Shown here: positions 1-64,000 of the stretch, piece after piece
Numbering within the stretch: the first letter of the stretch is position 1
Layout: the number at the start of each line of letters is the position of its first letter
Source of the DNA: Sulfurimonas sp.
Lineage (GTDB): Bacteria > Campylobacterota > Campylobacteria > Campylobacterales > Sulfurimonadaceae
Assembly: GCF_028713515.1 (NCBI RefSeq)
Contig: NZ_JAQTOD010000004.1
Location: 1 to 64,000 of the forward strand
Direction: 5' to 3'
Length of the DNA stretch: 64,000 bases
Position numbers and translations under genes: made by a program
The notes under the pieces: model-generated
The model's input: only the letters and a program-made list of their open reading frames with translations
Database searches by the model: none
Told to the model about the DNA's origin: nothing

Positions 1-40
1 TCTGCTCGGCACTGTAAACCTGACCTTTTTTTCGACTCAT
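1..40 (-). CDS. IS3-family transposase OrfA, first 13 codons
   Basis: The minus strand reads ATG at 40-38 followed by the peptide MSRKKGQVYSAEQ and then leaves the window. This start is typical of the small helix-turn-helix OrfA of one IS3-family group, which binds the element ends and forms the OrfAB transposase by frameshifting. A good ribosome binding site (GGAGA) lies at 50-46. Only the N-terminus is present, so the subgroup and intactness cannot be judged. Confidence 0.65.
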   Translation of the reverse strand, partial: MSRKKGQVYSAEQ

Positions 41-122
41 ATTTATCTCCATATATTTCATGCTTATTTTAACTTTTTAGGAAATAAACTTTGATGAAAT
101 TGTGTCTTAGATTTTCAGGCCA
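1..122 (-). mobile_element. End of an IS3-family insertion sequence (partial)
   Basis: The minus strand starts a transposase gene at 40 and runs off the window. The 5' terminus of the element is placed at 122 because the minus strand there begins TGGCCTGAAAATC, a plausible IS3-type TG end, and because from 123 the plus strand becomes readable as the interior of an ATPase gene. The other end, the inverted-repeat partner and the target duplication lie outside the window, so the boundary is an inference good to a few bases. Confidence 0.6.
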
Positions 123-942
123 TTATAATATTGCAAATGAATTACGAAATTCTGGGAAAAAAGTTGCTATTATTCATTGTGCACAAGTAAATCAAGGCAT
201 AATAAAATTACGAAGTATTTATGGCTGGTATATTATAACTATTCGTGATTATAGTCCAGCTAATATTTCTTTTGCTGATATACTTATTTTTGACGAATCG
301 CAGAGAATAGGCATTAGCCAATTAGTAAATATAATCACTAATGAGAAAAAATTTATAATTTTTTCTCATGATGCTAACCAAAAATTAAATAATAAAAGCA
401 AAGCAGAAGATGTTGTAAAGTATATTGAAGGGACTACAGTAGCTAATAATAATTACAAGTTGAAGAATAAAATCAGACATAATAAAAACCTTGCTTCATT
501 TGTACAAAAGTTTTATGATTTAAATAAAATAGAATCTGATAATTTATCAAAAAAAGCTTATGATGACATTTCGTTTTATTTTATAAATGAAATTGGGGAT
601 GCGAAGAAATATATAGAATATCTAAAAAGTTTAGGTTGGGAGCATATTTACTTGACGCCAAGTAGAGTTAATTCAGAACCATTAGACTTAGTACGGTTTT
701 CTTCTAGTAATAGTTCACATCAAGCGATTGGACAAGAATACGATAATGTAGTAGTAACCATCAATGAACATTTTTATTACACGGGTACATTAAAACTAAG
801 TTATAGAGCTAGCTATTATTATAATCCTTTAGAAACACTATTCCAAGCTATAACACGCACCAGAAAGAAGCTTACCTTAGTGATTATTGATAATGAAGCA
901 GTTTATAAAAAATGTATTCGAATAGTAAATGGTGAAGGATAG
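123..942 (+). pseudogene. 5'-truncated DUF2075-type SF1-like ATPase/helicase
   Basis: The reading frame is open from 88 to the TAG at 940-942, but it begins inside the IS end. The protein has a Walker B-like block (LIFDESQRI, about residues 66-74 counted from the TTG at 91), a motif resembling helicase motif V (HQAIGQEYDNVVVT) and a motif VI-like QAITRTRKKL near the end, the arrangement seen in DUF2075 ATPases. The Walker A segment that should come before the NIANELRNSGKK stretch is missing; the IS seems to have replaced it. A TTG at 91 and an ATG at 94 could give a product, but it could not bind nucleotide normally. Read as a disrupted gene. Its stop codon lies inside the 3' part of the tRNA-like gene on the other strand. 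Confidence 0.6.
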
Positions 943-1027
943 AGGAGTCGAACCTCTTCCAAGACCTTCTTCAAAAGTCCAAAAACTTCTGATGGAGGAT
1001 CTTGCTCTACCAATAAGCTAATCCTTC
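930..1027 (-). tRNA. tRNA-like gene with enlarged anticodon arm
   Basis: On the minus strand a 7-bp acceptor stem pairs perfectly (GAAGGAT at 1027-1021 with ATCCTTC at 940-934), followed by discriminator A and an encoded CCA (932-930). A D-arm GCTT..GAGC with GGTA in its loop and a T-arm AGAGG-TTCGACT-CCTCT are present. The anticodon stem AGATC/GGTCT forms, but encloses about 31 nt in place of 7. Within them CAGAAGT and ACTTTTG can pair as an inner hairpin. Removing 24 nt would leave CTCCAAA, the usual tRNA-Trp(CCA) loop, but that is speculation and A73 is not the bacterial Trp discriminator. The gene overlaps the ends of both neighbours. It may be a tRNA with an intron-like insert, a decoy RNA or a relic. 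Confidence 0.55.
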
Positions 1028-1800
1028 AAAACTTGCTCAACAAGTTTAGCATCAAGAATATTATAATCTATTTTAAGTAACTGAGTAATTAAACATTCTT
1101 TCCTTTTAATATTGTTGGATAATTTAGCTAATTTAGCTTTGTAATTCTCTTTAATAGCCATAACCATTTGTTCATCAGATAGTTGGCAATGTTGATTAAT
1201 TGACTTTGCAAAATTTTTAATAGCTCTTGTAAATAAAATAAAATCGTCAAAAACTAAAGTAGTAATGTTATTAGGTGCTTTTAGAATTTTATAATCAGAA
1301 TTTTTTATTGTATCTGCAATCTTATTCTCATATTTAGTGATTTTTTTATCAGATGAGTGTACAAAAATATTTCTAACAAGTCTGTAGTGATTTATTATTG
1401 AATAGTCTAAAGTAGATTTTAACGATCCCTTATTTAATTTTCTTAAAATATAGTCTAATATTGTTTCTTCTTGCTGTTTACTTTTTTTATCACCAAGGTC
1501 TGGATGTTCTTCAATTAGCTCTTCTAAATATTTTTCAAATCGTTCGTATACATTAATTATGTGCAATATCATTACTCGACTTTCTAATTTCTTTATATCT
1601 ACATAATTAACTTTAATGACATGTTTTTCTGATAATTCGGTAATATTTTTTTGTATAGTTTCTTTTGATGTGCTTATATCTGGAGATACTGTGCTTATGA
1701 ATTCTCTAGTTGCTAATTCTATAGATTCAACAATAGCATCGATTTCTCCTAATGTTGTTTTCAAATTTTTATAACATTTAAATCTAAAATTATTTTCCAT
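1018..1800 (-). CDS. HEPN-domain protein, putative RNase, last gene of the defence operon
   Basis: This 260-residue all-alpha protein has no named family that I can assign with certainty. Residues 143-148 read RNIFVH, matching the R-x4-H signature of HEPN ribonuclease domains. It follows a helix (about 135-142, SIINHYRL) and comes after an earlier helical region with VYERFEKYLEELIEE (about 84-98), as in HEPN folds. HEPN proteins in defence loci usually cut tRNA or other RNA. The start at 1800 (MENNF) overlaps the hsdR end by 11 bases; an in-frame ATG at 1863 would overlap by 74 and is less likely. The 3' end overlaps the tRNA-like gene by 10 bases. A role as an RNase effector or toxin is inferred. 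Confidence 0.6.
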   Translation of the reverse strand: MENNFRFKCYKNLKTTLGEIDAIVESIELATREFISTVSPDISTSKETIQKNITELSEKHVIKVNYVDIKKLESRVMILHIINVYERFEKYLEELIEEHPDLGDKKSKQQEETILDYILRKLNKGSLKSTLDYSIINHYRLVRNIFVHSSDKKITKYENKIADTIKNSDYKILKAPNNITTLVFDDFILFTRAIKNFAKSINQHCQLSDEQMVMAIKENYKAKLAKLSNNIKRKECLITQLLKIDYNILDAKLVEQVLKD

Positions 1801-4800
1801 CTGTAAGTACCTTATACTTCTTGAAATTCTCAGCCTGCTCGAAAATCTCTCTATACACTTCATCTTTTGTAATCGGTGGATAACCGTGTTTAGCCAGCAA
1901 CATAATCAAATCAACTTTTAGCTCTGCTTTTATATCTTCTCTGACATTCCAATCTGTATATTTTGACTTGTCATCCACAACTACCTTGACCTCTTTAGCT
2001 AAGGCGATTAGTTTATCTTCGGGATACGCAAAATCATATTTATGCGCTATAGCTTTTAAAATGTCGTAAAAAGCTTTTTCTTCAAAGTCGATACCTAAAT
2101 CAGCAAATGACTCTTTTTCTTTTTGCAGAGCATGATAGAGGTCAATAATTTCATCAGTGAAGTCCTCTAGGACTCCACTGACAAGTACATCTTCTTCTTT
2201 TCGTTCATTGTATTTTTGAACTAATGCAGTAAATTGTTTTGAAAAATCAATAGCTTTGACTTTGTTAACCTTTTTAAAATCTTCTAATGCTTTTGCCAAA
2301 AGTTGTTGTAGAAGCTTTATCTTCGTATTGGGCAGTTTGATTTTCTCTATCTTGTTGATATAGTCTTCGTCGAATATATCTATCTTTGAGTCGTTCTCAC
2401 TTCCAAGTTTAAATATCTCTTCGACACCGTCACTTTTTAGAGCTTCTGTGATCATTTGAGACACTTTTGCATTCATTTGTGCCGTATCAGGTGCATCACC
2501 ACGGGTTAGTTTAATAACAATAGAGCGAACTGCCAAGTAAAAATGGATGTGATTTTTTTCTGATTCACTGAATACTTCACTGCCACAACAGATATTGTAA
2601 GCAGATTTAAGTCTTTTTACAATATAGATAAATCTACTCTCTAGCTCTTTAGTAAGTTGCACATATTCACTGGCAAGATTTAAGCACTTTAACTGCTCTG
2701 TCGGACTCCCGTTGAAGTAAAGGTGCGTGTCAAATTTATGAAATAGTTTAGAAAGTAAATCTAGTTGATCCTTGACAACGACTATGGAAGCATTTATATC
2801 TTCAAAATTTTGGCTATCTATTTTTGAAAACTGTTTGAGAGCTTTGTTCATAGCGGTTTTTATACCTATGTAGTCAACAACCAATCCTTTGTCTTTACCT
2901 GCATATTTTCTATTGACTCTTGAGATTGTTTGGATGAGATTATGCTCTTGTATAGGTTTGTCTATATAGATGGTATCTAAAAATGGTACATCAAAACCAG
3001 TAAGCCACATATCAACGACTATAGCGATTTTAAAGTTTGATTTTTCATTTTTAAATTGTGTATCGAGTGTTTTTCTATACTCTTTTGTTCCTAGCAATTC
3101 ATAAAGCTCTTTACTATCATCCTTATTTCGAGTCATAATCATTTTTAGCTTTTCAAGAGGCAGTATCTCTTGTTTCTCTTTATCTGTAAGTTCTATTTCT
3201 TCATCACATACTCTTTGTTCGCCCCACTGTGGTCTTAATGCGATAAGCTCAGTATAGAATGCATACGCTATTGGTCTGCTACTAGAAACAAATATAGCTT
3301 TCCCTTTGAGTGTAGCTCCCTCTCGTACTCTTTTTTCATAATGCTCTACGAAGTCTTTCGCTACAGCTTTTATCCTATCTGGATCACCAAGTATGGCGTT
3401 CATATTTGCCATCACTTTTTTACTATCCTCTATTTGATACTCATTAGTTCCAGCACTTGCACATTCTTCATAATACTCTTCAATTTCATGCAGTTTTGAG
3501 TTATCAAGTAAGACTTTCGCAGCTCTTCCTTCATAGACTATACGTACAGTAATCTCATCTCTTACGGATTCTGTCATGGTGTAGCTGTCTATCACATCTC
3601 CAAACACGTCTAAAGTCGCATCAATCGGAGTACCTGTAAATCCTACAAAAGTTGCATTTGGTAAGGAATCATGCAAGTATTTTGCAAAACCGTATGTTTT
3701 TTTAACGCCATCTTTTGTCATTTTTATTTTTTGATCTAAGTTAATCTGGCTTCTATGTGCCTCATCAGAGATTACAATGATATTCGTTCTCTCACTGAGT
3801 AGTTCTAAATCTTCTGTAAATTTATGGATAGTAGTGAGAAAGACTCCACCACTCTCTCGACCACTTAATCTTTGTCTTAAATCTTCACGACTTTCTACGC
3901 TGACAATTCCATCATCACCTATAAATCCCTTTGCATTACCGAACTGTTGGCTTAATTGTGAATCTAAATCTGTTCTATCTGTAATGAGTATAATTGTAGG
4001 ACTCGAAAAATGGATACTTTTCATCAGCATTCTCGTCAAGTAGAGCATAGTGAAGCTCTTACCGCACCCTGTGGCACCAAAATATGTACCACCTTTACCG
4101 TCACCTTGTGGTTTTTGATGCAGTTTTATATTTTCGTAAAGTTTTCTTGCGGCATAGTATTGAGGATAACGGCAAACTATCTTTTCCTCTTTTTTTGACT
4201 TATCGGGCATATAGATAAAGTTGTGGATGATATCTACGAGTCGCTCTTTATTAAACATTCCTTGAATCATTGAGTGCATTGAAGCTATACCATCTACATC
4301 TACTTCATCGCCAGTAATTTTTCTCCAAGCATAGAAGAACTCATACGGTGCAAAGAATGAACCCGCCTTATTGTTTACTCCATCACTTATGATACAAAGA
4401 GCATTATATTTAAATAGCTCAGGTATATCTCTTCTGTATCTTGTTGTAAGTTGTACATAGGCATCATGGATGGTAGCTTCTTCTCTAATGGCACTTTTAA
4501 ACTCAAATACGACCAATGGCAACCCGTTTATATACAGTATGCCATCAGGTATTCGTTTTTCATAGCCAACTATTTCAAGCTGATTCACTATTTTAAAAGT
4601 GTTGTTTTGTACATCTTCATAGTTTATGAACTGTATATGGATGTCTTTTTGATTTGCATCTTCTCTTTTAAAGATAAAACCATCAGCTACTAGCTTCATA
4701 ATGGATTTGTTTGTATCGTATAAGTCGCTTGATGGATATGACTCTAGTTTTCTAATGATCTGATTGATTTCACTCTCTGTGATGTATTCAGGCTTATATC

Positions 4801-4948
4801 TATCTGCTAGATATTTTCTTAGATCATTTACTAAAAGCACTTCGCCGTCAGCTCTTGCTATCTCTTTGCCATACTCGTAGCCAATACCTTGCTCACCAAG
4901 AAGTTCTATAAATGCCAGTTCGAGTTTTTCTTCTGTGAATTTATTCAT
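1790..4948 (-). CDS. hsdR: Type I restriction enzyme R subunit (HsdR)
   Basis: At 1052 residues this has the usual HsdR length. The R subunit cleaves DNA after ATP-driven translocation when the HsdM2HsdS complex meets unmethylated sites. Visible in order: an N-terminal PD-(D/E)xK nuclease core (NGLPLVVFEFKSA, about 143-155), Walker A GATGCGKS (about 290), the helicase DEAH-type box SDEAHRS (about 393), FTGTPI (about 437), and a second RecA-like domain with DMWLTGFDVP and QTISRVNR. A long helical C-terminus would bind the MTase. All motifs look intact. It sits seven genes after hsdS, separated by other defence genes. Its start overlaps the fic stop by 4 bases (ATGA). Confidence 0.96.
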   Translation of the reverse strand: MNKFTEEKLELAFIELLGEQGIGYEYGKEIARADGEVLLVNDLRKYLADRYKPEYITESEINQIIRKLESYPSSDLYDTNKSIMKLVADGFIFKREDANQKDIHIQFINYEDVQNNTFKIVNQLEIVGYEKRIPDGILYINGLPLVVFEFKSAIREEATIHDAYVQLTTRYRRDIPELFKYNALCIISDGVNNKAGSFFAPYEFFYAWRKITGDEVDVDGIASMHSMIQGMFNKERLVDIIHNFIYMPDKSKKEEKIVCRYPQYYAARKLYENIKLHQKPQGDGKGGTYFGATGCGKSFTMLYLTRMLMKSIHFSSPTIILITDRTDLDSQLSQQFGNAKGFIGDDGIVSVESREDLRQRLSGRESGGVFLTTIHKFTEDLELLSERTNIIVISDEAHRSQINLDQKIKMTKDGVKKTYGFAKYLHDSLPNATFVGFTGTPIDATLDVFGDVIDSYTMTESVRDEITVRIVYEGRAAKVLLDNSKLHEIEEYYEECASAGTNEYQIEDSKKVMANMNAILGDPDRIKAVAKDFVEHYEKRVREGATLKGKAIFVSSSRPIAYAFYTELIALRPQWGEQRVCDEEIELTDKEKQEILPLEKLKMIMTRNKDDSKELYELLGTKEYRKTLDTQFKNEKSNFKIAIVVDMWLTGFDVPFLDTIYIDKPIQEHNLIQTISRVNRKYAGKDKGLVVDYIGIKTAMNKALKQFSKIDSQNFEDINASIVVVKDQLDLLSKLFHKFDTHLYFNGSPTEQLKCLNLASEYVQLTKELESRFIYIVKRLKSAYNICCGSEVFSESEKNHIHFYLAVRSIVIKLTRGDAPDTAQMNAKVSQMITEALKSDGVEEIFKLGSENDSKIDIFDEDYINKIEKIKLPNTKIKLLQQLLAKALEDFKKVNKVKAIDFSKQFTALVQKYNERKEEDVLVSGVLEDFTDEIIDLYHALQKEKESFADLGIDFEEKAFYDILKAIAHKYDFAYPEDKLIALAKEVKVVVDDKSKYTDWNVREDIKAELKVDLIMLLAKHGYPPITKDEVYREIFEQAENFKKYKVLTDGK

Positions 4949-5895
4949 TGTTTTACTTCCCAGTATCCTGATTTTAAGCTTCCAACTCTATTGAGAATTC
5001 CTTCATCTTTGAGCTTTTTGATAACTTTTTTTACACCTGATTCACTCATGGCAAGTATTTCCATCAGCTCTTTTATCGTTATTTTGTTCTTTTCTTGCAT
5101 CAAAGAGAGTATCTTTTGGTCACTTTTATAGTTACTTTTTTGGTCACTTTTTAAAGTGTTTTGAATGGCTTTTAATATCATCTCTAACATAAACTCTATA
5201 AATGGGGTACTTTCTCCATTTTGAGTCGAGCTTTCGATAGCATTGTAATACTCTTCTTGATTATCTCTTACAATACTTTCAGTAGGCAAGAGTGAGAAGA
5301 TAGGATTTAATCGGTTTAGAATGACCGTCTGCCACAGTCTGCCGATTCTCCCATTTCCATCTGAAAATGGGTGTATAAACTCAAATTCATAGTGAAATAT
5401 GCACGATTTTAAAAGAAGATGCTCATTGCTCATCTGTAACCATGAAAAGAGTTGTTGCATTAACTCGCTTACCATGCTAGGCTGTGGTGCTATATGTTCA
5501 CCCACTTGTACGTTTACACCTCTAAAACTTCCTGCCGATGTGAGAATATCGCCCATTAATATTTTATGAGCGAGCAGAAGATCGTCTAAGCTGTCGTACA
5601 TGTAAGCATCTAGTTTTTCATAGGCTTTTATAGCTCCCTCTACCTCTGCCAGCTCTTTAACCGTACCCAACACCTTTTTACCATCAAGTATAGCGGTGAT
5701 CTTCTCTTCACCGATAAAATTCCCCTCTATCTCCAAAGTACCAGCTAATGTTTTAATACGGTTCTTTTTTCTTAACATAGGGTTTACTTTTGTAAACTCG
5801 GTGAACTGGAGTTTTGTGAGCTCTTCGCTAATTTGCGTTGAAAGTTTGAGGATTTTTGAAGTGATCGTATATGGAGGTATATTTAATTTATTCAT
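4945..5895 (-). CDS. Fic family protein with C-terminal winged helix
   Basis: The 316-residue protein carries the Fic core HPFSDGNGRIGR (about residues 176-187), with catalytic His and the anion-binding GNGR. Fic enzymes usually transfer AMP from ATP to protein hydroxyls. A T-x3-E-G pattern (TLEIEGN, about 53-59) fits the N-terminal inhibitory helix of class II Fic proteins, where the Glu blocks productive ATP binding. The last about 60 residues (from LSLMQEKNKITIKELMEIL) look like a winged helix-turn-helix, so it may bind DNA or regulate the operon. It overlaps the ABC ATPase stop by 8 bases and hsdR by 4. Fic genes inside type I RM operons are common, with unclear purpose. Confidence 0.9.
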   Translation of the reverse strand: MNKLNIPPYTITSKILKLSTQISEELTKLQFTEFTKVNPMLRKKNRIKTLAGTLEIEGNFIGEEKITAILDGKKVLGTVKELAEVEGAIKAYEKLDAYMYDSLDDLLLAHKILMGDILTSAGSFRGVNVQVGEHIAPQPSMVSELMQQLFSWLQMSNEHLLLKSCIFHYEFEFIHPFSDGNGRIGRLWQTVILNRLNPIFSLLPTESIVRDNQEEYYNAIESSTQNGESTPFIEFMLEMILKAIQNTLKSDQKSNYKSDQKILSLMQEKNKITIKELMEILAMSESGVKKVIKKLKDEGILNRVGSLKSGYWEVKQ

Positions 5896-7876
5896 TTATA
5901 AAACCTCTTGTCCTCCATCTTCTATTACTAACTAAACTTTCAAAATCAGTATTATTATCAAGAGTCAAATGGTCAGCATGATCAGTAACTATAACTTGAA
6001 GTTCAATACCTGTTTCTTCAAATGTTGTTTTGCAAAAAGAAACTAATTGATTAAATAAATTAGTAACAGCTCTTAAATCTTCATCTTTTGTCCCTGTTCC
6101 TTTTTTTGCTTCAATATCATCAATATTGAATTCTATATTCTCATCTTTTATAGAAGTTGGGAAATAAACTTGGCTTGGTTGATCTAGAAATAAAATAGCT
6201 GGAATTAAAGATTTATCGCCTAAAGAACAAAAGAATTTATGTAAAGCCAAAAATAAAGTCACATGACTATATAACCAATTCGCACCACTTCCCATAGAAC
6301 GAAGATAAATTTTTTCTCCACTTTCTCTTTCATGCCATAAATCAAAACTTTCTAATGAAAATTTCAAATTAATAGGTTTGTATGTTTCTTCAAAATCAAA
6401 TTTTTCACCAATTTTTTTCATTTCAGTATTGATATACTTTTCTGCATTTAATAATTTTTTAGTAACAGCAAATTTCTCTTTTAAATCTTTTTGATAGTCT
6501 TGTATTTTTTTCTTTGAAATATTAATTTGTTCTTCAAGACTGGAACTATCTCTACCTACCAAATTTTCAAGTAGATTTTCAATTTTAAGCTTAACTTTTA
6601 AGCCTTGTTCTTCTAAACTTTTATTTCTTTCTAATCCACTTGTAATGTCTTCTAATTTATTAATTTTTTGATAAATACTTCTAATTTCATTATCTAAGCT
6701 ACTAATTTGTTCTTCAATCTCTTTTTTATCACTTTCAAATGAATCAAGTAAATAATTAGATTTTGAAAGTTCACCATTAAGCCAATGAATAGCACTTTCT
6801 AAATGATTTGCTTGAATTAAAATTTTTTCATTATGTGTATGACAAAAAGGGCATTCTGATACTTTAACTTTTTCTTCACTTTCATTTGTCAAATTTTCTA
6901 CATCATGAAAATGTTTATTTGCGTACTCTATTGAAGATGAAATATCGTTAAGTTTATTTTGCAAAATCCTTTTTTTTGAATAAAGCTCATTTTTTTTATT
7001 TCTTAATACTTGTAAGTCTTTTAAACTTTGCTCAGATTCATAATTAGTCAAAATCTCTTTTTTTTCAAGTTTTTGTAAGGTATTTGCAGGATTTATGAGT
7101 ATTTGCATTATACTTTCATCTGTTAATTTATTACCAGTAATTGCATAATACTCATCCAATAAATCATTTAATTTATGAGTATTAAATTCATTTTGCTGAA
7201 TTAATGCTTTTTGTTGATTTTCTAAACTCTTAAAATTTCTTTGTTCATCCGCCAAACTTTGCTTAATAGTGTAGTATTCTTGTTTTACGAAACTAGCAAA
7301 AATTTTAAATTGGTCAATTGTTTGTTCTCTTTTTTCTTTTTCATCAAACCTATAAAATAAAGAGTGTTTATTAGCTACTAAATTTTGATGTTGTAACAAA
7401 AAAGGTATCATATTTCTAATTGATGGGCGACCTTTTTTAGCATTATTTTTTCTATAATTTCTATCTTCTAAATCTTCATCCGTATCCGTTATATCTAACC
7501 CTAAGTAATGACCTAAATCCACATTAAAATCTTGTGTAAAATAGCTTTCTTCAAAATATTCTTTTTTTAGATTTTCAATATTTGGCGATTCAGATTCAAA
7601 TTTTAAGAATTTTTTTGATAAATTTGGACTTCTACCAATAGTTATAAAAGAGTCTTTAATAGCTAAAACCATAAAATATACATCTGCACTATCTGTAATA
7701 ATGCCTGATGGTATTGTAAACTCACTGCTACCAAAACAATAATCAAATAGTTCAATCATTGCACTTTTCCCAGTAGATGATTTACCTGTAATTACATTAA
7801 CGCCCGTGTTAAATTCAACATAATGTATTTTGTTTGATTTATCCACAACACCTAGATATTTTACATGACTTTTCAT
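5888..7876 (-). CDS. DUF3732 Rad50/SMC-like ATPase of an ABC-3C-type system
   Basis: This 662-residue protein has Walker A GKSSTGKSA near residue 32, long coiled coils (about 195-330 and 365-500) flanking a Rad50-type zinc hook CPFC near residue 343, an ABC signature-like SMGSGANWL (about 537), and the Walker B region PAILFLDQPSQVYFP (about 570) that is characteristic of DUF3732. Such ATPases are the motor of three-component ABC (ABC-3C) conflict systems, thought to sense DNA or invasion states and switch on a fused or partner effector. It overlaps the middle component by 4 bases (ATGA) and fic by 8. By eye this block is richer in A and T than hsdM or hsdR. Confidence 0.88.
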   Translation of the reverse strand: MKSHVKYLGVVDKSNKIHYVEFNTGVNVITGKSSTGKSAMIELFDYCFGSSEFTIPSGIITDSADVYFMVLAIKDSFITIGRSPNLSKKFLKFESESPNIENLKKEYFEESYFTQDFNVDLGHYLGLDITDTDEDLEDRNYRKNNAKKGRPSIRNMIPFLLQHQNLVANKHSLFYRFDEKEKREQTIDQFKIFASFVKQEYYTIKQSLADEQRNFKSLENQQKALIQQNEFNTHKLNDLLDEYYAITGNKLTDESIMQILINPANTLQKLEKKEILTNYESEQSLKDLQVLRNKKNELYSKKRILQNKLNDISSSIEYANKHFHDVENLTNESEEKVKVSECPFCHTHNEKILIQANHLESAIHWLNGELSKSNYLLDSFESDKKEIEEQISSLDNEIRSIYQKINKLEDITSGLERNKSLEEQGLKVKLKIENLLENLVGRDSSSLEEQINISKKKIQDYQKDLKEKFAVTKKLLNAEKYINTEMKKIGEKFDFEETYKPINLKFSLESFDLWHERESGEKIYLRSMGSGANWLYSHVTLFLALHKFFCSLGDKSLIPAILFLDQPSQVYFPTSIKDENIEFNIDDIEAKKGTGTKDEDLRAVTNLFNQLVSFCKTTFEETGIELQVIVTDHADHLTLDNNTDFESLVSNRRWRTRGFINE

Positions 7877-8349
7877 AGCTCTTTCACTCCTAATAATCTG
7901 TATATTGCAACAACATCCAAATCTCTGAAAATTTTATGTAAATTTGAAGAGGCTTTAAATGACTGATTCAAATTTTCCACCTTATTCTCCACTTTTTTTA
8001 AAAATTCAATCGATAAATCTTCATTAACTCTAATCCATTGATTGTCAATAGCATGTTGAATACATTGATTCGTTATCTCTTTATAATTTTTAATTCTATC
8101 TGGTAAACCAAAAACATTTTCTCTTTTTGATTTGTCCTTACTATCCATAAAAGTATGAATGTTACTTGTTGTTCTAACAGTTTGAAGTGTTTGTTTGCTT
8201 CGCTCATTTAATACTATAGGCAAAATAAGATAAGCTAATAAAATATTTTTTGGCTTTTCTCCAAGTTTTTCATAAAATGCCACAATTAATGGAGTAAAAA
8301 CAAAAGGATTATTATGTATTTTAGAAACATTATCAATAAATTTATTCAT
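7873..8349 (-). CDS. ABC-3C middle component-like protein
   Basis: A small, mostly helical protein of 158 residues between an effector-like gene and the DUF3732 ATPase. The opening (FIDNVSKIHNNPFVFTPLI) and its size and position match middle components (MC) of ABC three-component systems, believed to couple the ATPase to the effector. I choose the ATG at 8349 because AAAGG lies 9 bases before it; the TTG at 8358 and ATG at 8355 are too close to that site. It lies within the last codons of the upstream gene, so translation is probably coupled. No catalytic motif is visible. Confidence 0.75.
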   Translation of the reverse strand: MNKFIDNVSKIHNNPFVFTPLIVAFYEKLGEKPKNILLAYLILPIVLNERSKQTLQTVRTTSNIHTFMDSKDKSKRENVFGLPDRIKNYKEITNQCIQHAIDNQWIRVNEDLSIEFLKKVENKVENLNQSFKASSNLHKIFRDLDVVAIYRLLGVKEL

Positions 8350-9493
8350 CTTCATCAACCTTTAATTTCCAAGTGATTTTTCTTTCATTCTCACTGCTTT
8401 CATCATCTGCCATTTGATGTAAAAGACCATTTCTAAATCGTTTTGGAGTATCATTAAAATTTCTAAAATTTGGTGTATTCTCTCCCATTACACTGTTATA
8501 AAATATTTTTGAGTCTCTTGGAACTTTGGAATTTTCAGTACCTAGTGAAGCCATATTATATTTTGATTTGTAAGTATCATGTATCTCTTTTTCATAATTA
8601 TCGTAATATATAGTAGGTACCTCATACCTGCTCAATTCTTCAAAAATTGTTTTTCTAGTATAGATAAAATCTGAAATTGCATCACTTTTAACATCTTTAT
8701 AATTTATCTCATCAATTTTCTTTACAAAAGTGTATTCTGAATGTTGTTTTTCTTCATCTTCAGTTGCCATTACGCTTCGATATATTGCTGGAAAAATAAT
8801 AGTTTTTGAATTGAACTCTTCTAATAATGATGTTGTTCTTGCTTGAAAAGATTGATATGTAATTTTCCAATCTTGAGAGGTAATAGGTGGACTTATAATA
8901 TATCCCATTAGTGAATTAATATAATCAGTTTTTTTATCAGAAGGCACTCCATATGTTCTTGCTTGTATCAACCTTTTATAAAGTTCTTCATCATTTTCTT
9001 GTGAACTTGAAATTATAAACTTATTCAAAATCTCCAATAATTTTTCATTTCTTGAATTATCCAAAACTAATAGCAATAATTCTTCTGTTTCTTTTGCTTT
9101 TTTAGTTTGTTCTAAAAATAATGTGTTTATATCTTTTAAAATCGATAATTTTTCATTTTTATTCTTACTGTTCCATTCTTGAAAAGCTGTCATCTTACTC
9201 AAATCTTGAGTAGTTAAAAGTATCAAGTTTTTATATGTTAATATATTTGGATCATTGAGCCAATTTTTCAGTGTTTTCCAAATATTGTGATCTAAATTCG
9301 TTAAATCTTTTTCATAGTCTTTAACTTCGGTTTGACTACTTCCATTTTTATTCATTACTGTAACATCACCATATGTTTCAATATAAACACTTTCATTTTC
9401 AAGTAAGTCAAAACATTTTTCAAGTGCAATATAACATTGATAAAAAATAGGCTTAATTGTTTTTGTTGCATCGTGAATAAGTTTATCAGCCAT
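8342..9493 (-). CDS. ABC-3C effector/CTD component with nuclease-like N-terminus
   Basis: This is a 383-residue protein in the effector position of the ABC-3C module. Near the N-terminus, FYQCYIALEKCFDLL is followed by VYIETYGDVTV and SSQTEVKDY (about residues 38-60): an E..D...E-x-K pattern like that of DUF4297/PD-(D/E)xK-type DNases often carried by such components. The rest is helical and probably serves as the C-terminal domain that meets the MC and ATPase. No membrane segments are seen. Nuclease activity is inferred from the short motif only; a homologue search would be needed to name the CTD class. Confidence 0.6.
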   Translation of the reverse strand: MADKLIHDATKTIKPIFYQCYIALEKCFDLLENESVYIETYGDVTVMNKNGSSQTEVKDYEKDLTNLDHNIWKTLKNWLNDPNILTYKNLILLTTQDLSKMTAFQEWNSKNKNEKLSILKDINTLFLEQTKKAKETEELLLLVLDNSRNEKLLEILNKFIISSSQENDEELYKRLIQARTYGVPSDKKTDYINSLMGYIISPPITSQDWKITYQSFQARTTSLLEEFNSKTIIFPAIYRSVMATEDEEKQHSEYTFVKKIDEINYKDVKSDAISDFIYTRKTIFEELSRYEVPTIYYDNYEKEIHDTYKSKYNMASLGTENSKVPRDSKIFYNSVMGENTPNFRNFNDTPKRFRNGLLHQMADDESSENERKITWKLKVDEDE

Positions 9494-9565
9494 TTCTCAA
9501 ATCCTACATTATTTGTTTTAATTTTATTAGCATTGAATCAAATTCCTCTTGTTTGGTAATTATTA

Positions 9566-10612
9566 CTATTCAATAGTTTTAGCAAAAAAAACTCTATCAA
9601 TACCATAAAAATCCAATAGAACAGCAATAAAACTCTTTACTTCTGTTGTTGAATAAGTGTGTAATTTGAAAATTCTATTCGCACTCAATAGCTCAAACTC
9701 CAAAGAGGAAGCAAAAATACTTTTTAACACCTTATTATCCGAAAAATATTCAGCTAAAATATCAGTTGGCATATTTTCAAACTGTTTTGAAATATTATAT
9801 CTAGCTTGATTTGCTATGCTCTGTCCATTGTCAGCATATTGTTCAACGAAAGACAAAGACATATCAATAATTCTTTTAATTTCCTTTTCACCCTTATTTC
9901 CATATCTAAATCCATTTTTAAAGGCATTTTTTCTAGCATCTGCATCTTCTAAAAAAGCTAAATCTCTTTGAATATAATCAAGATTAATAGCAATATAAGA
10001 ACATAGTAAATAAAAAATTCTAAGAGAAATTTCTTTTTGTGATGGTTTTGTAAATATCTGTTCAACAAAAAATTTAGTAATATTGAGTAATTTATTCATA
10101 TTATCAAAATTTAATCCAAGTGCCAAGAGTGATTTTGCTTCTAAAAACTTATTTTTCCAATCACCATCCAACTTGCTTAAAGAATAAGAATCAATCATTG
10201 AGATTATTTCTTCATCTGTCAATCTTGCTTCTAAGTATTGTTCATAATTCTTAATTTTATTCAAGAAATTTCCATCTAAAACAAAAACATTTAAATCTTT
10301 TCCAAAATCTTTCACATCAGGTCTTTTATCTGTTGTAGCAATTAAAGCATTAGTGGCTTTTATTGCAGTTTGTAAACCTTTTACCCAAAATATTCTCTCA
10401 ATAGCTTGGGGTGTTTTTTTATTTTTGATATCAACTATAGAAATTTCTCTAGATACAGAAGATGTACGATTATAAAGCCATAAGTCAATATCAGTTATTG
10501 CAAAACCTCTATAATTAAATGGTATTCCTCGTGCTACATAGTAGCCATTTTTCAAGAAATATATTCTCAATATCTCTTCTGTTTTAAAACCTTTGTTTAT
10601 TGCTGTAGCCAT
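9566..10612 (-). CDS. PD-(D/E)xK nuclease-like protein of a two-gene cassette
   Basis: This 348-residue protein starts with KGFKTEEILRIYFLKNGYYVARGIPF, then ITDIDLWLY (about 38-46) and ISIVDIKNKKTPQAIERIFWVKGLQ (about 57-81). This order, a helix with Glu, then D-x-D, then (D/E)-x-K, resembles restriction endonuclease-like nucleases that act on DNA. The remaining 230 residues are helical without recognisable motifs. A strong site (GGGAGGA) precedes the ATG, which follows the upstream stop by 2 bases, so the two genes are probably made as a pair. I cannot assign it to a named defence system. Confidence 0.6.
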   Translation of the reverse strand: MATAINKGFKTEEILRIYFLKNGYYVARGIPFNYRGFAITDIDLWLYNRTSSVSREISIVDIKNKKTPQAIERIFWVKGLQTAIKATNALIATTDKRPDVKDFGKDLNVFVLDGNFLNKIKNYEQYLEARLTDEEIISMIDSYSLSKLDGDWKNKFLEAKSLLALGLNFDNMNKLLNITKFFVEQIFTKPSQKEISLRIFYLLCSYIAINLDYIQRDLAFLEDADARKNAFKNGFRYGNKGEKEIKRIIDMSLSFVEQYADNGQSIANQARYNISKQFENMPTDILAEYFSDNKVLKSIFASSLEFELLSANRIFKLHTYSTTEVKSFIAVLLDFYGIDRVFFAKTIE

Positions 10613-10614
10613 AA

Positions 10615-11895
10615 TTAAAATCCTCCCGTTCTTAATGCCATAATCATATTGTTAGTATCTTTTGCAGTTCTATCCACTTGTTTTTTTCTGATATTCACTC
10701 GATTTACTTCTGGTCCTTTATATTTGTTGATTGTTGCACTTGGCAAAGATGTTAATGATTGCTCACTTATATTTCCTTGTTTTATTGCCTGTAAGGCAAG
10801 TTCTCCAACATCTTTTTTAAGCAACTTCATCATCCAACCACTTCTCTTATTGCCTTGCCAACTTGTTTTAGAGCCATGTTTAATCTCAACAACATGTTTT
10901 AATTCTAAAACCTTATAATCTTGCCCTATCGCATCAACTGGTCCTACTTCCTCACCTCTAATTAGTGCTTTTAGTAGTTTTTCTATCATAGTGATATTTC
11001 CTCTGCTAGAACCACTTTTTGTCATACCATAAGTTAATGAACTGACAAAAGCTTTGGCTAAATCAAATGCATCATCAACATTAGATGAACTATATTTAGA
11101 AAAAGACGATGGTTTAGTTAAAAATCCAACTTCTCCTTTTTCGTTACTTACAACATTAATATCAAACATACCTATTGCACTAAGTTTAGAATATAATTGT
11201 TCACCTAATATTTTGATTGCCTGATTTGATTCAATGCAAGCCTTTTCATCCAATAATTTATTAAATTGTATAAGCTTTGTTTGTTCATCTTGAGTAAGTG
11301 AAGCTAGAACTTGCTGTATTTTTTTTGTATTTTCTCTTTTAAAAAGATTACCATTGAAATACAAAGTATTTTGATCATCTATATTTTCTACATCTACTAG
11401 CCCAATTTGTTCTATATTTTGCTGAAATGAACTTAGTGATGTAGCATCAATTTTATATTGGTCAGATATTTCTGCCAAAATATCTTCTCGCCTATAAGGT
11501 GTCTCTGATATCTTTTCCGAAAGTATAATCGAAGCAAATTCTGTTTTATCAGGTTCTTGACTTTGAAATATTTTGCTAGTATGTTCAAGTGTAGTGGAAG
11601 TTGTAAGACCCAATATTGCTATACCTGACTGTCCAATATCTATTAATTCATTTGCTTTTAAAATATCTAGCAAAGCTTTTTGTTCTAATTTAGATATATT
11701 AGCTTCTTTTGCCAATGCATCAATTTTGGTTTGATTTAAAGTAAATTCCTCTGAAGTACTTAATGCAGAAAGTAAAATACCAGCTTTACCAGCCGTTTTT
11801 ATATTATCAAAAGCTGTCGTATTGACTGTTTGTAATTTATTTGCATGATGAATCAACCATGCTCCCTGCGTTTTTAAATCAATGCTATCTATCAT
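10615..11895 (-). CDS. Unknown 426-residue protein with winged-helix-like repeats
   Basis: I do not recognise this family. Residues about 40-110 (TLNQTKIDALAKEANISKLEQKALLDILKANELIDI) read like a winged helix, and a second similar helical unit is at about 125-180. The C-terminal third holds VLELKHVVEIKHGSKTSWQGNKRSG, a basic and mixed strand-helix part that could bind nucleic acid. There is no ATPase, nuclease, signal or membrane motif. It starts at 11895 with AAAGGA just upstream, right after the hsdS remnant, and precedes the nuclease-like gene by 2 bases. A DNA-sensing or regulatory partner of that nuclease is a reasonable guess, not shown. Confidence 0.55.
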   Translation of the reverse strand: MIDSIDLKTQGAWLIHHANKLQTVNTTAFDNIKTAGKAGILLSALSTSEEFTLNQTKIDALAKEANISKLEQKALLDILKANELIDIGQSGIAILGLTTSTTLEHTSKIFQSQEPDKTEFASIILSEKISETPYRREDILAEISDQYKIDATSLSSFQQNIEQIGLVDVENIDDQNTLYFNGNLFKRENTKKIQQVLASLTQDEQTKLIQFNKLLDEKACIESNQAIKILGEQLYSKLSAIGMFDINVVSNEKGEVGFLTKPSSFSKYSSSNVDDAFDLAKAFVSSLTYGMTKSGSSRGNITMIEKLLKALIRGEEVGPVDAIGQDYKVLELKHVVEIKHGSKTSWQGNKRSGWMMKLLKKDVGELALQAIKQGNISEQSLTSLPSATINKYKGPEVNRVNIRKKQVDRTAKDTNNMIMALRTGGF

Positions 11896-11908
11896 TTATA
11901 CATCCTTT

Positions 11909-11998
11909 TCATAAATTGATCCTCATTTCTTCATTCAAAAGTTTTGGCAAGAGTGTATCTCTCAAGTTTTCAAAGGCTTGGATTTGTTTTCTATACAT
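11909..11998 (-). pseudogene. Detached C-terminal tail of an HsdS specificity subunit
   Basis: A 29-codon frame (ATG 11998, TGA 11909) encodes a helix with FENLRDTLLPKLLNEEMRI. This is the standard last segment of HsdS proteins (central/terminal conserved helix, then LRDxLLPKLMSGE-like). The complete hsdS upstream ends with its own, different tail (KEILLSKMATIEG) 2 bases earlier. The piece is therefore likely the 3' stump of an older hsdS allele left after the gene was replaced. It keeps an ATG with GAGGGG 8 bases ahead and could still be translated as a microprotein. Confidence 0.65.
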
Positions 11999-12000
11999 AT

Positions 12001-13233
12001 TTACCCCTCAATAGTTGCCATTTTTGAAAGTAAAATTTCTTTTAACTTAAATAGCTTTTTATTCATTGATTCAGTTACCCAAATATACTGACTACATTGA
12101 CTAATAAGTAAATAAAATTTGTCAATTATTATTCTATTAGGATGTGAAAATTTTATTTGTTCAAATTCTGTTTTATTTATCATTAACATTGTCGACGAAC
12201 CAATTGCAATATTCCTAAGATTTTCATAACTATTTAATAAAGTATAATACAAGTATTCGACCATTTTATTTTCATTTAGAATAATTGAATTTATCTGCTG
12301 ATTAGTTATACATTGAGTCTTGTTTATGACCACTTTTCCCATATCTGAACCTATACAAGTAACTAATAAAGAATCTTCTTTTAAAACCTTATTCTTTAAT
12401 TTTTTTGCACCTTTATTAGATAAGCTTCTTATTGATTCTGTAACAAATTTTCCGTAATTTTTATAATCAGTAGGTGTAATAAAAGGCATATATATACCAA
12501 AATCTTCTGGATAGTCGCTTGATGGTGTTTTTCCTGTAATCACATTACCAATTTCTGAAATTTTAGAAGCTTTCCACCCTTTAGGTATCTCCATATCCAA
12601 CTCTTCACAATAAACCATCTCACCACTATTTGATTTATATGGCTTACCATTTTCATCAGGAAACTCAAAATCCACAAACCACTCTTTATAGATACCTTGA
12701 GCGGTGTCTTCTAGCTTGTGATTTAGTTGTTCATTTAGTTTGATTCTATCTGTGATGGTGTGGTACTCTTTGACTATCTCTCTTTGTTTCTCGATTGATG
12801 GAACTGGAAGTTCTAAATCACAAAAATCTTCCCAGTTAAAGCCACCTCTCACGCTGCTATCAGTTGTAAACCAAGCATTTCTATCAAACTCACTTCTTCT
12901 ACACCACATCATCAGATATTCTGGCAATAATTCATTAGTGTCTACTATTTCAAAAACGACATAAGCAGGAGATACAATAACACTATCTTCGTGTGCAAGC
13001 ATACTGATTGGAAGAATTTCATCTCTTCCAACGTGCATTGGATTATAAGCGAATTGATTCTTTTCAACAATTTTATATACTGATAAGTCTGTGCCAGTGA
13101 CATTTGCGACTGATGGCATAAATTCTTTAGTTATATTTATACCTCGAAGATGTTCAACTGTTCGACTGTTAGAATTGTTTTTATTTTTGGCTTGTTGAAC
13201 AAACTTACCAATCTTTTTATAGTTTGATCTCAT
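12001..13233 (-). CDS. hsdS: Type I restriction-modification specificity subunit (HsdS)
   Basis: The 410-residue protein sets the DNA target of the complex. It has two target recognition domains: an N-terminal one ending in the conserved block WEDFCDLELPVPSIEKQREIVKEYH (about 126-150), followed by a spacer helix (KLNEQLNHKLEDTAQGIYKEWFVDFEF), then a second beginning IPKGWKASKISEIGNVITGKTPS and a closing helix ending KLKEILLSKMATIEG. The two TRDs recognise the halves of a split site that cannot be predicted here. The start overlaps the hsdM end by 17 bases. The piece of another hsdS tail directly downstream points to past allele exchange. Confidence 0.95.
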   Translation of the reverse strand: MRSNYKKIGKFVQQAKNKNNSNSRTVEHLRGINITKEFMPSVANVTGTDLSVYKIVEKNQFAYNPMHVGRDEILPISMLAHEDSVIVSPAYVVFEIVDTNELLPEYLMMWCRRSEFDRNAWFTTDSSVRGGFNWEDFCDLELPVPSIEKQREIVKEYHTITDRIKLNEQLNHKLEDTAQGIYKEWFVDFEFPDENGKPYKSNSGEMVYCEELDMEIPKGWKASKISEIGNVITGKTPSSDYPEDFGIYMPFITPTDYKNYGKFVTESIRSLSNKGAKKLKNKVLKEDSLLVTCIGSDMGKVVINKTQCITNQQINSIILNENKMVEYLYYTLLNSYENLRNIAIGSSTMLMINKTEFEQIKFSHPNRIIIDKFYLLISQCSQYIWVTESMNKKLFKLKEILLSKMATIEG

Positions 13234-14776
13234 AGCCCAACTCTTTAAAAACTGTTAATAGCTCATGCTTTGATCGTTCTTCCTCTTTTAGAAGCTCTGT
13301 AAATTCACCTTGAAGTGTTGTCATCTTTGTATCGAAATCTATATTTTCATCTTTGTTTACAAACTTGATGTATTTACTAGGAACGAGGGAATAGTCTTTT
13401 GCTCTCACTTCGTCTATCGTGGCACTTTTACAGTATTCTGCTATATCTTTATAAGCCTCTTTATCGCTTTGCCAAGTATGATAAGTTGATGATACTTCAT
13501 CTAACGTTTCATCGTCAAACTGCACAAATTTTTTCTCAAATGGCACCCCTTTTTTTCTTAAATCCATAAAGAGTATTTCTCCGGTTCTATCTCTATGGGT
13601 TTTTGTTCGGTCATTTTGTTCAAAAGTTCTGAGCTTCTTATTGGCATTGAGTATCCAAAGTGTTACACTGATGTCTGTGGTATAAAACATCTTCATTGGC
13701 AATACAAGTATAGCTTCCACTAAATCATTTTCTATTAGTTTTGCTCTAATTTTATACTCTTCACCGCCACCACTGAGTGATCCGTTTGCCAAGATGAATC
13801 CTGCTACTCCATTTTGAGAGAGTTTTGATACCATATTTAGTATCCAACCGTAGTTAGCGTTTGATGTAGGCGGTACATCGTATCCTGCCCATCTCGCATC
13901 ATCTAGCAGTTCATTTACACCTCTCCAGTCCTTTTGATTAAAAGGAGGATTTGCCATAATAAAGTCGGCTTTTAAATCTTTGTGTTGGTCTTTTGCAAAT
14001 GTATCGGCAGGTACATCTCCAAGATTTGCGGAAATTCCTCTAATGGCTAGGTTCATTTTGGCGAGTTTATATGTAGTCGCCGTGTATTCTTGACCATAGA
14101 CTGAGATATCTTTTTTGTTTCCGTTGTGAGCATCTATGAACTTGACAGACTGAACAAACATACCACCACTACCACAAGCAGGATCGTAAATTTTGCCTTT
14201 ATAAGGCTCTATCATGGTTGCTATCAGATTGACGATTGATTTTGGAGTGTAGAACTCACCTTTTCCTTTTCCCTCTGCAATAGCAAAATTACTCAAAAAG
14301 TATTCATACACACGACCGACGATATCGTGCCCTTTGTCTTCTATGGTGTTGATGTTGTTGATAGTATCTATAAGAGAAGAGAGCTTGCTTGCATCAAGCC
14401 CTAGTCTTGAGAAGTAGTTATCGGGCAAAGCCCCTTTGAGAGAAGGATTGTTTTTTTCAATCGTTGCTAAAGCTGTATCTATTTTGAGAGCTATATCATC
14501 TTGTTTTGCTTGCTGCTTGATATACGACCATCTTGATTCTTCTGGAAGATAAAATACATTTTCCATAGTATAAAACTCTACCATATCGATAAATGCTTCT
14601 TTTCCCTCTGATAGTAGCTTTTCTCTGCGCTCTTCAAATGTATCACTGACAAACTTTAAAAATATTAGACCTAAAACAATATGTTTATATTCACTAGATT
14701 CAACAGAGCCTCTTAGTTTATTTGCACTATCCCAAAGAGTTTCTTCCATAGATTTTTGATTTTTTTCTTTTGCCAT
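13217..14776 (-). CDS. hsdM: Type I restriction-modification methyltransferase (HsdM)
   Basis: This 519-residue N6-adenine methyltransferase is the first gene of the operon. It contains the N-terminal HsdM helical domain (ETLWDSANKLRGSVESSEYKHIVLGLIFLKFVSD), the AdoMet motif DPACGSGGMF (about 199-208), and the catalytic motif NPPF (about 279-282). With HsdS it methylates and recognises the target, and with HsdR it restricts. Gene order M-S-...-R is usual, but six other complete genes (and an hsdS stump) sit between S and R. The start at 14776 (MAKEKNQKS) follows a weak AAGG site. Confidence 0.97.
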   Translation of the reverse strand: MAKEKNQKSMEETLWDSANKLRGSVESSEYKHIVLGLIFLKFVSDTFEERREKLLSEGKEAFIDMVEFYTMENVFYLPEESRWSYIKQQAKQDDIALKIDTALATIEKNNPSLKGALPDNYFSRLGLDASKLSSLIDTINNINTIEDKGHDIVGRVYEYFLSNFAIAEGKGKGEFYTPKSIVNLIATMIEPYKGKIYDPACGSGGMFVQSVKFIDAHNGNKKDISVYGQEYTATTYKLAKMNLAIRGISANLGDVPADTFAKDQHKDLKADFIMANPPFNQKDWRGVNELLDDARWAGYDVPPTSNANYGWILNMVSKLSQNGVAGFILANGSLSGGGEEYKIRAKLIENDLVEAILVLPMKMFYTTDISVTLWILNANKKLRTFEQNDRTKTHRDRTGEILFMDLRKKGVPFEKKFVQFDDETLDEVSSTYHTWQSDKEAYKDIAEYCKSATIDEVRAKDYSLVPSKYIKFVNKDENIDFDTKMTTLQGEFTELLKEEERSKHELLTVFKELGYEIKL

Positions 14777-14808
14777 TAATTATTGTGACCTTTTATTTAA
14801 CATAATTT

Positions 14809-14855
14809 ATTAAATACATTTTTTACTTATTATATCTTTAAAAAATGTATTTAAT
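14809..14855 (-). promoter_or_regulatory. Inverted repeat around a candidate -10 of the defence operon
   Basis: ATTAAATACATTTTTT (14809-14824) and its exact complement AAAAAATGTATTTAAT (14840-14855) flank a 15-base spacer. On the minus strand that spacer contains TATAAT (14834-14829), about 50 bases upstream of the hsdM start. A 16-bp perfect palindrome around a -10 box suggests an operator where a dimeric repressor would shut the operon. It is not a typical terminator because the stem has almost no G or C. The DNA-binding partner is unknown; an XRE-type remnant lies nearby. Confidence 0.5.
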
Positions 14856-15031
14856 ATAAAACGTGGAATATTCAAGTTAAAACTCCATAGGTAGGAATAA
14901 ACGAAAAGATGATTGATGTTTGACAGCAACTGTAACTTGGAACTGATCTCTATTTATGCTAATAGCATTTTTGGAAACAACGGCAGATACGAGATTTTTA
15001 ATGCAGATGCAGCCATACCTTAAAGATATGG

Positions 15032-15160
15032 ATGAGCGGGGGGGGTGTTTATTTGGGACGTGCCGAACTGAGAAAAGACAATCATCACTTTAATATCAAA
15101 CACCTTGCTAAAATCTCCAAGGTTTTAGATATAGACATTTGTGAGTTTTTTAGATCTTAA
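15032..15160 (+). pseudogene. C-terminal remnant of an XRE-type HTH regulator
   Basis: The frame ends at the TAA at 15158-15160 and reads YLGRAELRKDNHHF then IKHLAKISKVLDIDICEFF, the recognition helix and last two helices of a Cro/CI-type (XRE) domain (compare SQxYLGRIERGxxN...LxxIAKALDIxxxELF). Everything before the recognition helix is missing; instead a run of G residues (15038-15045) precedes it. Restriction-modification controller proteins are often of this fold, so this could be the relic of the operon's regulator. It is divergent from hsdM and on the far side of the inverted repeat. Confidence 0.6.
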
Positions 15161-15229
15161 CCATTGCAATAGAGACATAAATTGTATCAGAATACGGGGT
15201 TATTATGGCTTGAAATCGTTTCATATGCT

Positions 15230-16156
15230 TTAGAAATCAAAATTTCCACAGCTATCATTAAGAACAAACTCTTCCTCTTTTTTCTTAACAACCATTTTAT
15301 AATTTTTTATACTATAGAGATTATAAATATATTCCATTATATATGAGAAATTTGGGTACAGTCTATATTTATTAACCTGAGACATGAGTTTATTGTATTC
15401 TCTTGCTTTATTCGCAATGTTACTACACTCTATGCATTTTTGTATATAAAGCACTTGGTTTTTAACTCGTATATCTTCAAAATAAAAAATTGCGTATCTC
15501 TCAAATATCCTGCTGATGGCTTCATTAAGAGTATCTAAGTTTTTGTTTTTAAAAAATTTAGATGGAAGTTTTAACTCAAATCTACTTATCTGCTCATGTA
15601 ACGACTCTTTAAACTGTTTGTCATAAAACAACGCTGATACTGATTTAGTTTTCTTTTGTAAATAATTAGTGGTAATATAAATTTGTTCGTTATGGTATCT
15701 GCCATTTGGCACTTTTTTAATCTGCATAGCATAAAAGTTGTCGTACGCACAATTTACATCAATATTACAATCTAACTCACTCAGTTTAAATGGCAACCTT
15801 TTACTATTTAGCCAACTAGCCATAGCAAATAAAAAGTTGCTTCTTAACTCATCATTATAATCATCATAACTCTTTAACCCTGCAAATACCATCTTTATGT
15901 AATATGTTGATTCTTTTCTGTCTTGACCATGAGCATAAACACCAGTGTTAATCGTTGCTATAGTTGTGTTGTTGCTATAAATAACATACTCTATTCGTAC
16001 ACCACCGTTACCAAATCTATGTTCTTTGGAATCTACAAAAAAAGTTTCAATACTCATAACTAAATTTATCATTTCGTTTAATCTCGCTCTTTGTAGCTCC
16101 GCACTATGAAACTCTACTCTTAATCCTATACTGTCTATTTGTGTCGTGTAATGCAT
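15230..16156 (-). CDS. Putative replication-initiator-like protein (unassigned)
   Basis: A 308-residue soluble protein. The opening TQIDSIGLRVEF and the central segment SVSALFYDKQFKESLHEQISRFELKL (about 172-197) resemble the gene II/X-type replication proteins of plasmids and filamentous phages, in which a strand-loop followed by an R-F-E-x-K/R-L strand is usual. I cannot see a clear HUH or catalytic Tyr pair, so the call is tentative. It stands alone, transcribed toward the defence operon promoter region. It might start replication of an excised island or be a relic of a plasmid. Confidence 0.35.
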   Translation of the reverse strand: MHYTTQIDSIGLRVEFHSAELQRARLNEMINLVMSIETFFVDSKEHRFGNGGVRIEYVIYSNNTTIATINTGVYAHGQDRKESTYYIKMVFAGLKSYDDYNDELRSNFLFAMASWLNSKRLPFKLSELDCNIDVNCAYDNFYAMQIKKVPNGRYHNEQIYITTNYLQKKTKSVSALFYDKQFKESLHEQISRFELKLPSKFFKNKNLDTLNEAISRIFERYAIFYFEDIRVKNQVLYIQKCIECSNIANKAREYNKLMSQVNKYRLYPNFSYIMEYIYNLYSIKNYKMVVKKKEEEFVLNDSCGNFDF

Positions 16157-16288
16157 TTATTTTCTCTTATGTATATATTAAAAGGATAGATATATGTACT
16201 AATAGTTTATAAGTTAAATAGTTTTGATTAAAGTTTGTTGTGTGTCATATAATGTAAATTAAATTAATTATATGTTTATAACTGCTAC

Positions 16289-16471
16289 TTATTCTAGAAT
16301 CATTTTTTTAACATAAAAATGTATAGTCTTATCTATCTTTTCAATTAATGGATAATTTAAAAAAAAATAAAAAATTGTGATACCTAAAACTACAAAATGT
16401 AGTCTTAGGTAAGTTTTTATTAAGAACGGTAAAATCGCTTGACACCTCTCTTGTATTGTTGGTTGACTCAC
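16289..16471 (-). CDS. Small protein with one predicted membrane segment
   Basis: This 60-residue frame begins with GTG at 16471, directly after the stop of the DUF2958 gene (TAG-GTG), so it could be translated by re-initiation. Residues about 25-42 (LHFVVLGITIFYFFLNYP) form a hydrophobic segment, followed by a charged end. I know no family for it. The lack of a clear ribosome binding site makes it uncertain. Confidence 0.35.
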   Translation of the reverse strand: MSQPTIQERCQAILPFLIKTYLRLHFVVLGITIFYFFLNYPLIEKIDKTIHFYVKKMILE

Positions 16472-16768
16472 CTACTGCTCTTTTTTTAACTGCGATAGTG
16501 GCTGTGGTTTAAACCCTAAATCCCTCTCAACACCTAGTCCAAGACTTCCTTTTGCCTCTTGTATCTCTGATAGCGAAAAATATCCTAGTTCGCTCCCAAA
16601 AGGCGATACCACATATCCAAAGCAAATATCTTTATCTATTGAAAGCTCTGTAATGTACCAAGTCCAGCCGTCTAAAAAGAGTTTTACATACGCTATAGGG
16701 TCTTGTTGCTCCTTTGTAGCGTAAAGAAGAGGGATTTTATCTTCTATCTCTTTTGATATTAGTTCCAT
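16472..16768 (-). CDS. DUF2958 domain protein
   Basis: This 98-residue protein fits DUF2958 over its whole length: KLFLDGWTWYITEL, then FGYVVSPFGSELGYFSLSEI, then LGLGVERDLGFKPQPLS. The family is widespread on plasmids and integrative elements; its biochemical role is not known to me. I set the start at 16768 (MELIS) because an AGGAGG stands 7 bases ahead of it; an in-frame ATG at 16786 sits before that site and is unlikely to be used. It is the fifth or sixth gene of the minus-strand recombination module. Confidence 0.8.
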   Translation of the reverse strand: MELISKEIEDKIPLLYATKEQQDPIAYVKLFLDGWTWYITELSIDKDICFGYVVSPFGSELGYFSLSEIQEAKGSLGLGVERDLGFKPQPLSQLKKEQ

Positions 16769-16782
16769 AAAATGACCTCCTT

Positions 16783-17001
16783 TCATAGTTCCAAATTTCG
16801 TATAAAATCACCGATGCACTCAATGGCATTTACATCTTTAAATGCAAATTCTCTCAAATAGGAGTGGCTTATTTTAAAGTTTTTAAATGCTTCTAAAATA
16901 TCCACTCCCTCTTGCGAACCAAGTATCTGCATATTGGTGATCTCTTTATTGCTGGGATCACACGTATAACCCTCCGTTGTAAAGAATAGAAAATTTCTCA
17001 T
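16783..17001 (-). CDS. Small unknown protein of the recombination module
   Basis: A 72-residue protein (MRNFLFFTTEGYTCDPSNK...) that I do not recognise. The start at 17001 sits at the stop of the Rad52-family gene (TGA at 17005-17003, then ATG), giving coupled translation; a longer frame from 17097 would run wholly inside that gene. The first residues are hydrophobic, but too short and without the pattern of a signal peptide. Small genes of this kind with an FTTEGxTxxP start often occur beside DUF2958 and DUF932 genes on mobile elements, which is an impression from memory. Confidence 0.6.
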   Translation of the reverse strand: MRNFLFFTTEGYTCDPSNKEITNMQILGSQEGVDILEAFKNFKISHSYLREFAFKDVNAIECIGDFIRNLEL

Positions 17002-17002
17002 C

Positions 17003-17677
17003 TCATGCCGCCTGTTGATCAAGCGGTTTATACCACTGCTTTCCGTTCCAGCGGAAACCGTATGCTTTGATACTATCTTTTTTAGCGTATATGTCATCGC
17101 CTATAACTATAAGAGAATTTCCCTGCTGTAATACGGAGAGCCCGAGATTGTATAGCGAGGTGTAATCTTGCGGAGAGCGGTCGTGTATCTTCTGCTGCGG
17201 TTGTTTTGATGGTAGTGAAGCTTGGGTGTTTTGCTGATGTGTTGTTGCTTGTCTGCCCTTGTCATATAGCGTATTTCCAAACTGTGCACCAAGTGTTCTA
17301 AAACATCTTTTTATACAATCAGTTACAGCTTCTTTAGCAGCATTTTCATATGCATCTGCCAATATTTTATTGATTCCAATACCAAATCCTATATCTTCAC
17401 GTTCTATTTGTTTGGTGTGTTGTAGATCATATACAGTGACCTTTACTATCGCCTTGTAGCAGATCACGATGTTCTGATTTTGATTAGTCTCTTGAGAGAC
17501 TTGTTCCAATTGGGATATGGTGTAGCTCCAATTGCCGTAGCCAAATATCCTGTTTGCTGTATCGATAATATCGAATCCTTCCAAATAAGAAAGTTCGATA
17601 TTGCCTTTGGTTCGTGTTTTGATACGGTTTGAATCTGGCTCGTAAGAAAGTACCTGTAACTGTTTTTCGTTAAACAT
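17003..17677 (-). CDS. Rad52/Rad22-family single-strand annealing protein
   Basis: The first 145 residues match the Rad52/22 annealing domain: SYLEGFDIIDTANRIFGYGNWSYTI, a strand pair ending in VTVYDL, then the conserved IGFGIG...LADAYENAAKEAVTDCIKRCFRTLG (about 100-133). Such proteins anneal complementary single strands and help recombination of phages and plasmids. The rest is a Gln-rich linker and a short C-terminal block (YAKKDSIKAYGFRWNGKQWYKP) probably used in DNA binding. A consensus AAGGAGG precedes the start at 17677. It is followed at once by the 72-residue gene. Confidence 0.85.
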   Translation of the reverse strand: MFNEKQLQVLSYEPDSNRIKTRTKGNIELSYLEGFDIIDTANRIFGYGNWSYTISQLEQVSQETNQNQNIVICYKAIVKVTVYDLQHTKQIEREDIGFGIGINKILADAYENAAKEAVTDCIKRCFRTLGAQFGNTLYDKGRQATTHQQNTQASLPSKQPQQKIHDRSPQDYTSLYNLGLSVLQQGNSLIVIGDDIYAKKDSIKAYGFRWNGKQWYKPLDQQAA

Positions 17678-17687
17678 AATAACCTCC

Positions 17688-18269
17688 TTATGCGGCTTGC
17701 TCTGCCAGACTCAATAGTTCGGCAGCTTGATTGTTTGTATGCATGCGTCTTGTATTGACCTTTATGCGGGCAGGCACTTCTTCTGCAACGACTCCGACCT
17801 CTATGTATTTATCTATCTCGTTCATACCCTCAAGAGTCAGCATCGCGTTTTTTACAGCATCTTCATCCACTATTACTGTGTAGTATCCAAGATCAATAAG
17901 TGCCTGAGCATCTAATATCTTGAAAGTCTCTTTGGATTTTATAGCTGATGGTGTGATCGTAATAGATGATATTGCCGTGCCGTCCAAACGTTCTATGCCG
18001 TATTCTGCTATAACGGATGCGATTGCTTGAAGAGAAAGTTCTTTTGCATTCACAAGTCTCTTTTTAAGAGCGGTGAGCTCTTTGATGTCTTCTGAGAGGT
18101 AGTCGATTTTGTTTTGAAGTTCTTGGATGCTTAGACCCAGATAATCAGCCTTGGCGTAATAAGGTTTGTCTGATTCTAAAACTTGTCGTACATAGTTTTT
18201 AAACCATTCTTCTTTGCCTTCTTTGAGATTTTCAATTTCTGTTTGAAGACGGTAGTTTGTTGTTTTCAT
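17688..18269 (-). CDS. Siphovirus Gp157-like protein
   Basis: This 193-residue protein has an N-terminal coiled coil (ELQNKIDYLSEDIKELTALKKRL, about 49-71) and then the small beta-rich end seen in Gp157-type phage proteins (SSITITPSAIKSKETFKI ... EVPARIKVNTRRM). Gp157 genes lie next to single-strand annealing proteins in phage recombination modules, as here. Its molecular function is unsettled. Clear AAGGAG at the start; 10 bases separate it from both the DUF932 gene and the Rad52-family gene, so all are in one operon. Confidence 0.65.
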   Translation of the reverse strand: MKTTNYRLQTEIENLKEGKEEWFKNYVRQVLESDKPYYAKADYLGLSIQELQNKIDYLSEDIKELTALKKRLVNAKELSLQAIASVIAEYGIERLDGTAISSITITPSAIKSKETFKILDAQALIDLGYYTVIVDEDAVKNAMLTLEGMNEIDKYIEVGVVAEEVPARIKVNTRRMHTNNQAAELLSLAEQAA

Positions 18270-18279
18270 TATTGACTCC

Positions 18280-19098
18280 TTATGCTGCCATCTGATATGA
18301 CGGCTCTTTTAGATTGGCGATCATTCGCGCCGTTTCATAAAGTTCTTTGTTTAGCTTGAGATTTGCATCGATCTGTGTGATAGGTTTGGAAGTAAAGTTT
18401 CTTCCCGTATAACGGTTGTGACCTCTTACTCCACCTTTAATCATCGCCTCTTGTATGCGATTGAATACAATCCATAAAGAGGAATCTTTATCTTCCTCTC
18501 TGTGTACATGTAAGAACTCCTGCGGATCAACGGCATGTGTCTCCTTGTCAAAGCGGATATCTACCGCAGCATTGGCTAAAGAGTACTGCTCTATAGGTGA
18601 GAGATGAATTGTTTTAAATTTCTCTATCTCTTTTTGTATATGTGGCATATAAGAAACAACTTCTTCAATAGCACTCTTTACTTTTTCAAGGTTGAATCCA
18701 GAGTGGATGATAGAGTGGTGTGAGAATGTTTGTGAGGGCACTACAAGCATGTTTGAACAAACAATGCGAAAATAGGCGAGATCGACGATAAATGAAGATG
18801 TACGGTTGTGTGAGTTTGTGAGAACGATATCTGCGTACTCTTCGTTTGCGTCCGGTCTTAACAGATTGTCGATACTTCGAAACTGGATAATGTGTTTTTG
18901 GTAACCTTGATTGTCGCTGTTACGTACTTTGCTTTCACTTGCCATAATAGGGTAGTATCCGGCATCTCTAAATGTATCCAACACGGAATATGTCGGTACA
19001 AAAGCATATCTCTCAGAGACGCCATCAATAGGAGTCTCTGAAAAGATTGAAGGTGCAGCAGCTCTTAGCTGCTCATTGGTTAACGGTATGTTTGACAT
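18280..19098 (-). CDS. DUF932 family protein
   Basis: The 272-residue protein follows DUF932: ERYAFVPTYSVLDTFRDAGYYPI, then YQKHIIQFRSID, then IVLTNSHNRTSSFIVDLAYFRIVCSNMLVV and a C-terminal GGVRGHNRYTGRNFTSKPITQIDANLKLNKELYE. DUF932 proteins are common on plasmids and phages, near recombination genes; their function is not defined. The start at 19098 lies 3 bases beyond the stop of the preceding microprotein gene. Confidence 0.85.
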   Translation of the reverse strand: MSNIPLTNEQLRAAAPSIFSETPIDGVSERYAFVPTYSVLDTFRDAGYYPIMASESKVRNSDNQGYQKHIIQFRSIDNLLRPDANEEYADIVLTNSHNRTSSFIVDLAYFRIVCSNMLVVPSQTFSHHSIIHSGFNLEKVKSAIEEVVSYMPHIQKEIEKFKTIHLSPIEQYSLANAAVDIRFDKETHAVDPQEFLHVHREEDKDSSLWIVFNRIQEAMIKGGVRGHNRYTGRNFTSKPITQIDANLKLNKELYETARMIANLKEPSYQMAA

Positions 19099-19101
19099 GG
19101 T

Positions 19102-19233
19102 TCATTTCTCTTGTTTGTATAGTTCATCTTCAAGAGGAAATCTCTTCTTCTTTTTCTTTTTGGAAGACTCGTATGTACTGACTACTGCTGTAGCAACTAA
19201 AATAGCGATTGTTAGACATTGGGATAGTGGCAT
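19102..19233 (-). CDS. 43-residue membrane-anchored lysine-run microprotein
   Basis: The minus strand gives ATG 19233 with AAAAAAGGAG 6 bases upstream and 43 codons: MPLSQCLTIAILVATAVVSTY, then SSKKKKKKRF, then an acidic tail. A single hydrophobic stretch (about 5-20) is followed by six lysines, so the tail would stay in the cytoplasm. Its stop is 3 bases from the DUF932 start, which supports it being a real first gene of the operon. Function unknown. Confidence 0.6.
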   Translation of the reverse strand: MPLSQCLTIAILVATAVVSTYESSKKKKKKRFPLEDELYKQEK

Positions 19234-19388
19234 ATATGCTCCTTTTTTGTTAGATTGATGGTTCTTGTGGAATCGTCATTTGAATAATATGTGATTGAAA
19301 AAAGTTTGAAATTAAAAGATAGTGTAAATTTTTTTTAATGCTTCTAATCATTTGAGAAAAAATTTCCAAACTAGATTAGGGGTACAAA

Positions 19389-19607
19389 ATGGAGAAAAGT
19401 ACTACAAATTTCAGAGAGTTATTGCCGCGACAGGTATTATTTAATTTAAAGGATGTTCAACAACTTGGTATATTAAAAATAGATATGGCAAAAAAATTGA
19501 TTTATAAAGGTGAATTAGAGGTAGTTAAAATAGGTAATAAGTTACATTTGAGTTATTCTGAATTATTAAGATATCTGGAGAAAAATACAATTCCTACAAT
19601 AAATTAA
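19389..19607 (+). CDS. AlpA/excisionase-like small DNA-binding protein
   Basis: A 72-residue protein with LFNLKDVQQLGILKIDMAKKLIYKGELEVVKIGNKLHLSYSELLRYLEK, the MerR-like winged helix pattern of excisionase/AlpA proteins (helix LKDVQQL, wing KIGNKLH). These bend DNA at attachment sites or switch integrase expression. It is divergent from the DUF932 operon across about 155 bases and is followed by a terminator. It is the only intact candidate regulator seen in the island, so it might control both directions. Confidence 0.6.
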   Translation: MEKSTTNFRELLPRQVLFNLKDVQQLGILKIDMAKKLIYKGELEVVKIGNKLHLSYSELLRYLEKNTIPTIN

Positions 19608-19688
19608 AATCTCACACATGGCTTGCGGAGGTCTGTAATAGCGGCACCTTGCTGTACAGGAAATTAAAATCTCACACATGGCTTGCGG
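19601..19688 (+). repeat. Pair of exact 28-bp direct repeats, 60-base period
   Basis: AAATTAAAATCTCACACATG + GCTTGCGG occurs at 19601-19628 and again at 19661-19688, with a unique 32-base spacer (rich in GC relative to its surroundings). The first copy covers the stop codon of the AlpA-like gene; the second forms the left arm of a hairpin. It looks like a short tandem duplication of the gene end, or a slipped terminator copy. Confidence 0.85.
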
Positions 19689-19716
19689 CTATGTGTGAGA
19701 TTAATATCTTTTTTTT
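19668..19716 (+). terminator. Rho-independent terminator after the AlpA-like gene
   Basis: AATCTCACACAT (19668-19679) pairs exactly with ATGTGTGAGATT (19691-19702) across an 11-base loop, and a T-run follows (19709-19716). It would stop transcription of the AlpA-like gene and may also face the remnant reading the other way. Confidence 0.7.
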
Positions 19717-19913
19717 AATTTTTCAATTTTTTCTGTTGGCAAGCCTGTAACTTTAGCTAATGTTTGATTATCTAGCTTTTTAATTCTTAAAGCTAAAAGT
19801 TTTTTTGCTATTTCTTCTCTAATTCTCATCTCCGATTGACAAATACCTACTATTTCTCTATCTTTCAAAAAATAAATAATGATATTAAGATACTCTAATA
19901 TTACATTTACATC
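19701..19913 (-). pseudogene. C-terminal remnant of an Rpn-family nuclease (transposase_31 type)
   Basis: The minus-strand frame ending at 19701 reads IAKKLLALRIKKLDNQTLAKVTGLPTEKIEKLKKRY with a strand-like EYLNIIIYFLKDRE upstream. This is the usual end of PD-(D/E)xK family transposase/Rpn (recombination-promoting nuclease) proteins, in which an AK-x2-L helix is followed by a short HTH (IAKxTGLSxEEIxxL). The nuclease domain is absent and the frame closes upstream (stop before 19913). A 42-residue product could start at 19829 but is more likely decay. Confidence 0.5.
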
Positions 19914-20315
19914 TTAAAGCAATTGCGTCTTTGCGCATGAAAACTGTTTTTAGCTGACATAAATCTATAGCACTTTTTATAGTATGAATACTTTATGTTT
20001 GCTATAAATGTAATCTGATTTATTCCATTATTGAGATTATATGAACTTGTTTTATACTTTATAAGCAGAAGATGATATTCTTGGTTTAAAGGTGAATAAG
20101 GCTTAAAGCAGTATGTCAATATGTAGTAAAAATATCAGAAAATTTTAAAATTATTACAATAAGTTGGAGTAAAATTTTGTCTTGATCTACTATATTAAGG
20201 TACTTATAATTGAGTGTATTCCAAAGAAAATATCTATCTAGCAATACTTGATAAATTATTTCAGGAATGCTATAAAATCAATAATTATTTAGTTTACTAA
20301 TTTTATAAAAATATT

Positions 20316-20445
20316 AGAATATTAGAAACAATATTCTTGTATTTGAGTATTTGCCTATATTTCATCTGTAAAAATTTAATTTAAAATAAGATAAAATTAG
20401 AATAATAGATATGAAAAATATCAATAATATTGTTTCTAATATTCT
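20316..20445. repeat. 20-bp perfect inverted repeat, 90 bases apart
   Basis: AGAATATTAGAAACAATATT at 20316-20335 is exactly complementary to 20426-20445. The arms are very rich in A+T, and the intervening 90 bases hold no gene. A short AATAG tandem (about 20475-20492) lies just beyond. Such a pair could be an origin, an element end or a recombinase site. It is just downstream of the helicase-like gene. Confidence 0.7.
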
Positions 20446-20499
20446 ATTTTATTGTTAGAAATTTAGTCTAAATATAGAATAGAATAGAATAGGTAGTTG

Positions 20500-22041
20500 T
20501 TATAGAAAAATATGAAAATATTTTTTTCCTGCAGAGAGCGATTTGGCATTTTCAACTTTAAAAAAATCATTATCAATTTTTCTCAACATATTCATAAAAG
20601 TTCTAGATGACTCAATAACACTATCTGGATTAAGTATTTTGAAGTAATTTAGAAGGTTTGCTTGCTTTATTAATTTTTTTTCGAAATCTTGTTCTAGTTC
20701 TGCATATAGTTTATTATTTTTCAATTGAATTTGTTTAAAGTACTCTTTGTCAATATTTTTAACTGCATTAATAAATATCTTTAACTTGTCATCCAAAGAA
20801 ACTGTCATCATATTACGATTATCATTTTCGAATGGAGTTTGATTATTAAGAGTACTTGAATAAAATCTTAATACTTTAACAAAGTTTTCTAGGTCTTTTT
20901 TTATATTATTCTCTAAATCTATCTTTGTTATTTTGGTTTTATCTTGTCTATTGCACCATACAGGAATATACATTTGGTCAAGTTTTGTGGCTATATGAAA
21001 AACAGTATAGTTTTCATCGTTCTCAAGATACAGTAATTCAGGCTCTTCTATAGTGATTAATGTTTGAGCATATTTTTGTTGACTTGAAAGTAGGCTCTGC
21101 AAATATTGCTTAGTTACTTTATTTTCAATAGCTGATTTTGATATATTATTTAAATTATAAAATAGCTTCTCTTTTACGATATTAAGTACATTGTTAGATG
21201 TTAATATTTTATCAGTTATTTCGAGGCAATTTTCTTCACCAAAAAGAGGAACAATAATATTATGAAACAATATTTCTAGCCCTGAATCCTTACTGCCATA
21301 TAACACTAAAGTAGTATTTGATTTATTTTCAAGATTCTTAAAAAAGGAGGCTATCCAATTTAAAATATAGCTGAATTTATTATAACTATATCCAGACAGA
21401 TGATATAAATATTGTAGTATTATAGATTTTTGAGGTTCATTTTGTTGAAAATCTATTGCTGTGCGTATGTACTCTTCTTCAGTTTTTTCAGGCTCCCATG
21501 ATTCAGTTCGCGTGGTCTCTGGTACTTGTGTTGACATTGTTAGGTAATGCGATGGCTTAAAGGTGTTGCGATAATATAGCCCATCTTTTTTATTTATATA
21601 AAATTCGTAATTTTCGTGAGGATTGTATTCTTCAGACTCTGCAAGCAAGAGTTGACTTACAGAGATAACCAAATTATTATTTTTGTGGAGTTCCTCTCGT
21701 TCATCGGCTAGTATTTGTTTTTTTGTAATTTTTTGTGTAAGAGTAAAATTACAGTTTAAGAAATTACTAAAAAGAATATTTATTTTAGGTAAAGTTGCAG
21801 TATGAACTTTTCCTTTTGGAGAAAACCTATAGCATATATCACCGTTGGATGTAAGCCAAAGAGCACCTCCACGTAAATTTATAATGTTAATCTCATTTGA
21901 TATGGCTAAATAAAAAGCTTCACCATAAATTTCTTTAACCCAGTTATTCTGAACATAAAGTTTATTGTTATTGAGTTTATTGTCATAAGTAAAACTAGAA
22001 TATACATCTTTTACATTAACTCTATTAAACCATAATGCCAT
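20500..22041 (-). CDS. D5/SF3 helicase-like protein with degenerate Walker A
   Basis: The 513-residue protein resembles the primase/helicase (DUF5906, SF3) replication proteins of phages and satellites: a helical stretch SIILQYLYHLSGYSYNKFSYILNWIASFFKN, then TTLVLYGSKDSGLEILFHNIIVPLFGEENC (about 244-273), then NLNNISKS and QTLITIEEPELLYLENDENYTVFHI. In the family the loop should be GxxGxGKN/S; here it is GSKDSGLE (249-256), with no lysine or serine/threonine, so ATP binding is doubtful. The N-terminal half has no obvious primase active site. It may be a relic of an island replication protein or a structural/inhibitory version. Confidence 0.55.
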   Translation of the reverse strand: MALWFNRVNVKDVYSSFTYDNKLNNNKLYVQNNWVKEIYGEAFYLAISNEINIINLRGGALWLTSNGDICYRFSPKGKVHTATLPKINILFSNFLNCNFTLTQKITKKQILADEREELHKNNNLVISVSQLLLAESEEYNPHENYEFYINKKDGLYYRNTFKPSHYLTMSTQVPETTRTESWEPEKTEEEYIRTAIDFQQNEPQKSIILQYLYHLSGYSYNKFSYILNWIASFFKNLENKSNTTLVLYGSKDSGLEILFHNIIVPLFGEENCLEITDKILTSNNVLNIVKEKLFYNLNNISKSAIENKVTKQYLQSLLSSQQKYAQTLITIEEPELLYLENDENYTVFHIATKLDQMYIPVWCNRQDKTKITKIDLENNIKKDLENFVKVLRFYSSTLNNQTPFENDNRNMMTVSLDDKLKIFINAVKNIDKEYFKQIQLKNNKLYAELEQDFEKKLIKQANLLNYFKILNPDSVIESSRTFMNMLRKIDNDFFKVENAKSLSAGKKYFHIFL

Positions 22042-22161
22042 TTATTACCTTTAATTTCAGTGCTCTAATTCGTTTTAAATAATGCAAAGCACATTGTACT
22101 AACACTGAATTAGATAAAAATTGTAACATAATAAGCAGCTTTGGCTTGTTTAAGTTATTGT

Positions 22162-23364
22162 TCATAATTTTTTGACAGCACTCATAATATAATCAAGATG
22201 ATTGCTATACCAGTCCATCATCTCGGTACGTTCTTTTAAATACAAAGCTCTGTTATAGGCTTGAGAGACTTTTGAGCCTACCGTATGGGCAAGTTGTGTT
22301 TCGATTACATCATGAGTGTATCTACCGTGTTCATGAGCGATAGTAGAAAATATACCTCGAAATGAGTGAGCCACTATCTCATCTTTTGTGTAACCGATTC
22401 TTCTTAAAGCAGCAACCATAGCCGCATCCGAAAGAGGTGTGTTTTGACCTCTTGGTGATGGAAATAAGAACTTACTACCAGTGCTATTCTCTTTAGCTTC
22501 TTTGATAATTTCAATAGACTGTTTGCTCATGGGTACAATTAGCTCTTTATTTGTTTTCATCTTTGCAGCAGGGATAATCCACTGTTTGGCTTTTAAATTG
22601 ATTTCATCCCATTCTGCATAGCGCATATTGATGGGTCTTACAAATGTATGGGCTATGAGTTTCAGAGCTAATTTTGTACTAATATGACCTGGATATTGCT
22701 CTATCAAGTTCAGTAATATACCTAACTCCTTATCACCTGTAATAATAGGGTAGTTATTTGTTTTGGATGAACCAACAACGTCTTTCAGCGATACGGATTT
22801 ACAAGGATTTAGTTCTACTTCATCAGGGTAGTTAGCAATTGCGACATCATAAACTCTTGAGATGCTGCTAAAAGTCTTTTTTGCTGACTCTTTCGCACCT
22901 CTGTTGGACATATTGTTTAAAATTCTGATGATATCTTTAGGTTTTATATCATTTATTAGCATATCACCGATCTCAGGATAAACATCTTTCTTCCAGCCTT
23001 TGAGACTTCTTACTAAATGAGTTTCGCTTACGTTATTGGCAACTTTATCCATGTAGTATTCCGACCACTCTTTAAATGTTTTAGCGGAAACTTCAGTTTG
23101 AATAGTTTCTTCAACTACAATAAATGGATCTATCCCGTCTGCAATAGCTGTTCTGGCAGCATCTCGTTTTTCTCTTGCTCTTGCTAATGATACGTCTGGA
23201 TAAACTCCAAAGCTTTTACGCATAGGCTTATTGTTAAAGCGGTAACGGAATCTCCACCTTTTAGATCCTTGTGGAGTAATTTCCAAACTAAGTCCTGCAC
23301 CATCATTAACTGTGTACAACTTGTCTTTTGGTTTTAAAGTTTTAACTTGCGTAGCTGTTAGCAT
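22162..23364 (-). CDS. Tyrosine recombinase/integrase of the island
   Basis: The 400-residue protein has the DUF4102 arm-binding N-terminus typical of P4-type integrases (PKDKLYTVNDGAGLSLEITPQGSKRWRFRYRF), a core-binding domain, and a catalytic domain with the first Arg in FVRPINMRYAEW (about 228), the HxxR box HSFRGIFSTIAHE (about 339-351), the next His in LAHTVGSKVSQAY, and the nucleophile Tyr in the same segment (AYNRALY). All key residues appear to be present. It ends the island and lies 184 bases from ssrA, the likely target. It would catalyse integration and excision. Confidence 0.93.
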   Translation of the reverse strand: MLTATQVKTLKPKDKLYTVNDGAGLSLEITPQGSKRWRFRYRFNNKPMRKSFGVYPDVSLARAREKRDAARTAIADGIDPFIVVEETIQTEVSAKTFKEWSEYYMDKVANNVSETHLVRSLKGWKKDVYPEIGDMLINDIKPKDIIRILNNMSNRGAKESAKKTFSSISRVYDVAIANYPDEVELNPCKSVSLKDVVGSSKTNNYPIITGDKELGILLNLIEQYPGHISTKLALKLIAHTFVRPINMRYAEWDEINLKAKQWIIPAAKMKTNKELIVPMSKQSIEIIKEAKENSTGSKFLFPSPRGQNTPLSDAAMVAALRRIGYTKDEIVAHSFRGIFSTIAHEHGRYTHDVIETQLAHTVGSKVSQAYNRALYLKERTEMMDWYSNHLDYIMSAVKKL

Positions 23365-23548
23365 GTGTACAACCTAGAGAAAATTTAATGTACAACATAA
23401 AAGTTGTACATATAATTGTACAATAAATTATAGATATCTGTAGTTTTTTGTATGTATTTGTATGTAGTTTTTTAGACTTTAAAGTCTTTAAAAGTTCGTA
23501 TTTTTGGCATTTTAAGTGGATTTTTCATGGGATAAGAAAAAGTTGTGT

Positions 23549-23580
23549 TGGTGGAGCTGTGGAGAATCGAACTCCAGTCC
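23549..23580 (-). other. Presumed att site in the 3' end of ssrA
   Basis: The T-arm and acceptor end of tmRNA are the border between core sequence and the island with its integrase 184 bases away. P4-type integrases often use tRNA or tmRNA ends and restore the gene. The island-distal copy is not in the window, so the core cannot be defined here. Confidence 0.5.
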
Positions 23581-23924
23581 GAAACCACGCTACTCCTAAT
23601 GTCTACATGTTTAGAAAAATTGTTTGAATTTAATCTTGCTTCACACAACTTGCAAAGTTACGCAAGACGATCCTTTGGGATTCATTTTATGCACAAGGCA
23701 GACATAAAATATATCTACATAAGGGTTATACTTCGAGCCCTATCTATCTAGCGTCAATAGGTGAAGCAGCCCGCCTCTTACGAGGGGATAAAACTTAAGC
23801 TACTGCTAAAGCTGGGCGATAATTTGTATTGTTTGCGTTTAAGCAATTTGAGCCGCGTAACGGAAGTGCTCAGTCCGACATGCAATTAAAAGCTACTTGA
23901 TCCCGTCGAAACCAGGTCAGCCCC
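23549..23924 (-). ncRNA. ssrA: tmRNA (ssrA), with tag peptide ANNTNYRPALAVA
   Basis: The RNA starts GGGGCTGACCTGGTTTCGAC at 23924 and ends with a tRNA-like T-arm, TTCGATT and GCTCC-A-CCA at 23549. The tag frame (GCA at 23836 to TAA at 23795) encodes 13 residues, ending LAVA instead of the usual LAA-type end; Campylobacterota tags also vary here. It rescues ribosomes stalled on broken mRNAs and marks the product for proteolysis. A TATAAT lies 10 bases upstream (23939-23934). The 3' half is the presumed integration target of the neighbouring island, which begins right after the CCA. Confidence 0.97.
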
Positions 23925-23933
23925 ATAAGCGCA

Positions 23934-23939
23934 ATTATA
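23934..23939 (-). promoter_or_regulatory. -10 box of ssrA
   Basis: TATAAT on the minus strand, followed 9 bases later by the GGGGCTGAC start of tmRNA. The same TATAATTGCGC string is present ahead of the tRNA-Phe genes, as expected for stable RNA promoters. Confidence 0.65.
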
Positions 23940-24036
23940 TCAGAAATGATTAACGAAATAGAGGTGTTGTAAATCTAAATTTATATATTGTATGTGATTG
24001 TGTTGCTAAATGGAGGTTAAAAGTTATGTTTTAAGG

Positions 24037-24112
24037 TGGTGGCCAATCTCGGAATTGAACCAAGGACACAATGATTTTCAGTCATTTGCTCTACCAACTG
24101 AGCTAATTGGCC
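24037..24112 (-). tRNA. tRNA-Phe(GAA), copy 1
   Basis: The minus strand folds as a 76-nt tRNA: acceptor GGCCAAT/ATTGGCC, D-arm GCTC..GAGC, anticodon stem ATGA-CTGAAAA-TCAT (anticodon GAA), T-loop TTCAATT, A73, encoded CCA. The second copy is 27 bases upstream on the same strand and differs in acceptor pairs only. Confidence 0.95.
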
Positions 24113-24139
24113 ATAATAAAAAGTAGATGAGTTCAAAAG

Positions 24140-24215
24140 TGGTGGCCTGTCTCGGAATTGAACCAAGGACACAATGATTTTCAGTCATTTGCTCTACCAA
24201 CTGAGCTAACAGGCC
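24140..24215 (-). tRNA. tRNA-Phe(GAA), copy 2
   Basis: The minus strand carries a 76-nt tRNA whose anticodon, D-arm and T-arm equal those of copy 1. The acceptor stem is GGCCTGT/ACAGGCC, so two changes on the 5' side are matched by changes on the 3' side and pairing is kept. It is the promoter-proximal copy. Confidence 0.95.
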
Positions 24216-24231
24216 ATCTTTTAAGAGCGCA

Positions 24232-24237
24232 ATTATA
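24232..24237 (-). promoter_or_regulatory. -10 box of the tRNA-Phe pair
   Basis: TATAAT on the minus strand 16 bases before the first tRNA-Phe, in the same TATAATTGCGC context as the ssrA promoter. It is the only candidate ahead of both tRNAs. Confidence 0.6.
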
Positions 24238-24255
24238 CAGCTAGAGCACTGAAAG

Positions 24256-25458
24256 TTAGCTTATGCTGTGAACTGCCTCTTTGAACTCGTTGCCTCTTTG
24301 CACATAAGAGGTAAACTCATCAAGGCTAGATGCGGCAGGAGAGAGCATTCCGATTTCGCTGTTCTGTAGGTTTTTATCTATTTTATTTACTGCATCTGCC
24401 AAGTTTTTGCATAGCTCAAAAGGTATATTATAGTTTGTTGCTAGCGTTGATAGTTTCTCTTTATTGGTCCCAATATTGTATATTTTTACTTTGTAATTTT
24501 TTAGAAATTCAAAAAGTTCAGCTAAATCAACGCCTTTATCGTCTCCACCTAAAATAAGGTGGACAAAAGAGCCGTGGTAGCGATTAAGTGCAGCTATTGT
24601 AGCGTCAAGATTAGTGGCTTTTGTGTCATTTATCCATAGGCGGTCTTTACTGTCTCTGAGCTCTTCTTGTCTATGCGCGTCTATGATAAACGAGTTTATT
24701 TTTTCATAATCAACTCTATCAAAAAGCATTTTATCAACCGCCATTGCTAAAAGTGCATCTACCAAAAACACACCTTTAAACTTTATTTTCTCTCTATCTA
24801 TGCCAAAATGTAGAGCTAAATCCTCTTCGTTTGAGTAAGTGATTATGTGTGCTGAAGTTTTTATATCTTTGAACTCGGCTGGAATTATTGCAATTTCACC
24901 CTCTTTCATTTGTGAAATAGGTCTTAATTTTGCTTTTATATACTCATCCATATCTCCATGCCAGCTTAGATGATCTGGCGTTATTGGAAGTAAAACATAT
25001 ATATTTGGAACTGCTTTGTTGGTGTAGTGCATAGTAAAAGAGCTAGTCTCAAGGACCCAGATGCTAGCATCTGAGCTTAAATCTGCTAAAGGAGTTCCTA
25101 TATTTCCACCCTCTTGTGAGCCTCTATCTTGAAGCAAATACTGCATCATTTGAGTTGTTGTTGTTTTACCATTTGTTCCGCTTATCCAGACTGTAAGTGG
25201 GGATTTATCGGCAAAGCAGTCATAATCGCTTATAAGATTTTTTGCTTTTCTAACAAGTGGATTTGATGGTGCTATTCCAGGAGAGACTATCTCTAAGTCC
25301 GAATATTTTGAATCAAAACTTGATGATGGTTTTACTCTGAAGCCGTTTTCATCAACAAAAGGTTTTGTACATTTGTCATCATAAAAGATAGCGTTTGGAT
25401 AGAGTTTTGTTAAAGCCTTTGTTGTTTTTCCGTAACCAAATAGAGATACTCTTTTCAT
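24256..25458 (-). CDS. murD: UDP-N-acetylmuramoyl-L-alanine--D-glutamate ligase (MurD)
   Basis: MurD adds D-glutamate to UDP-MurNAc-L-Ala in the cytoplasm, an early peptidoglycan step. The protein (400 residues from the ATG at 25458) has the N-terminal UDP-binding region (SLFGYGKTTKAL), the ATP loop SGTNGKTTTTQMM (about 95-107), and the ligase signature around HRQEEL and NDTKATNLDATIAAL. The start is placed at 25458 because it overlaps the mraY stop as TAATG; a start at 25515 would be deep inside mraY. The family is usually about 400-450 residues. Paired with mraY. Confidence 0.95.
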   Translation of the reverse strand: MKRVSLFGYGKTTKALTKLYPNAIFYDDKCTKPFVDENGFRVKPSSSFDSKYSDLEIVSPGIAPSNPLVRKAKNLISDYDCFADKSPLTVWISGTNGKTTTTQMMQYLLQDRGSQEGGNIGTPLADLSSDASIWVLETSSFTMHYTNKAVPNIYVLLPITPDHLSWHGDMDEYIKAKLRPISQMKEGEIAIIPAEFKDIKTSAHIITYSNEEDLALHFGIDREKIKFKGVFLVDALLAMAVDKMLFDRVDYEKINSFIIDAHRQEELRDSKDRLWINDTKATNLDATIAALNRYHGSFVHLILGGDDKGVDLAELFEFLKNYKVKIYNIGTNKEKLSTLATNYNIPFELCKNLADAVNKIDKNLQNSEIGMLSPAASSLDEFTSYVQRGNEFKEAVHSIS

Positions 25459-26519
25459 TAGCGAATCTTTAGAGAGATTAGTGCAATCATATTTGAAAGA
25501 ATAGAGATTATCCAAAATCTAACAATAATCTTGTTTTCAGCCCAATGTTTCATCTCAAAATGGTGATGAATTGGAGCCATTAAAAACACCCTTTTTTTAC
25601 GAAGTTTGAAACTTCCAACTTGAAGAATAACAGAGAGAGTTTCAATTACAAATATTAAACCAATTATCAGTAGGAGAATCTCGCTTTTACTTATAATTGC
25701 AAGGTAACCCAAAAAAGCACCTATTGTTAGTGAACCGCTATCGCCCATAAAAACTTCAGCTGGATGACAGTTGTGCCATAAAAATCCGGTAAGTGCGCCC
25801 ATTAAGGCGCTAGAAATTATTGCAACTTCACCAATGTTGAAAGTTGGCATAAGCAGATATGCACTTATTTTCACATTTCCTGTGATGTAGATAATAATAC
25901 TAAAAGATGTAAGTGCAGCAAGAGATGGAACTGTCGCAAGTCCGTCTAGCCCGTCTGTTAAATTTACTGCATTTGAGGTGGCGATAATGATGATTACCCA
26001 AAATACAATTGCCAAGAGACCCATATCGTAAATAGGATTTTTGATAAACGGAACATAAAGATTAGTGTTAAAATCAGAGAGATTAAACAGAAAAAGCGCG
26101 ACGACAAGAGCTGATATAAATTGAAGCAGAAGTTTAGTTCTTGCTTTTAAACCAGCTAGATTCTGATTTTTTTTGATTTTTGCATAGTCGTCCTGAAAAC
26201 CTATAAGAGCAAAAAGTACAAGCGTTAAGATAGCTCCAAGAGCATAAACATTTGTAAGTCTGATGCTTATTAGAGATGCCAAAATAGTAGCACCAATAAA
26301 AACAACTCCACCCATAGTTGGAGTTTTTGCTTTCTCTTTATGTCTGTCAGGTGCCCATCCGTTTATGGGTTGAACGCGGGATGTATTTTGCGCCCATCTG
26401 ATAAAACGAGGCATTAAAAATAGTGTAAAAAATAGAGCCAAAAAGAATGCTATTCCTGCTCTTACGGTGATGTATCCAAGTAAATTAATCTTTAATAATT
26501 CTGATAGCCAATATAGCAA
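25458..26519 (-). CDS. mraY: Phospho-N-acetylmuramoyl-pentapeptide transferase (MraY)
   Basis: This integral membrane enzyme makes lipid I from UDP-MurNAc-pentapeptide and undecaprenyl phosphate. It has about ten membrane segments and the signatures TPTMGG near residue 75, LTDGLDGLA (about 187-195), the cytoplasmic loop FMGDSGSL and HHHFE near the end, with the key Asp residues in place. The start is TTG at 26519 (MLYWLSELLKINLL), with AAGGA 7 bases ahead, giving 353 residues as in the family; the extra N-terminal residues of the longer frame would not fit. It overlaps murD by 1 base and faces gpmI. Confidence 0.96.
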   Translation of the reverse strand: MLYWLSELLKINLLGYITVRAGIAFFLALFFTLFLMPRFIRWAQNTSRVQPINGWAPDRHKEKAKTPTMGGVVFIGATILASLISIRLTNVYALGAILTLVLFALIGFQDDYAKIKKNQNLAGLKARTKLLLQFISALVVALFLFNLSDFNTNLYVPFIKNPIYDMGLLAIVFWVIIIIATSNAVNLTDGLDGLATVPSLAALTSFSIIIYITGNVKISAYLLMPTFNIGEVAIISSALMGALTGFLWHNCHPAEVFMGDSGSLTIGAFLGYLAIISKSEILLLIIGLIFVIETLSVILQVGSFKLRKKRVFLMAPIHHHFEMKHWAENKIIVRFWIISILSNMIALISLKIR

Positions 26520-26554
26520 AGTATTATCCTTATAAAATGAAGATGACATTATAG

Positions 26555-26560
26555 TATAAT
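26555..26560 (+). promoter_or_regulatory. -10 box of gpmI
   Basis: TATAAT in the 64-base gap between the divergent mraY and gpmI starts; GGGGG of the gpmI ribosome binding site follows 14 bases later, so the leader would be very short. Confidence 0.5.
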
Positions 26561-26583
26561 TGCACAAAACAAAAGGGGGAAAA

Positions 26584-28059
26584 TTGAGAAAAAAAGCTAT
26601 CTTGGTTATAACAGATGGAATAGGATACTCCTCAAAAACGCAATTTAATGCATTTTATAGTGCAACAAAGCCAACTTATGATGAACTTTTTAAAAAAACT
26701 CCACACTCTTTAATAGATACTTTTGGGCTTAGTGTTGGACTTCCAGAGGGTCAAATGGGCAACTCAGAAGTAGGGCATATGAGTATAGGAAGCGGGAGAG
26801 TTTTATATCAAGATTTAGTAAAAATATCTCTGGCCCTTTCTGAGGGCAGCATTGAACAAAATGAAGAGCTGCAAAAACTCTTTCAATCCTCTGGTAGAAT
26901 ACATCTCATTGGTCTCATGAGTGATGGCGGTGTCCACTCTCATATAGAGCATTTTATAGGTATAGCTGATATTGCTGCAAGAAACAACAAAGAAATTTTC
27001 TTGCACCTTATAACTGACGGAAGAGATGTCTCTCCTGTGTCGGCGCAAAAATATTTAAAGCAGATAGAGAGTTATTTAAGTGATAAAATAAAGATAGCGA
27101 CAATTGCAGGTCGTTTTTATAGTATGGATAGAGATAATCGTTGGGATAGGGTTGAAAAAGGATATGACGCAGTAGTGCGAGCAACTCCGAAAACAGACAT
27201 GAGCGTATCTGAGTATATAGAATTATCATACGCAAAAGATGAGACGGATGAGTTTATCCAACCAGTTGCGTTTGGTGTATATGATGGTTTTAGAGATGGG
27301 GATAGTGTGCTTACGATAAACTTTAGAAGTGACAGAATGAGAGAGTTTGTGAGTGCTATTGGGGATGAAAATTTTAGTGGATTTCAAAGAAAATATATAA
27401 AAGTTAACTTAGCAACTATCACAGAGTATGACAAAAGTTTTAATTTTCCTATTTTATTTAAAAAAGATTCACCTAAAAACACTCTGGCAGAGGTTATTTC
27501 AAGAGCCGGCTTAAGACAACTTCATACAGCAGAGACTGAAAAATATGCTCATGTAACATTTTTTTTAAATGGTGGGATAGATGAGCCGTATGAGAATGAG
27601 ACTAGAGTTTTAATTCCATCGCCAAATGTTAAAACCTATAATGAAAAACCGCAGATGAGCGCAGTCGAAGTTGGAGATGTTGTTTTGGTGGCAATGGAAG
27701 ATGAGTATGATTTCATAGTTGTAAACTTCGCAAATGGCGATATGGTTGGACATACTGGAGATTTTGAAGCAGCTAAAATAGCAGTAACTACTGTAGATGC
27801 ACAACTTGGTAGAATTTTAGAAAAAGCTAAGTTGAAAGATTATGCGGTTGTGGTTACCTCCGATCATGGAAATTGTGAAGAGATGAGAGATGATGATGGA
27901 AATATTTTAACAAATCATACAGTTGGAAAAGTGTGGTGTTTTGTTGAATCAGATGGTGTTAACAAAGTTGAAGTTGGCGGTTTAAATAATATTGCACCAA
28001 CAATACTGAAATTAATGGAACTTGAAATTCCATCCGAGATGGATCACGCATTAATATAG
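26584..28059 (+). CDS. gpmI: 2,3-bisphosphoglycerate-independent phosphoglycerate mutase
   Basis: GpmI interconverts 3- and 2-phosphoglycerate in glycolysis/gluconeogenesis using two metal ions and a phosphoserine. The catalytic serine is in QMGNSEVGH (about residue 61) and the metal sites are in VITDGIG at the start and TSDHGNCEEM and NHTVGKVW at the end. The TTG at 26584 (MRKKAIL) is chosen, with AAAGGGGG 5 bases ahead, giving 491 residues as in relatives; the TTG at 26560 would lie before that site and overlap the -10 box. Next gene fabG follows after 33 bases. Confidence 0.95.
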   Translation: MRKKAILVITDGIGYSSKTQFNAFYSATKPTYDELFKKTPHSLIDTFGLSVGLPEGQMGNSEVGHMSIGSGRVLYQDLVKISLALSEGSIEQNEELQKLFQSSGRIHLIGLMSDGGVHSHIEHFIGIADIAARNNKEIFLHLITDGRDVSPVSAQKYLKQIESYLSDKIKIATIAGRFYSMDRDNRWDRVEKGYDAVVRATPKTDMSVSEYIELSYAKDETDEFIQPVAFGVYDGFRDGDSVLTINFRSDRMREFVSAIGDENFSGFQRKYIKVNLATITEYDKSFNFPILFKKDSPKNTLAEVISRAGLRQLHTAETEKYAHVTFFLNGGIDEPYENETRVLIPSPNVKTYNEKPQMSAVEVGDVVLVAMEDEYDFIVVNFANGDMVGHTGDFEAAKIAVTTVDAQLGRILEKAKLKDYAVVVTSDHGNCEEMRDDDGNILTNHTVGKVWCFVESDGVNKVEVGGLNNIAPTILKLMELEIPSEMDHALI

Positions 28060-28092
28060 AAACAGAAATAAATAAAAATGGAGAAAAACAGA

Positions 28093-28839
28093 ATGAAATT
28101 TAGTGGAAAAAATGTTCTAGTAACAGGTTCAAGTCGTGGTATCGGGGCGGAAATAGCGAAAGTTTTAGCAGGCTATGGGTTGAAAGTTTGGATTAATTAT
28201 AGAAGTGGAGCAAAAGAGGCAGATGCCATCAAAGATGCAATTGAGGCAAGTGGTGGCAGAGCTGCTGTTATTGGTTTTGATGTAAGCGATGAAGATGCTT
28301 TTGTTGAAGCAATTAATATGATTACTGATTGTGATGGTGAGCTTTCATATCTTGTAAATAATGCTGGAATTACAAACGATAAACTAGCTCTTCGTATGAA
28401 AACAGAAGATTTTATGAGTGTTATAAATGCAAATCTTACTTCATGTTTTATTGGATGTCGTGAAGCCATGAAAGTTATGAGAAAGAAAAAATTTGGAGCC
28501 GTTGTAAACATAGCTTCGATTGTTGGTGAGACTGGAAACGCTGGACAAACAAACTACTCTGCGAGTAAAGGTGGAGTTATAGCTATGAGTAAAAGTTTTG
28601 CTATAGAGGCCGCTACAAGTGGGATTCGTTACAACACAGTTACTCCAGGTTTTATAGCTACTGAGATGACGGATGCACTAAGTGATGAGATAAAAAATGG
28701 GTTTACTTCTAAGATTCCAATGAAGCGTTTTGGTAATGCAATTGAGGTTGCAGAGGCCACAGCATTTTTACTCTCAGACCACTCAAGTTACATAACCGGA
28801 GAGACGCTAAAAGTAAATGGTGGATTAAATATGGCATAG
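28093..28839 (+). CDS. fabG: 3-oxoacyl-[ACP] reductase (FabG)
   Basis: FabG reduces beta-ketoacyl-ACP with NADPH in type II fatty acid synthesis. The protein is a classical SDR: TGSSRGIG nucleotide loop (about 11-18), NNAG, and the Ser-Tyr-Lys set in NIASIVGETGNAGQTNYSASKGG (about 138-160). The start at 28093 is preferred to 28078 since GGAG lies 9 bases ahead and the protein then has the usual 248 residues. Its near neighbours acpP, fabF and accA make the pathway context clear. Confidence 0.96.
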   Translation: MKFSGKNVLVTGSSRGIGAEIAKVLAGYGLKVWINYRSGAKEADAIKDAIEASGGRAAVIGFDVSDEDAFVEAINMITDCDGELSYLVNNAGITNDKLALRMKTEDFMSVINANLTSCFIGCREAMKVMRKKKFGAVVNIASIVGETGNAGQTNYSASKGGVIAMSKSFAIEAATSGIRYNTVTPGFIATEMTDALSDEIKNGFTSKIPMKRFGNAIEVAEATAFLLSDHSSYITGETLKVNGGLNMA

Positions 28840-28899
28840 ACTTTATCCCCTATAGTGCCATATTTAGTGTGTATTTTTAATTAATTAAGTTAGTTGTGC

Positions 28900-28905
28900 T
28901 ATAAT
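28900..28905 (+). promoter_or_regulatory. -10 box of acpP
   Basis: TATAAT preceded by TGTGC and followed 34 bases later by the acpP start, so acpP has its own promoter besides any read-through from fabG. Confidence 0.6.
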
Positions 28906-28939
28906 TTCGTGATTTTACATATAAAACATAGGAGCTATA

Positions 28940-29167
28940 ATGGCACTTTTAGACGATATCAAAGAAGTAGTAGTTGAGCAATTAGGCGTTAGCGCTGATG
29001 AAGTAAAAGAAGACGCAAAGTTCGTTGAAGATTTAGGTGCAGATAGTCTAGATGTAGTTGAGTTGGTTATGGCCCTTGAAGAGAAATTCGATATTGAAAT
29101 TCCTGATGATGAAGCAGAAAAAATTAGAACTGTTAGAGATGTAGTTAACTATATCGAAAGCAAATAG
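28940..29167 (+). CDS. acpP: Acyl carrier protein
   Basis: The 75-residue protein carries growing acyl chains on the phosphopantetheine arm attached to Ser in [12 protein letters not shown] (Ser about 37). It is acidic and helical as expected. Good ribosome binding site (AGGAG). The 117 bases between it and fabF contain no gene. Confidence 0.98.
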
Positions 29168-29284
29168 TTACATTATATTTTTACTAAGAGCTTCTTGTAG
29201 GGGCTTCTTGGTGGAAAATATTTTTTAGTAGTCAGTTTTTCTGATTTTTACAAAATATTTTATATTTTTTTACGGAGATTTTAA

Positions 29285-30502
29285 ATGAAAAGAGTTGTAG
29301 TTACAGGATTGGGCATGATAAATGCAGTAGGAAACGATAAAGAGAGCTCATTTAAAGCTATTTGTGATGGTGAATGTGGGATAGACACTATCACTCTTTT
29401 TGATCCTGAAGATTATGCTGTAAAAATTGCAGGTGAAGTTAAAAATTTCAATCCAGAAACAGTTATGGCAGCAAAAGAGGTAAAAAAAGCCGATAGATTT
29501 ATTCATCTTGGACTAAAAGCAGCTCAAGAGGCGATGGCAGATGCTAATTTTGGCGAAAATATTGATATGGAAAGATTCGGTATAAGCGCTGGCTCTGGAA
29601 TCGGCGGACTTCCTGCAATAGAAAAAAACTCTATAATCATTGAAACAAGAGGCTCTCGTAAAATATCTCCATTTTTTATCCCATCCGCTTTAGTAAATAT
29701 GCTTGGTGGTTTTGTATCGATTGAGCATGGAACAAAAGGTCCAAATCTCTCAAGTGTTACGGCATGTGCCGCTGGAACTCACGCTATTAGTGAAGCTGTA
29801 AAGACGATTATGTGCGGTGGTGCTGATAAGATGTTAGTTGTCTCGGCTGAGTGTGCTATTACAGGTGCTGGTGTTGGCGGATTTGCCGCAATGAAAGCAC
29901 TCTCAACAAATAATGAAAATCCAAAAAAGGCTTCTCGTCCTTTTGATGCAGATCGTGATGGATTTGTAATGGGCGAAGGCGCCGCTGCTTTAATCTTAGA
30001 GACTTATGAAGATGCAGTTGCAAGGGGAGCAAATATTTATGGCGAAATCATAGGTTTTGGAGAGAGCGGAGATGCAAATCACATAACAACTCCAAGCCTT
30101 GATGGTCCTGCTCGAGCTATGAAAGCAGCACATAAAATGGCAGGTTTTCCAAAGCTTGATTATGTAAACGCGCATGGAACAAGCACGCCAATTAATGATA
30201 AAAATGAGACTGCAGCACTGAAAGAGTTATTAGGTGGTAAAGAAAACTGCCCTCCAATGAGCTCAATAAAAGGTCAGATTGGTCACTGTCTTGGTGCAGC
30301 TGGCGGTATTGAAGCAGTTGTTTGTCTTATGTCAATGCGTGATGGAATTATACCTCCAACGATAAACTATGAAACAGCAGATGAAAATTGTGATTTAGAT
30401 ATTGTTCCAAACAAGTCAAGAAAAGCAGAGCTAAATACAGTTATGAGTAACTCTTTTGGCTTTGGCGGAACTAACGGCGTTTTGATATTCAAAAAAATCT
30501 AA
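29285..30502 (+). CDS. fabF: Beta-ketoacyl-ACP synthase II (FabF)
   Basis: FabF condenses acyl-ACP with malonyl-ACP in chain elongation. The 405-residue thiolase-fold protein has the nucleophile Cys in SVTACAAGTHA (about 160), and catalytic His residues in NAHGTSTPINDK (about 297) and GQIGHCLGAAGGIEA (about 334). The end NSFGFGGTNG is standard. Strong ribosome binding site ACGGAG. accA follows after 15 bases. Confidence 0.97.
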   Translation: MKRVVVTGLGMINAVGNDKESSFKAICDGECGIDTITLFDPEDYAVKIAGEVKNFNPETVMAAKEVKKADRFIHLGLKAAQEAMADANFGENIDMERFGISAGSGIGGLPAIEKNSIIIETRGSRKISPFFIPSALVNMLGGFVSIEHGTKGPNLSSVTACAAGTHAISEAVKTIMCGGADKMLVVSAECAITGAGVGGFAAMKALSTNNENPKKASRPFDADRDGFVMGEGAAALILETYEDAVARGANIYGEIIGFGESGDANHITTPSLDGPARAMKAAHKMAGFPKLDYVNAHGTSTPINDKNETAALKELLGGKENCPPMSSIKGQIGHCLGAAGGIEAVVCLMSMRDGIIPPTINYETADENCDLDIVPNKSRKAELNTVMSNSFGFGGTNGVLIFKKI

Positions 30503-30517
30503 ATACAGGGATTTAAA

Positions 30518-31453
30518 TTGGCAACATATTTAGACTTTGAATATAAAATTAAGTTCATTCAAGAAGATATTGTATCGGCTCAAGTTCGTCATGATGATGC
30601 CGCGTTAGTAGCACTAAAAGATCAACTTGAAGCAGAAGTTTCAAATATTTTTAACAACCTATCTCCCTTTCAACAGCTTCAACTCGCTCGTCATTTAGAT
30701 AGACCATATGCTCTTGATTATATAAACTTGCTTATGCGAGATAAGTATGAGATTCATGGCGATAGACATTTTCGGGATGATGCTGCGATTTTATGCTATA
30801 TCGGTTATATAGGCGATGAAAAAGTTGTAGTTATTGGTGAGCAAAAGGGTCGTGGAACAAAAAATAAAATCAAAAGAAATTTTGGTATGCCACATCCAGA
30901 GGGCTACAGAAAAGCTCTTCGTGCTGCAAAATTAGCTGAGAAATTTAAAATCCCACTACTAATGTTTGTTGATACTCCTGGTGCCTATCCTGGAATTGGG
31001 GCTGAAGAAAGAAATCAAAGTGAGGCAATTGCTAGAAATCTGCTTGAGCTATCTGCTTTAAATACTCAAACCATTTCAGTTGTTATTGGCGAAGGAGGAA
31101 GTGGCGGTGCCCTTGCTATTGGAGTTGCTGATAGATTTGCAATGATGAGATACTCAGTATTTAGCGTTATTTCGCCTGAGGGATGTTCTGCTATTTTATG
31201 GAATGACCCAGCAAAAGCAGAAGTTGCTACAAATGCCATGAAGATAACAAGTGGAGATTTAAAGAAATTAAATCTTATAGATGATGTTATAGATGAGCCA
31301 CTTATTGGAGCACATAGAGATAAAGAAAGTGCTGCAAATGCAATAAAAAATTATTTTTTAGCAGAGCTTAAGGAGCTTCGCAAAATGAGTGATGAAGAAA
31401 GAATGGAACAGAGATATAAAAAACTAACAGGCGTTGGAGCTTATAGCGAATAA
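30518..31453 (+). CDS. accA: Acetyl-CoA carboxylase carboxyltransferase alpha subunit
   Basis: AccA with AccD transfers the carboxyl group from biotin to acetyl-CoA, giving malonyl-CoA. Signatures: [49 protein letters not shown] and [16 protein letters not shown]. The TTG at 30518 (MATYLDF) follows AGGG and gives 311 residues, the family length. It completes the fab-acc cluster. Confidence 0.97.
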
Positions 31454-31454
31454 A

Positions 31455-32270
31455 CTACTCATCTTCGCTTGTTCTGCCATTAATATTCTCTCTTGTAGGA
31501 TTAAATTTTGGTCTTTTTAATCTTTTTGCTTCCTTGGAAAATCTTATAAGATCCTCAACGCTTTTAATATCATCCCCTATGTTTTTTAATGATAGTTTTA
31601 AAAGTTCGTTAGTTGTTAACGCATCACTCATAGCTCTGTGGTGTGTTGCGCTTGGATACAAATTAAGAGATTCATTGAGGTATGAGAGTGCATATCTGTA
31701 TGACTCAATTGTTCTCTCTGCTAACGCCAATGAGCATAAGCTTCTATTTAACAGTGGAGCTAAGCCAACATTTTGCATACTTAAAGATATAAACCTATAG
31801 TCAAATTTGATATCGTGTGCAACAAATACAGAGTCTTGCAAAAAAGCTTTAAACTCATGCATTACATTTTTTAAACTAGGCGCATCTTTGGTATCTTCGA
31901 CAGATATGCCTGTTATCTCTGTAATATTTGGATTTATCTCATGACAGTTTACAAATGATTCATATCTGCCAACTATCTCGCCATTTTTTACTTTTATGGC
32001 ACCAATCTCTATGATTTGATGTTTTTCTATTTTAGAACCATTTGTTTCAATATCAACTATACAAAATTCCATATCTTTTATTGGTATAAAGCTAGTGGCA
32101 AAAAAGTAATTGCTTTGGTGTTTTACAATCTTTAAGCCTTGTGCATACCAAAGCTCAAGTAGAAAATCTAAATTATCATTTATCTGCTCTTTAAGTGTTT
32201 TTGCAGACAGACCAGTAGTTGAGAGTTTATGGATGCTTTTTGCATCTAGAATAAAATCATGACTTAGCAT
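31455..32270 (-). CDS. DnaQ-type 3'-5' exonuclease (DNA polymerase III epsilon-like)
   Basis: The 271-residue protein has the DEDDh exonuclease pattern: Exo I VDIETNG (about 70), Exo II FVAHDIKFDYRF (about 155), Exo III HHRAMSDALTT (about 214). The first 60 residues are an additional N-terminal domain (SIHKLSTTGLSAKTLKEQI) found in Campylobacterota homologues. It would proofread replication errors or trim other DNA ends. It overlaps the trpF stop by 14 bases, so the two are likely co-transcribed with rpe. Confidence 0.88.
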   Translation of the reverse strand: MLSHDFILDAKSIHKLSTTGLSAKTLKEQINDNLDFLLELWYAQGLKIVKHQSNYFFATSFIPIKDMEFCIVDIETNGSKIEKHQIIEIGAIKVKNGEIVGRYESFVNCHEINPNITEITGISVEDTKDAPSLKNVMHEFKAFLQDSVFVAHDIKFDYRFISLSMQNVGLAPLLNRSLCSLALAERTIESYRYALSYLNESLNLYPSATHHRAMSDALTTNELLKLSLKNIGDDIKSVEDLIRFSKEAKRLKRPKFNPTRENINGRTSEDE

Positions 32271-32844
32271 TAGCTATGAATTCTTTAACTTTTTGCTCAC
32301 TCTTTATGCCGTGTGATAACTCTACCCCACTGCTAACATCAACACCATAAAATCCATAATTCTTTAGAGATGCAACATTTTGAGGGTTTAGCCCACCTGC
32401 TAGAATTATTTTAGAACAATCAACATCTTTAAACCATTCAATATTTAATCTTTTTCCAGCACCACCATACTCTTCACAATAAGCGTCAATTAGCCTGTAT
32501 TCATCACTATATTGTAATATATCACTAGCTTTTTGAGCTCTTACTACTTTAATGTATGGAACAAAAAGTTGTCTGCATAAAGAGTCATTTACTTCAAAAT
32601 GAAGCTGAGCCAGCGTAGTTCCAGCTTCTTGAGAGTAGGAGTTGATTATTTGAGCATCAGAATTTACAAAAAGAGCGACTTTTTCTACAAATGGAGGAAG
32701 TTCTTTTATTATAGCTCTAGCATCACGAGGGGAAATATATCTTGGAGATTTTTCATAGAAAACAAAACCTAGCGCATCAGCTCCAGCATCTATGGCAATC
32801 ATTGCATCTCTATATGAGGTTATGCCGCAGATTTTTACTCTCAT
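32257..32844 (-). CDS. trpF: Phosphoribosylanthranilate isomerase (TrpF)
   Basis: The 195-residue (beta/alpha)8 enzyme catalyses the third step of tryptophan synthesis. Seen are VKICGIT (catalytic Cys about 5), DALGFVFYEKSPRYI, ILAGGLNPQNV and GVDVSSGVE, which form the phosphate and active-site loops with catalytic Asp. It is a solo gene away from other trp genes, as in relatives. 32 bases follow rpe. Confidence 0.94.
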   Translation of the reverse strand: MRVKICGITSYRDAMIAIDAGADALGFVFYEKSPRYISPRDARAIIKELPPFVEKVALFVNSDAQIINSYSQEAGTTLAQLHFEVNDSLCRQLFVPYIKVVRAQKASDILQYSDEYRLIDAYCEEYGGAGKRLNIEWFKDVDCSKIILAGGLNPQNVASLKNYGFYGVDVSSGVELSHGIKSEQKVKEFIANAKS

Positions 32845-32876
32845 AATTTATCTTTTTTGTAGCATTGAAATTTTTA

Positions 32877-33521
32877 CTATCTGCATTGAAGGCTCATAAT
32901 TGCCTTTTTTTTGTCAGTATGATTAAATATATAACTTCCAGCTACGACAATATCAACGCCAGCATCTCTGAGTTGTTCCACATTTTTATCACTAACACCA
33001 CCATCTACCTCTATTAAGCAGTTCGGGTTAATTTTATCTCTCATAGCACTCAATCTTTTTGCCTTTGGTATAACACTCTCAATAAAGCTTTGACCGCCAA
33101 AGCCAGGATTTACACTCATAAGAAGAACCATATCCAAATCTTCAAGTAAAAACTCTATTTCTTCTGGTGGAGTGTGAGGGTTTAAAACAATCGCAGATTT
33201 AATACCTAGAGAGCGAATCTTTTGGATTAATCTATGGGGATGTTTCTCTTCTTCTATATGGAAAGAGATGTATTGCGGTTTTAGTGGAGCGAAAAGATCA
33301 ACAAAAAATGAGTTATTTTCAACCATCAAGTGGATGTCTAAAGGCTTGGTTGCGACTTTCGCGATGGCAGATACTACAACAGGTCCAATTGTTAAGTTGG
33401 GAACAAAGTGCCCATCCATAACATCAACATGTATGAAGTCACATCCAGCGTTGCAAATATCTTCAATATCTCTTTGTAGATTACCAAAGTCAGCAGATAA
33501 AACACTTGGGGATATGAGCAT
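32877..33521 (-). CDS. rpe: Ribulose-phosphate 3-epimerase
   Basis: Rpe interconverts ribulose 5-phosphate and xylulose 5-phosphate in the pentose phosphate pathway. The 214-residue protein shows the family blocks PSVLSADFGNL, HVDVMDGHFVPNLTIG, LMSVNPGFGGQSFI and EVDGGVS with metal-binding His and Asp. It is the first gene of the rpe-trpF-exonuclease set. Confidence 0.96.
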   Translation of the reverse strand: MLISPSVLSADFGNLQRDIEDICNAGCDFIHVDVMDGHFVPNLTIGPVVVSAIAKVATKPLDIHLMVENNSFFVDLFAPLKPQYISFHIEEEKHPHRLIQKIRSLGIKSAIVLNPHTPPEEIEFLLEDLDMVLLMSVNPGFGGQSFIESVIPKAKRLSAMRDKINPNCLIEVDGGVSDKNVEQLRDAGVDIVVAGSYIFNHTDKKKAIMSLQCR

Positions 33522-33578
33522 GATAAACCTTATTGTATTTGTTGTAAAAATTAACGCAATATTACACTTTGATAGCTT

Positions 33579-34973
33579 TTATCTTGTTAAGAAGAATAAA
33601 AATTTATCATCATTGAATGACAAATCTACCTGAACGCCTTTTTTATTCTCAATAACTTCAAGTAAACTATCTATGTTGCCGTAAGTTCTAGGGAGTGTAA
33701 TATTTACATTTATGTTTTCATCTGCAAGTAGAGTTTTTATCTTTCCGCCCACAATATTTACTAGTTCCGCTAATGTATCTAGTATTAACTCAATATCATC
33801 AGTCTGCTCACCAATAAGAAGTTCACAAGCTTTTTTGGCAATAATTATTGGAAAAACCAATATAACCATACCATCAAGATCTCCATAATATCCAATAGAG
33901 CTAGCTATTTTATCTTTTTTGTCATCAATAAAAATATTATCTATTTTAACACCATTTTTGATAGCTTTTGCATTAGTCATCATCTCTATTGTTCCAACAG
34001 TGGCGCTTATAAAGCTAGGGAGCTCTGTCACTGTTTGCTTGTTTATTGTTCTCTTGTTTTTAATATTTGAAGCACTACTTGCTCCTAGCTCTTTTAACAA
34101 CTCTTTGTTTTGAAGAATATCATCCATCTGTTCATAAAAAATAATACCTGAATCTTCAAGCGTCTCTTTAAATGATTCTGGAGTTTTATTAAATGACATA
34201 CCAACGATAGATATTGTCGCATTATATTCAGCTGCCGAGCTTGCTAGTTTAGAGAAAAAGTTAAGAGCATGGACATTCATGCTTATAGTTTTATAGGCGT
34301 CAAATATAAACAGTCTAAAGCCAACATTGAGTGAGTTTTTATGATATTCAATATTAAATTTATCATTAATTTCTGCATCTAGAAATTGTGATACTGTGTA
34401 GATTATTGCATTTCCTGCCACTCTTGTCGCAATTTTTTGCCCCATATGTCCTAGGTAAGTTAAGTCAATTATATAATCATAAAGCTCTTTTTTGCTGGCT
34501 TTGTCATTAAACTCTTCCTCTGTCTGTGCAACTATTGGGTTGTATCCACCATCATGAAGGTCTATCGCCATAGCTGTCCTTTGAGATTTATCAGGGCTAT
34601 AAAGTAGAACTGTTTTGTCTGTTTCTTTAAAACCGGATGAAAACAGTGATGCAATATCAGAAGTTTTATATAAAGAAAAATCAATTTGATCCCCAAAAAA
34701 CTTTCTTATTGCATCATATTTTATTGCATCGTAGTCGCAAAATCCAACAATTGAATGATTTTTTTTACGAACTGCATGAAACAGTTTTGTAAAAGCATCT
34801 AGACCATTTTTGTTGAAAAATATTACTTTCTTGAGAGAAACTAAAATCATATCTGCTTTTAAGTTTATAGCTGATTCAATGTCGTCTATACTTAGAAGCT
34901 CGCTTGTGTTGTTTCCATCTAAAAAGCCTTGTGGTGTAAAGACAGCCACTCCTTTTTTTAATACTGCTTTCAT
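33579..34973 (-). CDS. CheX-like phosphatase protein with STAS/REC-like front
   Basis: The 464-residue protein ends in a CheX/CheC-type domain (about 310-464): SFISATVGTIEMMT at its start, and the D-x3-E-x2-N phosphatase motif in DTLAELVNIVGG followed by a conserved Pro in TLPRTYG. The front (1-110) looks like a STAS domain (AVFTPQGFLDGNN..ILVSLKKVIFFNKNGLDAF), and 125-215 like a degenerate receiver (VLLYSPDKSQRTAMAIDLHDGGYNPIVAQ) without a clear Asp. Such mosaic CheX proteins dephosphorylate response regulators of taxis or related signalling. It overlaps the HDOD gene by 4 bases. Confidence 0.75.
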   Translation of the reverse strand: MKAVLKKGVAVFTPQGFLDGNNTSELLSIDDIESAINLKADMILVSLKKVIFFNKNGLDAFTKLFHAVRKKNHSIVGFCDYDAIKYDAIRKFFGDQIDFSLYKTSDIASLFSSGFKETDKTVLLYSPDKSQRTAMAIDLHDGGYNPIVAQTEEEFNDKASKKELYDYIIDLTYLGHMGQKIATRVAGNAIIYTVSQFLDAEINDKFNIEYHKNSLNVGFRLFIFDAYKTISMNVHALNFFSKLASSAAEYNATISIVGMSFNKTPESFKETLEDSGIIFYEQMDDILQNKELLKELGASSASNIKNKRTINKQTVTELPSFISATVGTIEMMTNAKAIKNGVKIDNIFIDDKKDKIASSIGYYGDLDGMVILVFPIIIAKKACELLIGEQTDDIELILDTLAELVNIVGGKIKTLLADENINVNITLPRTYGNIDSLLEVIENKKGVQVDLSFNDDKFLFFLTR

Positions 34974-35767
34974 GAAATTTCCATAACTTCAGCAAACTCA
35001 CTGTAAATATCAGCTACAAAATCTATTTGAAAATCAATAAAATCATTAAGCCTGGCCTCTATAAATATTGGTTTTGATAGTTCATAAAAAAGTAACAGAT
35101 GCATCCATTTTCCTAAGGTATCAATCTCTTTGTTGCCTGATTGTTTGGTGCCAGATGAAGATTGAATAACTTTATAGATTACCTCATTCATCTCCCATTT
35201 TTTTGCTATCTCTTCGCAGATATCAAACAAAGAGACCCCACAAAGACGACTTAAAATTGTATTAAAATCTATTGCTTTTGTCTCTCTTAGAAGCTTTACA
35301 TCATCTAGATGCTCAAAAAAAAGAGCTTCTGTTATGATTATACTTGATGGTAGAAGAGTTATTGCGTTATACATCTCTTTATCGGATATATTTAGATATT
35401 TTAGGATTTTTTCCCAATTTTTAGATAAATCTGCTTGTAGTTCATAAAAAGTTTTTTTATTTAGCTTAAAAAGGACCCACTTATCTGGACTAAGCAGGGA
35501 TATCATGTAGTTATAGACGGTTTGCTTGGTTAGTGATAATCCAAGAATAGCAAATATTTGTGAAAGATCATTTACCTCATTTGTAAAGCCATAAATTGGC
35601 TTATTTACTATATTTTTAAGATATGTTCTAAGAGCCATATCTTCTCCAGCAACTTTTGCTGCCTTAGTTAATTCGCCTTGATTCACAAGCAAAAGCGTCT
35701 CTTTAATGATTTTCGGCGAAGGAGGAATTTTTTCTATAAAAGAATCTATTTTATTTTTTGTTATCAT
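34970..35767 (-). CDS. HDOD domain signalling protein
   Basis: The 265-residue protein has the helical HDOD pattern (IDSFIEKIPPSPKIIKETLLLVN, LKNIVNKPIYGFTNEVNDLSQIFAILGLSLTKQTVYNYMISLL, then VLFKL...FYELQADLSKNWEKIL), which resembles HD-type phosphohydrolases without the metal residues. HDOD proteins are regulators near chemotaxis and c-di-GMP genes. It is translated together with the CheX-like protein (4-base overlap), which supports a joint role in signalling. Confidence 0.7.
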   Translation of the reverse strand: MITKNKIDSFIEKIPPSPKIIKETLLLVNQGELTKAAKVAGEDMALRTYLKNIVNKPIYGFTNEVNDLSQIFAILGLSLTKQTVYNYMISLLSPDKWVLFKLNKKTFYELQADLSKNWEKILKYLNISDKEMYNAITLLPSSIIITEALFFEHLDDVKLLRETKAIDFNTILSRLCGVSLFDICEEIAKKWEMNEVIYKVIQSSSGTKQSGNKEIDTLGKWMHLLLFYELSKPIFIEARLNDFIDFQIDFVADIYSEFAEVMEIS

Positions 35768-35895
35768 AGGCTCAACATATGTTAAATTTTATGCATTTTA
35801 ACTACATAATAATAAGATATATATAAAGATATAACATTCATAAAATAATATAGATTCAAATAAAGCCCTTAAGCAGAAGTTTTGTTTGAAGCTGA

Positions 35896-35901
35896 TACAA
35901 T
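35896..35901 (+). promoter_or_regulatory. Candidate -10 of rpmB
   Basis: TACAAT in a GATACAAT context, 34 bases before the rpmB start. No better box is near. Confidence 0.4.
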
Positions 35902-35935
35902 TCGCAACTTTAAAACCTAACATAAGGAACCCAAC

Positions 35936-36124
35936 ATGGCAAGAAAATGTGCTATAAGCGGCAAAGGCCCAATGAGCGGGAACAATGTTTCTCACGCAAA
36001 AAATAGAACAAAGCGTCGTTTTTTACTAAATCTTAGAACACTTCGTATTACTTTAGATGACGGCACTACTCAAAAAATTAAAATTTCTGCAAGAGAGTTG
36101 CGTACACTTAAGAAAAATTCTTAG
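35936..36124 (+). CDS. rpmB: Ribosomal protein L28
   Basis: A 62-residue protein with [20 protein letters not shown] (zinc-less type start) and [17 protein letters not shown]28 belongs to the 50S subunit. Good ribosome binding site AAGGA; TACAAT at 35896-35901 is a likely -10. A strong terminator follows. Confidence 0.97.
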
Positions 36125-36132
36125 TTGTAGCT

Positions 36133-36170
36133 ATTCTTAACTCTCATAGAAGAGTTAAGAATTTTTATTT
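36133..36170 (+). terminator. Rho-independent terminator of rpmB
   Basis: ATTCTTAACTCT (36133-36144) pairs exactly with AGAGTTAAGAAT (36151-36162) across a 6-base loop and is followed by TTTTATTTTT. Confidence 0.85.
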
Positions 36171-36324
36171 TTAGAGATATTCAGATATACCACAAAGCTT
36201 CTTTTTGAAGCTTACTTCCTACAACAATCATTTACATATCTTTTCTTTACTACTCTAAATATCTATAATTGAAAATATTATGTGATAATATCAAATTAAT
36301 AAAATATGGTTAAGGAGTTTTGAT

Positions 36325-37503
36325 TTGTATAATATAACTTATATGCGAGGCGGGGTTTGTGAGAGTAATGGTTTTTTTGCTGATGGCGTGAGTGCTGGAC
36401 TCAAAAGAGACAATGCAAAAGATATGGCATTTATATATAGTGATGTTTTGTGTGAGGTCGCTTCTGTTTTTACAACAAATAAGATGTGTGCAGCCCCGAT
36501 AAGACACTTTTTGTCTATGGGAGAGTTTAAGAGTAATTTTTTGTTAATCAACTCTAAAAATGCAAATGCAATGACTGGAAAATCTGGCATAGATGATATA
36601 AGAGAGGTTCTTGCAACTCTTGATAAGAGTGTTATAAATCCCATTATGAGTTCAACTGGAGTAATCGGTGTTAGACTTCCAAAAGAGAAAATCATGGAAG
36701 GTATGAAGCTTTTTGATTTCTCTAAAAAAGATTCACAGAGTGCTTCAAAAGCCATAATGACAACCGATAGTTTTGCAAAAGAGATAGCTTTTAGCGTTAA
36801 GCTTGATGATGGCAACAGTTTTAACATAGGTGCAATAGCAAAAGGCGCTGGTATGATAAATCCAGCAATGGCTACTATGCTCTGCTTCATAACTACTGAT
36901 GCCAAAGTTTCAAAAAATGAGATGCAAGAGATTTTAGATGAGACAATAAAAACAACATTTAACGCCATTAGCGTGGATGGAGACACTTCAACGAATGATA
37001 CAGTTTTGCTTTTAGCTAATGGAAAAAGTGGAGCATATGACAAAGAGGCATTTAGAGAAGTGTTATTTAAAATAATGCACTTTTTAGCGCTTGAGATGGT
37101 TAGGGACGGCGAGGGTGCCACAAAACTTGTTACCTATAAAGTAAGTGGCGCAAAAGATGATAAAGATGCTGAGATTGTAGCAAAAGCGCTCTCTGACTCA
37201 CTTCTTGTAAAAACTGCACTCTTTGGAGAGGATCCAAATTGGGGAAGAATAGCTTCAACAGTTGGCGCTAGCGGGGTAGAGTGCAGTGAAGAGAGTTTGA
37301 AAATTTCGTTTGATAATCTGTGTGTTTATGATAGAGGTGAACTATTTTTTGATGCAGAGATGGAGAAAAAATGTGCCGTTGTGATGCAGCATCAAAAATT
37401 TACAATCTCTTGTGATTTAGGTATTGGAGATGGAAATTTTAAGGCGTATGGATGCGATCTGGGTCATGACTATGTAAAGATAAATGCTGATTATAGAAGT
37501 TAA
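36325..37503 (+). CDS. argJ: Bifunctional glutamate N-acetyltransferase ArgJ
   Basis: ArgJ moves acetyl from N-acetylornithine to glutamate, recycling the acetyl group in arginine synthesis. The precursor cleaves itself at [15 protein letters not shown]: the Thr of MATML becomes the N-terminal nucleophile of the beta chain (about 185). Other blocks: [41 protein letters not shown] and [11 protein letters not shown] at 36325 with AAGGAG 7 bases ahead; 392 residues, the usual length. Confidence 0.94.
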
Positions 37504-37541
37504 ATTTAAAGGGATTTCTCCCTCTAGATTTATTTTTGACA

Positions 37542-38153
37542 TCAGCTTAATTTAGGCAGATGCCACTCTCTTTTGTATGCGGTCAGTCTAAGAAGTATGC
37601 TAAAAATCCCAACTGTCAAAATGCTAAACTCATTTACAAAATCAAAAAAATCTAAAACTCCAAACGCTGTGGCAATTATGATGGCAATAGAGCCGTAAAA
37701 ATCAGTCGTTAATACTGTTGGAATCTCATTTATCATAACATCTCTCGTTACTCCGCCACCAACTGCAGTTATAAAGCTAATGGTAACAATTCCAAAAAAA
37801 TTATACTCTGCATGAATAGCCAAAAGAGCACCTGTTATGCTAAAAGCCACTAAACCGATTGTATCACTTAGTACAAAAATCCATTTTCTCTCAATCGACT
37901 CTCTTTCGTAGAGTTTGAGTATATAGAAGATTAGCATCGTTAAAAATAGCGTTAGTGCTGGATATAGTGATTTAAAAGCAAAAGGAGTTGTGCTTAGTAT
38001 GGCATCTCTGATGACTCCGCCCCCAAGCGCAGTTAAGGAAGAGGCTATTAAGATTCCTAAAATATCCAAGTTCTTTCTCATGGCAACAATAAAGCCACTG
38101 ATAGTAAATGCAATTATTCCAATAATGTCTGCAAAGAAAAAATAGTTAGACAT
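37542..38153 (-). CDS. Trimeric intracellular cation channel (TRIC)-type membrane protein
   Basis: The 203-residue membrane protein has about seven segments in two similar halves, each with a GGGV.RD motif (LTALGGGVIRDAIL and ITAVGGGVTRDVMI). This duplication is the mark of the UPF0126/YadS TRIC family, which form ion channels in bacteria. The physiological ion is not established. It is followed by a gamma-carbonic-anhydrase-like gene 3 bases upstream in the same operon. Confidence 0.88.
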   Translation of the reverse strand: MSNYFFFADIIGIIAFTISGFIVAMRKNLDILGILIASSLTALGGGVIRDAILSTTPFAFKSLYPALTLFLTMLIFYILKLYERESIERKWIFVLSDTIGLVAFSITGALLAIHAEYNFFGIVTISFITAVGGGVTRDVMINEIPTVLTTDFYGSIAIIIATAFGVLDFFDFVNEFSILTVGIFSILLRLTAYKREWHLPKLS

Positions 38154-38156
38154 CGT

Positions 38157-38681
38157 TTATTGGTAGTGAGATTTAAACTCTACATATCTTGATGCAGAAG
38201 CATAAAGCTCTTTAACTTCAGCGTCTGTTAGCTCTCTAACTACTTTGGCTGGACTTCCCATTATGAGTGAACGAGGAGGAAAGATTTTATTTTTTGTAAC
38301 AAGAGCGTCTGCGCCAACAATAGACTCTTTTCCAATAACTGCGCCATCAAGGATTGTGGCACTCATTCCGATTAAGCAAGCGTCTTCGATTGTGCATCCA
38401 TGAAGCATTACACGATGCCCAACTGTTACATCGTTGCCTATTATTGTTGGGTGACCATCACTTTTGTCATCTTTTTTGTGATGCGTGACATGAACCATGC
38501 TTAAATCTTGTATGCTTACTCTATCTCCGATTTTTATGTAGTGAACATCGCCTCTAACAACTGTTCCAAACCATATTGAGCAATCAACGCCGCATGTAAC
38601 ATCGCCTATAACATCAGCAGAAGGCGCAATCCAGCTACCTTCTCCTATCTTTGGTTCCATGTTTTTAAAGTTGTATATCAT
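38157..38681 (-). CDS. Gamma-carbonic-anhydrase-like hexapeptide protein
   Basis: The 174-residue protein is a left-handed beta-helix with hexapeptide repeats (VIGDVTCGVDCSIWFGTVVRGDVHYIKIGDRVSI) and three metal-site His in SMVHVTHHK and GHRVMLHGC. It resembles YrdA/CaiE-type gamma carbonic anhydrases. Catalysis of CO2 hydration is not certain for this branch. It overlaps the ppk end by 4 bases. Confidence 0.88.
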   Translation of the reverse strand: MIYNFKNMEPKIGEGSWIAPSADVIGDVTCGVDCSIWFGTVVRGDVHYIKIGDRVSIQDLSMVHVTHHKKDDKSDGHPTIIGNDVTVGHRVMLHGCTIEDACLIGMSATILDGAVIGKESIVGADALVTKNKIFPPRSLIMGSPAKVVRELTDAEVKELYASASRYVEFKSHYQ

Positions 38682-40783
38682 AATATTTCATCCTCTATAA
38701 ATAGTTTAGAAGCAAGTTGCAAGATTGTGTTTGGGCTCTCTTTTTTTGTTGCTTTTACGATTTTATTTACAGAATCCTCTAGTAGTTTATGATTATTTAC
38801 AATTTTATTAGAGCTACTGCTGACCTTTTCATAAGAACCATCACTTTGAAGTTCATGAGCGAGTGAGTTATCGGCACATTGAAGCTTTAGAATCTGTATA
38901 ATTTTCTCTCTTGCATTTATATCTTTGATGGCGGTTAGTAGTTCTATGCGTCTTGTTAAATTTCTAGGCATCCAATCAGCGCTTGAGATATAGACCTGAG
39001 TTTCATCATTTTTAAAATAGAATGCTCTTGCATGCTCTAGGTATTTTCCAAGTATCGAAATAACTCTAATATTTTCGCTAACACCCTCAATCCCTGGTTT
39101 TAAACAACAAACACCGCGGACAATCAGATCTATCTTGACGCCAGCCTGACTTGCTTTATAGAGTGCGCGAATAACATCCTCATCAACAAGTGCATTTAGT
39201 TTTACAATTATTTTTCCAGAATCTGCATATTTTGTTTCATTGTTAATAAGAGATAGTATTTTTGGTTTGATTTGAGCTGGCGACATATATAGCTCATTTA
39301 AGCTACCTTTCTTGCTGAAGCCAGTTAGGAAGTGAAAAAATCTTGTCAAATCATTTGTTATCTCATCTTTTGATGTTAGATAGCTCATGTCAGTATATAT
39401 TCTTGCTGTTGCAGGGTTGTAATTGCCTGTCCCTATATGTGCATACTGTTTCAGTTTCCCATTTTTTCTTTTTGTTATAAGTGTGGCTTTTGCGTGAACT
39501 TTAAACCCTCTGATACCGTAGATTACATGCGCTCCTGCTTTTTCTAATGCTTTTGCCCAAATAAGATTGTTCTCTTCATCAAATCTTGCTTTTAGTTCAA
39601 CCATAACGGTAACTTGTTTTCCAGATTCACTAGCACTCATGAGTGATTGAACTATTGGTGAATTTGTTCCTGAGCGATAAAGTGTCATTTTGATTGAGAC
39701 AACATCTGGATCTTTTGCTGCACTTTGGATAAGTTGTACTACAGGATCAAAGCTCTCGTATGGGTGATAGAGTAAGATATCTTCTTTTTCTAAAATCTTA
39801 AATATATTTTCACTACTACTAAGCGGAGGTAGAGTTTTTGGCTGAAAAGGCTCTATTAGTAAGTTCTGGAAATTTTTGTTTGATACTATCTGCCATAGGC
39901 TTGAGAGATTTAAAAATGTATGAAATCTAAAAATATCATCCTTGTAAATGTTCGCATGACGATTGAAGAAGTTAATAAGCTCTTCGTCTCCATCAGTCTG
40001 AACCTCAAGCCTAACCATTGCTCCTTTTCTACGAAGCTTTAAACCCTCTTCAAGAATCTCCATAAAATCATCAGCCTCTTCCTCTTCTATCGCTATATCT
40101 GCATTTCTAGTTACTCTAAAAGTTGCATATTTTATGAGCGTATATCCAGGAAAAAGCTCCTCAACATGCTCTGAAATAACGCTCTCTATTGGGATGTAAG
40201 TGTTATTATCAAGTTCAACAAATCTTTGAAGAACTCTAGGTACACGGATGATTCCAGATCTCTCAATCATTGGATTGTCGCTATCTTTGAGTTTTACGAT
40301 TAGTCCAAAACTTAGATTATTTAAGTGTGGAAAAGGGTGCGTCGCGTCTATTGCTATAGGAATTATTACTGGATAAATCTGCTCTTTAAAAAATCTACTA
40401 AGATGCTCTTTTTGACTTTTGCTCACTTGATTGTAGTATTTAACGCTTATTCCATGAGGTTCTAGTTTTTTTAAGATATTATCTATACAGCTCTCAACAA
40501 TATCTTGCTCATCATGGATATATTTTCTAATCTCTCTTAGTTGCTCTAGAGGTGTTAGTTTGTCCGCGCTTGATTCTATGATTCCAGCAGTAAATAGCTT
40601 TTTAAGCCCTGCCATACGAATCATATAAAACTCATCTAGGTTTGTCCCATAGATAGCAAGAAATTTTAATCTCTCTAAAAGCGGCAACGATTCATCTTGT
40701 GCTTGTTTTAAAACTCTTGTGTTAAATTGAACCCACGCAAGCTCACGATTGTTGTATAGACTTGGATTTCTTAGATTTAGCAT
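38678..40783 (-). CDS. ppk: Polyphosphate kinase 1
   Basis: PPK1 makes polyphosphate from ATP reversibly. At 701 residues it has the family size, with NRELAWVQFNTRVLKQAQD at the N-terminus, an SIKMTLYRSGTNSPIV block, and the autophosphorylated His in KVHAKATLITKR (about 433). A second histidine-containing block, EHARAFYFKNDETQVYISSADWM, is near the C-terminus. Important for stress survival in related bacteria. It reads on to the gamma-CA-like and TRIC genes. Confidence 0.96.
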   Translation of the reverse strand: MLNLRNPSLYNNRELAWVQFNTRVLKQAQDESLPLLERLKFLAIYGTNLDEFYMIRMAGLKKLFTAGIIESSADKLTPLEQLREIRKYIHDEQDIVESCIDNILKKLEPHGISVKYYNQVSKSQKEHLSRFFKEQIYPVIIPIAIDATHPFPHLNNLSFGLIVKLKDSDNPMIERSGIIRVPRVLQRFVELDNNTYIPIESVISEHVEELFPGYTLIKYATFRVTRNADIAIEEEEADDFMEILEEGLKLRRKGAMVRLEVQTDGDEELINFFNRHANIYKDDIFRFHTFLNLSSLWQIVSNKNFQNLLIEPFQPKTLPPLSSSENIFKILEKEDILLYHPYESFDPVVQLIQSAAKDPDVVSIKMTLYRSGTNSPIVQSLMSASESGKQVTVMVELKARFDEENNLIWAKALEKAGAHVIYGIRGFKVHAKATLITKRKNGKLKQYAHIGTGNYNPATARIYTDMSYLTSKDEITNDLTRFFHFLTGFSKKGSLNELYMSPAQIKPKILSLINNETKYADSGKIIVKLNALVDEDVIRALYKASQAGVKIDLIVRGVCCLKPGIEGVSENIRVISILGKYLEHARAFYFKNDETQVYISSADWMPRNLTRRIELLTAIKDINAREKIIQILKLQCADNSLAHELQSDGSYEKVSSSSNKIVNNHKLLEDSVNKIVKATKKESPNTILQLASKLFIEDEIL

Positions 40784-40856
40784 TATTAAAAATTCCCATA
40801 AATATTTAGTTTATTATTGTATCAAATTAAGATTATATTATACCAAACTAGATTAA

Positions 40857-42095
40857 CTACTTCACTATGCCTGTTCCTCGGTAATTTGCAGAATGGTAGA
40901 TTGTTACACCATTTTTTCTTGCATGGTATTTCATTAGTAGGTTTTGAAGGGTTGGTTCAATAGAGGGTGCAAACCATGCATTATTGCTTGATGCGATTAC
41001 AAAATCAACATCGCCATAGTATATCTCTTTAGTTGTTGCTTCATAACAAATTGCGTTTCTGAATTTTACGCCATTTATGAGAAAATCAGTTGGTTTAGTT
41101 GCAGTTTTAAAGTCAGATGCTCCAGCGAAAAAGAAATCATTTACAAACTTTTTTGCAAATGAGGGAAGTGGGATATACTCTCCAAAAGGCACTAAAATCA
41201 TCTTCTTTGCAATCTCATATTTTCCATCTTTAAACATATATGCAACATTGTAGTGGACGCCATTTTCATTAAGCAGAGCGCCTGCGATAATTGTTATCTC
41301 ATAAGAACGAAGAGATAATTCATCTATTAGAGTTTGATCTTCATTTAAAAAAAGAGGAAAAACTGATTCTGGAAAAACAACTACTTCATAACCATTTTTT
41401 GCCGCACTGTCAATCTCGTTAAATATCATAAATATTGTCTGCGTAAGCGTGTCTCTGCTCCATTTCATATCTTGCTTTATGTCGGTTGCCACTAATTTAA
41501 TTTTTAGTGGAGCATCCTTTTGTGTTGGTTGATTAAAGTTAAATGCCAAAAATATAAGCAGAAGTGGAGTGTACTTGTATGATTTTTTTACATAGTTAGT
41601 AAGAGAGAGAGAGAATAAAACAATTATAAGTTGATACTTAAAAAGCCCAATATAGCTATCCACGAAGATAAGTTGAATTTGTAGCCAATTCCACTCCATG
41701 GGTTCAAAAAAACTTAAAGCAAATAGTAAAACCGCTCTTATGGCTACGCTGTTTGTGAGTGCTAAAACTCCAAAAAAGAGCATATAGATAATTGCAAAAG
41801 CAAGAGTGATGATTGGCGCCATATAGCCAACGCCATTATATTTGAAACTGTATCCAATCCAGTAAAACCATAAAATACCTATGAAAAATCCAGCAACTAA
41901 AATCGCTCTTTTTGGAAGATACAAAAGCAGTGCCAAAGAGAGTAGAGCGGAGATAGTGTTTATTAATTTTATGCTTGTTGCATAATGCTCAAAGTAGATG
42001 AATGAGCTAAAAAGAAGAGCCGTTAAAATCCCGAAAGTTAAATCAAAGAGTAGATGATTTTGAGAATTTCTTATGTCTTGAAGTTTTTGAATCAT
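40857..42095 (-). CDS. lnt: Apolipoprotein N-acyltransferase (Lnt)
   Basis: Lnt adds the third acyl chain to lipoproteins in the inner membrane. The N-terminal 200 residues hold about 6 membrane segments, and the rest is a nitrilase-type domain in the periplasm. Glu in VVFPESVFP, Lys in AKKMILVPFGEYIPL and Cys in FRNAICYEATTKEI make up the catalytic triad. It is shorter (412 residues) than the E. coli enzyme, as in other Campylobacterota. Divergent from yajC. Confidence 0.92.
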   Translation of the reverse strand: MIQKLQDIRNSQNHLLFDLTFGILTALLFSSFIYFEHYATSIKLINTISALLSLALLLYLPKRAILVAGFFIGILWFYWIGYSFKYNGVGYMAPIITLAFAIIYMLFFGVLALTNSVAIRAVLLFALSFFEPMEWNWLQIQLIFVDSYIGLFKYQLIIVLFSLSLTNYVKKSYKYTPLLLIFLAFNFNQPTQKDAPLKIKLVATDIKQDMKWSRDTLTQTIFMIFNEIDSAAKNGYEVVVFPESVFPLFLNEDQTLIDELSLRSYEITIIAGALLNENGVHYNVAYMFKDGKYEIAKKMILVPFGEYIPLPSFAKKFVNDFFFAGASDFKTATKPTDFLINGVKFRNAICYEATTKEIYYGDVDFVIASSNNAWFAPSIEPTLQNLLMKYHARKNGVTIYHSANYRGTGIVK

Positions 42096-42163
42096 AATTT
42101 TGTTGCCCTATTTTTTGGTTTGAGATTATATCACTCTTCAATCTGCTATTAATATATTTTTTG

Positions 42164-42169
42164 TATAAT
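42164..42169 (+). promoter_or_regulatory. -10 box of the yajC-secD-secF operon
   Basis: TATAAT in TTTGTATAATTGCCG, 33 bases ahead of the yajC start; it lies in the 106-base gap between the divergent lnt and yajC genes. Confidence 0.6.
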
Positions 42170-42201
42170 TGCCGCAATTTATTCAAAGGAAACCGCCTCG
42201 C

Positions 42202-42468
42202 ATGGAAATTTTAAAATCACTACTACCGTTTGTTATACTAATCATAATTATGTACTTTTTGGTTTTTCGCCCACAGCAGCAAGAGACAAAAAAAAGAAAA
42301 GAGATGATTGACTCGCTTAAAAAAGGTGATAAAATTATAACTGCTGGCGGTCTTATCGTGGATGTTTACAAGGTGGAAGAGAAATATCTGAGTGTAAAAA
42401 TAAATGAAGATACTATAGTAAAATTAACCAAAGAGGCGGTTGCTAGAAAGTACGAAAATGAAATTTAG
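42202..42468 (+). CDS. yajC: Preprotein translocase subunit YajC
   Basis: This 88-residue protein has one membrane segment (FVILIIIMYFLVF) followed by RPQQQETKKRKEM and a small cytoplasmic domain (SLKKGDKIITAGGLIVDV), the hallmark of YajC, an accessory of SecDF. The ATG at 42202 is used; the TTG at 42169 overlaps the -10 box. Its last codons overlap the secD start. Confidence 0.95.
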   Translation: MEILKSLLPFVILIIIMYFLVFRPQQQETKKRKEMIDSLKKGDKIITAGGLIVDVYKVEEKYLSVKINEDTIVKLTKEAVARKYENEI

Positions 42469-44035
42469 TTATCGTATTGTTATTTTCGTTGTAGCCATAT
42501 TATTTGGTATCTTCTATTCGGCACCAACGCTGCTGCAGCTAGATAGTGGCAAAAAAATAACTCTAGGACTTGATCTTCAGGGTGGTTTGCATATGCTTCT
42601 CGGTGTAAAAACAGAAGAAGCTGTAAAGTCTCGTATAAAGTCAATCGCTTCAAGTATTAAACACTACAGTGAAAAAAAAGATATCTTAATAGATGAGTTC
42701 TCTTTTGATGAGAGTAGTGTCTCTTTTACTCTGTTAGACCAAGAGACAGCTAAAGATGTTAAAGCATATATTTCGGCAATAACGGGAACAGTAGTAGCTG
42801 TTGATGGCGGAAAGGTCTCTGTTACGCTAAGCAAAGAAGAGGTGCTAAGGACAGAGCAACAAGCAATCTCCCAAGCAATAGAGACCATAAGAAACAGACT
42901 TGATCAGTTTGGTTTGTCTGAGCCGATTGTTGCAAAACAGGGTGAGGATAAAATCCTTGTAGAGCTAGCTGGAATAAAAACTCAAGAAGATGAGCAAAGA
43001 GCAAGAGAGCTAATCTCTCGTGCGGCAAAATTAGAGCTTATGGCGGTTGATGAAGATAGAGCTGCTCGTGTTTTTAGCATGAGCGACGCAGATGCTGCTT
43101 CGTACGCGGATGTGATACTAGAAGATGCTCAAAATCCAAAGATTAAACATCTAGTTCATGATATCCCAATCTTAGATGGCACGATGTTAACAGATGCTCA
43201 TGTTGGTTTTGATCAAAATAATCGCCCTCTGATAAATTTTTCCTTAAACGCAGAGGGTGCTGAGATATTTGGCGACTTTACTGGCAAGAGCGTAGGAAAA
43301 CATTTAGCGGTAGTTTTGGATGGGAAAGTTTACTCTGCTCCCGTAATAAATGAGAGAATTGGTGGCGGAAGCGGTCAGATTTCTGGTAACTACACAATTG
43401 AGGAAGCAAAAGATCTATCAATTGCCCTTCGTTCAGGATCACTTTTAGCACCGATTTATCTACTTGAAAAACGCTCAGTTGGCCCTAGTTTAGGAGCAGA
43501 TAGTATTCATGCATCACTTCTTGCTTTAGCTAGTGGATTTGGGCTTGTTATTCTTTTTATGATGTTTTATTATGGACTTGCTGGAGTAATTGCTAATTTC
43601 GCAGTTATAGTCAATCTTTTTATTATCTTAGGAATGATGTCTCTGTTGGGTGCAACTTTGACTTTGCCGGGAATGGCAGGTATTGTTTTACATATAGGAT
43701 TGGCAGTAGATGCAAATATCATTATCAATGAGCGGATTCGTGAAGGATTACGCGCTAAGATTCCTGCTGGACGAGCGATTACGGAAGGGTATCAAAAGGC
43801 AATGCGTGCAATTTTAGATTCAAACATAACACAAATTTTGGCGTGTACTATTCTTTATGTTTATGGAACTGGCGCTATTCAAGGATTTGCTGTTGCACTT
43901 AGTTTAGGAATTATAGCATCAATGATAACAGCAATTATTGGTACACACGGTGTGTATGATTTATTCACAAGTCGTATAGAAAAAAATAAAAACTACACAT
44001 TGTGGTTTGGTATGTCACGAAGAAAAGGAGCATAA
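42458..44035 (+). CDS. secD: Protein translocase subunit SecD
   Basis: SecD with SecF uses the proton gradient to help pull proteins through SecYEG. The 525-residue protein has an N-terminal membrane segment, the conserved KITLGLDLQGGLHML, a large periplasmic domain, and a C-terminal RND-like bundle (GLAVDANIIINERIREGLR). The start at 42458 (MKFSYR) overlaps the yajC stop by 11 bases. Confidence 0.97.
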   Translation: MKFSYRIVIFVVAILFGIFYSAPTLLQLDSGKKITLGLDLQGGLHMLLGVKTEEAVKSRIKSIASSIKHYSEKKDILIDEFSFDESSVSFTLLDQETAKDVKAYISAITGTVVAVDGGKVSVTLSKEEVLRTEQQAISQAIETIRNRLDQFGLSEPIVAKQGEDKILVELAGIKTQEDEQRARELISRAAKLELMAVDEDRAARVFSMSDADAASYADVILEDAQNPKIKHLVHDIPILDGTMLTDAHVGFDQNNRPLINFSLNAEGAEIFGDFTGKSVGKHLAVVLDGKVYSAPVINERIGGGSGQISGNYTIEEAKDLSIALRSGSLLAPIYLLEKRSVGPSLGADSIHASLLALASGFGLVILFMMFYYGLAGVIANFAVIVNLFIILGMMSLLGATLTLPGMAGIVLHIGLAVDANIIINERIREGLRAKIPAGRAITEGYQKAMRAILDSNITQILACTILYVYGTGAIQGFAVALSLGIIASMITAIIGTHGVYDLFTSRIEKNKNYTLWFGMSRRKGA

Positions 44036-44037
44036 TT

Positions 44038-45009
44038 ATGGAACTTTTTAAAGAAGATAAAGTTTATAATTTTCTAGGAAAGGGAAAGATTTTTTTTGTT
44101 GCATCTTTTGTTCTTTTTTTTGCTGCAATTGCCATTATTGCAATAAAAGGTTTTTCATTTGGTATTGATTTTACTGGCGGAACGGTTGTTCAGGTAAAAT
44201 ATACTCAAAATGCTCCTATTGAAAAAGTGCGTGAAAGCCTTAAAAAGAGTAAACTTTTTGAACATGCAAGTGTAAGTGAATTTGGTTCGCCACAAGAGAT
44301 TGTTATAAAAACGGCATCATCAACAGTAGGTGTAACTAATGATATAGGTGATACCACCAAGGAAATTTTAAAAGATACTGGTGAGTTTGAGATTCGCCGT
44401 GTTGATATGGTTGGTCCAAAAATAGGTGATGAGTTGCGTGTTAAAGGATTGACCGCATTTTTATTAACACTGCTTGCTATTATGGCGACAGTAACATTCC
44501 GTTATGAATGGCGTTTTGCCATAGCGGCTATTATTGCAATCGTTCATGATATTATTATTACTTTTGGGTTTGTTTCATACTTTGAAGTTGATTTTAATAT
44601 AGAGAGTGTTGCAGCACTGCTTATGATTTTAAGCTATTCAATTCATGATACTATTATCGTTTATGACAGGGTGCGTGAATATATTGAAGAGTCTAAAGAG
44701 AGTGATTTTGTTACAATTATTAACGAAGCAGTTTCGCGTACACAATCGCGAACAACACTCACTTCATTGACGGTATTTTTCGTTGTGCTAACACTTTTCA
44801 TTTTTGGTGGAGATATTATGTATGGCTTTAGTTTCCCAATGCTTATCGGGGTAATTATTGGAACATATAGTTCGATTTTTGTGGCTGCACAACTTGTTGT
44901 ATGGACTGGATTTAGTGTATCTTCTTATCGTCAAAAAATGGCCGATAAAATGAAAAATATAGCTGAAAAGCAAAGAATGCGCGATCAGTTTGAGTCAGGA
45001 GTAATATAG
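44038..45009 (+). CDS. secF: Protein translocase subunit SecF
   Basis: The 323-residue membrane protein shows GFSFGIDFTGGTVVQV after the first segment and YSIHDTIIVYDRVRE in the bundle, typical of SecF. It acts in complex with SecD. The ATG at 44038 follows the secD stop by 2 bases and has AAGGAG 8 bases ahead; a frame from 44002 would lie inside secD. Confidence 0.97.
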   Translation: MELFKEDKVYNFLGKGKIFFVASFVLFFAAIAIIAIKGFSFGIDFTGGTVVQVKYTQNAPIEKVRESLKKSKLFEHASVSEFGSPQEIVIKTASSTVGVTNDIGDTTKEILKDTGEFEIRRVDMVGPKIGDELRVKGLTAFLLTLLAIMATVTFRYEWRFAIAAIIAIVHDIIITFGFVSYFEVDFNIESVAALLMILSYSIHDTIIVYDRVREYIEESKESDFVTIINEAVSRTQSRTTLTSLTVFFVVLTLFIFGGDIMYGFSFPMLIGVIIGTYSSIFVAAQLVVWTGFSVSSYRQKMADKMKNIAEKQRMRDQFESGVI

Positions 45010-45089
45010 TCTTGAGGCTATTTTCTCTTTTTGTCATATCTGTTTTTAAGTAAATATGATGATTTTAAATTGCCAAAAAAGGCTAATTT

Positions 45090-46418
45090 GTGCATTCTCG
45101 TGAAATAAAAATTATTATTTTAAGCTTTGTTGTTCTCATAGCTATTGGAGCAATACTGCTATCTATGCCGTTCGCACACAATGGACATCTCTCTTTTGTT
45201 GATGCAATCTTTACTTCAACATCCGCGGTTTGTGTAACGGGACTTATTGTAAAAGATACACCCGTTGATTTTACATCTTTTGGGCATATGGTTATTTTGG
45301 TATTGATTCAAATTGGTGGACTTGGATACATGTCTGCTGTTACATTTTTTGCAGTAATTAGACGAAAAAAAGTTGACCATAGAGACCGTTTAATACTAAA
45401 AGAGTCGCTAAACTATCCAGCCATGGATGGTTTAGTTAGATTTTTAAAAATTGTTTTCTATTTTGTTTTCTTTATAGAATTTGCAGGTGCTATAATTCTT
45501 GCATTGCGCTTTCTTGCTGATATGCCACTAGGAAAAGCTCTCTGGTTTGGTTTTTTTCACTCTATATCAGCTTTTAATAATGCCGGTTTCTCACTTTTTA
45601 GTAATAATCTAATGAACTATCGTGGCGATACCATTATCAATCTGGTGATTCCATTTTTGATTATTCTCGGCGGTATTGGTTACATTGTTCTTCAAGAGCT
45701 TTTTCATTACTACAAAAAAGAAGTTGTTCGTCTCTCAACGCACACAAAAATTGTTCTTTATACTACACTTTTTTTGATTTTAATTGGGATGGCTATAGTG
45801 CTATCTTTGGAGTGGAGTAACCCTGCATCTTTTGGTTCAATGAGTCTAAAAGATAAGATGCTCTCAGCTTGGTTTACATCCGTTAACTACAGGACAGCTG
45901 GTTTTAATACGATAGATTTTTCAACACTGCGAGACCCAAATCTGTTTTTTGCAACATTTTTTATGATGATTGGAGGAAGTCCTGGTGGTACGGCTGGCGG
46001 TATTAAAACAACGGCGTTTGCTCTGTCTGCGCTTGGAGTCTGGTTTACACTTCGTGGAGATAAAAATGCAAGAATTTTTCATCGCTCAATTTCTGCATTT
46101 CAGATTAATAAATCATACGCGATTGTTTTTGTAGCTTCTTTTTATGTTGTCGCTTCCTCTGTGTTTCTTTCAGAGATTGAGAGTGCTCCATTTTTAAAGA
46201 TACTGTTTGAGGCATGTTCTGCTTTTGGTACAGTTGGTATTTCAACTGGGGATGGCGGGGTTTTAAGTCTTAGTGCTCTTTTTAGTGATTTTGGAAAATT
46301 TAACATAATTTTCTTAATGCTAATGGGAAGAATAGGTGTTTTTGCTTTTACAATAGCAATTGTTGGAAAAGCTGTTGAGAGTAGAATAAAATATGCAGAA
46401 GGAAAAGTAATACTATGA
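45090..46418 (+). CDS. TrkH/KtrB-family potassium uptake membrane protein
   Basis: The 442-residue protein has about ten membrane segments and four pore loops, each ending in a TGxxx-like filter (TSAVCVTGLIV, FNNAGFSLF, YRTAGFNTI, FGTVGISTG). It translocates potassium (or sodium with potassium). GTG start at 45090. It overlaps the KtrA-like gene by 4 bases, which indicates a KtrAB-like system. Confidence 0.92.
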   Translation: MHSREIKIIILSFVVLIAIGAILLSMPFAHNGHLSFVDAIFTSTSAVCVTGLIVKDTPVDFTSFGHMVILVLIQIGGLGYMSAVTFFAVIRRKKVDHRDRLILKESLNYPAMDGLVRFLKIVFYFVFFIEFAGAIILALRFLADMPLGKALWFGFFHSISAFNNAGFSLFSNNLMNYRGDTIINLVIPFLIILGGIGYIVLQELFHYYKKEVVRLSTHTKIVLYTTLFLILIGMAIVLSLEWSNPASFGSMSLKDKMLSAWFTSVNYRTAGFNTIDFSTLRDPNLFFATFFMMIGGSPGGTAGGIKTTAFALSALGVWFTLRGDKNARIFHRSISAFQINKSYAIVFVASFYVVASSVFLSEIESAPFLKILFEACSAFGTVGISTGDGGVLSLSALFSDFGKFNIIFLMLMGRIGVFAFTIAIVGKAVESRIKYAEGKVIL

Positions 46419-47065
46419 GTAATTATGCAATTGTAGGGTTAGGAAAATTTGGATTTAATGTTGCGAAAGGGTTGGCGCAGCAGGGGTTAAATGTTATTGC
46501 TGTTGATCATGATGAAGAAAAAGTTCGCGATATAAATGAGTATGTTCAAGAAGCAATAATGCTTGATTCAACTGATATTCGCGCACTGCGTGAAGCCGGA
46601 ATAGATCAGGTTGATGTGGCTGTTGTTAGTATAGGTGAGAATATTGAATCAAGTATTTTAACTGTTATGGCACTAAAAGAGCTTAAAATAGAAACTGTTG
46701 TAGCAAAGGCAATCACTCCAGTGCATGGTCAAATTTTAGCAAAACTAGGGGCCGCAAAGATTATCTACCCTGAGATGGAATCTGCAAAAAAACTTGTTAA
46801 AAAAATGGTAAAAAATATGCACTACGAGACAATAGATCTATCTATTACTATGAAGTTGGCAAAAATGAATGTTCCATCTTTTTGGATTGGAATCTCAATT
46901 TTATCTCCTGTTTTTGAAACCGAGTTTAATGTAAAACCTATCGCCTATAAGCATCAGGGAGTTTGGCATACATCATTTGAGAATAATGATATTTTAGAAA
47001 AAGGTGATATTTTAGTTGTTTTAGGTGACAGCAACCATATAGAGGCGCTTAGTAAAAAAGTATAG
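46415..47065 (+). CDS. TrkA/KtrA-family potassium channel regulatory subunit
   Basis: A 216-residue soluble protein with an RCK-N NAD/ATP-binding Rossmann motif (YAIVGLGKFGFNVAKGLAQQGLNVIAVDHD) and a C-terminal RCK-C region (DLSITMKLAKMNV...GDILVVLGDSNHI). It gates the upstream TrkH/KtrB-like pore in response to nucleotides. Confidence 0.92.
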   Translation: MSNYAIVGLGKFGFNVAKGLAQQGLNVIAVDHDEEKVRDINEYVQEAIMLDSTDIRALREAGIDQVDVAVVSIGENIESSILTVMALKELKIETVVAKAITPVHGQILAKLGAAKIIYPEMESAKKLVKKMVKNMHYETIDLSITMKLAKMNVPSFWIGISILSPVFETEFNVKPIAYKHQGVWHTSFENNDILEKGDILVVLGDSNHIEALSKKV

Positions 47066-47183
47066 AGTGTCTATAACTAAAGTAGATTTACTATAAAATA
47101 TTTTCTAGTTTATCTATATAGTACTGTTTTTGTGAAATATAATAATCTGCTGTGAAATTAAAATGATTATGTGAAGAAATTCT

Positions 47184-47206
47184 CTTTACACCAAAAAGGT
47201 GTAAAG
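47184..47206 (-). terminator. Hairpin between ktrA-like and lipoprotein genes
   Basis: CTTTACACC (47184-47192) pairs with GGTGTAAAG (47198-47206) across AAAAA and extends with a two-base bulge. It lies 9 bases after the lipoprotein stop and downstream of the ktrA-like gene, so may serve both; no clear T-run on the minus strand. Confidence 0.45.
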
Positions 47207-47214
47207 AAGAGAAA

Positions 47215-47445
47215 TTATTTAGCTGGAGTTGCAGCAGCTTCTGGAGCTGGAGTTGCAGCAGCATCTGGAGCTGGAGTTGCAGCAGCATCAACTGGAGCAG
47301 CTTCTGGAGCTGGAGCTGGAGTAGCTTCTGCAGCTGGAGCTGGAGTTTCAACAGGAGCTTCAACAGGAGCCTCTTTTTTCTCACAACCTGTGAATGATGC
47401 AACTAAACCTAATGCTAAAAGAGCCGTGAATAAAACTTTTTTCAT
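47215..47445 (-). CDS. Small Ala/Pro-repeat lipoprotein
   Basis: The 76-residue product has a lipoprotein signal peptide (MKKVLFTALLALGLVASFTGC, lipobox FTGC at 18-21) and then EKKEAPVEAPVETPAPAAEATPAPAPEAA..., a Pro/Ala/Glu repeat to the end. After cleavage about 56 residues would stay as an extended, rigid spacer anchored by lipid. Function unknown. The C-terminal part is built from 24-bp tandem repeats in the DNA. Confidence 0.8.
   Translation of the reverse strand: MKKVLFTALLALGLVASFTGCEKKEAPVEAPVETPAPAAEATPAPAPEAAPVDAAATPAPDAAATPAPEAAATPAK
47225..47290. repeat. 24-bp tandem repeats in the lipoprotein gene
   Basis: GGAGTTGCAGCAGCWTCTGG + AGCT (plus strand) occurs at 47225-47248 and 47249-47272, with a partial third copy from 47273. 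Each unit adds eight residues (ATPAPEAA-like) to the product in frame, so copy number could change protein length without a frameshift. Confidence 0.8.
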
Positions 47446-47694
47446 TTTATTTCCTTTTTTTTGTTATTTCTCTCTCTTTATGGTTATTAAATTAATAACA
47501 TAAAGTAAAGTCTGCGGAATTATAACTCGCAAACCTTAAAAATATATTTAAAAAATAGTAATTTATTCATAATTTTATACAGGTTATTTTTTTTATTTAA
47601 ACTCTATTTTATAATGGTGAAATATTCTTTTTTTGGAGTATTTATAGATAAGTCGTAGACACCGTATTTCAGTCACTGCTTAAGATATTTTTTG

Positions 47695-47700
47695 TATAAT
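47695..47700 (+). promoter_or_regulatory. -10 box of leuS
   Basis: TATAAT in TTTTGTATAATCTTGG, 87 bases ahead of leuS. The whole 47446-47786 gap is AT-rich with no gene. Confidence 0.55.
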
Positions 47701-47786
47701 CTTGGTAGTTATATTAAACATTTATAAGAAGTTTTTTATTGGTAATAATTTATAAAAAGTAGTAGATTAAGTTTTAGGAGAAAAGT

Positions 47787-50237
47787 TTGGAATATAGTTC
47801 AAAAACAGTAGAGAGAGAGTGGCAAGATTATTGGCTAAAAAATAGGAGTTTTGAGCCAAGTGAAGATTTTACAAAAGAGAAAAAATACATATTGAGTATG
47901 TTCCCATTTCCAAGTGGACGACTTCATATGGGACATGTTAGAAACTATACGCTAAGTGACTCTTTTGCTAGATATTATAGGCAGCAAGGATTTAATGTTC
48001 TTCACCCAATAGGATTTGATAGTTTTGGAATGCCCGCTGAGAACGCAGCTATAAAAAATGGCTCACACCCAAAAAAATGGACTTATGACAATATAGACTA
48101 CATGAAGAGTGAGTTTAAATCGCTTGGATTTTCATTTTCAAAAGAACGAGAACTTGCAACAAGTGATGAGCTTTATACTAAGTTTGAGCAGGGTTTTATT
48201 ATAGATATGTTTGAAAAAGGGCTTCTGTATCGTAAAAAAGGGTTTTTAAATTGGTGCCCTAGCTGTCATACAGTTTTGGCAAATGAACAGGTTATTGATG
48301 GCGGATGCTGGAGATGCGATACTCAGATAACTAAAAAAGATATGAATCAGTACTATTTTAAGATTACGCAATATGGCGATGAGTTACTGAGTGATTTGTC
48401 AAAACTTGAGGGTGGTTGGCCAAAACAAGTGCTTACTATGCAAGAGAACTGGATAGGTAAATCAAACGGCTTATCATTTGATCTCTTTTTTGATGAAGCT
48501 TCAAAAGCAAAATTGGACGGAAAATTTGATGGTTTTGATGTTTTTACAACAAGACCAGATACTATATATGGTGTTAGTTACGCCGCTCTTGCCCCTGAGC
48601 ATCCGATTATCTCTCATTTGATGGAAAACGCTGGTTTGGATGCTGATGCAATTTCTGAGATAAAAGAGATGAGAAGTTCTTCGTCAATAGATAGACAAAA
48701 AGAGAAATCAGGTTTGGCGCTTGGACTTGAAGTCTTGCATCCGCTAACCGGTAAAAAAATCCCTATTTGGTGTGCAAATTTTGTTTTGATGGATTATGGA
48801 AGTGGCGCTGTTATGGCGGTTCCTGCTCACGATGATAGGGATTTTGAGTTTGCTAAGAAGTACGATTTAGAGATTTGCCCAGTTATCAAACCTTTTAATG
48901 GCAAACTTAATAGTGAGATCGCATTTACTGAAGTTGGGGAGCTTTTTGACTCAGCAGAGTTTAGTGGAATGAACTCAAAAGAGGCTCAAGCTAAAATTAT
49001 AGAGCATTTTGAAGCAGAAAAAATTGGTAAAAAAACAACTAACTATAAACTAAAAGATTGGGGAGTCTCTCGCCAGAGATATTGGGGTGCGCCGATTCCA
49101 TTTGTTCACTGTCATGATTGTGGTTTGGTTATGGAGAAAAAAGAGAATCTTCCAATTGCTCTGCCTGAAGATATCGTAATTACTGGCGAGGGAAATCCGC
49201 TTGAAAAACATCCATCATGGAAGCACTGCAAATGCCCACAGTGTGGCGAGGATGCTACTCGTGAGACAGATACTATGGATACATTTGTTGAGTCTTCATG
49301 GTACTTTTTGCGCTTTTGTGCATCTCCAAAGAATTGGGAAAAAGAGGCTTTTTCTAAAGAGCAGATTGAGTACTGGATGGGTGTTGACCATTACATCGGC
49401 GGTATAGAGCATGCGATACTTCATCTTCTTTATGCAAGATTTTTTACAAAAGTATTTCGAGATTTGGGGTACTTAGAATTTGATGAGCCGTTTGATAAGC
49501 TTTTGACCCAAGGAATGGTGCTAAAAGATGGCGCTAAAATGAGCAAATCAAAAGGCAATACTGTTGATCCTGATGCAATTATTGAGAAATATGGTGCAGA
49601 CACAGCAAGGCTTTTTATACTTTTTGCTGCACCTCCAACACAAGAACTTGAGTGGAATGATAGTGCGGTTGAGGGAGCATTTAAATTTATAAAAAGATTT
49701 TATGATAGAAGTTCAAATGTTTATAAGTGTAATACGATTCCACAGATAGAGCACTCATCTCTATCTAAAGAGGAAAAATTTGCTAGAAAAAAAGTGTATG
49801 AAGCTCTGGTTCGCGCAAATGATGTTTACAGAGAAAAGTATACATTTAACACGATGATAGCTGGTGTTATGGAAGCTATGAATGCACTAAACACTCAAAA
49901 CAACTCTGATGTCTGGAGCGAGGGGTATTGGATACTATCTTCAATTATGGAACCTGTGATCCCGCATGTCTGTTGGGATATTAGCAGTAGATTTTTCTCT
50001 TTGAAAAACCTAACAAAACAAGAGATTAGGGATGAAGTGTTTATGCAAGACTCTATAATACTTGGAGTCTCCGTTAATGGCAAAGTAAGGGCAGAGATAG
50101 AAGTCGCTCTAGATACGGCGCAAGGTGAGATAGTTAGTCTTGCAAAAGAGAGTGTCGCAAAGTGGCTAGATGGCCAAACTATAGTAAAAGAGATAGTTGT
50201 TCCAAATAGGTTGGTTAATCTAGTGGTAAAAGGTTAA
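47787..50237 (+). CDS. leuS: Leucyl-tRNA synthetase
   Basis: LeuRS charges tRNA-Leu and edits mischarged products. Signatures are the HIGH-type [15 protein letters not shown] (about 38-52), KMSKS in [10 protein letters not shown] (about 592), and editing domain block [20 protein letters not shown]. Zinc-type CPSCH...CWRC is near 155-173. The 816 residues are a normal length. TTG start ([16 protein letters not shown]) after AGGAG. Confidence 0.97.
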
Positions 50238-50239
50238 TT

Positions 50240-50770
50240 TTGAAAATATTTTACATAAAAAAAATTCTAGTTCTATTTTTTTTAATGATTTTTATAGATG
50301 GTTGTGGCTATGAGCCAAGTGCCAAGTTCGCTCGCGGGGTTTTAGGTGAAAAAGTAAGTACTAGTGTTATTATCTCTGCACAAGATCCAGAAAATACAGT
50401 TATCATAAAAGATGCGATTGATAGTGCGATGATAGAAGTTTTTCAAACATCTTTAGTCGATAGAGCTGAGTCAACAACTCATCTTGTTGTTAGTGTTGGC
50501 AGTGTTAGTTATGTGCCAATTGTATATGATAAAAATGGTTATGTTATAGGCTATAGAATGAATCTTATATTAAAGATTAAAAGTCTTAAAAATGGTGAGA
50601 GTAAAGAGTATAGCTTAAGAGGATTTTATGATTTTACAATAGCACAAAATGCGCTAATAACTGATCAAGAGAGATTTGATGCTATAAAATTTTCTGCACA
50701 AAGAGCAATCAAATCTTTTATAGCAAAAGTTTCTGCAGATGGAGCAAGAGCCAAAAAGAACGAGGAGTGA
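50240..50770 (+). CDS. LptE-like outer-membrane lipoprotein
   Basis: The 176-residue protein has a lipoprotein signal (FFLMIFIDGCGYEPS, Cys about 22) and a beta-rich region with GVLGEKVSTSVIISAQDPENTVIIKDAIDSAMIEVF. In Campylobacterota this gene lies after leuS and is annotated as the LptE-type partner of LptD in LPS assembly. The match to E. coli LptE is weak, so the role is inferred mostly from gene order. Confidence 0.65.
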   Translation: MKIFYIKKILVLFFLMIFIDGCGYEPSAKFARGVLGEKVSTSVIISAQDPENTVIIKDAIDSAMIEVFQTSLVDRAESTTHLVVSVGSVSYVPIVYDKNGYVIGYRMNLILKIKSLKNGESKEYSLRGFYDFTIAQNALITDQERFDAIKFSAQRAIKSFIAKVSADGARAKKNEE

Positions 50771-50774
50771 TACA

Positions 50775-52322
50775 GTGACCGTTAAAGCTATTATAAACAA
50801 TGCAATTAAAAGACTCGAAAATGAGGGTAAGTTGCTTACTCCTGATGCTTATATGGACGCATTTTGTAAAGAGTCGACTAAGGCTGGAGTTCGCGTTGAA
50901 GATTGTATGCTTGTTGAAAATCTTAAAAATACACTCAATAGAGAGTTTCAAAAAGAGCTAGAAAAATATAGTATAAGAACCATCTCTGAGCTCGCTCGCT
51001 TTTTAATCTCTAAGCTTAACCGTACAAATCCAACTCACTGTTCAACGCTTTTAGAGTCACAAACTGTTTTTACAAAAAGAGTACTTCAGGTTGTTGAGAT
51101 TCTTCACAATAAAGAAGCGGAGCAGTTGGCTAGAAAGAGTATTGATCTTCTTAGTAGAGAGGCTTCCGCGACTGAGATAGATCAATATAGACAGCTTTGG
51201 GTTAACTTCATAACTACATACGATGACTCATTTTTACAGAAACTAAAAACTTTAGGTGATATAGATAGCAAGGATCTTAAAAATAGCGTATTAAATCTAA
51301 AATTACTCAGTAGTGTAAATAAGGATATGAATTCGCTTGAGCTATCTTTAATCTCATCTCTTTTAGTTTCATCCTTGGTGCCCTCAATTGCCTCTAGTGT
51401 AAATGACAAGATAGCAAATCTAAGCCAAAGGATTCAGGATAATCCAAGAATTTTAGAGAGTAAAGATATTGAGTCTGAGATAAAATCAGCAATCTCGCTT
51501 AGAATTGCGCTTGACAAACAGAGCGTTAATGAGATGCTGGAGTCTCTTGATGGCGTACTAGATAAGCTCTCTATTAGGCTTATTGAGATGATAGAGAGTT
51601 CAGACAGCTCAACTGTAGAGATACAAAAAATTAAAAACGAACTAGAGCTTTACAATTTACAAGACAATTCTAATTTTAATACCGCGCATAAAAAATTATA
51701 TACTATTGCCTTGGCGCTGGAAGAAAATACTCAAAATCTGAGTAAAGACTTAAGAAATCATAGTCTAGAAGTAAAAGTTTTAAATAAAAAAATAGAGACA
51801 CTTGAAAACGAACTTCTTAACGCTAAAGAGGAGTCAAGAGAAGATTTTTTAACAAAACTTTATAATAAAAGAGCCTTGGATGAATTCATAAATATTAAAG
51901 AGGCCGAGTATGGGCGACATGGGCATGATTTTTCTATAATTATGTTTGATTTGGATCACTTTAAAGTCATAAATGACACCTATGGACATGATGCTGGGGA
52001 TGCTGTTTTAACTGCTTTTGCAAAGATGCTTAAAAATCTAACAAGAAGTGTTGATATTGTAGGAAGATTTGGCGGAGAGGAATTTATTGCGATTCTTAGC
52101 AAGACAGATGCTAAAGGCGCAGCTAATTTTGCTGAAAAAGTTAGAGAACATGTGCAAAAAGCTCACTTCATGTATAAGGGAGAGCGAATAGCAGTTACTG
52201 TTAGTTGTGGAGTCTCTGAGAGAGCAAGACATACATCCTTGCAGGCTCTTTTAAAGTCAGCCGATGAGTATCTCTATACAGCCAAAAGAAATGGTCGTAA
52301 TCAAGTGGCATATAAAAAATAA
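50775..52322 (+). CDS. Diguanylate cyclase (GGDEF)
   Basis: The 515-residue protein ends in a GGDEF domain (about 350-512): YGRHGHDFSIIMFDLDHFKVINDTYGH, RSVDIVGRFGGEEFIAIL and CGVSERARHTSLQALLKSADEYLY. GGEEF is active-type, and RSVD five residues upstream is a full I-site for product inhibition. The front (1-340) is all helical with coiled coils and no membrane segment or recognised sensor domain. GTG start at 50775 after GAGGAG. It overlaps folC as TAATG. Confidence 0.9.
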   Translation: MTVKAIINNAIKRLENEGKLLTPDAYMDAFCKESTKAGVRVEDCMLVENLKNTLNREFQKELEKYSIRTISELARFLISKLNRTNPTHCSTLLESQTVFTKRVLQVVEILHNKEAEQLARKSIDLLSREASATEIDQYRQLWVNFITTYDDSFLQKLKTLGDIDSKDLKNSVLNLKLLSSVNKDMNSLELSLISSLLVSSLVPSIASSVNDKIANLSQRIQDNPRILESKDIESEIKSAISLRIALDKQSVNEMLESLDGVLDKLSIRLIEMIESSDSSTVEIQKIKNELELYNLQDNSNFNTAHKKLYTIALALEENTQNLSKDLRNHSLEVKVLNKKIETLENELLNAKEESREDFLTKLYNKRALDEFINIKEAEYGRHGHDFSIIMFDLDHFKVINDTYGHDAGDAVLTAFAKMLKNLTRSVDIVGRFGGEEFIAILSKTDAKGAANFAEKVREHVQKAHFMYKGERIAVTVSCGVSERARHTSLQALLKSADEYLYTAKRNGRNQVAYKK

Positions 52323-53488
52323 TGCTCCAAACTTTTTTAAGCAACAAACCGCTCTTTTACGCAGAGATTGATTATGAGCGATTTCCAAGGGTATATAAGA
52401 AGATAGAGTCTAATTTTAAAAGTCTTAAAAATATCCATATAGTTGGCACAAATGGCAAGGGAACGACTGGAAGATTTCTGGCATCAGCGCTACATCATAT
52501 AGGTTTTAGTGTCGGACACTATACCTCTCCGCACATTTTAAAGTTTAGCGAAAGAGTATGGCTAAATGGCGCTAGCGTGGAAGATGATGTGCTGAGCAAC
52601 GCTCATAAAAAACTGCAATCTCTACTCTCAAATGAAGATTCCGACTCGCTTAGTTATTTTGAGTACACAACACTTTTAGCGATGCTTATCTTCAATGAGT
52701 GTGATTTTGTAGTCCTAGAAGCTGGTCTTGGAGGAGAGAGGGATGCAACTGCAGTGTTTGACAAATGTCTAACGCTAGTCACGCCAATCTCTTTTGATCA
52801 TGAAGCTTTTTTGGGTTCATCCATAGAGGAGATTGCAACTACAAAATTAAACGCCATCCAAAATAGCGCAATAATCGGATACCAAAATCACAAAGAGGTT
52901 TATGAAATCGCACAAAATATGGGTGTTGCTAAATCTTTGAATATTTATAGCGTTGATGAACTTCTGAATGATGATGATTTTAAAAAAATTGAAACTATAA
53001 CTAAAGAGCTCTCTTTAGCTAAATATCTCTCACAAAATCTCTCTTTGGCTATCTCAGTACTTAATTTTTTAGGAATAAAATATGAGACAGATGATTTCAA
53101 AAACCCACCTCTTTTTGGAAGAGTTACAAAACTAACTGAAAATATTATCATTGATGTAGGGCACAATGCACTTGCCGCATCTGCTATTGTAGAGGCACTT
53201 GATGGCGAAAAACGGATAGTTGTTTATAATAGCTATAGTGATAAAAATTACACAGAGATACTAAAAATATTAAAACCCATAATCTCACGAGTGGAGATTA
53301 TAGAGGTTGATGATAGCAGAATTGCAGAAGTCAAACTCATACAAAATGCACTGGATGATTTAGAGATAAAACATGGGGTATTTATGGAAATAAACAAAGA
53401 GCAAAAATATCTAGTTTTTGGCTCTTTTAGCGTCGTAGAGACTTTTTTAAAAAAGTATTTCAATAAGGAAAACAGTGTCGCAGAATAG
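52322..53488 (+). CDS. folC: Dihydrofolate/folylpolyglutamate synthase (FolC)
   Basis: FolC ligates glutamate to dihydropteroate or folate with ATP. The 388-residue Mur-ligase relative has the P-loop HIVGTNGKGTTGRFLASAL (about 40-58), GHYTSPHI, EYTTLLAML, EAGLGGERDATAVF and DVGHNALAA. Length is typical. It overlaps mfd by 14 bases. Confidence 0.95.
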   Translation: MLQTFLSNKPLFYAEIDYERFPRVYKKIESNFKSLKNIHIVGTNGKGTTGRFLASALHHIGFSVGHYTSPHILKFSERVWLNGASVEDDVLSNAHKKLQSLLSNEDSDSLSYFEYTTLLAMLIFNECDFVVLEAGLGGERDATAVFDKCLTLVTPISFDHEAFLGSSIEEIATTKLNAIQNSAIIGYQNHKEVYEIAQNMGVAKSLNIYSVDELLNDDDFKKIETITKELSLAKYLSQNLSLAISVLNFLGIKYETDDFKNPPLFGRVTKLTENIIIDVGHNALAASAIVEALDGEKRIVVYNSYSDKNYTEILKILKPIISRVEIIEVDDSRIAEVKLIQNALDDLEIKHGVFMEINKEQKYLVFGSFSVVETFLKKYFNKENSVAE

Positions 53489-56453
53489 ACTATTTGAGTA
53501 TTACAAAAATGACAAAAAACAAAATTTAGAAGTTCTGATTTGTGAAGATATACGAGAAGCTAAAGAGCTAGAGAGTGTTGCTAAGTTTTTTGGTAAAGAA
53601 GTTCTGGTTTTTCCAGATCTTAGAGCATCTTATGGGGATGATTTGAGGGTTTTTAAAGAGGAGCTTCACAAACTTTTCTTACTTCTTAGAGAGTACTACT
53701 CAAGCAAGAAAAAGCCTCTGATAATTTCTCCTCTTAAAACAGTTCTTTTTCCGCTGCCGAATGAAAAACTTTTGCAATACAGCACTTTAGAGTTTGGCGA
53801 AAATATCAAGTTGAATGAATTTAAAGAGAGAATGTTTTTTTGGGGATACAGTTTTGTGGATATGGTACAGGTTGAGGGCGAAATCTCTTTTCGTGGTGAT
53901 ATAATCGACATCTTCTCTCCATCAAATCCAATGCCCATAAGAATCTCTCTTTTTGATAACGAGATAGAGCAGATAAAATATTTTGAGCTTGAAAGTCAAA
54001 GAACACAAAAAGAGGAGCTGGAGAGCATTCGCATAACCCCTGCTTTTTACTCCCTAAATGAGCAGGAGTTCAACACTCTGAATGAGAAAATCATAAAAAG
54101 TGAGTTTGATTCACTGGTTAAAGATGTGGCATCTCTGGGCTTTTGGCATCTGGATGAAAACGCTTCAAATTTTCTAGAGAACAAAAGTGTAAAGTTGGTA
54201 AGAAATTTAGATGCGCTTTTAATTGACGCTTATGCACTAAATCATCCGACAATATCTCGTGAGTGTTTTAATGTGGATATTTTGCCAGAATCTGATGATT
54301 TTAAAGAGCTTATTGTCTCAGATGTTGCGACTTTAGTAAATCTTCATCAAGATAAAAAAATAACCATTATAGCTTCAAACGAGGGAGCTTTGAGGCAAGT
54401 TGGACTTTTTGAGCATAAAAAAATTAAAGTGGTTTATGCACCGTACATTCTAAATATTATCTCAAAAGATGAGCTTGTTGTCTCTTTGAATAAGCCAGAA
54501 AAATTTAGACGACGCAGAAAAAGCTCCATCTTGCTTGATGATTTGAGAAGCGGCGATTATGTTGTTCATGAGGATTATGGCGTTGGTATATTTGAGGGTA
54601 TTGAAAAGACTGAAATTCTTGGCGGCGTAAAAGATTTTATAGTCATAAGATATGTCGGCGACGATAAGATACTTCTTCCTGTTGAAAATCTAGATTGCAT
54701 AGACCGCTACATCGCATCCGGAGGCTCTACTCCTGCTCTGGATAGACTCGGCAAGGGAAGTTTTGGTAAGCTAAAAGAGAGTGTAAAAAAACGCCTTATG
54801 GAAATTGCTTCTCAGATTGTAAACACTGCCGCTGCAAGAGAGTTGATAGAGGCTCCAAAGATAACAATCTCAGAAGCAGATTTAAAAGAGTTTCAGGCAA
54901 TGTCCGGATTTGAATATACGGACGACCAAAAGTTATCGGTTGATGAGATAATTTCGCAAATGAGCTCAGGACACATCATGGATAGACTTCTTAGCGGAGA
55001 TGTGGGCTTTGGCAAAACCGAAGTTGCTATGAACACCATCTACGCTGCTTTTAAGTCAGGATTTCAGTCGGCTTTAATCGTTCCGACAACGCTTCTCTCT
55101 GCCCAACACTTTCGCTCACTTGATGAGAGATTTAAAAACTTAGGCATCAGATACGCAAAACTAGATAGATTTGTGAGTGAGAAAGATAGAAAAAAAATTA
55201 TTTCAGCACTTGCGTCTGGAGAGCTAGATGCCGTTGTTGGAACGCATGCTCTTTTTGGACTTGACTTTAAAAATCTTGGCGTTGTTATAGTTGATGAGGA
55301 GCATAAATTTGGGGTTAAACAAAAGGAGCAGATAAAAGAGCTTTACCACAATGTTCATCTTCTTTCAATGAGCGCAACGCCGATTCCTCGCTCACTAAAT
55401 CAGGCTCTAAGTTCGATTAAAACTATGTCACAGCTTTTAACTCCGCCAAGTTTAAGACAACCGGTTAGAACATTTGTAAAAGAGTATGAAGAGAAGCTCA
55501 TAAAAGAGGTAATTCTGCGAGAGATTCGCCGTGGCGGACAAGTTTTTTATGTTCACAACTCGATTGACCACATGCCGATAAAACTTGGTGAACTAAAAGC
55601 ACTTCTGCCAAACCTAAGGGCAGTTATGCTTCATTCCAAAATCTCGGCAAACGATACAGAAAAAGAGCTTCTAAAATTTGAAGCCGGCGAATATGATGTG
55701 ATGATTGCGACTTCCATCATTGAGAGCGGTATTCATATGCCTAGAGTAAATACCATCATAGTCGATGGTGCAGATAGGTTTGGTATAGCGGATTTGCATC
55801 AGCTTCGCGGAAGAGTAGGGCGTGGAAGTGTTGAGGGCTTTGCATATTTTGTGGTTGCAGATAAAGAGAAGTTGACAGATGAGGCAAAAAAAAGACTTCT
55901 AGCATTAGAGTCAAACTCATTCTTGGGAAGCGGTTCGGTTTTGGCTTATCATGACTTAGAGATTAGAGGTGGTGGTAACCTTGTTGGGGATGCACAAAGC
56001 GGACATATCAAAAACATAGGCTATTCGCTCTATCTTAGAATGTTAGAGGATGCCATAAAGCTTTTAAGCAATAGTGTGGATAAAGAGAAGGCAAAAATAG
56101 ATATAAAACTCACCATCTCAGCTTATATCTCTGATGAGATTGTGCAAGAGGATAGGCTTCGTTTGGATATATACAGAAGGCTCTCGGCATGTGAAAACAG
56201 CGTTGAGGTTTATGAGATACAAGAGGAACTAATAGATAGATTTGGAAAAATCGACACTCCAACAGAGCAGTTCTTCGAGCTAATGGTCATAAAACTTCTA
56301 AGTTTGGAAAAAAATATAAAGAGCGTCTCAAACTATGGGCAAAATATAACATTTACATTTATGGATGAGAAAAAAGAGAGCATAAAATCAGCCTCAAAAG
56401 ATGATGATGACATCATAAAAGCGGTGCTTTTATACTTAAGAGCGAAGAAGTAG
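53475..56453 (+). CDS. mfd: Transcription-repair coupling factor (Mfd)
   Basis: Mfd removes stalled RNA polymerase and recruits UvrA. The 992-residue protein contains a UvrB-like N-terminus, an RNAP-interacting domain (SGDYVVHEDYGVGIFEGIEK), RecG-like helicase motifs (LLSGDVGFGKTEVAM, DEEHKFGVKQKE, LSMSATPIPRSL, HQLRGRVGRG) and a C-terminal TRCF domain. GTG start. It is slightly shorter than E. coli Mfd, as usual for this phylum. Confidence 0.96.
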   Translation: MSQNRLFEYYKNDKKQNLEVLICEDIREAKELESVAKFFGKEVLVFPDLRASYGDDLRVFKEELHKLFLLLREYYSSKKKPLIISPLKTVLFPLPNEKLLQYSTLEFGENIKLNEFKERMFFWGYSFVDMVQVEGEISFRGDIIDIFSPSNPMPIRISLFDNEIEQIKYFELESQRTQKEELESIRITPAFYSLNEQEFNTLNEKIIKSEFDSLVKDVASLGFWHLDENASNFLENKSVKLVRNLDALLIDAYALNHPTISRECFNVDILPESDDFKELIVSDVATLVNLHQDKKITIIASNEGALRQVGLFEHKKIKVVYAPYILNIISKDELVVSLNKPEKFRRRRKSSILLDDLRSGDYVVHEDYGVGIFEGIEKTEILGGVKDFIVIRYVGDDKILLPVENLDCIDRYIASGGSTPALDRLGKGSFGKLKESVKKRLMEIASQIVNTAAARELIEAPKITISEADLKEFQAMSGFEYTDDQKLSVDEIISQMSSGHIMDRLLSGDVGFGKTEVAMNTIYAAFKSGFQSALIVPTTLLSAQHFRSLDERFKNLGIRYAKLDRFVSEKDRKKIISALASGELDAVVGTHALFGLDFKNLGVVIVDEEHKFGVKQKEQIKELYHNVHLLSMSATPIPRSLNQALSSIKTMSQLLTPPSLRQPVRTFVKEYEEKLIKEVILREIRRGGQVFYVHNSIDHMPIKLGELKALLPNLRAVMLHSKISANDTEKELLKFEAGEYDVMIATSIIESGIHMPRVNTIIVDGADRFGIADLHQLRGRVGRGSVEGFAYFVVADKEKLTDEAKKRLLALESNSFLGSGSVLAYHDLEIRGGGNLVGDAQSGHIKNIGYSLYLRMLEDAIKLLSNSVDKEKAKIDIKLTISAYISDEIVQEDRLRLDIYRRLSACENSVEVYEIQEELIDRFGKIDTPTEQFFELMVIKLLSLEKNIKSVSNYGQNITFTFMDEKKESIKSASKDDDDIIKAVLLYLRAKK

Positions 56454-56690
56454 CTTTTTTGGTTGTAGCTCCATCTTTATAGAGATAGCCAAAGAGTGCC
56501 ATTGTACTGCTTCTTGTTTGTAAAGATGCTGTTGAAACTCTATAAGAAGTGGCTTAATGAAAATTATGTAGAGGTTATGGAATTAATATTGCTTGCAAAA
56601 AAAAGCATATCTGAACTCCTAGAAACGACAAGAAGGACCTTATATTTTTTAAAGAATCTTATATGTATTTAACCCTTAAAAGGAGATACA

Positions 56691-57221
56691 ATGACCATTA
56701 ACGGCGGATCAGCTTGGGCAACTAGCTTACAATCCAGTAAAATTGGCGGTACTCAGAGCCAAGATAGCGTAAGTTCTGCAAATTCAACTGACAATTTTTC
56801 TTCCATGATGCAGCAAGTGACAGAGATGCTTGTTTCTACCCTTGACACAAATAAGGATGGAGCGATAGATAAAAATGAGTTTTCTCAGGCATCACAAGCA
56901 CTTTCTCAAAAAACAGGTAACACTTATGATGCGGATAGCGCATTTAGTGCTATTGATAAAAATGGCGATCAATCCATGAGTGTTGATGAGCTCCTTAGCG
57001 CACTGAAGCAGTCGCAGGGTAAACATGGCCATGGTGGTCATCATAAAGCGGACTCTTCGCAAGGACCAACAGATGTGGTGCAACAGCTCTCACAGGCTAC
57101 AACAGCTCCGGATGATTCATCATCTTCAAAAATGCAAGCAGCACTTTTGCAGCGTATTTTGTCAGCTTATACTAACGGTAGCAGTACCGCAACGGCGTCA
57201 ACAACGCTTTCAATGGCATAA
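56691..57221 (+). CDS. EF-hand domain protein with His-rich linker
   Basis: The 176-residue protein has two calcium-type EF-hand loops: DTNKDGAIDKNE (about 52-63) and DKNGDQSMSVDE (about 89-100). Then GKHGHGGHHKAD (about 109-120) is a potential metal-binding His cluster, and the rest is Ser/Thr/Gln-rich. There is no signal peptide. The N-terminal SSKIGGTQSQDSVSSAN is also low complexity. Strong AAGGAG. Calcium binding is likely; the process is unknown. Confidence 0.75.
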   Translation: MTINGGSAWATSLQSSKIGGTQSQDSVSSANSTDNFSSMMQQVTEMLVSTLDTNKDGAIDKNEFSQASQALSQKTGNTYDADSAFSAIDKNGDQSMSVDELLSALKQSQGKHGHGGHHKADSSQGPTDVVQQLSQATTAPDDSSSSKMQAALLQRILSAYTNGSSTATASTTLSMA

Positions 57222-57440
57222 TAGCGGTAGCGATTTTACTGCCTTAGTCTATAATGTGCCCTTTATCTGCAAGTTAAATGTGCAGATAAAGAGTAGAAGG
57301 AGTGTCAAACAGCTCTATTTGACAACATACTTAAAATATAAGCAAACTTAAGCCCCCGCATTCAAATATAACTAAGAATTCATCATCTATTTTGTACAAT
57401 CCATAACAAATAAATATTCAAAGCAAAGAAGAGTTTCATA

Positions 57441-58253
57441 ATGAGAATAGCATTTATAGGCGATGTAGTAGGTGAACCCGGTAGAGATATGCTGAAAAAC
57501 TATCTTAAAAATCTAAGAAAAGAGTATAAAATTGACTTTGTTATAGCAAACTATGAAAACGCATCTCATGGGTTTGGGCTAACTGTAAAAAATGCAAACG
57601 AGATGGTTGGGTATGGGGTTGATTGTATGAGTGGTGGAAATCACTCTTGGGATAAAAAAGAGATTGAGACACTTTTTGATACCCACGAAATACTTCGTCC
57701 ACATAATTATCCAGATGGTGTAAAGGGAACAGGATGCAAGATTTACGAGGTAGCTGGTGAGAAGTTGGCTGTTTTAAATCTTATGGGGCACCACTCTATG
57801 CCTTTTACTGACAACGCTTTTCGTAAGGCTGAGATGACAGTTGAGTCTCTGCATGGAGAGGGCGTAAAAAATATATTTATAGATTTTCACGCAGAAGCAA
57901 CAAGTGAGAAGAGGGCAATGATGATGTTGCTCGGTGGTAGAGTTAGTGCGATAGTTGGAACTCACACCCATGTAGGTACGGATGATTTGCAAATCTCTAA
58001 AAAAACAGCATATCTGACGGATGTCGGGCTTACTGGTTGTCGGGATAATGTTATAGGTATGGATGAAAAAGTACCACTTAAGTATTTTCTAACTGGAATG
58101 AAAAGCCATTTTGACATACCAAAAAAATGCAACAAGATACTTCAAGTGGTCGTTATGGATATAAGCGGTGGCGAGTGTAGCGGTGCATTTAAGCTGAAGC
58201 AGCTTGATGATGGTAGGTTAATAGTTAGTGACGCTTTGGTTGAAGAGATTTAG
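57441..58253 (+). CDS. YmdB-family metallophosphoesterase
   Basis: The 270-residue protein matches TIGR00282/YmdB: MRIAFIGDVVGEPGRDML (metal Asp), NYENASHGFGL, MSGGNHSWDKKEI, DFHAEATSEKRAMMMLLGGRVSAIVGTHTHVGT. These hydrolyse 2',3'-cyclic nucleotides in Bacillus and affect biofilm; the same activity is plausible here but not shown. Confidence 0.92.
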   Translation: MRIAFIGDVVGEPGRDMLKNYLKNLRKEYKIDFVIANYENASHGFGLTVKNANEMVGYGVDCMSGGNHSWDKKEIETLFDTHEILRPHNYPDGVKGTGCKIYEVAGEKLAVLNLMGHHSMPFTDNAFRKAEMTVESLHGEGVKNIFIDFHAEATSEKRAMMMLLGGRVSAIVGTHTHVGTDDLQISKKTAYLTDVGLTGCRDNVIGMDEKVPLKYFLTGMKSHFDIPKKCNKILQVVVMDISGGECSGAFKLKQLDDGRLIVSDALVEEI

Positions 58254-58338
58254 ATTATAAAAAGTCTATCCCTGACAATTTATAAATGAGGCAGATATAA
58301 GGATTGGTGCGTTACTATACAGGAGGAGGGAGTACCAA

Positions 58339-58749
58339 ATGAATAATGAACTTTTAACTATTTTTGTTGGAATAATTGCTGTATGTATGGTTTTTATCTC
58401 AATAGTAGTAGTTGTTATTGGACTGCAGGTGTTTAAGACTATGAAGCGACTGCATGGATTTATTGATAGTGTGCAGAGTGAGCTTAGTTTTCTCTCTACT
58501 AAAGCGGCATTAACGCTACATGAAGTTAATGAACTCATTGGTAGCCTCAAAATAGAGACTCGTTCTTTGGGTGCAAAATCATTGGCTGGGCTGCATGAGT
58601 TGCATGAGTTGATAGGCTATCTCCATGAGCAAACTAAATCACTTGCACTTAAAGCTTCTAACGGCATTGCAAAAGTGACATTTGGTTCTCTTGCTATTGG
58701 CGCTCTGTCTCAATTTTTTAAAAAGAAATCAAATCAAACAAAAGGATAA
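58339..58749 (+). CDS. Membrane-anchored DUF948-like coiled-coil protein
   Basis: The 136-residue protein has one N-terminal membrane segment (LTIFVGIIAVCMVFISIVVVVIGLQVF, 6-32) followed by amphipathic helices (SELSFLSTKAALTLHEVNELIGSL) like DUF948 proteins. It would face the cytoplasm or periplasm as a coiled coil. AGGAGG precedes the start. It is linked to the next small membrane-anchored gene (3-base gap). Confidence 0.65.
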   Translation: MNNELLTIFVGIIAVCMVFISIVVVVIGLQVFKTMKRLHGFIDSVQSELSFLSTKAALTLHEVNELIGSLKIETRSLGAKSLAGLHELHELIGYLHEQTKSLALKASNGIAKVTFGSLAIGALSQFFKKKSNQTKG

Positions 58750-58752
58750 ACC

Positions 58753-59064
58753 ATGAGCCAAAACAATACTATTAATTTTGTGCTAGGTGCTGCTATTGGT
58801 GGTATTGCTGCTTATTATCTTGCTAGACATCAAGATGAGATTGTCAATAAAATTTATGAACTCAAAGAGAATTTAAATATTGATAACAATGAGCTTATCA
58901 ATAAAACAAAAGACAAGCTTGATTCGTTGACTCAAAGTATTCACTCAACTATCGAGCGTTTTAGTGGAGATGATGATAGCGACAAGAGTCAAGAAGTTGC
59001 TGCTATTATGGAAGAGCTAGAGCAACTTCGAGCAGAAGTTCAAGCTCTTAAAGCCGTTAACTAG
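58753..59064 (+). CDS. YtxH-like small membrane protein
   Basis: The 103-residue protein starts with INFVLGAAIGGIAAYYLARHQDEIVNKI, a glycine-rich membrane segment as in YtxH proteins, followed by a charged helix that ends in EELEQLRAEVQAL. It probably stabilises or organises the membrane under stress in a pair with the preceding DUF948-like protein. No direct function is known. Confidence 0.65.
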   Translation: MSQNNTINFVLGAAIGGIAAYYLARHQDEIVNKIYELKENLNIDNNELINKTKDKLDSLTQSIHSTIERFSGDDDSDKSQEVAAIMEELEQLRAEVQALKAVN

Positions 59065-59068
59065 GGTT

Positions 59069-60130
59069 TTAGCTTACCCTGTGATTGTGTCTTAGCACTC
59101 TAAGTAGTGTTGTTGAAAAAGCGACAATCGCAGGTCCTATGATAAACCCCCAAAGTCCAAATGTTGTTAGTCCCGCTAGAATGGCAAAGAAGATTAGAAA
59201 ATCATCAATCCTCTTTCCACCGTGAGTGAGTAGTTTGTTGATTTGTTGCAAAATTATAAGTCGTACGATATTGTCGATAAAGAACGAGAGCATCGCCCAA
59301 GAGTATATTAAAACAATCAGGGCGTTCATTCCATGCCCATTAAAAAATTCATTTAACACAATCGGTATCCAGATAAGGGCTGTCCCAACGATAGGTATGA
59401 TGGAGCTAACAGCAATCATTAATCCCAGTAAAAGTGGATTGTAGCCATTGAAAAAACCAATAAAAATCCCAAAAGCTACTCCTTGTATAACGGCAACACC
59501 TATAAGAGTGTAAAATCCTGCAGATATTGTAGAAATCATATCAACCGAAAATTCTCTAAGAATAGGGCGTTTTAGCGGGATAACTGGGACGATGGCAAGG
59601 GTAATTCGTCGTTTATACCAAGAGAGAAAAAAGAAGAAGATGGTAATCATTGTCATCTCTCCAAGTGCGCCCATAAAGCTCAAAAGTCCATTGCCAACTC
59701 TGATTACTGTTTCGCTGATAATCTGTTCTTGATTGTTGGTGATTTTTTGATTTAACATCTCTAGCGGTTTTGCCAACCAAGAGAATGAATCTGGAACCAA
59801 AGAGATAATCTTGCTCCCCTGTGCATAGAAAGTTTTAGCAATTTCATACAGTTCAGTAGGGTGTGTGATTATATAATATGCAAAAAATATAATCGGAACA
59901 AACAAAACAGAGATAAGAATAAAGCTCATTATACCTGCGGTGATGACTTGCGCATATGGTGAAATTTTAGAGTATTTTTTCAGTCTTAACTCAAGCGCTA
60001 GGTGAACAGGAGTAAAAGCTGCCATCAAAAGAAGAGCTACAAAAAAGCTTTTTAAAAAAGGAAAAAAGAGCCAAAAGAGTAGTACTAATGTGCCAAAGAT
60101 TATTGCTCTGGCAAATGTGTTGTTTTGCAA
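59069..60130 (-). CDS. AI-2E family transporter (PerM-like)
   Basis: A 353-residue membrane protein with about eight segments, the central cytoplasmic/periplasmic loop, and family motifs VIPIVGTALIWIPIVL and LLTHGGKRIDDFLIFFAILAGLTTFGLWGFIIGPAI. Members export autoinducer-2 or act as Na+/H+ antiporters; the substrate is not predictable here. It is convergent with the YtxH-like gene (5 bases between stops). Confidence 0.9.
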   Translation of the reverse strand: MQNNTFARAIIFGTLVLLFWLFFPFLKSFFVALLLMAAFTPVHLALELRLKKYSKISPYAQVITAGIMSFILISVLFVPIIFFAYYIITHPTELYEIAKTFYAQGSKIISLVPDSFSWLAKPLEMLNQKITNNQEQIISETVIRVGNGLLSFMGALGEMTMITIFFFFLSWYKRRITLAIVPVIPLKRPILREFSVDMISTISAGFYTLIGVAVIQGVAFGIFIGFFNGYNPLLLGLMIAVSSIIPIVGTALIWIPIVLNEFFNGHGMNALIVLIYSWAMLSFFIDNIVRLIILQQINKLLTHGGKRIDDFLIFFAILAGLTTFGLWGFIIGPAIVAFSTTLLRVLRHNHRVS

Positions 60131-60267
60131 AATAGTTTCCTTTTTAGTTTTGCCCTATTTTATCATTATAAATTGATAAGGTGTTTATATTATTTTTGTA
60201 GAATGGATTGAATAGAATTAGAATGTTTTTTTGCTAAAATAAACAAATTATATACTTTAGGATATTT

Positions 60268-60942
60268 ATGAGTGCAAAGATTGTTGTTGTAGATGATGAA
60301 GAGGATTTGCTAGAACTTATTGAATATAATCTAAATAGAGAGGGTTATGAGGTTATAGGTTTTTTAAACACAAAAAGTGTTAAGCAGATTCTTTTAGAAG
60401 AAGAGATTGATTTGCTGATTATGGATAGAAATCTCTCTGGCGTAGAGGGTAGCGAGTTCGTTTTGGAGTTACGCAAAGAGGGTTTAAATACACCTGTAAT
60501 TTATCTCAGTGCAAAGAATCTAGATGCAGAGATAGAAGAGGGGTTTTTAAGAGGTGCTGATGATTATTTGACAAAACCATTTAATATTAATGAACTTCTG
60601 CTTCGTATTAAGGCTGTTCTTAGACGAACAACTAAGAAAATAAATGATGAAATTTTATCATACAGGGATTTGGTGTTAAATAAAAATTCAAGAACCCTTA
60701 GCGTTAATGGTGTTGGTGTTGAGATTACAAAACTTGAATTTAATCTTCTATGTGAATTTATTGCCAATAAAAATAGTGTTCTTGATCGTGACTATCTTTT
60801 GGAAAATGTTTGGGAAGAGGCTGGAGAGTATCAGTATAAGACAGTAAATGTAGCCATAAATAGACTTAAAGAGAAGATAGACCCTGATAAAACAAAAGAT
60901 TATATACAGACAGTTCGTGGTATAGGATATAAGTTTTGTTAA
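60268..60942 (+). CDS. OmpR/PhoB-type response regulator
   Basis: The 224-residue protein has a receiver domain with the acidic pocket VVDDEEDLLELIEY, the phospho-accepting Asp in LLIMDRNLSGVEG (about 53), YLSAKNL and LTKPFN (Lys about 103), then a DNA-binding winged helix (EITKLEFNLLCEFIANKNSVLDRDYLLENVW ... TVNVAINRLKEKI). It overlaps the kinase gene. With a PstS-like gene close by, a phosphate response is possible. Confidence 0.93.
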   Translation: MSAKIVVVDDEEDLLELIEYNLNREGYEVIGFLNTKSVKQILLEEEIDLLIMDRNLSGVEGSEFVLELRKEGLNTPVIYLSAKNLDAEIEEGFLRGADDYLTKPFNINELLLRIKAVLRRTTKKINDEILSYRDLVLNKNSRTLSVNGVGVEITKLEFNLLCEFIANKNSVLDRDYLLENVWEEAGEYQYKTVNVAINRLKEKIDPDKTKDYIQTVRGIGYKFC

Positions 60943-62333
60943 AAATACATCAAATATTTATAGTTAATTTTTTAGTTCTTCTAGTTAGCAGTCTTTTGGT
61001 TAGCTCTATTATCAGCTATATTGCACTAAAATCAATAGTTATAGAACGCAGTAAAAATCATCTGAAAAATTCCATAGAACTTATAGAACTGGAGATGGAT
61101 GGAGTTAAAAACTTAGATGAGTTTGTTTTTAAAATCAAGAAAAAAGCTTTATTGCGTGTGACAATTATTGATTCAAATGGTATTGTCTTGGCTGAAACTG
61201 ATGCAGATAAAAAAGAGATGGATAACCACCTATCAAGATTTGAGATAATGCAATCAAACTCTCAAAAATATGGTGAAATAACGAGATATTCAGATACGGT
61301 AAGAACTGATTATTTGTATATAGTAAAAAAAATATCACTTAAAGATAAGCAGGTTTACCTAAGACTCTCTATGGGATTAACACAAATTATGAGTGATTTT
61401 TATTCCCTTTGGATAAAACTATTTTTTGTTTTTATGGCAATTGTCATTGTTGGAGTTTTTATATCCAGAAGAATGAGTCAAAAAATAGTTTATGATATTT
61501 CACAAATAACAAACTATTTAGATGAAGTTTCAAATAAAAACTACAACACAGCACTAAAAGTAAGATACTTTCATGAGTTTTTACAAATCTCTATCTTTTT
61601 AAAAAATTTGGTTAAAAAACTTCATAAAAATGAGAAGAAAAAAAATAAAAATATGGCGAAGCTTAGGCTTTTAAATAAGCAAAGGTATGAGATTCTCTCC
61701 GCCATATCTCATGAGTTTAAAAATCCAATAGCATCAATCATCGGCTATGCTCAAACAATCAAAGATGACACTCAGATGTCACCAAAAATCCGTGATAGGT
61801 TTTTAGAAAAAATCAGCTTAAATGGTGAGAAAATATCTAAAATGCTCGATAGGTTAGCACTTTCCGTTAAGTTAGAAAATGGTGATCTTGCCATCAATAA
61901 AAGTGAGTTTAGCCTAAAACAGCTATGTGATGAGGTTGTATCAGGACTGCTCCTTAAATATAAAGATAGAGAAATAGTAGTCTTTGAAAACGAAGTAACG
62001 GTTTTTACAGATAAAGCGATGCTAGAGATAATTCTTGTTAACCTCATAGAAAATGCTCTGAAATACTCGAGGGATGAGGTAAAAGTCATATTTAAAAATT
62101 CTACTATTTTTGTTAAAGATAGAGGTATAGGCATAAAAGAAGAGAATCTAAGCAGAGTGACGAAGAAGTTTTATAGAGTTGATAAAAATAGCTGGGACAA
62201 CTCAATGGGCATAGGTTTGGCGATGGTTTCATATATACTAAAGTCACTTAACGCTTCACTAAAGATAGAGTCAAAGTATTCCAAAGGTTCTATTTTTAGT
62301 TTTAGTATAGATAGTATGATAGAGACAAAATAG
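60936..62333 (+). CDS. Membrane sensor histidine kinase
   Basis: The 465-residue kinase has two membrane segments (about 8-32 and 150-172) bounding a periplasmic sensor region, then HisKA with ISHEFKNPIASIIGYAQ (His about 252), and HATPase with ENALKYS, DRGIGIKEE and SMGIGLAMV. It phosphorylates the response regulator encoded just upstream; the TTG start overlaps the regulator stop by 7 bases. Confidence 0.93.
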   Translation: MLKIHQIFIVNFLVLLVSSLLVSSIISYIALKSIVIERSKNHLKNSIELIELEMDGVKNLDEFVFKIKKKALLRVTIIDSNGIVLAETDADKKEMDNHLSRFEIMQSNSQKYGEITRYSDTVRTDYLYIVKKISLKDKQVYLRLSMGLTQIMSDFYSLWIKLFFVFMAIVIVGVFISRRMSQKIVYDISQITNYLDEVSNKNYNTALKVRYFHEFLQISIFLKNLVKKLHKNEKKKNKNMAKLRLLNKQRYEILSAISHEFKNPIASIIGYAQTIKDDTQMSPKIRDRFLEKISLNGEKISKMLDRLALSVKLENGDLAINKSEFSLKQLCDEVVSGLLLKYKDREIVVFENEVTVFTDKAMLEIILVNLIENALKYSRDEVKVIFKNSTIFVKDRGIGIKEENLSRVTKKFYRVDKNSWDNSMGIGLAMVSYILKSLNASLKIESKYSKGSIFSFSIDSMIETK

Positions 62334-62390
62334 AGCTATCACACATCTCTTATTGGTTCAAAAAGTGTACAAGAGAGATTATCTTTAGTA

Positions 62391-63899
62391 TCAATGGACA
62401 TCTTTAAAACTATCACGAATCAGAAGGAACTCATCTAGATGATTAAAAAATATATCAATTAAAGCAGGATCAAAATGTTTACCTCGCTCCTCTTTAAAAA
62501 AAGCAAATATCTTTTCATCTTCCCATGCCTTTTTATAAATGCGGTCGCTTCCTAGGGCATCAAAAACATCTGCAAGCGCGGTGATACGACCGTATATATG
62601 GATGTCGCCCTCACTGAGTCCTCTTGGATACCCACTTCCATCCCATTTTTCATGATGTTCATATGCAACTGTTGCTGCCATTAGAAGTAGAGGTCTGTTG
62701 GAGTGTTTGAGCATATCATAACCAAGTGCGGCATGGGTGTCCATTATGCGACGCTCATCTTCATCAAATCGTCCTGGTTTGTTAAGTACTGCATCTGGAA
62801 TGGCAACTTTTCCTATATCATGCATTGGAGAGGCTTGCTTTAACATCTCTGACTCTTCACCACTTAGTCCATAGTATAGAGCCAATAATTTAGAGTATTC
62901 AGCTACGCGCTTAACATGGTTTCCTGTCTCTTTTGAACGACTCTCTCCGATTGAACCCATAGTAAAAACAACCTCTCTTTGAGTATCTTCAACCTCTTTA
63001 TTTAGAGCAGTCACTTCATTTAACGCTTTGTCTATACCTTTAATCATGGTATTAAAAGCATTGGCTAGCTGCCCAACCTCATCATCACGATGAATTTCTA
63101 CTTGTTGTGTATAGTCTTGAGTTTTGGTAATTTTTTTCGCTGTTTTTAAAAGAGTAATTACTGGAGAAATAAGATTTGTTGCGACAAAATATGCAGCTAG
63201 CGCAATAAATATTGCCCCAACAAAAAGAAGAGTAGCAAACCATTGTTCATATTTGTACAGTAGGCGATATGCAAATGATTTTTCCTCTTCTAAGACTATC
63301 GTTATATTTGGTAGTGCTGGAACTGTTTTTGAAGCACTTAGTGATTTGTCAAAGATGGTTGGACGAAGATAAGTTGTTCCGCTATTATCTCGAATATAGT
63401 AGTGTCGTTGAGGAGAGTTTAAAAAAAAAGTTTTTAAATTTTCTAGTGGATATGTAATAGACAAAGTTCCTACATTTTGTTTAGTAATAGTTGATTCAAT
63501 TGGGACGCTATAAAAAAAGTTAAGTTTTTTTATTAGATTTAGAGATGAAAAATCACTTGATGCAATAATTTTTTGATTTGTATCGGTGACATAAAACTCC
63601 CCATTCATTCTCATATCATTTTTTTTAGCCAAAAGTATTGTGCTGATTCGACGATCCAAATCTTGTGTGTATATATCATTCATAACATCAGATTTGCTCA
63701 TAAATTCAATATCTTTATAGAGTCTACTGAGGTGTTGATCTATTTTTTCAACAGTGGTGTTTAGTTGAGAGTTCAACTCTTTTGTTATTATCTTATGTTG
63801 CTCTTCCCTGTAAGAACTGCCAAGTAAAATCATAGTTAATATATACGGAGTAAGGCTAATCCCTAAAAAAAGAAAAATTGTTTTTAGTTTAAAACTCAT
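62391..63899 (-). CDS. HD-GYP phosphodiesterase with sensor and HAMP domains
   Basis: The 502-residue protein has an N-terminal membrane segment (about 6-27), a periplasmic region of about 170 residues, a second segment (about 195-220), a HAMP domain (TNLISPVITLLKTAKKITKTQDYTQQVEIHRDDEVGQLANAFNTMI), and an HD-GYP domain with MHDIGKVAIPDAVLNKPGRFDEDE and HHEKWDGSGYPRGL. It likely breaks down c-di-GMP on an outside signal. The start overlaps the PstS-like gene by 11 bases. Confidence 0.92.
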   Translation of the reverse strand: MSFKLKTIFLFLGISLTPYILTMILLGSSYREEQHKIITKELNSQLNTTVEKIDQHLSRLYKDIEFMSKSDVMNDIYTQDLDRRISTILLAKKNDMRMNGEFYVTDTNQKIIASSDFSSLNLIKKLNFFYSVPIESTITKQNVGTLSITYPLENLKTFFLNSPQRHYYIRDNSGTTYLRPTIFDKSLSASKTVPALPNITIVLEEEKSFAYRLLYKYEQWFATLLFVGAIFIALAAYFVATNLISPVITLLKTAKKITKTQDYTQQVEIHRDDEVGQLANAFNTMIKGIDKALNEVTALNKEVEDTQREVVFTMGSIGESRSKETGNHVKRVAEYSKLLALYYGLSGEESEMLKQASPMHDIGKVAIPDAVLNKPGRFDEDERRIMDTHAALGYDMLKHSNRPLLLMAATVAYEHHEKWDGSGYPRGLSEGDIHIYGRITALADVFDALGSDRIYKKAWEDEKIFAFFKEERGKHFDPALIDIFFNHLDEFLLIRDSFKDVH

Positions 63900-64000
63900 A
63901 TAAAATTTTCACTTTCGCATCAACCATTGATGATGGGATATAGCCTAGTGCGCCCTCTACATTTTCAACAAATGCTTTAATTGATTCAAATGATGGTTGC
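63889..64000 (-). CDS. C-terminal end of a PstS-like substrate-binding protein (partial)
   Basis: The minus strand enters the window reading QPSFESIKAFVENVEGALGY then IPSSMVDAKVKILYEF and stops at 63889. The pattern F-V-x2-x-x-GAxGYxP...VKxL is the usual end of phosphate/phosphonate-type periplasmic binding proteins in this phylum. Its stop overlaps the HD-GYP start, suggesting that the two form a sensor pair. Only 36 residues are visible. Confidence 0.55.
   Translation of the reverse strand, partial: QPSFESIKAFVENVEGALGYIPSSMVDAKVKILYEF

Follow-up and report, generated by a model that had tools for sequence, protein, structure and literature searches.

Why a type I restriction-modification (RM) operon should carry two genes that fit no named system is the question raised by this locus. 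The operon lies in a 64,000-nucleotide stretch of a Sulfurimonas sp. genome, hereafter the window (positions 1 to 64,000 of contig NZ_JAQTOD010000004.1). We think it somewhat probable that the two genes, A and B, form a self-contained, horizontally mobile defense module against phages and/or plasmids, in which a winged-helix array would sense or take position on nucleic acid and a nuclease would cut.

The two open reading frames occupy the positions first assigned to them, on the minus strand. A is upstream and B downstream, and by ORF coordinates in the window the stop codon of A is separated from the ATG of B by 2 bases. The hsdS remnant originally reported just ahead of the pair is real; it ends 13 bases before the ATG of A and adjoins an hsdS gene that appears to be full length. 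Genes run in the same direction in the order hsdM, hsdS, hsdS remnant, A, B, LmuA-like, MC3, DUF3732/LmuB, Fic, and hsdR. Thus, the pair is followed directly, inside the RM operon, by a complete three-gene Lamassu/ABC-3C system (5888 to 9493, minus strand) that the original prediction did not mention. The genes are as follows.

13217 to 14776, minus strand: hsdM, named from sequence and operon position
12001 to 13233, minus strand: hsdS, by family matches
11909 to 11998, minus strand: hsdS C-terminal remnant, 29 codons plus stop, MYRKQIQAFENLRDTLLPKLLNEEMRINL, an HsdS-type tail
10615 to 11895, minus strand: gene A, 426 amino acids, tandem winged-helix units, putative sensor or targeting subunit
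9566 to 10612, minus strand: gene B, 348 amino acids, PD-(D/E)XK nuclease plus helical C-terminal domain, putative effector
8342 to 9493, minus strand: LmuA-like effector of Lamassu/ABC-3C, by PADLOC
7873 to 8358, minus strand: LmuC/ABC-3C middle component MC3, by family profile matches and PADLOC
5888 to 7876, minus strand: LmuB/DUF3732 SMC-like ATPase, by family profile matches and PADLOC
4945 to 5895, minus strand: Fic protein, SoFic-like, by family matches; common to congener G073
1790 to 4948, minus strand: hsdR, named from sequence and operon position

What B does is suggested by its first 125 residues. The structure predicted with 55 homologues is confident (pLDDT 93), and residues 7 to 112 follow the order H-E-E-E-H-E, the alpha-beta-beta-beta-alpha-beta arrangement of the PD-(D/E)XK fold. 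The following positions carry the core and its putative active site.

10238 to 10612, minus strand: PD-(D/E)XK core, residues 1 to 125, from the model, structure matches, and conservation
10577 to 10579, minus strand: E12, putative catalytic residue
10490 to 10492, minus strand: D41, putative catalytic residue
10484 to 10486, minus strand: D43, putative catalytic residue
10430 to 10432, minus strand: D61, putative catalytic residue
10424 to 10426, minus strand: K63, putative catalytic residue

The D-x-D...D-I-K pattern first noticed in B corresponds to D41-x-D43...D61-I-K63, and it is not a chance occurrence, as its charged positions are conserved in all 55 homologues (with D or E at position 61) and lie within a confidently predicted PD-(D/E)XK fold. 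Indeed, E12, D41, D43, D/E61, and K63 are kept in 55 of 55 homologues, and R28, R73, G79, and G238 are likewise invariant. By structure comparison, residues 1 to 125 matched AF1548 (1y88) with a Z score of 13.1 (rmsd 2.7 Å, 112 residues aligned) and matched Can2, Card1, and EndoMS with Z scores of 10 to 11.6, so that fold and active-site layout resemble those of the whole group (Z scores of 10 to 13). Unlike the Can2/Card1 group, however, B has no CARF domain, and its C-terminal domain of about 220 residues lies outside the matches; that region (residues 130 to 348) is helical and less conserved than the core, and a structure comparison that scarcely covered it assigned it no known fold. We conclude that B is, by predicted fold and signature, a member of the PD-(D/E)XK superfamily and a predicted nuclease.

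Gene A is predicted to encode an array of three to four tandem winged-helix (WH) units. The model of A (pLDDT 81) contains units of three helices and two strands (H-H-H-beta-beta) at approximately residues 26 to 98, 112 to 184, 198 to 262, and 301 to 358, located as follows.

11602 to 11820, minus strand: WH1, residues 26 to 98, from the model, structural matches, and similarity to WH2
11344 to 11562, minus strand: WH2, residues 112 to 184, from predicted secondary structure and profile matches to WH1 and WH3
11110 to 11304, minus strand: WH3, residues 198 to 262, from predicted secondary structure and a profile match to WH2
10822 to 10995, minus strand: probable WH4, residues 301 to 358, from predicted secondary structure, invariant columns, and conservation by domain

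The repeated winged-helix-like units originally seen in A are thus recovered in the model and in profile similarity within the protein, both between WH1 and WH2 (E value of 8e-4) and between WH2 and WH3 (E value of 6e-5). WH4 showed no profile similarity to WH1 to WH3 in the same comparison, and its winged-helix assignment is by predicted secondary structure alone. Residues 15 to 121 matched single WH domains with Z scores of up to 7.9 (69 residues aligned, rmsd 1.7), and all structural matches of A were to single WH domains with Z scores below 8. Foldseek placed RPC62 of RNA polymerase III in its top rows. RPC62/C82 and other tandem winged-helix proteins do carry several WH units in one chain, as A does, but the TM-score was 0.15 to 0.18 and the sequences are unrelated; thus, kinship was set aside and the resemblance is one of architecture, an analogy of fold only.

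What A might read is suggested by its conservation. The best-conserved stretch is residues 263 to 345, with the motif GP..AI..DY..LE, in which G318, P319, A322, I323, D326, and Y327 are invariant and by their pattern form the putative recognition helix of WH4. The fold suggests a role in DNA binding, and invariance of the putative recognition helix suggests recognition by A of a shared feature, for instance a nucleic acid structure or B itself, rather than a variable DNA sequence. Pfam scans of A and 50 homologues gave no match to an ATPase family, and A had no P-loop NTPase match.

That neither gene could be placed in a known system also held up. Neither A nor B matched a Pfam, NCBIfam, or PADLOC family above threshold, matches being at chance level only, and the same was true of the 50 to 55 homologues in Pfam. 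A sequence search of solved structures returned no match to either protein, and published articles, searched by protein accession and supplementary tables aside, made no mention of the pair. Of the 42 E. coli systems validated in a 2026 screen (PMC13092281), 13 have PD-(D/E)XK domains, and those 13 may already include an A-B homologue. The pair is probably a defense system that lacks a name in the libraries searched, and prior discovery is possible.

A and B travel as a unit. A single motif pattern recovered 54 loci from a scan of 84,980 species genomes, 10 loci from viral contigs, and 9 plasmid records; cultured phages, also searched, yielded no copy of A. Two weak matches from the family scan were dropped, one because it overlaps a TolC-like ORF (L002) and the other because it is short and has internal stops (L003). 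B directly follows A in 67 of 70 examined loci (a set that includes a few duplicate records), usually with an overlap of 4 bases (ATGA) or 1 base; of the other three loci, two lie at contig ends and one, in Ensifer, has a truncated A. Moreover, distances among A proteins correlate strongly with those among B proteins (r of 0.96; the highest value under permutation was 0.52), as expected of genes inherited together. Finally, dN/dS was 0.015 to 0.19 between close pairs, which indicates that both genes are under purifying selection.

Tight pairing could also reflect addiction. B could be a free nuclease toxin and A its winged-helix antitoxin and autorepressor, the two being maintained by addiction and possibly causing abortive infection; a two-gene operon that is common on plasmids and prophages and encodes a DNA-binding-type protein followed by a nuclease has that general form. 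Plasmid pHZ52-3 of Vibrio parahaemolyticus HZ-52, however, persists with A split by ISVa2 and B intact (locus L006, 10001 to 12326), which makes a toxin-antitoxin pair less likely, with the reservation that polarity of the insertion could silence B. Moreover, A is large, multidomain, and better conserved than B, unlike small degradable antitoxins, and the exchange of one cargo for another in the RM slot gives no hint of addiction. We consider a toxin-antitoxin system unlikely, if the strongest of the alternatives, and favor the two-gene defense module.

The contexts in which A-B occurs point to defense. In a P4-like satellite at ssrA of E. coli AR_0150 and A17, the integrase-psu slot holds the pair and no other cargo; that slot is described as a reservoir of antiphage systems, and the study covers 79 P4-slot systems (PMC9122126). 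The islands that carry the pair in E. coli NCTC9040 and W2-5 have an integrase, lie at ssrA and tRNA-Pro, and contain two different ABC-3C systems. The W2-5 copy spans 11328 to 13632 of L077, and a P4-satellite copy spans 11750 to 14055 of L078. P2-like prophages carry the pair between gpV/gpW-type genes and gpR/gpS, and in Photobacterium its neighbors are TniQ and Cas8/5, which belong to an I-F3 CRISPR transposon. Elsewhere the pair is found beside Gabija (L013 and L052), Lamassu (L035), Iet (L039), Hachiman (L041), ABC-3C CTD10/DUF2326 (L013, L015, and L019), and RM genes. The recurrence of A-B in defense islands and defense cargo slots is a consistent pattern rather than a measured enrichment, and several of the contexts (plasmids and prophages) carry nondefense genes too. 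Together with the pairing and the lack of a fitting named family, it supports the original proposal of a candidate new two-part unit that would act in defense. An integron cassette was considered at L014, L016, and L020, where a hairpin lies upstream, but was dropped because the boundary is unlike attC and the repeats are not attC arrays.

Perhaps A-B instead belongs to the ABC-3C/Lamassu systems that recur near it, for example as an extra effector arm. Differing subtypes are indeed nearby in the window, at L013/L015/L019, at L035, at L076, and at L077/L081, but the variation in subtype from locus to locus is more in keeping with common residence in islands than with a constant partner. Moreover, most loci have no ABC-3C genes detectable within 8 kb, by a search of limited sensitivity, and in P4 satellites A-B stands alone. 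An accessory role of this kind is improbable, and we favor the self-contained module.

That the A-B pair is horizontally mobile is clear from its distribution. Copies occur in about 12 phyla, among them Pseudomonadota, Bacteroidota, Actinomycetota, Bacillota, Cyanobacteriota, Planctomycetota, Gemmatimonadota, Nitrospirota, Acidobacteriota, Thermodesulfobacteriota, and Chloroflexota, and in one archaeal metagenome-assembled genome, where the copy could be a binning error. In the phylum of the window, A was found in 1 of 397 sampled genomes, namely, this one, and in the phylogeny of A the window copy falls among copies from gamma- and betaproteobacteria. The A-B/Lamassu block has a GC content of 26 to 31%, whereas the whole window and its hsdR, Fic, and hsdM genes lie at 34 to 37%. 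Among 5,426 complete E. coli genomes, 29 had a match, which in 22 extended over most of the query.

Mobility raises the further alternative that A-B serves the elements that carry it, by way of replication, maintenance, antirestriction, or exclusion of competitors, and not the host. Its carriers include mobilizable plasmids, P4-like satellites, P2-like and Mu-like prophages, and a CRISPR transposon. The pair is, however, dispensable cargo in carriers with relatives that lack it, and it also occurs within a type I RM operon and, next to unrelated defense systems, in chromosomal islands; exclusion of competitors, moreover, would functionally equal defense. We give service to mobile elements little weight, about as little as an ABC-3C accessory, and retain host defense as the preferred reading.

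The window itself shows how such a module may be exchanged. Two congeners have the same type I operon, with HsdM 87 to 89% and HsdR 86 to 87% identical to the window proteins, and each carries different genes between hsdS and hsdR. One (G073; L091, 8612 to 12763) has a SIR2/ThsA-like (Thoeris-like) protein of 898 amino acids and an Argonaute-like protein of 466 amino acids, plus the Fic gene; the other (G186; L092, 3458 to 5294) has a PDC-S05 candidate and an unmatched protein of 283 amino acids. Homology between the window and its congeners ends at 12000 and at about 5877, and thus the whole block of A-B and Lamassu is exchangeable.

5878 to 12000, minus strand: variable cargo block, A-B plus the three-gene Lamassu/ABC-3C system, from congener comparison and GC content

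We conclude that the site between hsdS and hsdR is a cargo slot and that the cargo of the congeners is largely defense-like; the type I RM operon is, in the window, an exchangeable cargo slot. Fic, being common to G073 but not to G186, seems to be part of the hsdR side of the operon and outside the exchanged block. An R-linked pair that modifies Hsd function, a reading suggested by the position of A-B between hsdS and hsdR in one direction of transcription, is highly improbable and already contradicted: the majority of copies lack neighboring hsd genes, homologues adjoin many other systems or none (the context being unrelated in nearly all other loci), and in congeners with HsdM and HsdR 86 to 89% identical this position is taken by unrelated cargo.

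The systems closest to A-B are similar in layout and different in parts. TgvAB is a two-gene modification-dependent restriction system inside a type I RM operon on VPI-2 of V. cholerae (PMC11411939), and like A-B it consists of two genes, codependent and nuclease based, in that setting. TgvAB, however, is of the DUF262/DUF1524 (GmrSD-like) kind among type IV systems, and Pfam scans found neither domain in A, B, or their homologues. WonAB, an ABC ATPase with a PD-(D/E)xK nuclease from the WASA-1 prophage of V. cholerae (PMC12137116), is prophage borne and likewise a two-gene operon of a sensor-like protein and a PD-(D/E)XK protein, but WonA is an ABC ATPase whereas A is a winged-helix array with no ATPase match. 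Lamassu/ABC-3C (LmuA-LmuC-LmuB; DdmABC), the recurrent neighbor, also joins a nuclease effector to a sensing partner but requires an SMC-like ATPase and a middle component, and in PADLOC A and B match no LmuA, LmuB, or LmuC model whereas the adjacent three genes do. To judge by sequence and context, A-B lacks the features that define Lamassu, WonAB, TgvAB, or a type I RM accessory.

How A-B would defend its host can be sketched from what was observed: the genes are an obligatory pair under strong purifying selection, the nuclease active site is intact and invariant, WH units are repeated in tandem, and the pair has spread horizontally and recurs in defense islands and defense cargo slots. A would recognize a conserved feature of nucleic acid, be it a DNA structure, an end, a modification, or an intermediate of replication or transcription, in preference to a variable sequence motif. 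Having done so, A would recruit or activate the PD-(D/E)XK nuclease B, in a complex formed probably through the helical C-terminal domain of B. B, in turn, might cut invading DNA and clear the invader, or might cut cellular nucleic acid in an abortive response that kills the cell. We infer both this division of labor and the defense phenotype.

A bolder version, which we hold only tentatively and think rather doubtful as a whole, is that A-B is an undescribed immune complex, found in about a dozen phyla and on phage satellites, prophages, plasmids, and CRISPR transposons. In it, an NTPase-free winged-helix array would read a universal property of the invader's nucleic acid, structure-like or modification-like as the invariant putative recognition helix of WH4 suggests, and would gate a PD-(D/E)XK nuclease directly. 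If the defense reading in general is right, A-B joins a nuclease to a winged-helix array where a helicase, an ABC ATPase, or an AAA ATPase is usual, and the question would arise of how self is discriminated from nonself without a methylase or an NTPase. It would also be a compact (2.3-kb), widespread defense module that the PADLOC copy searched does not include and that Pfam and NCBIfam leave unlabeled. The E. coli homologues, including the sole-cargo copies of P4-like satellites, make the pair directly testable in a laboratory strain.

Several observations stand apart. The ISVa2-split A of the Vibrio plasmid locus L006 is a natural mutant. In the window, the protein at 17003 to 17677, which by eye we take to resemble a Rad52-type single-strand annealing protein, suggests that prophage or mobile-element genes lie next to the RM operon. 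Large proteins without a PADLOC match lie beside or near the pair in other loci (L043, 3987 to 7894; L044, 6118 to 7956; L045, 4593 to 7772; and L077, 14405 to 16450), and in their defense-like islands they are possible further unnamed systems. Finally, we note that an hxsABCD (His-Xaa-Ser) radical-SAM cluster adjoins the pair in two E. coli islands (L076 and L079, approximately 8017 to 11414), and as the two islands are at different sites, the cluster and A-B may travel together.

Follow-up and report, generated by a model that had tools for sequence, protein, structure and literature searches.

A conserved family of SF3 helicase-like proteins with lost catalytic residues in integrating elements of Campylobacterales

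Integrating elements of Campylobacterales carry a conserved family of dead SF3 proteins, for which our study identified 28 loci in 24 genomes. One of them, the query, is encoded in the 64,000-nucleotide stretch of Sulfurimonas sp. DNA that we analysed as a whole and that is referred to here as the window. As judged from its homologues and its predicted structure, the query is a putative pseudohelicase: an SF3 protein of the D5/NrS-1 type that has lost the catalytic and DNA-pulling parts and has retained the fold and the C-terminal winged helix. The role that we consider slightly more probable than all others together is that of a non-catalytic DNA-binding scaffold in the element's own replication and recombination module, which would be powered by another motor.

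Lost catalytic parts and retained fold of the query

The query protein (P0001, 513 aa), assigned by its frame, alignment and tree position, is encoded at 20500-22041 of the window on the minus strand, and all coordinates within it given below are on that strand. Its frame starts with ATG and is open for 513 codons, a length expected with a probability of about 5e-21 in random sequence of the same composition. A previous reading made from the sequence alone had noticed the long frame and the motif GSKDSGLE in the place of the Walker A loop, and our alignment confirms both: the motif (residues 249-256, 21274-21297) stands at the position of the SF3/D5 GxxGxGK(S/T), with L for the lysine and D for the earlier glycine, the glycine before the lysine position being retained (G254). 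The lysine column holds K in all 19 intact SF3 relatives of the alignment. The Walker B glutamate, also invariant in the 19, is replaced by N299 within the former Walker B strand KLFYNLNNI (residues 292-300, 21142-21168), and the equally invariant sensor asparagine is E332. The two arginine-finger columns, which are R in 17 and 19 of the 19 intact relatives, hold E343 and N344, so that D342 E343 N344 (21010-21018) occupies the place of DRR. Finally, the stretch from Walker B to the sensor, which includes the DNA-binding hairpin, comprises 23 residues in the query versus 31-38 in the intact rows (37-38 in 18 of the 19). Comparison with NrS-1 and the length of this stretch place the deletion of the pre-sensor hairpin at residues 319-325 (21067-21087). 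In many dead rows other than the query the stretch is of near normal length.

The consequences of such losses can be read from NrS-1 polymerase, in which K453A abolishes the dCTPase activity and K453A, K525A (in the KN hairpin), R555A and R556A all lack unwinding (PMC7102993). The equivalents of K453, R555 and R556 are absent from the query, and its hairpin region is shortened. Because these catalytic residues and the hairpin are lost, the query lacks the parts needed for burning nucleotides and for gripping single-stranded DNA inside the channel.

No family in Pfam, NCBIfam or PADLOC matches the query protein, and its sole clear family match is phrog_4762, of unknown function (residues 189-377, E 2.8e-7). 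The sequence-only reading had proposed an alignment to the DUF5906/D5 proteins, a group of SF3 helicases of phages and satellites; their profile (PF19263) gave no match up to E 10 to the query, in which all the catalytic residues are missing, whereas its sister and nearest dead relative, L064, passes the cut-off (28.4 vs 27.6 bits) and two intact relatives reach 51.7 and 57.6 bits. The kinship of the query to SF3 proteins is thus supported by its homologues and its predicted fold.

Three domains can be distinguished in the protein, the borders of the first two being set by hand: an N-terminal domain (residues 45-185, 21487-21909) common to the intact relatives and the NrS-1 C-terminal region, the dead SF3 AAA+ core (residues 186-404, 20830-21486) and the predicted winged-helix domain (residues 405-513, 20503-20829). 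The AlphaFold2 model of the query, built from 48 rows, has the SF3 AAA+ fold with a mean pLDDT of 76.7 and values mostly of 80-97 in the core; it is important to consider that 46 of these rows are viral homologues, almost all with an intact loop, and may pull the model toward their own fold. Among solved structures, the model matches the NrS-1 C-terminal region best (Z 23.1, 380 residues aligned, rmsd 8.1), followed by the SaPI5 primase-helicase (Z 15.9) and the poxvirus D5/E5 proteins (about 13); AAV Rep is matched as well. The NrS-1 helicase region (PDB 6k9c, 6k9e, 6lrb; PMC7102993) resembles the query in fold over residues 45-512 and in domain order, including the winged-helix tail, but it is an active (d)NTPase and helicase with a Walker A of GKQGTGKG, a KN hairpin and an RR finger; the query has none of these, nor the Prim/Pol domain. 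When the last 109 residues were folded alone, from five rows, they formed a winged helix with a pLDDT of 87.4, which aligns with NrS-1 604-718 at Z 9.1 and with the RFX DNA-binding domain at 5.9, other winged helices being weaker.

Census, phylogeny and selection of the dead family

Relatives of the query, among them homologues with a changed loop, whose search the sequence-only reading had suggested, were found in several scans: a protein search had matches in 7 of 99 related genomes, a ten-row profile in 17 of the 135 genomes of the genus and in 21 of the 397 of a phylum sample, and a second profile in 16 of the 104 genomes of the family of G398. The count of 28 dead loci includes the query and comprises the 21 dead rows of our tree, six more loci (L188, L190, L194, L198, L202 and L203) and a broken copy in G343; the members found in the scan of the family of G398 were left out of the tree. 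Four duplicates (L047, L048, L077 and L060) were dropped before counting, as were the short pieces L031b, L037, L039b, L044, L046, L072, L076/L078 and the second piece of L075, and L201 (G570), of which the C-terminal part alone is present, was excluded. The copies of G343, G529 and L075 (G474) lie in two frames.

The 40 aligned rows fall into two states. Considering five catalytic columns (Walker lysine, Walker B glutamate, sensor asparagine and the two arginine fingers), 19 rows retain four or five of them and 21 retain none or one, with no row between. Among the 21 dead rows, the Walker lysine survives in five, the glycine before it in five, the Walker B glutamate in one (L064) and the earlier Walker A glycine in none. 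Our searches of phages, plasmids and viral contigs found no dead copy, although the short-pattern viral scans can miss distant kin; one of these searches returned a canonical intact phage helicase, and 118 stretches with SF3 relatives were confirmed in viral contigs, where such relatives are common.

With the motif columns omitted, all 21 dead rows form one clade with a support of 100/99, which remains at 100/97 after the removal of 72 function-like columns. The flanking domains alone do not recover a single dead clade and imply five changes, none of them forced by a starred branch; the AU test on these domains does not reject a single clade (p 0.298). These comparisons of sequences favour one loss of catalysis, several losses being possible.

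Pairs of dead genes show purifying selection. In a first set of nine pairs, all of which are given here, the eight dead pairs, which are not all independent of each other, had dN/dS values of 0.21-0.32, versus 0.13 for the one intact pair. The dead pair L021/L190 gave 0.42, and L064/L188, both dead and both in the subclade of the query, gave 0.15 at a dS of about 1.5, near saturation. For the AAA+ part alone, six dead pairs gave 0.15-0.36; domain-wise values for the winged helix were set aside in L041/L042 (13 codons) and in L043/L032 (insert included). The closest relative of the query has at best 40% identity over the columns retained in the tree, and since it has no close relative, selection on its own branch is not directly measurable: its dN/dS of 0.46 against L064 and 0.28 against L188 come with a saturated dS. 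Its branch length is 0.80 versus 0.83 for its sister, and its differences from L064 by codon position (0.485, 0.339 and 0.588) are as would be expected of a protein under selection. A fold without catalytic residues in a gene under selection is what characterizes a pseudohelicase, and the query appears to show this combination, the selection being seen on its relatives rather than on the query branch alone. The sequence-only reading had described a kept but ATPase-dead replication protein, a description supported by homologues with a like loss, which form a single clade and show purifying selection in pairs; it had also named normal-loop homologues together with relaxed selection as the marks of simple decay. 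Such homologues do exist, and no sign of relaxed selection was seen.

The element of the query and the neighbourhoods of related genes

The query gene is part of an integrating element whose integrase adjoins the tmRNA gene (ssrA, 23549-23924, minus strand), the presumed integration site. Proceeding from there, the order is tyrosine integrase (22162-23364, minus; PF00589, PF13356), pseudo-SF3 gene, HTH_17/excisionase-like regulator (19389-19607, plus; PF12728 at E 5e-4 and 20.6 bits, below the cut-off of 27, and TIGR01764 at E 9e-4, also below its cut-off), DUF932 protein (18280-19098, minus; PF06067), Gp157-like protein (17688-18269, minus; PF05565 at E 1e-5 and 26 bits, slightly below the cut-off of 28.6), Rad52/22-family annealing protein (17003-17677, minus; PF04098, E 4e-28), DUF2958 protein (16472-16786, minus; PF11171) and a conserved 308-aa Rep-like protein (15230-16156, minus), which its place and a YxK...RxE pattern make a candidate replication initiator. 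An HUH identity of this last protein was discarded, as Pfam, PHROGs and the PDB sequences all gave no match to it; p197, the alternative Rep-like gene of related elements, is an HUH protein with an HxH motif that matches PF23343/PF11726. A second copy of the tmRNA end was not found in the window with exact seeds of 13-16 nt, and the query's own genome gave short weak matches only. Since the window starts where its contig starts, the element may extend on the left beyond the available sequence.

A terminator-like hairpin (19668-19702, plus strand) lies 60 nt beyond the stop of the HTH gene. It was considered as an origin and dropped, since it scores as a terminator; like hairpins occur within 185 nt of the stop in 10 of 11 HTH genes of related elements, and no more than 8 of 200 random windows attained their scores. 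The region 19595-19702 also contains a 34-nt direct repeat (94%); the core of this repeat occurs a third time in inverted orientation, forming a 15-bp hairpin just past the HTH gene.

Around the dead loci, Rad52 and DUF932 genes are present near 17 of the 20 whose neighbourhood is not interrupted by a contig end, the exceptions being G047, G549 and one locus of G537; a Rep-like gene, either p197 or one from the family of window 15230-16156, is near 15 of these 20 and absent near five. The other eight dead loci are outside this count, being truncated at contig ends (G100, four of G138, G557) or left out (the second locus of G537 and G529), and the neighbourhoods of L201, L202 and L203 are not in the counts. 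Rad52 and DUF932 were found in 8 of 21 intact regions, two of which (G100 and G121) are short contig ends, and four intact regions without this pair have a primase-like neighbour, p274 or p698 (G074, G209, G395 and G055). An intact relative is also present in 3 of the 24 genomes with a dead copy (G004, G055 and G100), and the identity to intact relatives is low (26-32%).

Intact SF3 genes are adjoined by a gene of the p311 family (281-353 aa) in seven elements (two in G004 and one each in G100, G469, G127, G519 and G520). The member that was tested has no match in Pfam, and no full p311 copy was found in any dead-only element examined. In the query's element, 19713-19844 (minus strand) matches the last approximately 44 columns of this partner family (E 3.3e-7), which is suggestive of a p311 remnant, the tail motif being short. 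An intact SF3 gene, a p311-family gene and a dead SF3 gene lie in a row in G004 (L013, 8581-13270) and G100 (L053, 9225-13607), with both SF3 genes under purifying selection.

Possible roles of the dead proteins

Special attention was given to dead relatives into which an ATPase has been built. Seven of them have a TrwB/HerA-type ATPase domain or its Walker A. In L032 (34-2901, minus strand) and L043 (1444-4263, plus strand), alignment and Pfam place about 450 residues of such domains (PF10412, PF01935) after the dead core and ahead of a tail alignable with the winged helix of the query; their Walker A sequences are classical (GQTGSGKS and GMTGSGKS), and the TrwB match of the fused domain has an E value of 2.4e-5. 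L040 (GKTGSGKS) ends within the ATPase domain and L075 (GLTRIGKS) matches PF01935; in L194, L198 and L202 the ATPase is known from the Walker A alone (GQSGSGKS, GQTRIGKS and GLTRIGKS). No classical Walker A occurs anywhere in 17 of the 21 dead tree rows. The ATPase domain belongs to the family of the TrwB/HerA-type hexameric ATPases (PDB 1gl6, 1e9r); it lies inside a dead SF3 protein in the fused relatives and is absent from the query. These fusions provide the best hint to function: the dead core and tail would seem to remain useful once a new motor is supplied, although in these proteins that motor may by now serve another purpose.

In the scaffold role that we favour, the winged helix would bind the origin or fork DNA of the element, and the dead SF3 protein, probably as a ring or oligomer, would maintain the site at which the Rep-like initiator and the Rad52 annealing set act. 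Another motor would carry out the unwinding or pumping: a host helicase for the query and, in some relatives, the TrwB/HerA-type ATPase of the same protein. The absence of Rad52 near three of the 20 dead loci, and of a Rep-like gene near five, speaks against this role. Of the three roles named in the sequence-only reading (structural part, decoy or phage-replication inhibitor), the structural part is the best fit, given the replication module, the retention of fold and winged helix and the relatives with an added ATPase domain. A wider version is tentative, and we hold it to be possible rather than probable: dead SF3 rings might form a general adaptor class of mobile elements in which site and ring geometry are retained and the motor is exchangeable. 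On this view the fused members would be two-ring machines that arose through motor replacement, with a live TrwB/HerA-type pump stacked on the dead SF3 ring and guided by the old winged helix.

It is unlikely that the protein acts as a decoy or poison subunit that enters the hexamers formed by active SF3 replicases of rival phages or elements, halting them and leading to exclusion. The retained ring-family fold, the 118 stretches of SF3 relatives in viral contigs and the dead and intact copies in a row in G004 and G100 would suit it, and trans-dominant Rep mutants of AAV are known. Nevertheless, a decoy needs an active SF3 partner, yet an intact relative is present in just 3 of the 24 genomes, although phage targets may be transient. 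In addition, the residues of the catalytic interface are gone and that face of the ring is unconserved, the identity to intact relatives is no higher than 26-32%, and the gene sits in the replication slot rather than among defence cargo, with no match to a PADLOC family; for these reasons a decoy or an inhibitor of phage replication, as formerly suggested, finds little support. A regulator, in which the winged helix would act on element DNA to control excision or gene expression and the remainder would be a passive dimerisation platform, is in our opinion distinctly unlikely: the tail and the position of the gene between the integrase and the HTH/excisionase gene are consistent with it, but the dead core is itself constrained (the AAA+ values of the six dead pairs) and a large ATPase, as added in some relatives, would be odd for a repressor.

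Quite improbable is a switch that binds a nucleotide or other small molecule without hydrolysis. The lysine and the preceding glycine each persist in five of the 21 dead rows, the latter also in the query (G254), but the query has lost both the lysine and the earlier glycine, and no dead row retains the second of these. We regard it as very improbable that this is simply a replication gene decaying within an element that is dying out: the p311-like neighbour reduced to a remnant and the two-frame copies of G343 and G529 speak for it, while the open frame of 513 codons, a loss common to several families, the dN/dS of 0.15-0.42 in dead pairs and a query branch no longer than that of its sister speak against it.

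Returning to the scaffold reading, PriA of Deinococcus radiodurans is a chromosomal fork-restart protein of another helicase family, SF2. This replication helicase is reported to have lost its Walker residues and ATPase activity and to have retained DNA binding (PMC4504706); it is, on that account, a direct precedent for an ATPase-less replication helicase that still binds DNA, the loss described here being in SF3 proteins of mobile elements. In the literature searched, pseudohelicases are known singly (PriA, Utp25). Our search, with most subscription papers outside its scope, revealed no earlier account of dead SF3 proteins as a family of mobile elements, nor of such proteins fused to a TrwB/HerA-type motor. 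Reports on PICI/PICMI satellites (PMC10803314, PMC10111431) describe a core of integrase, AlpA-like HTH_17 and DUF5906 replication gene. Relative to that description, the query's element is alike in its integrase (PF00589) and differs in that its replication gene is dead and without primase and that a Rad52/Gp157/DUF932 module is added; its HTH_17 match is below cut-off.

A clade of dead SF3 replication proteins, some of them with a different ATPase inserted, would offer natural material for studying which functions of a replicative ring go beyond ATP consumption and whether evolution can exchange one motor for another, and a dead replication gene in a selected family of elements makes the question of which motor replaces it directly testable. 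It is also a warning for annotation: such genes resemble helicases or primases in fold and cannot act as such.

The window contains further genes of interest. At the start of the contig, 91-942 (plus strand) has weak matches to viral SF1 helicases and the UvrD C-terminal domain and is probably a truncated gene, and a tRNA-Asp with anticodon atc predicted by ARAGORN at 930-1027 (minus) is probably false. Lamassu-type defence genes, assigned by PADLOC and Pfam, occupy 5888-9493 (minus): LmuA (8342-9493), LmuC (7873-8358, also ABC-3C MC3) and LmuB (5888-7876, DUF3732). Within the same defence cargo, two adjacent proteins of 348 and 426 aa (9566-11895, minus) have no Pfam or PADLOC match. Type I restriction-modification genes (1790-4948 and 12001-14776, minus) lie on both sides of the Lamassu genes and a Fic protein (4945-5895); the part at 13217-14776 is confirmed by PADLOC and the remainder was read from the sequence. 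Several related elements have a similar gene on the same side.
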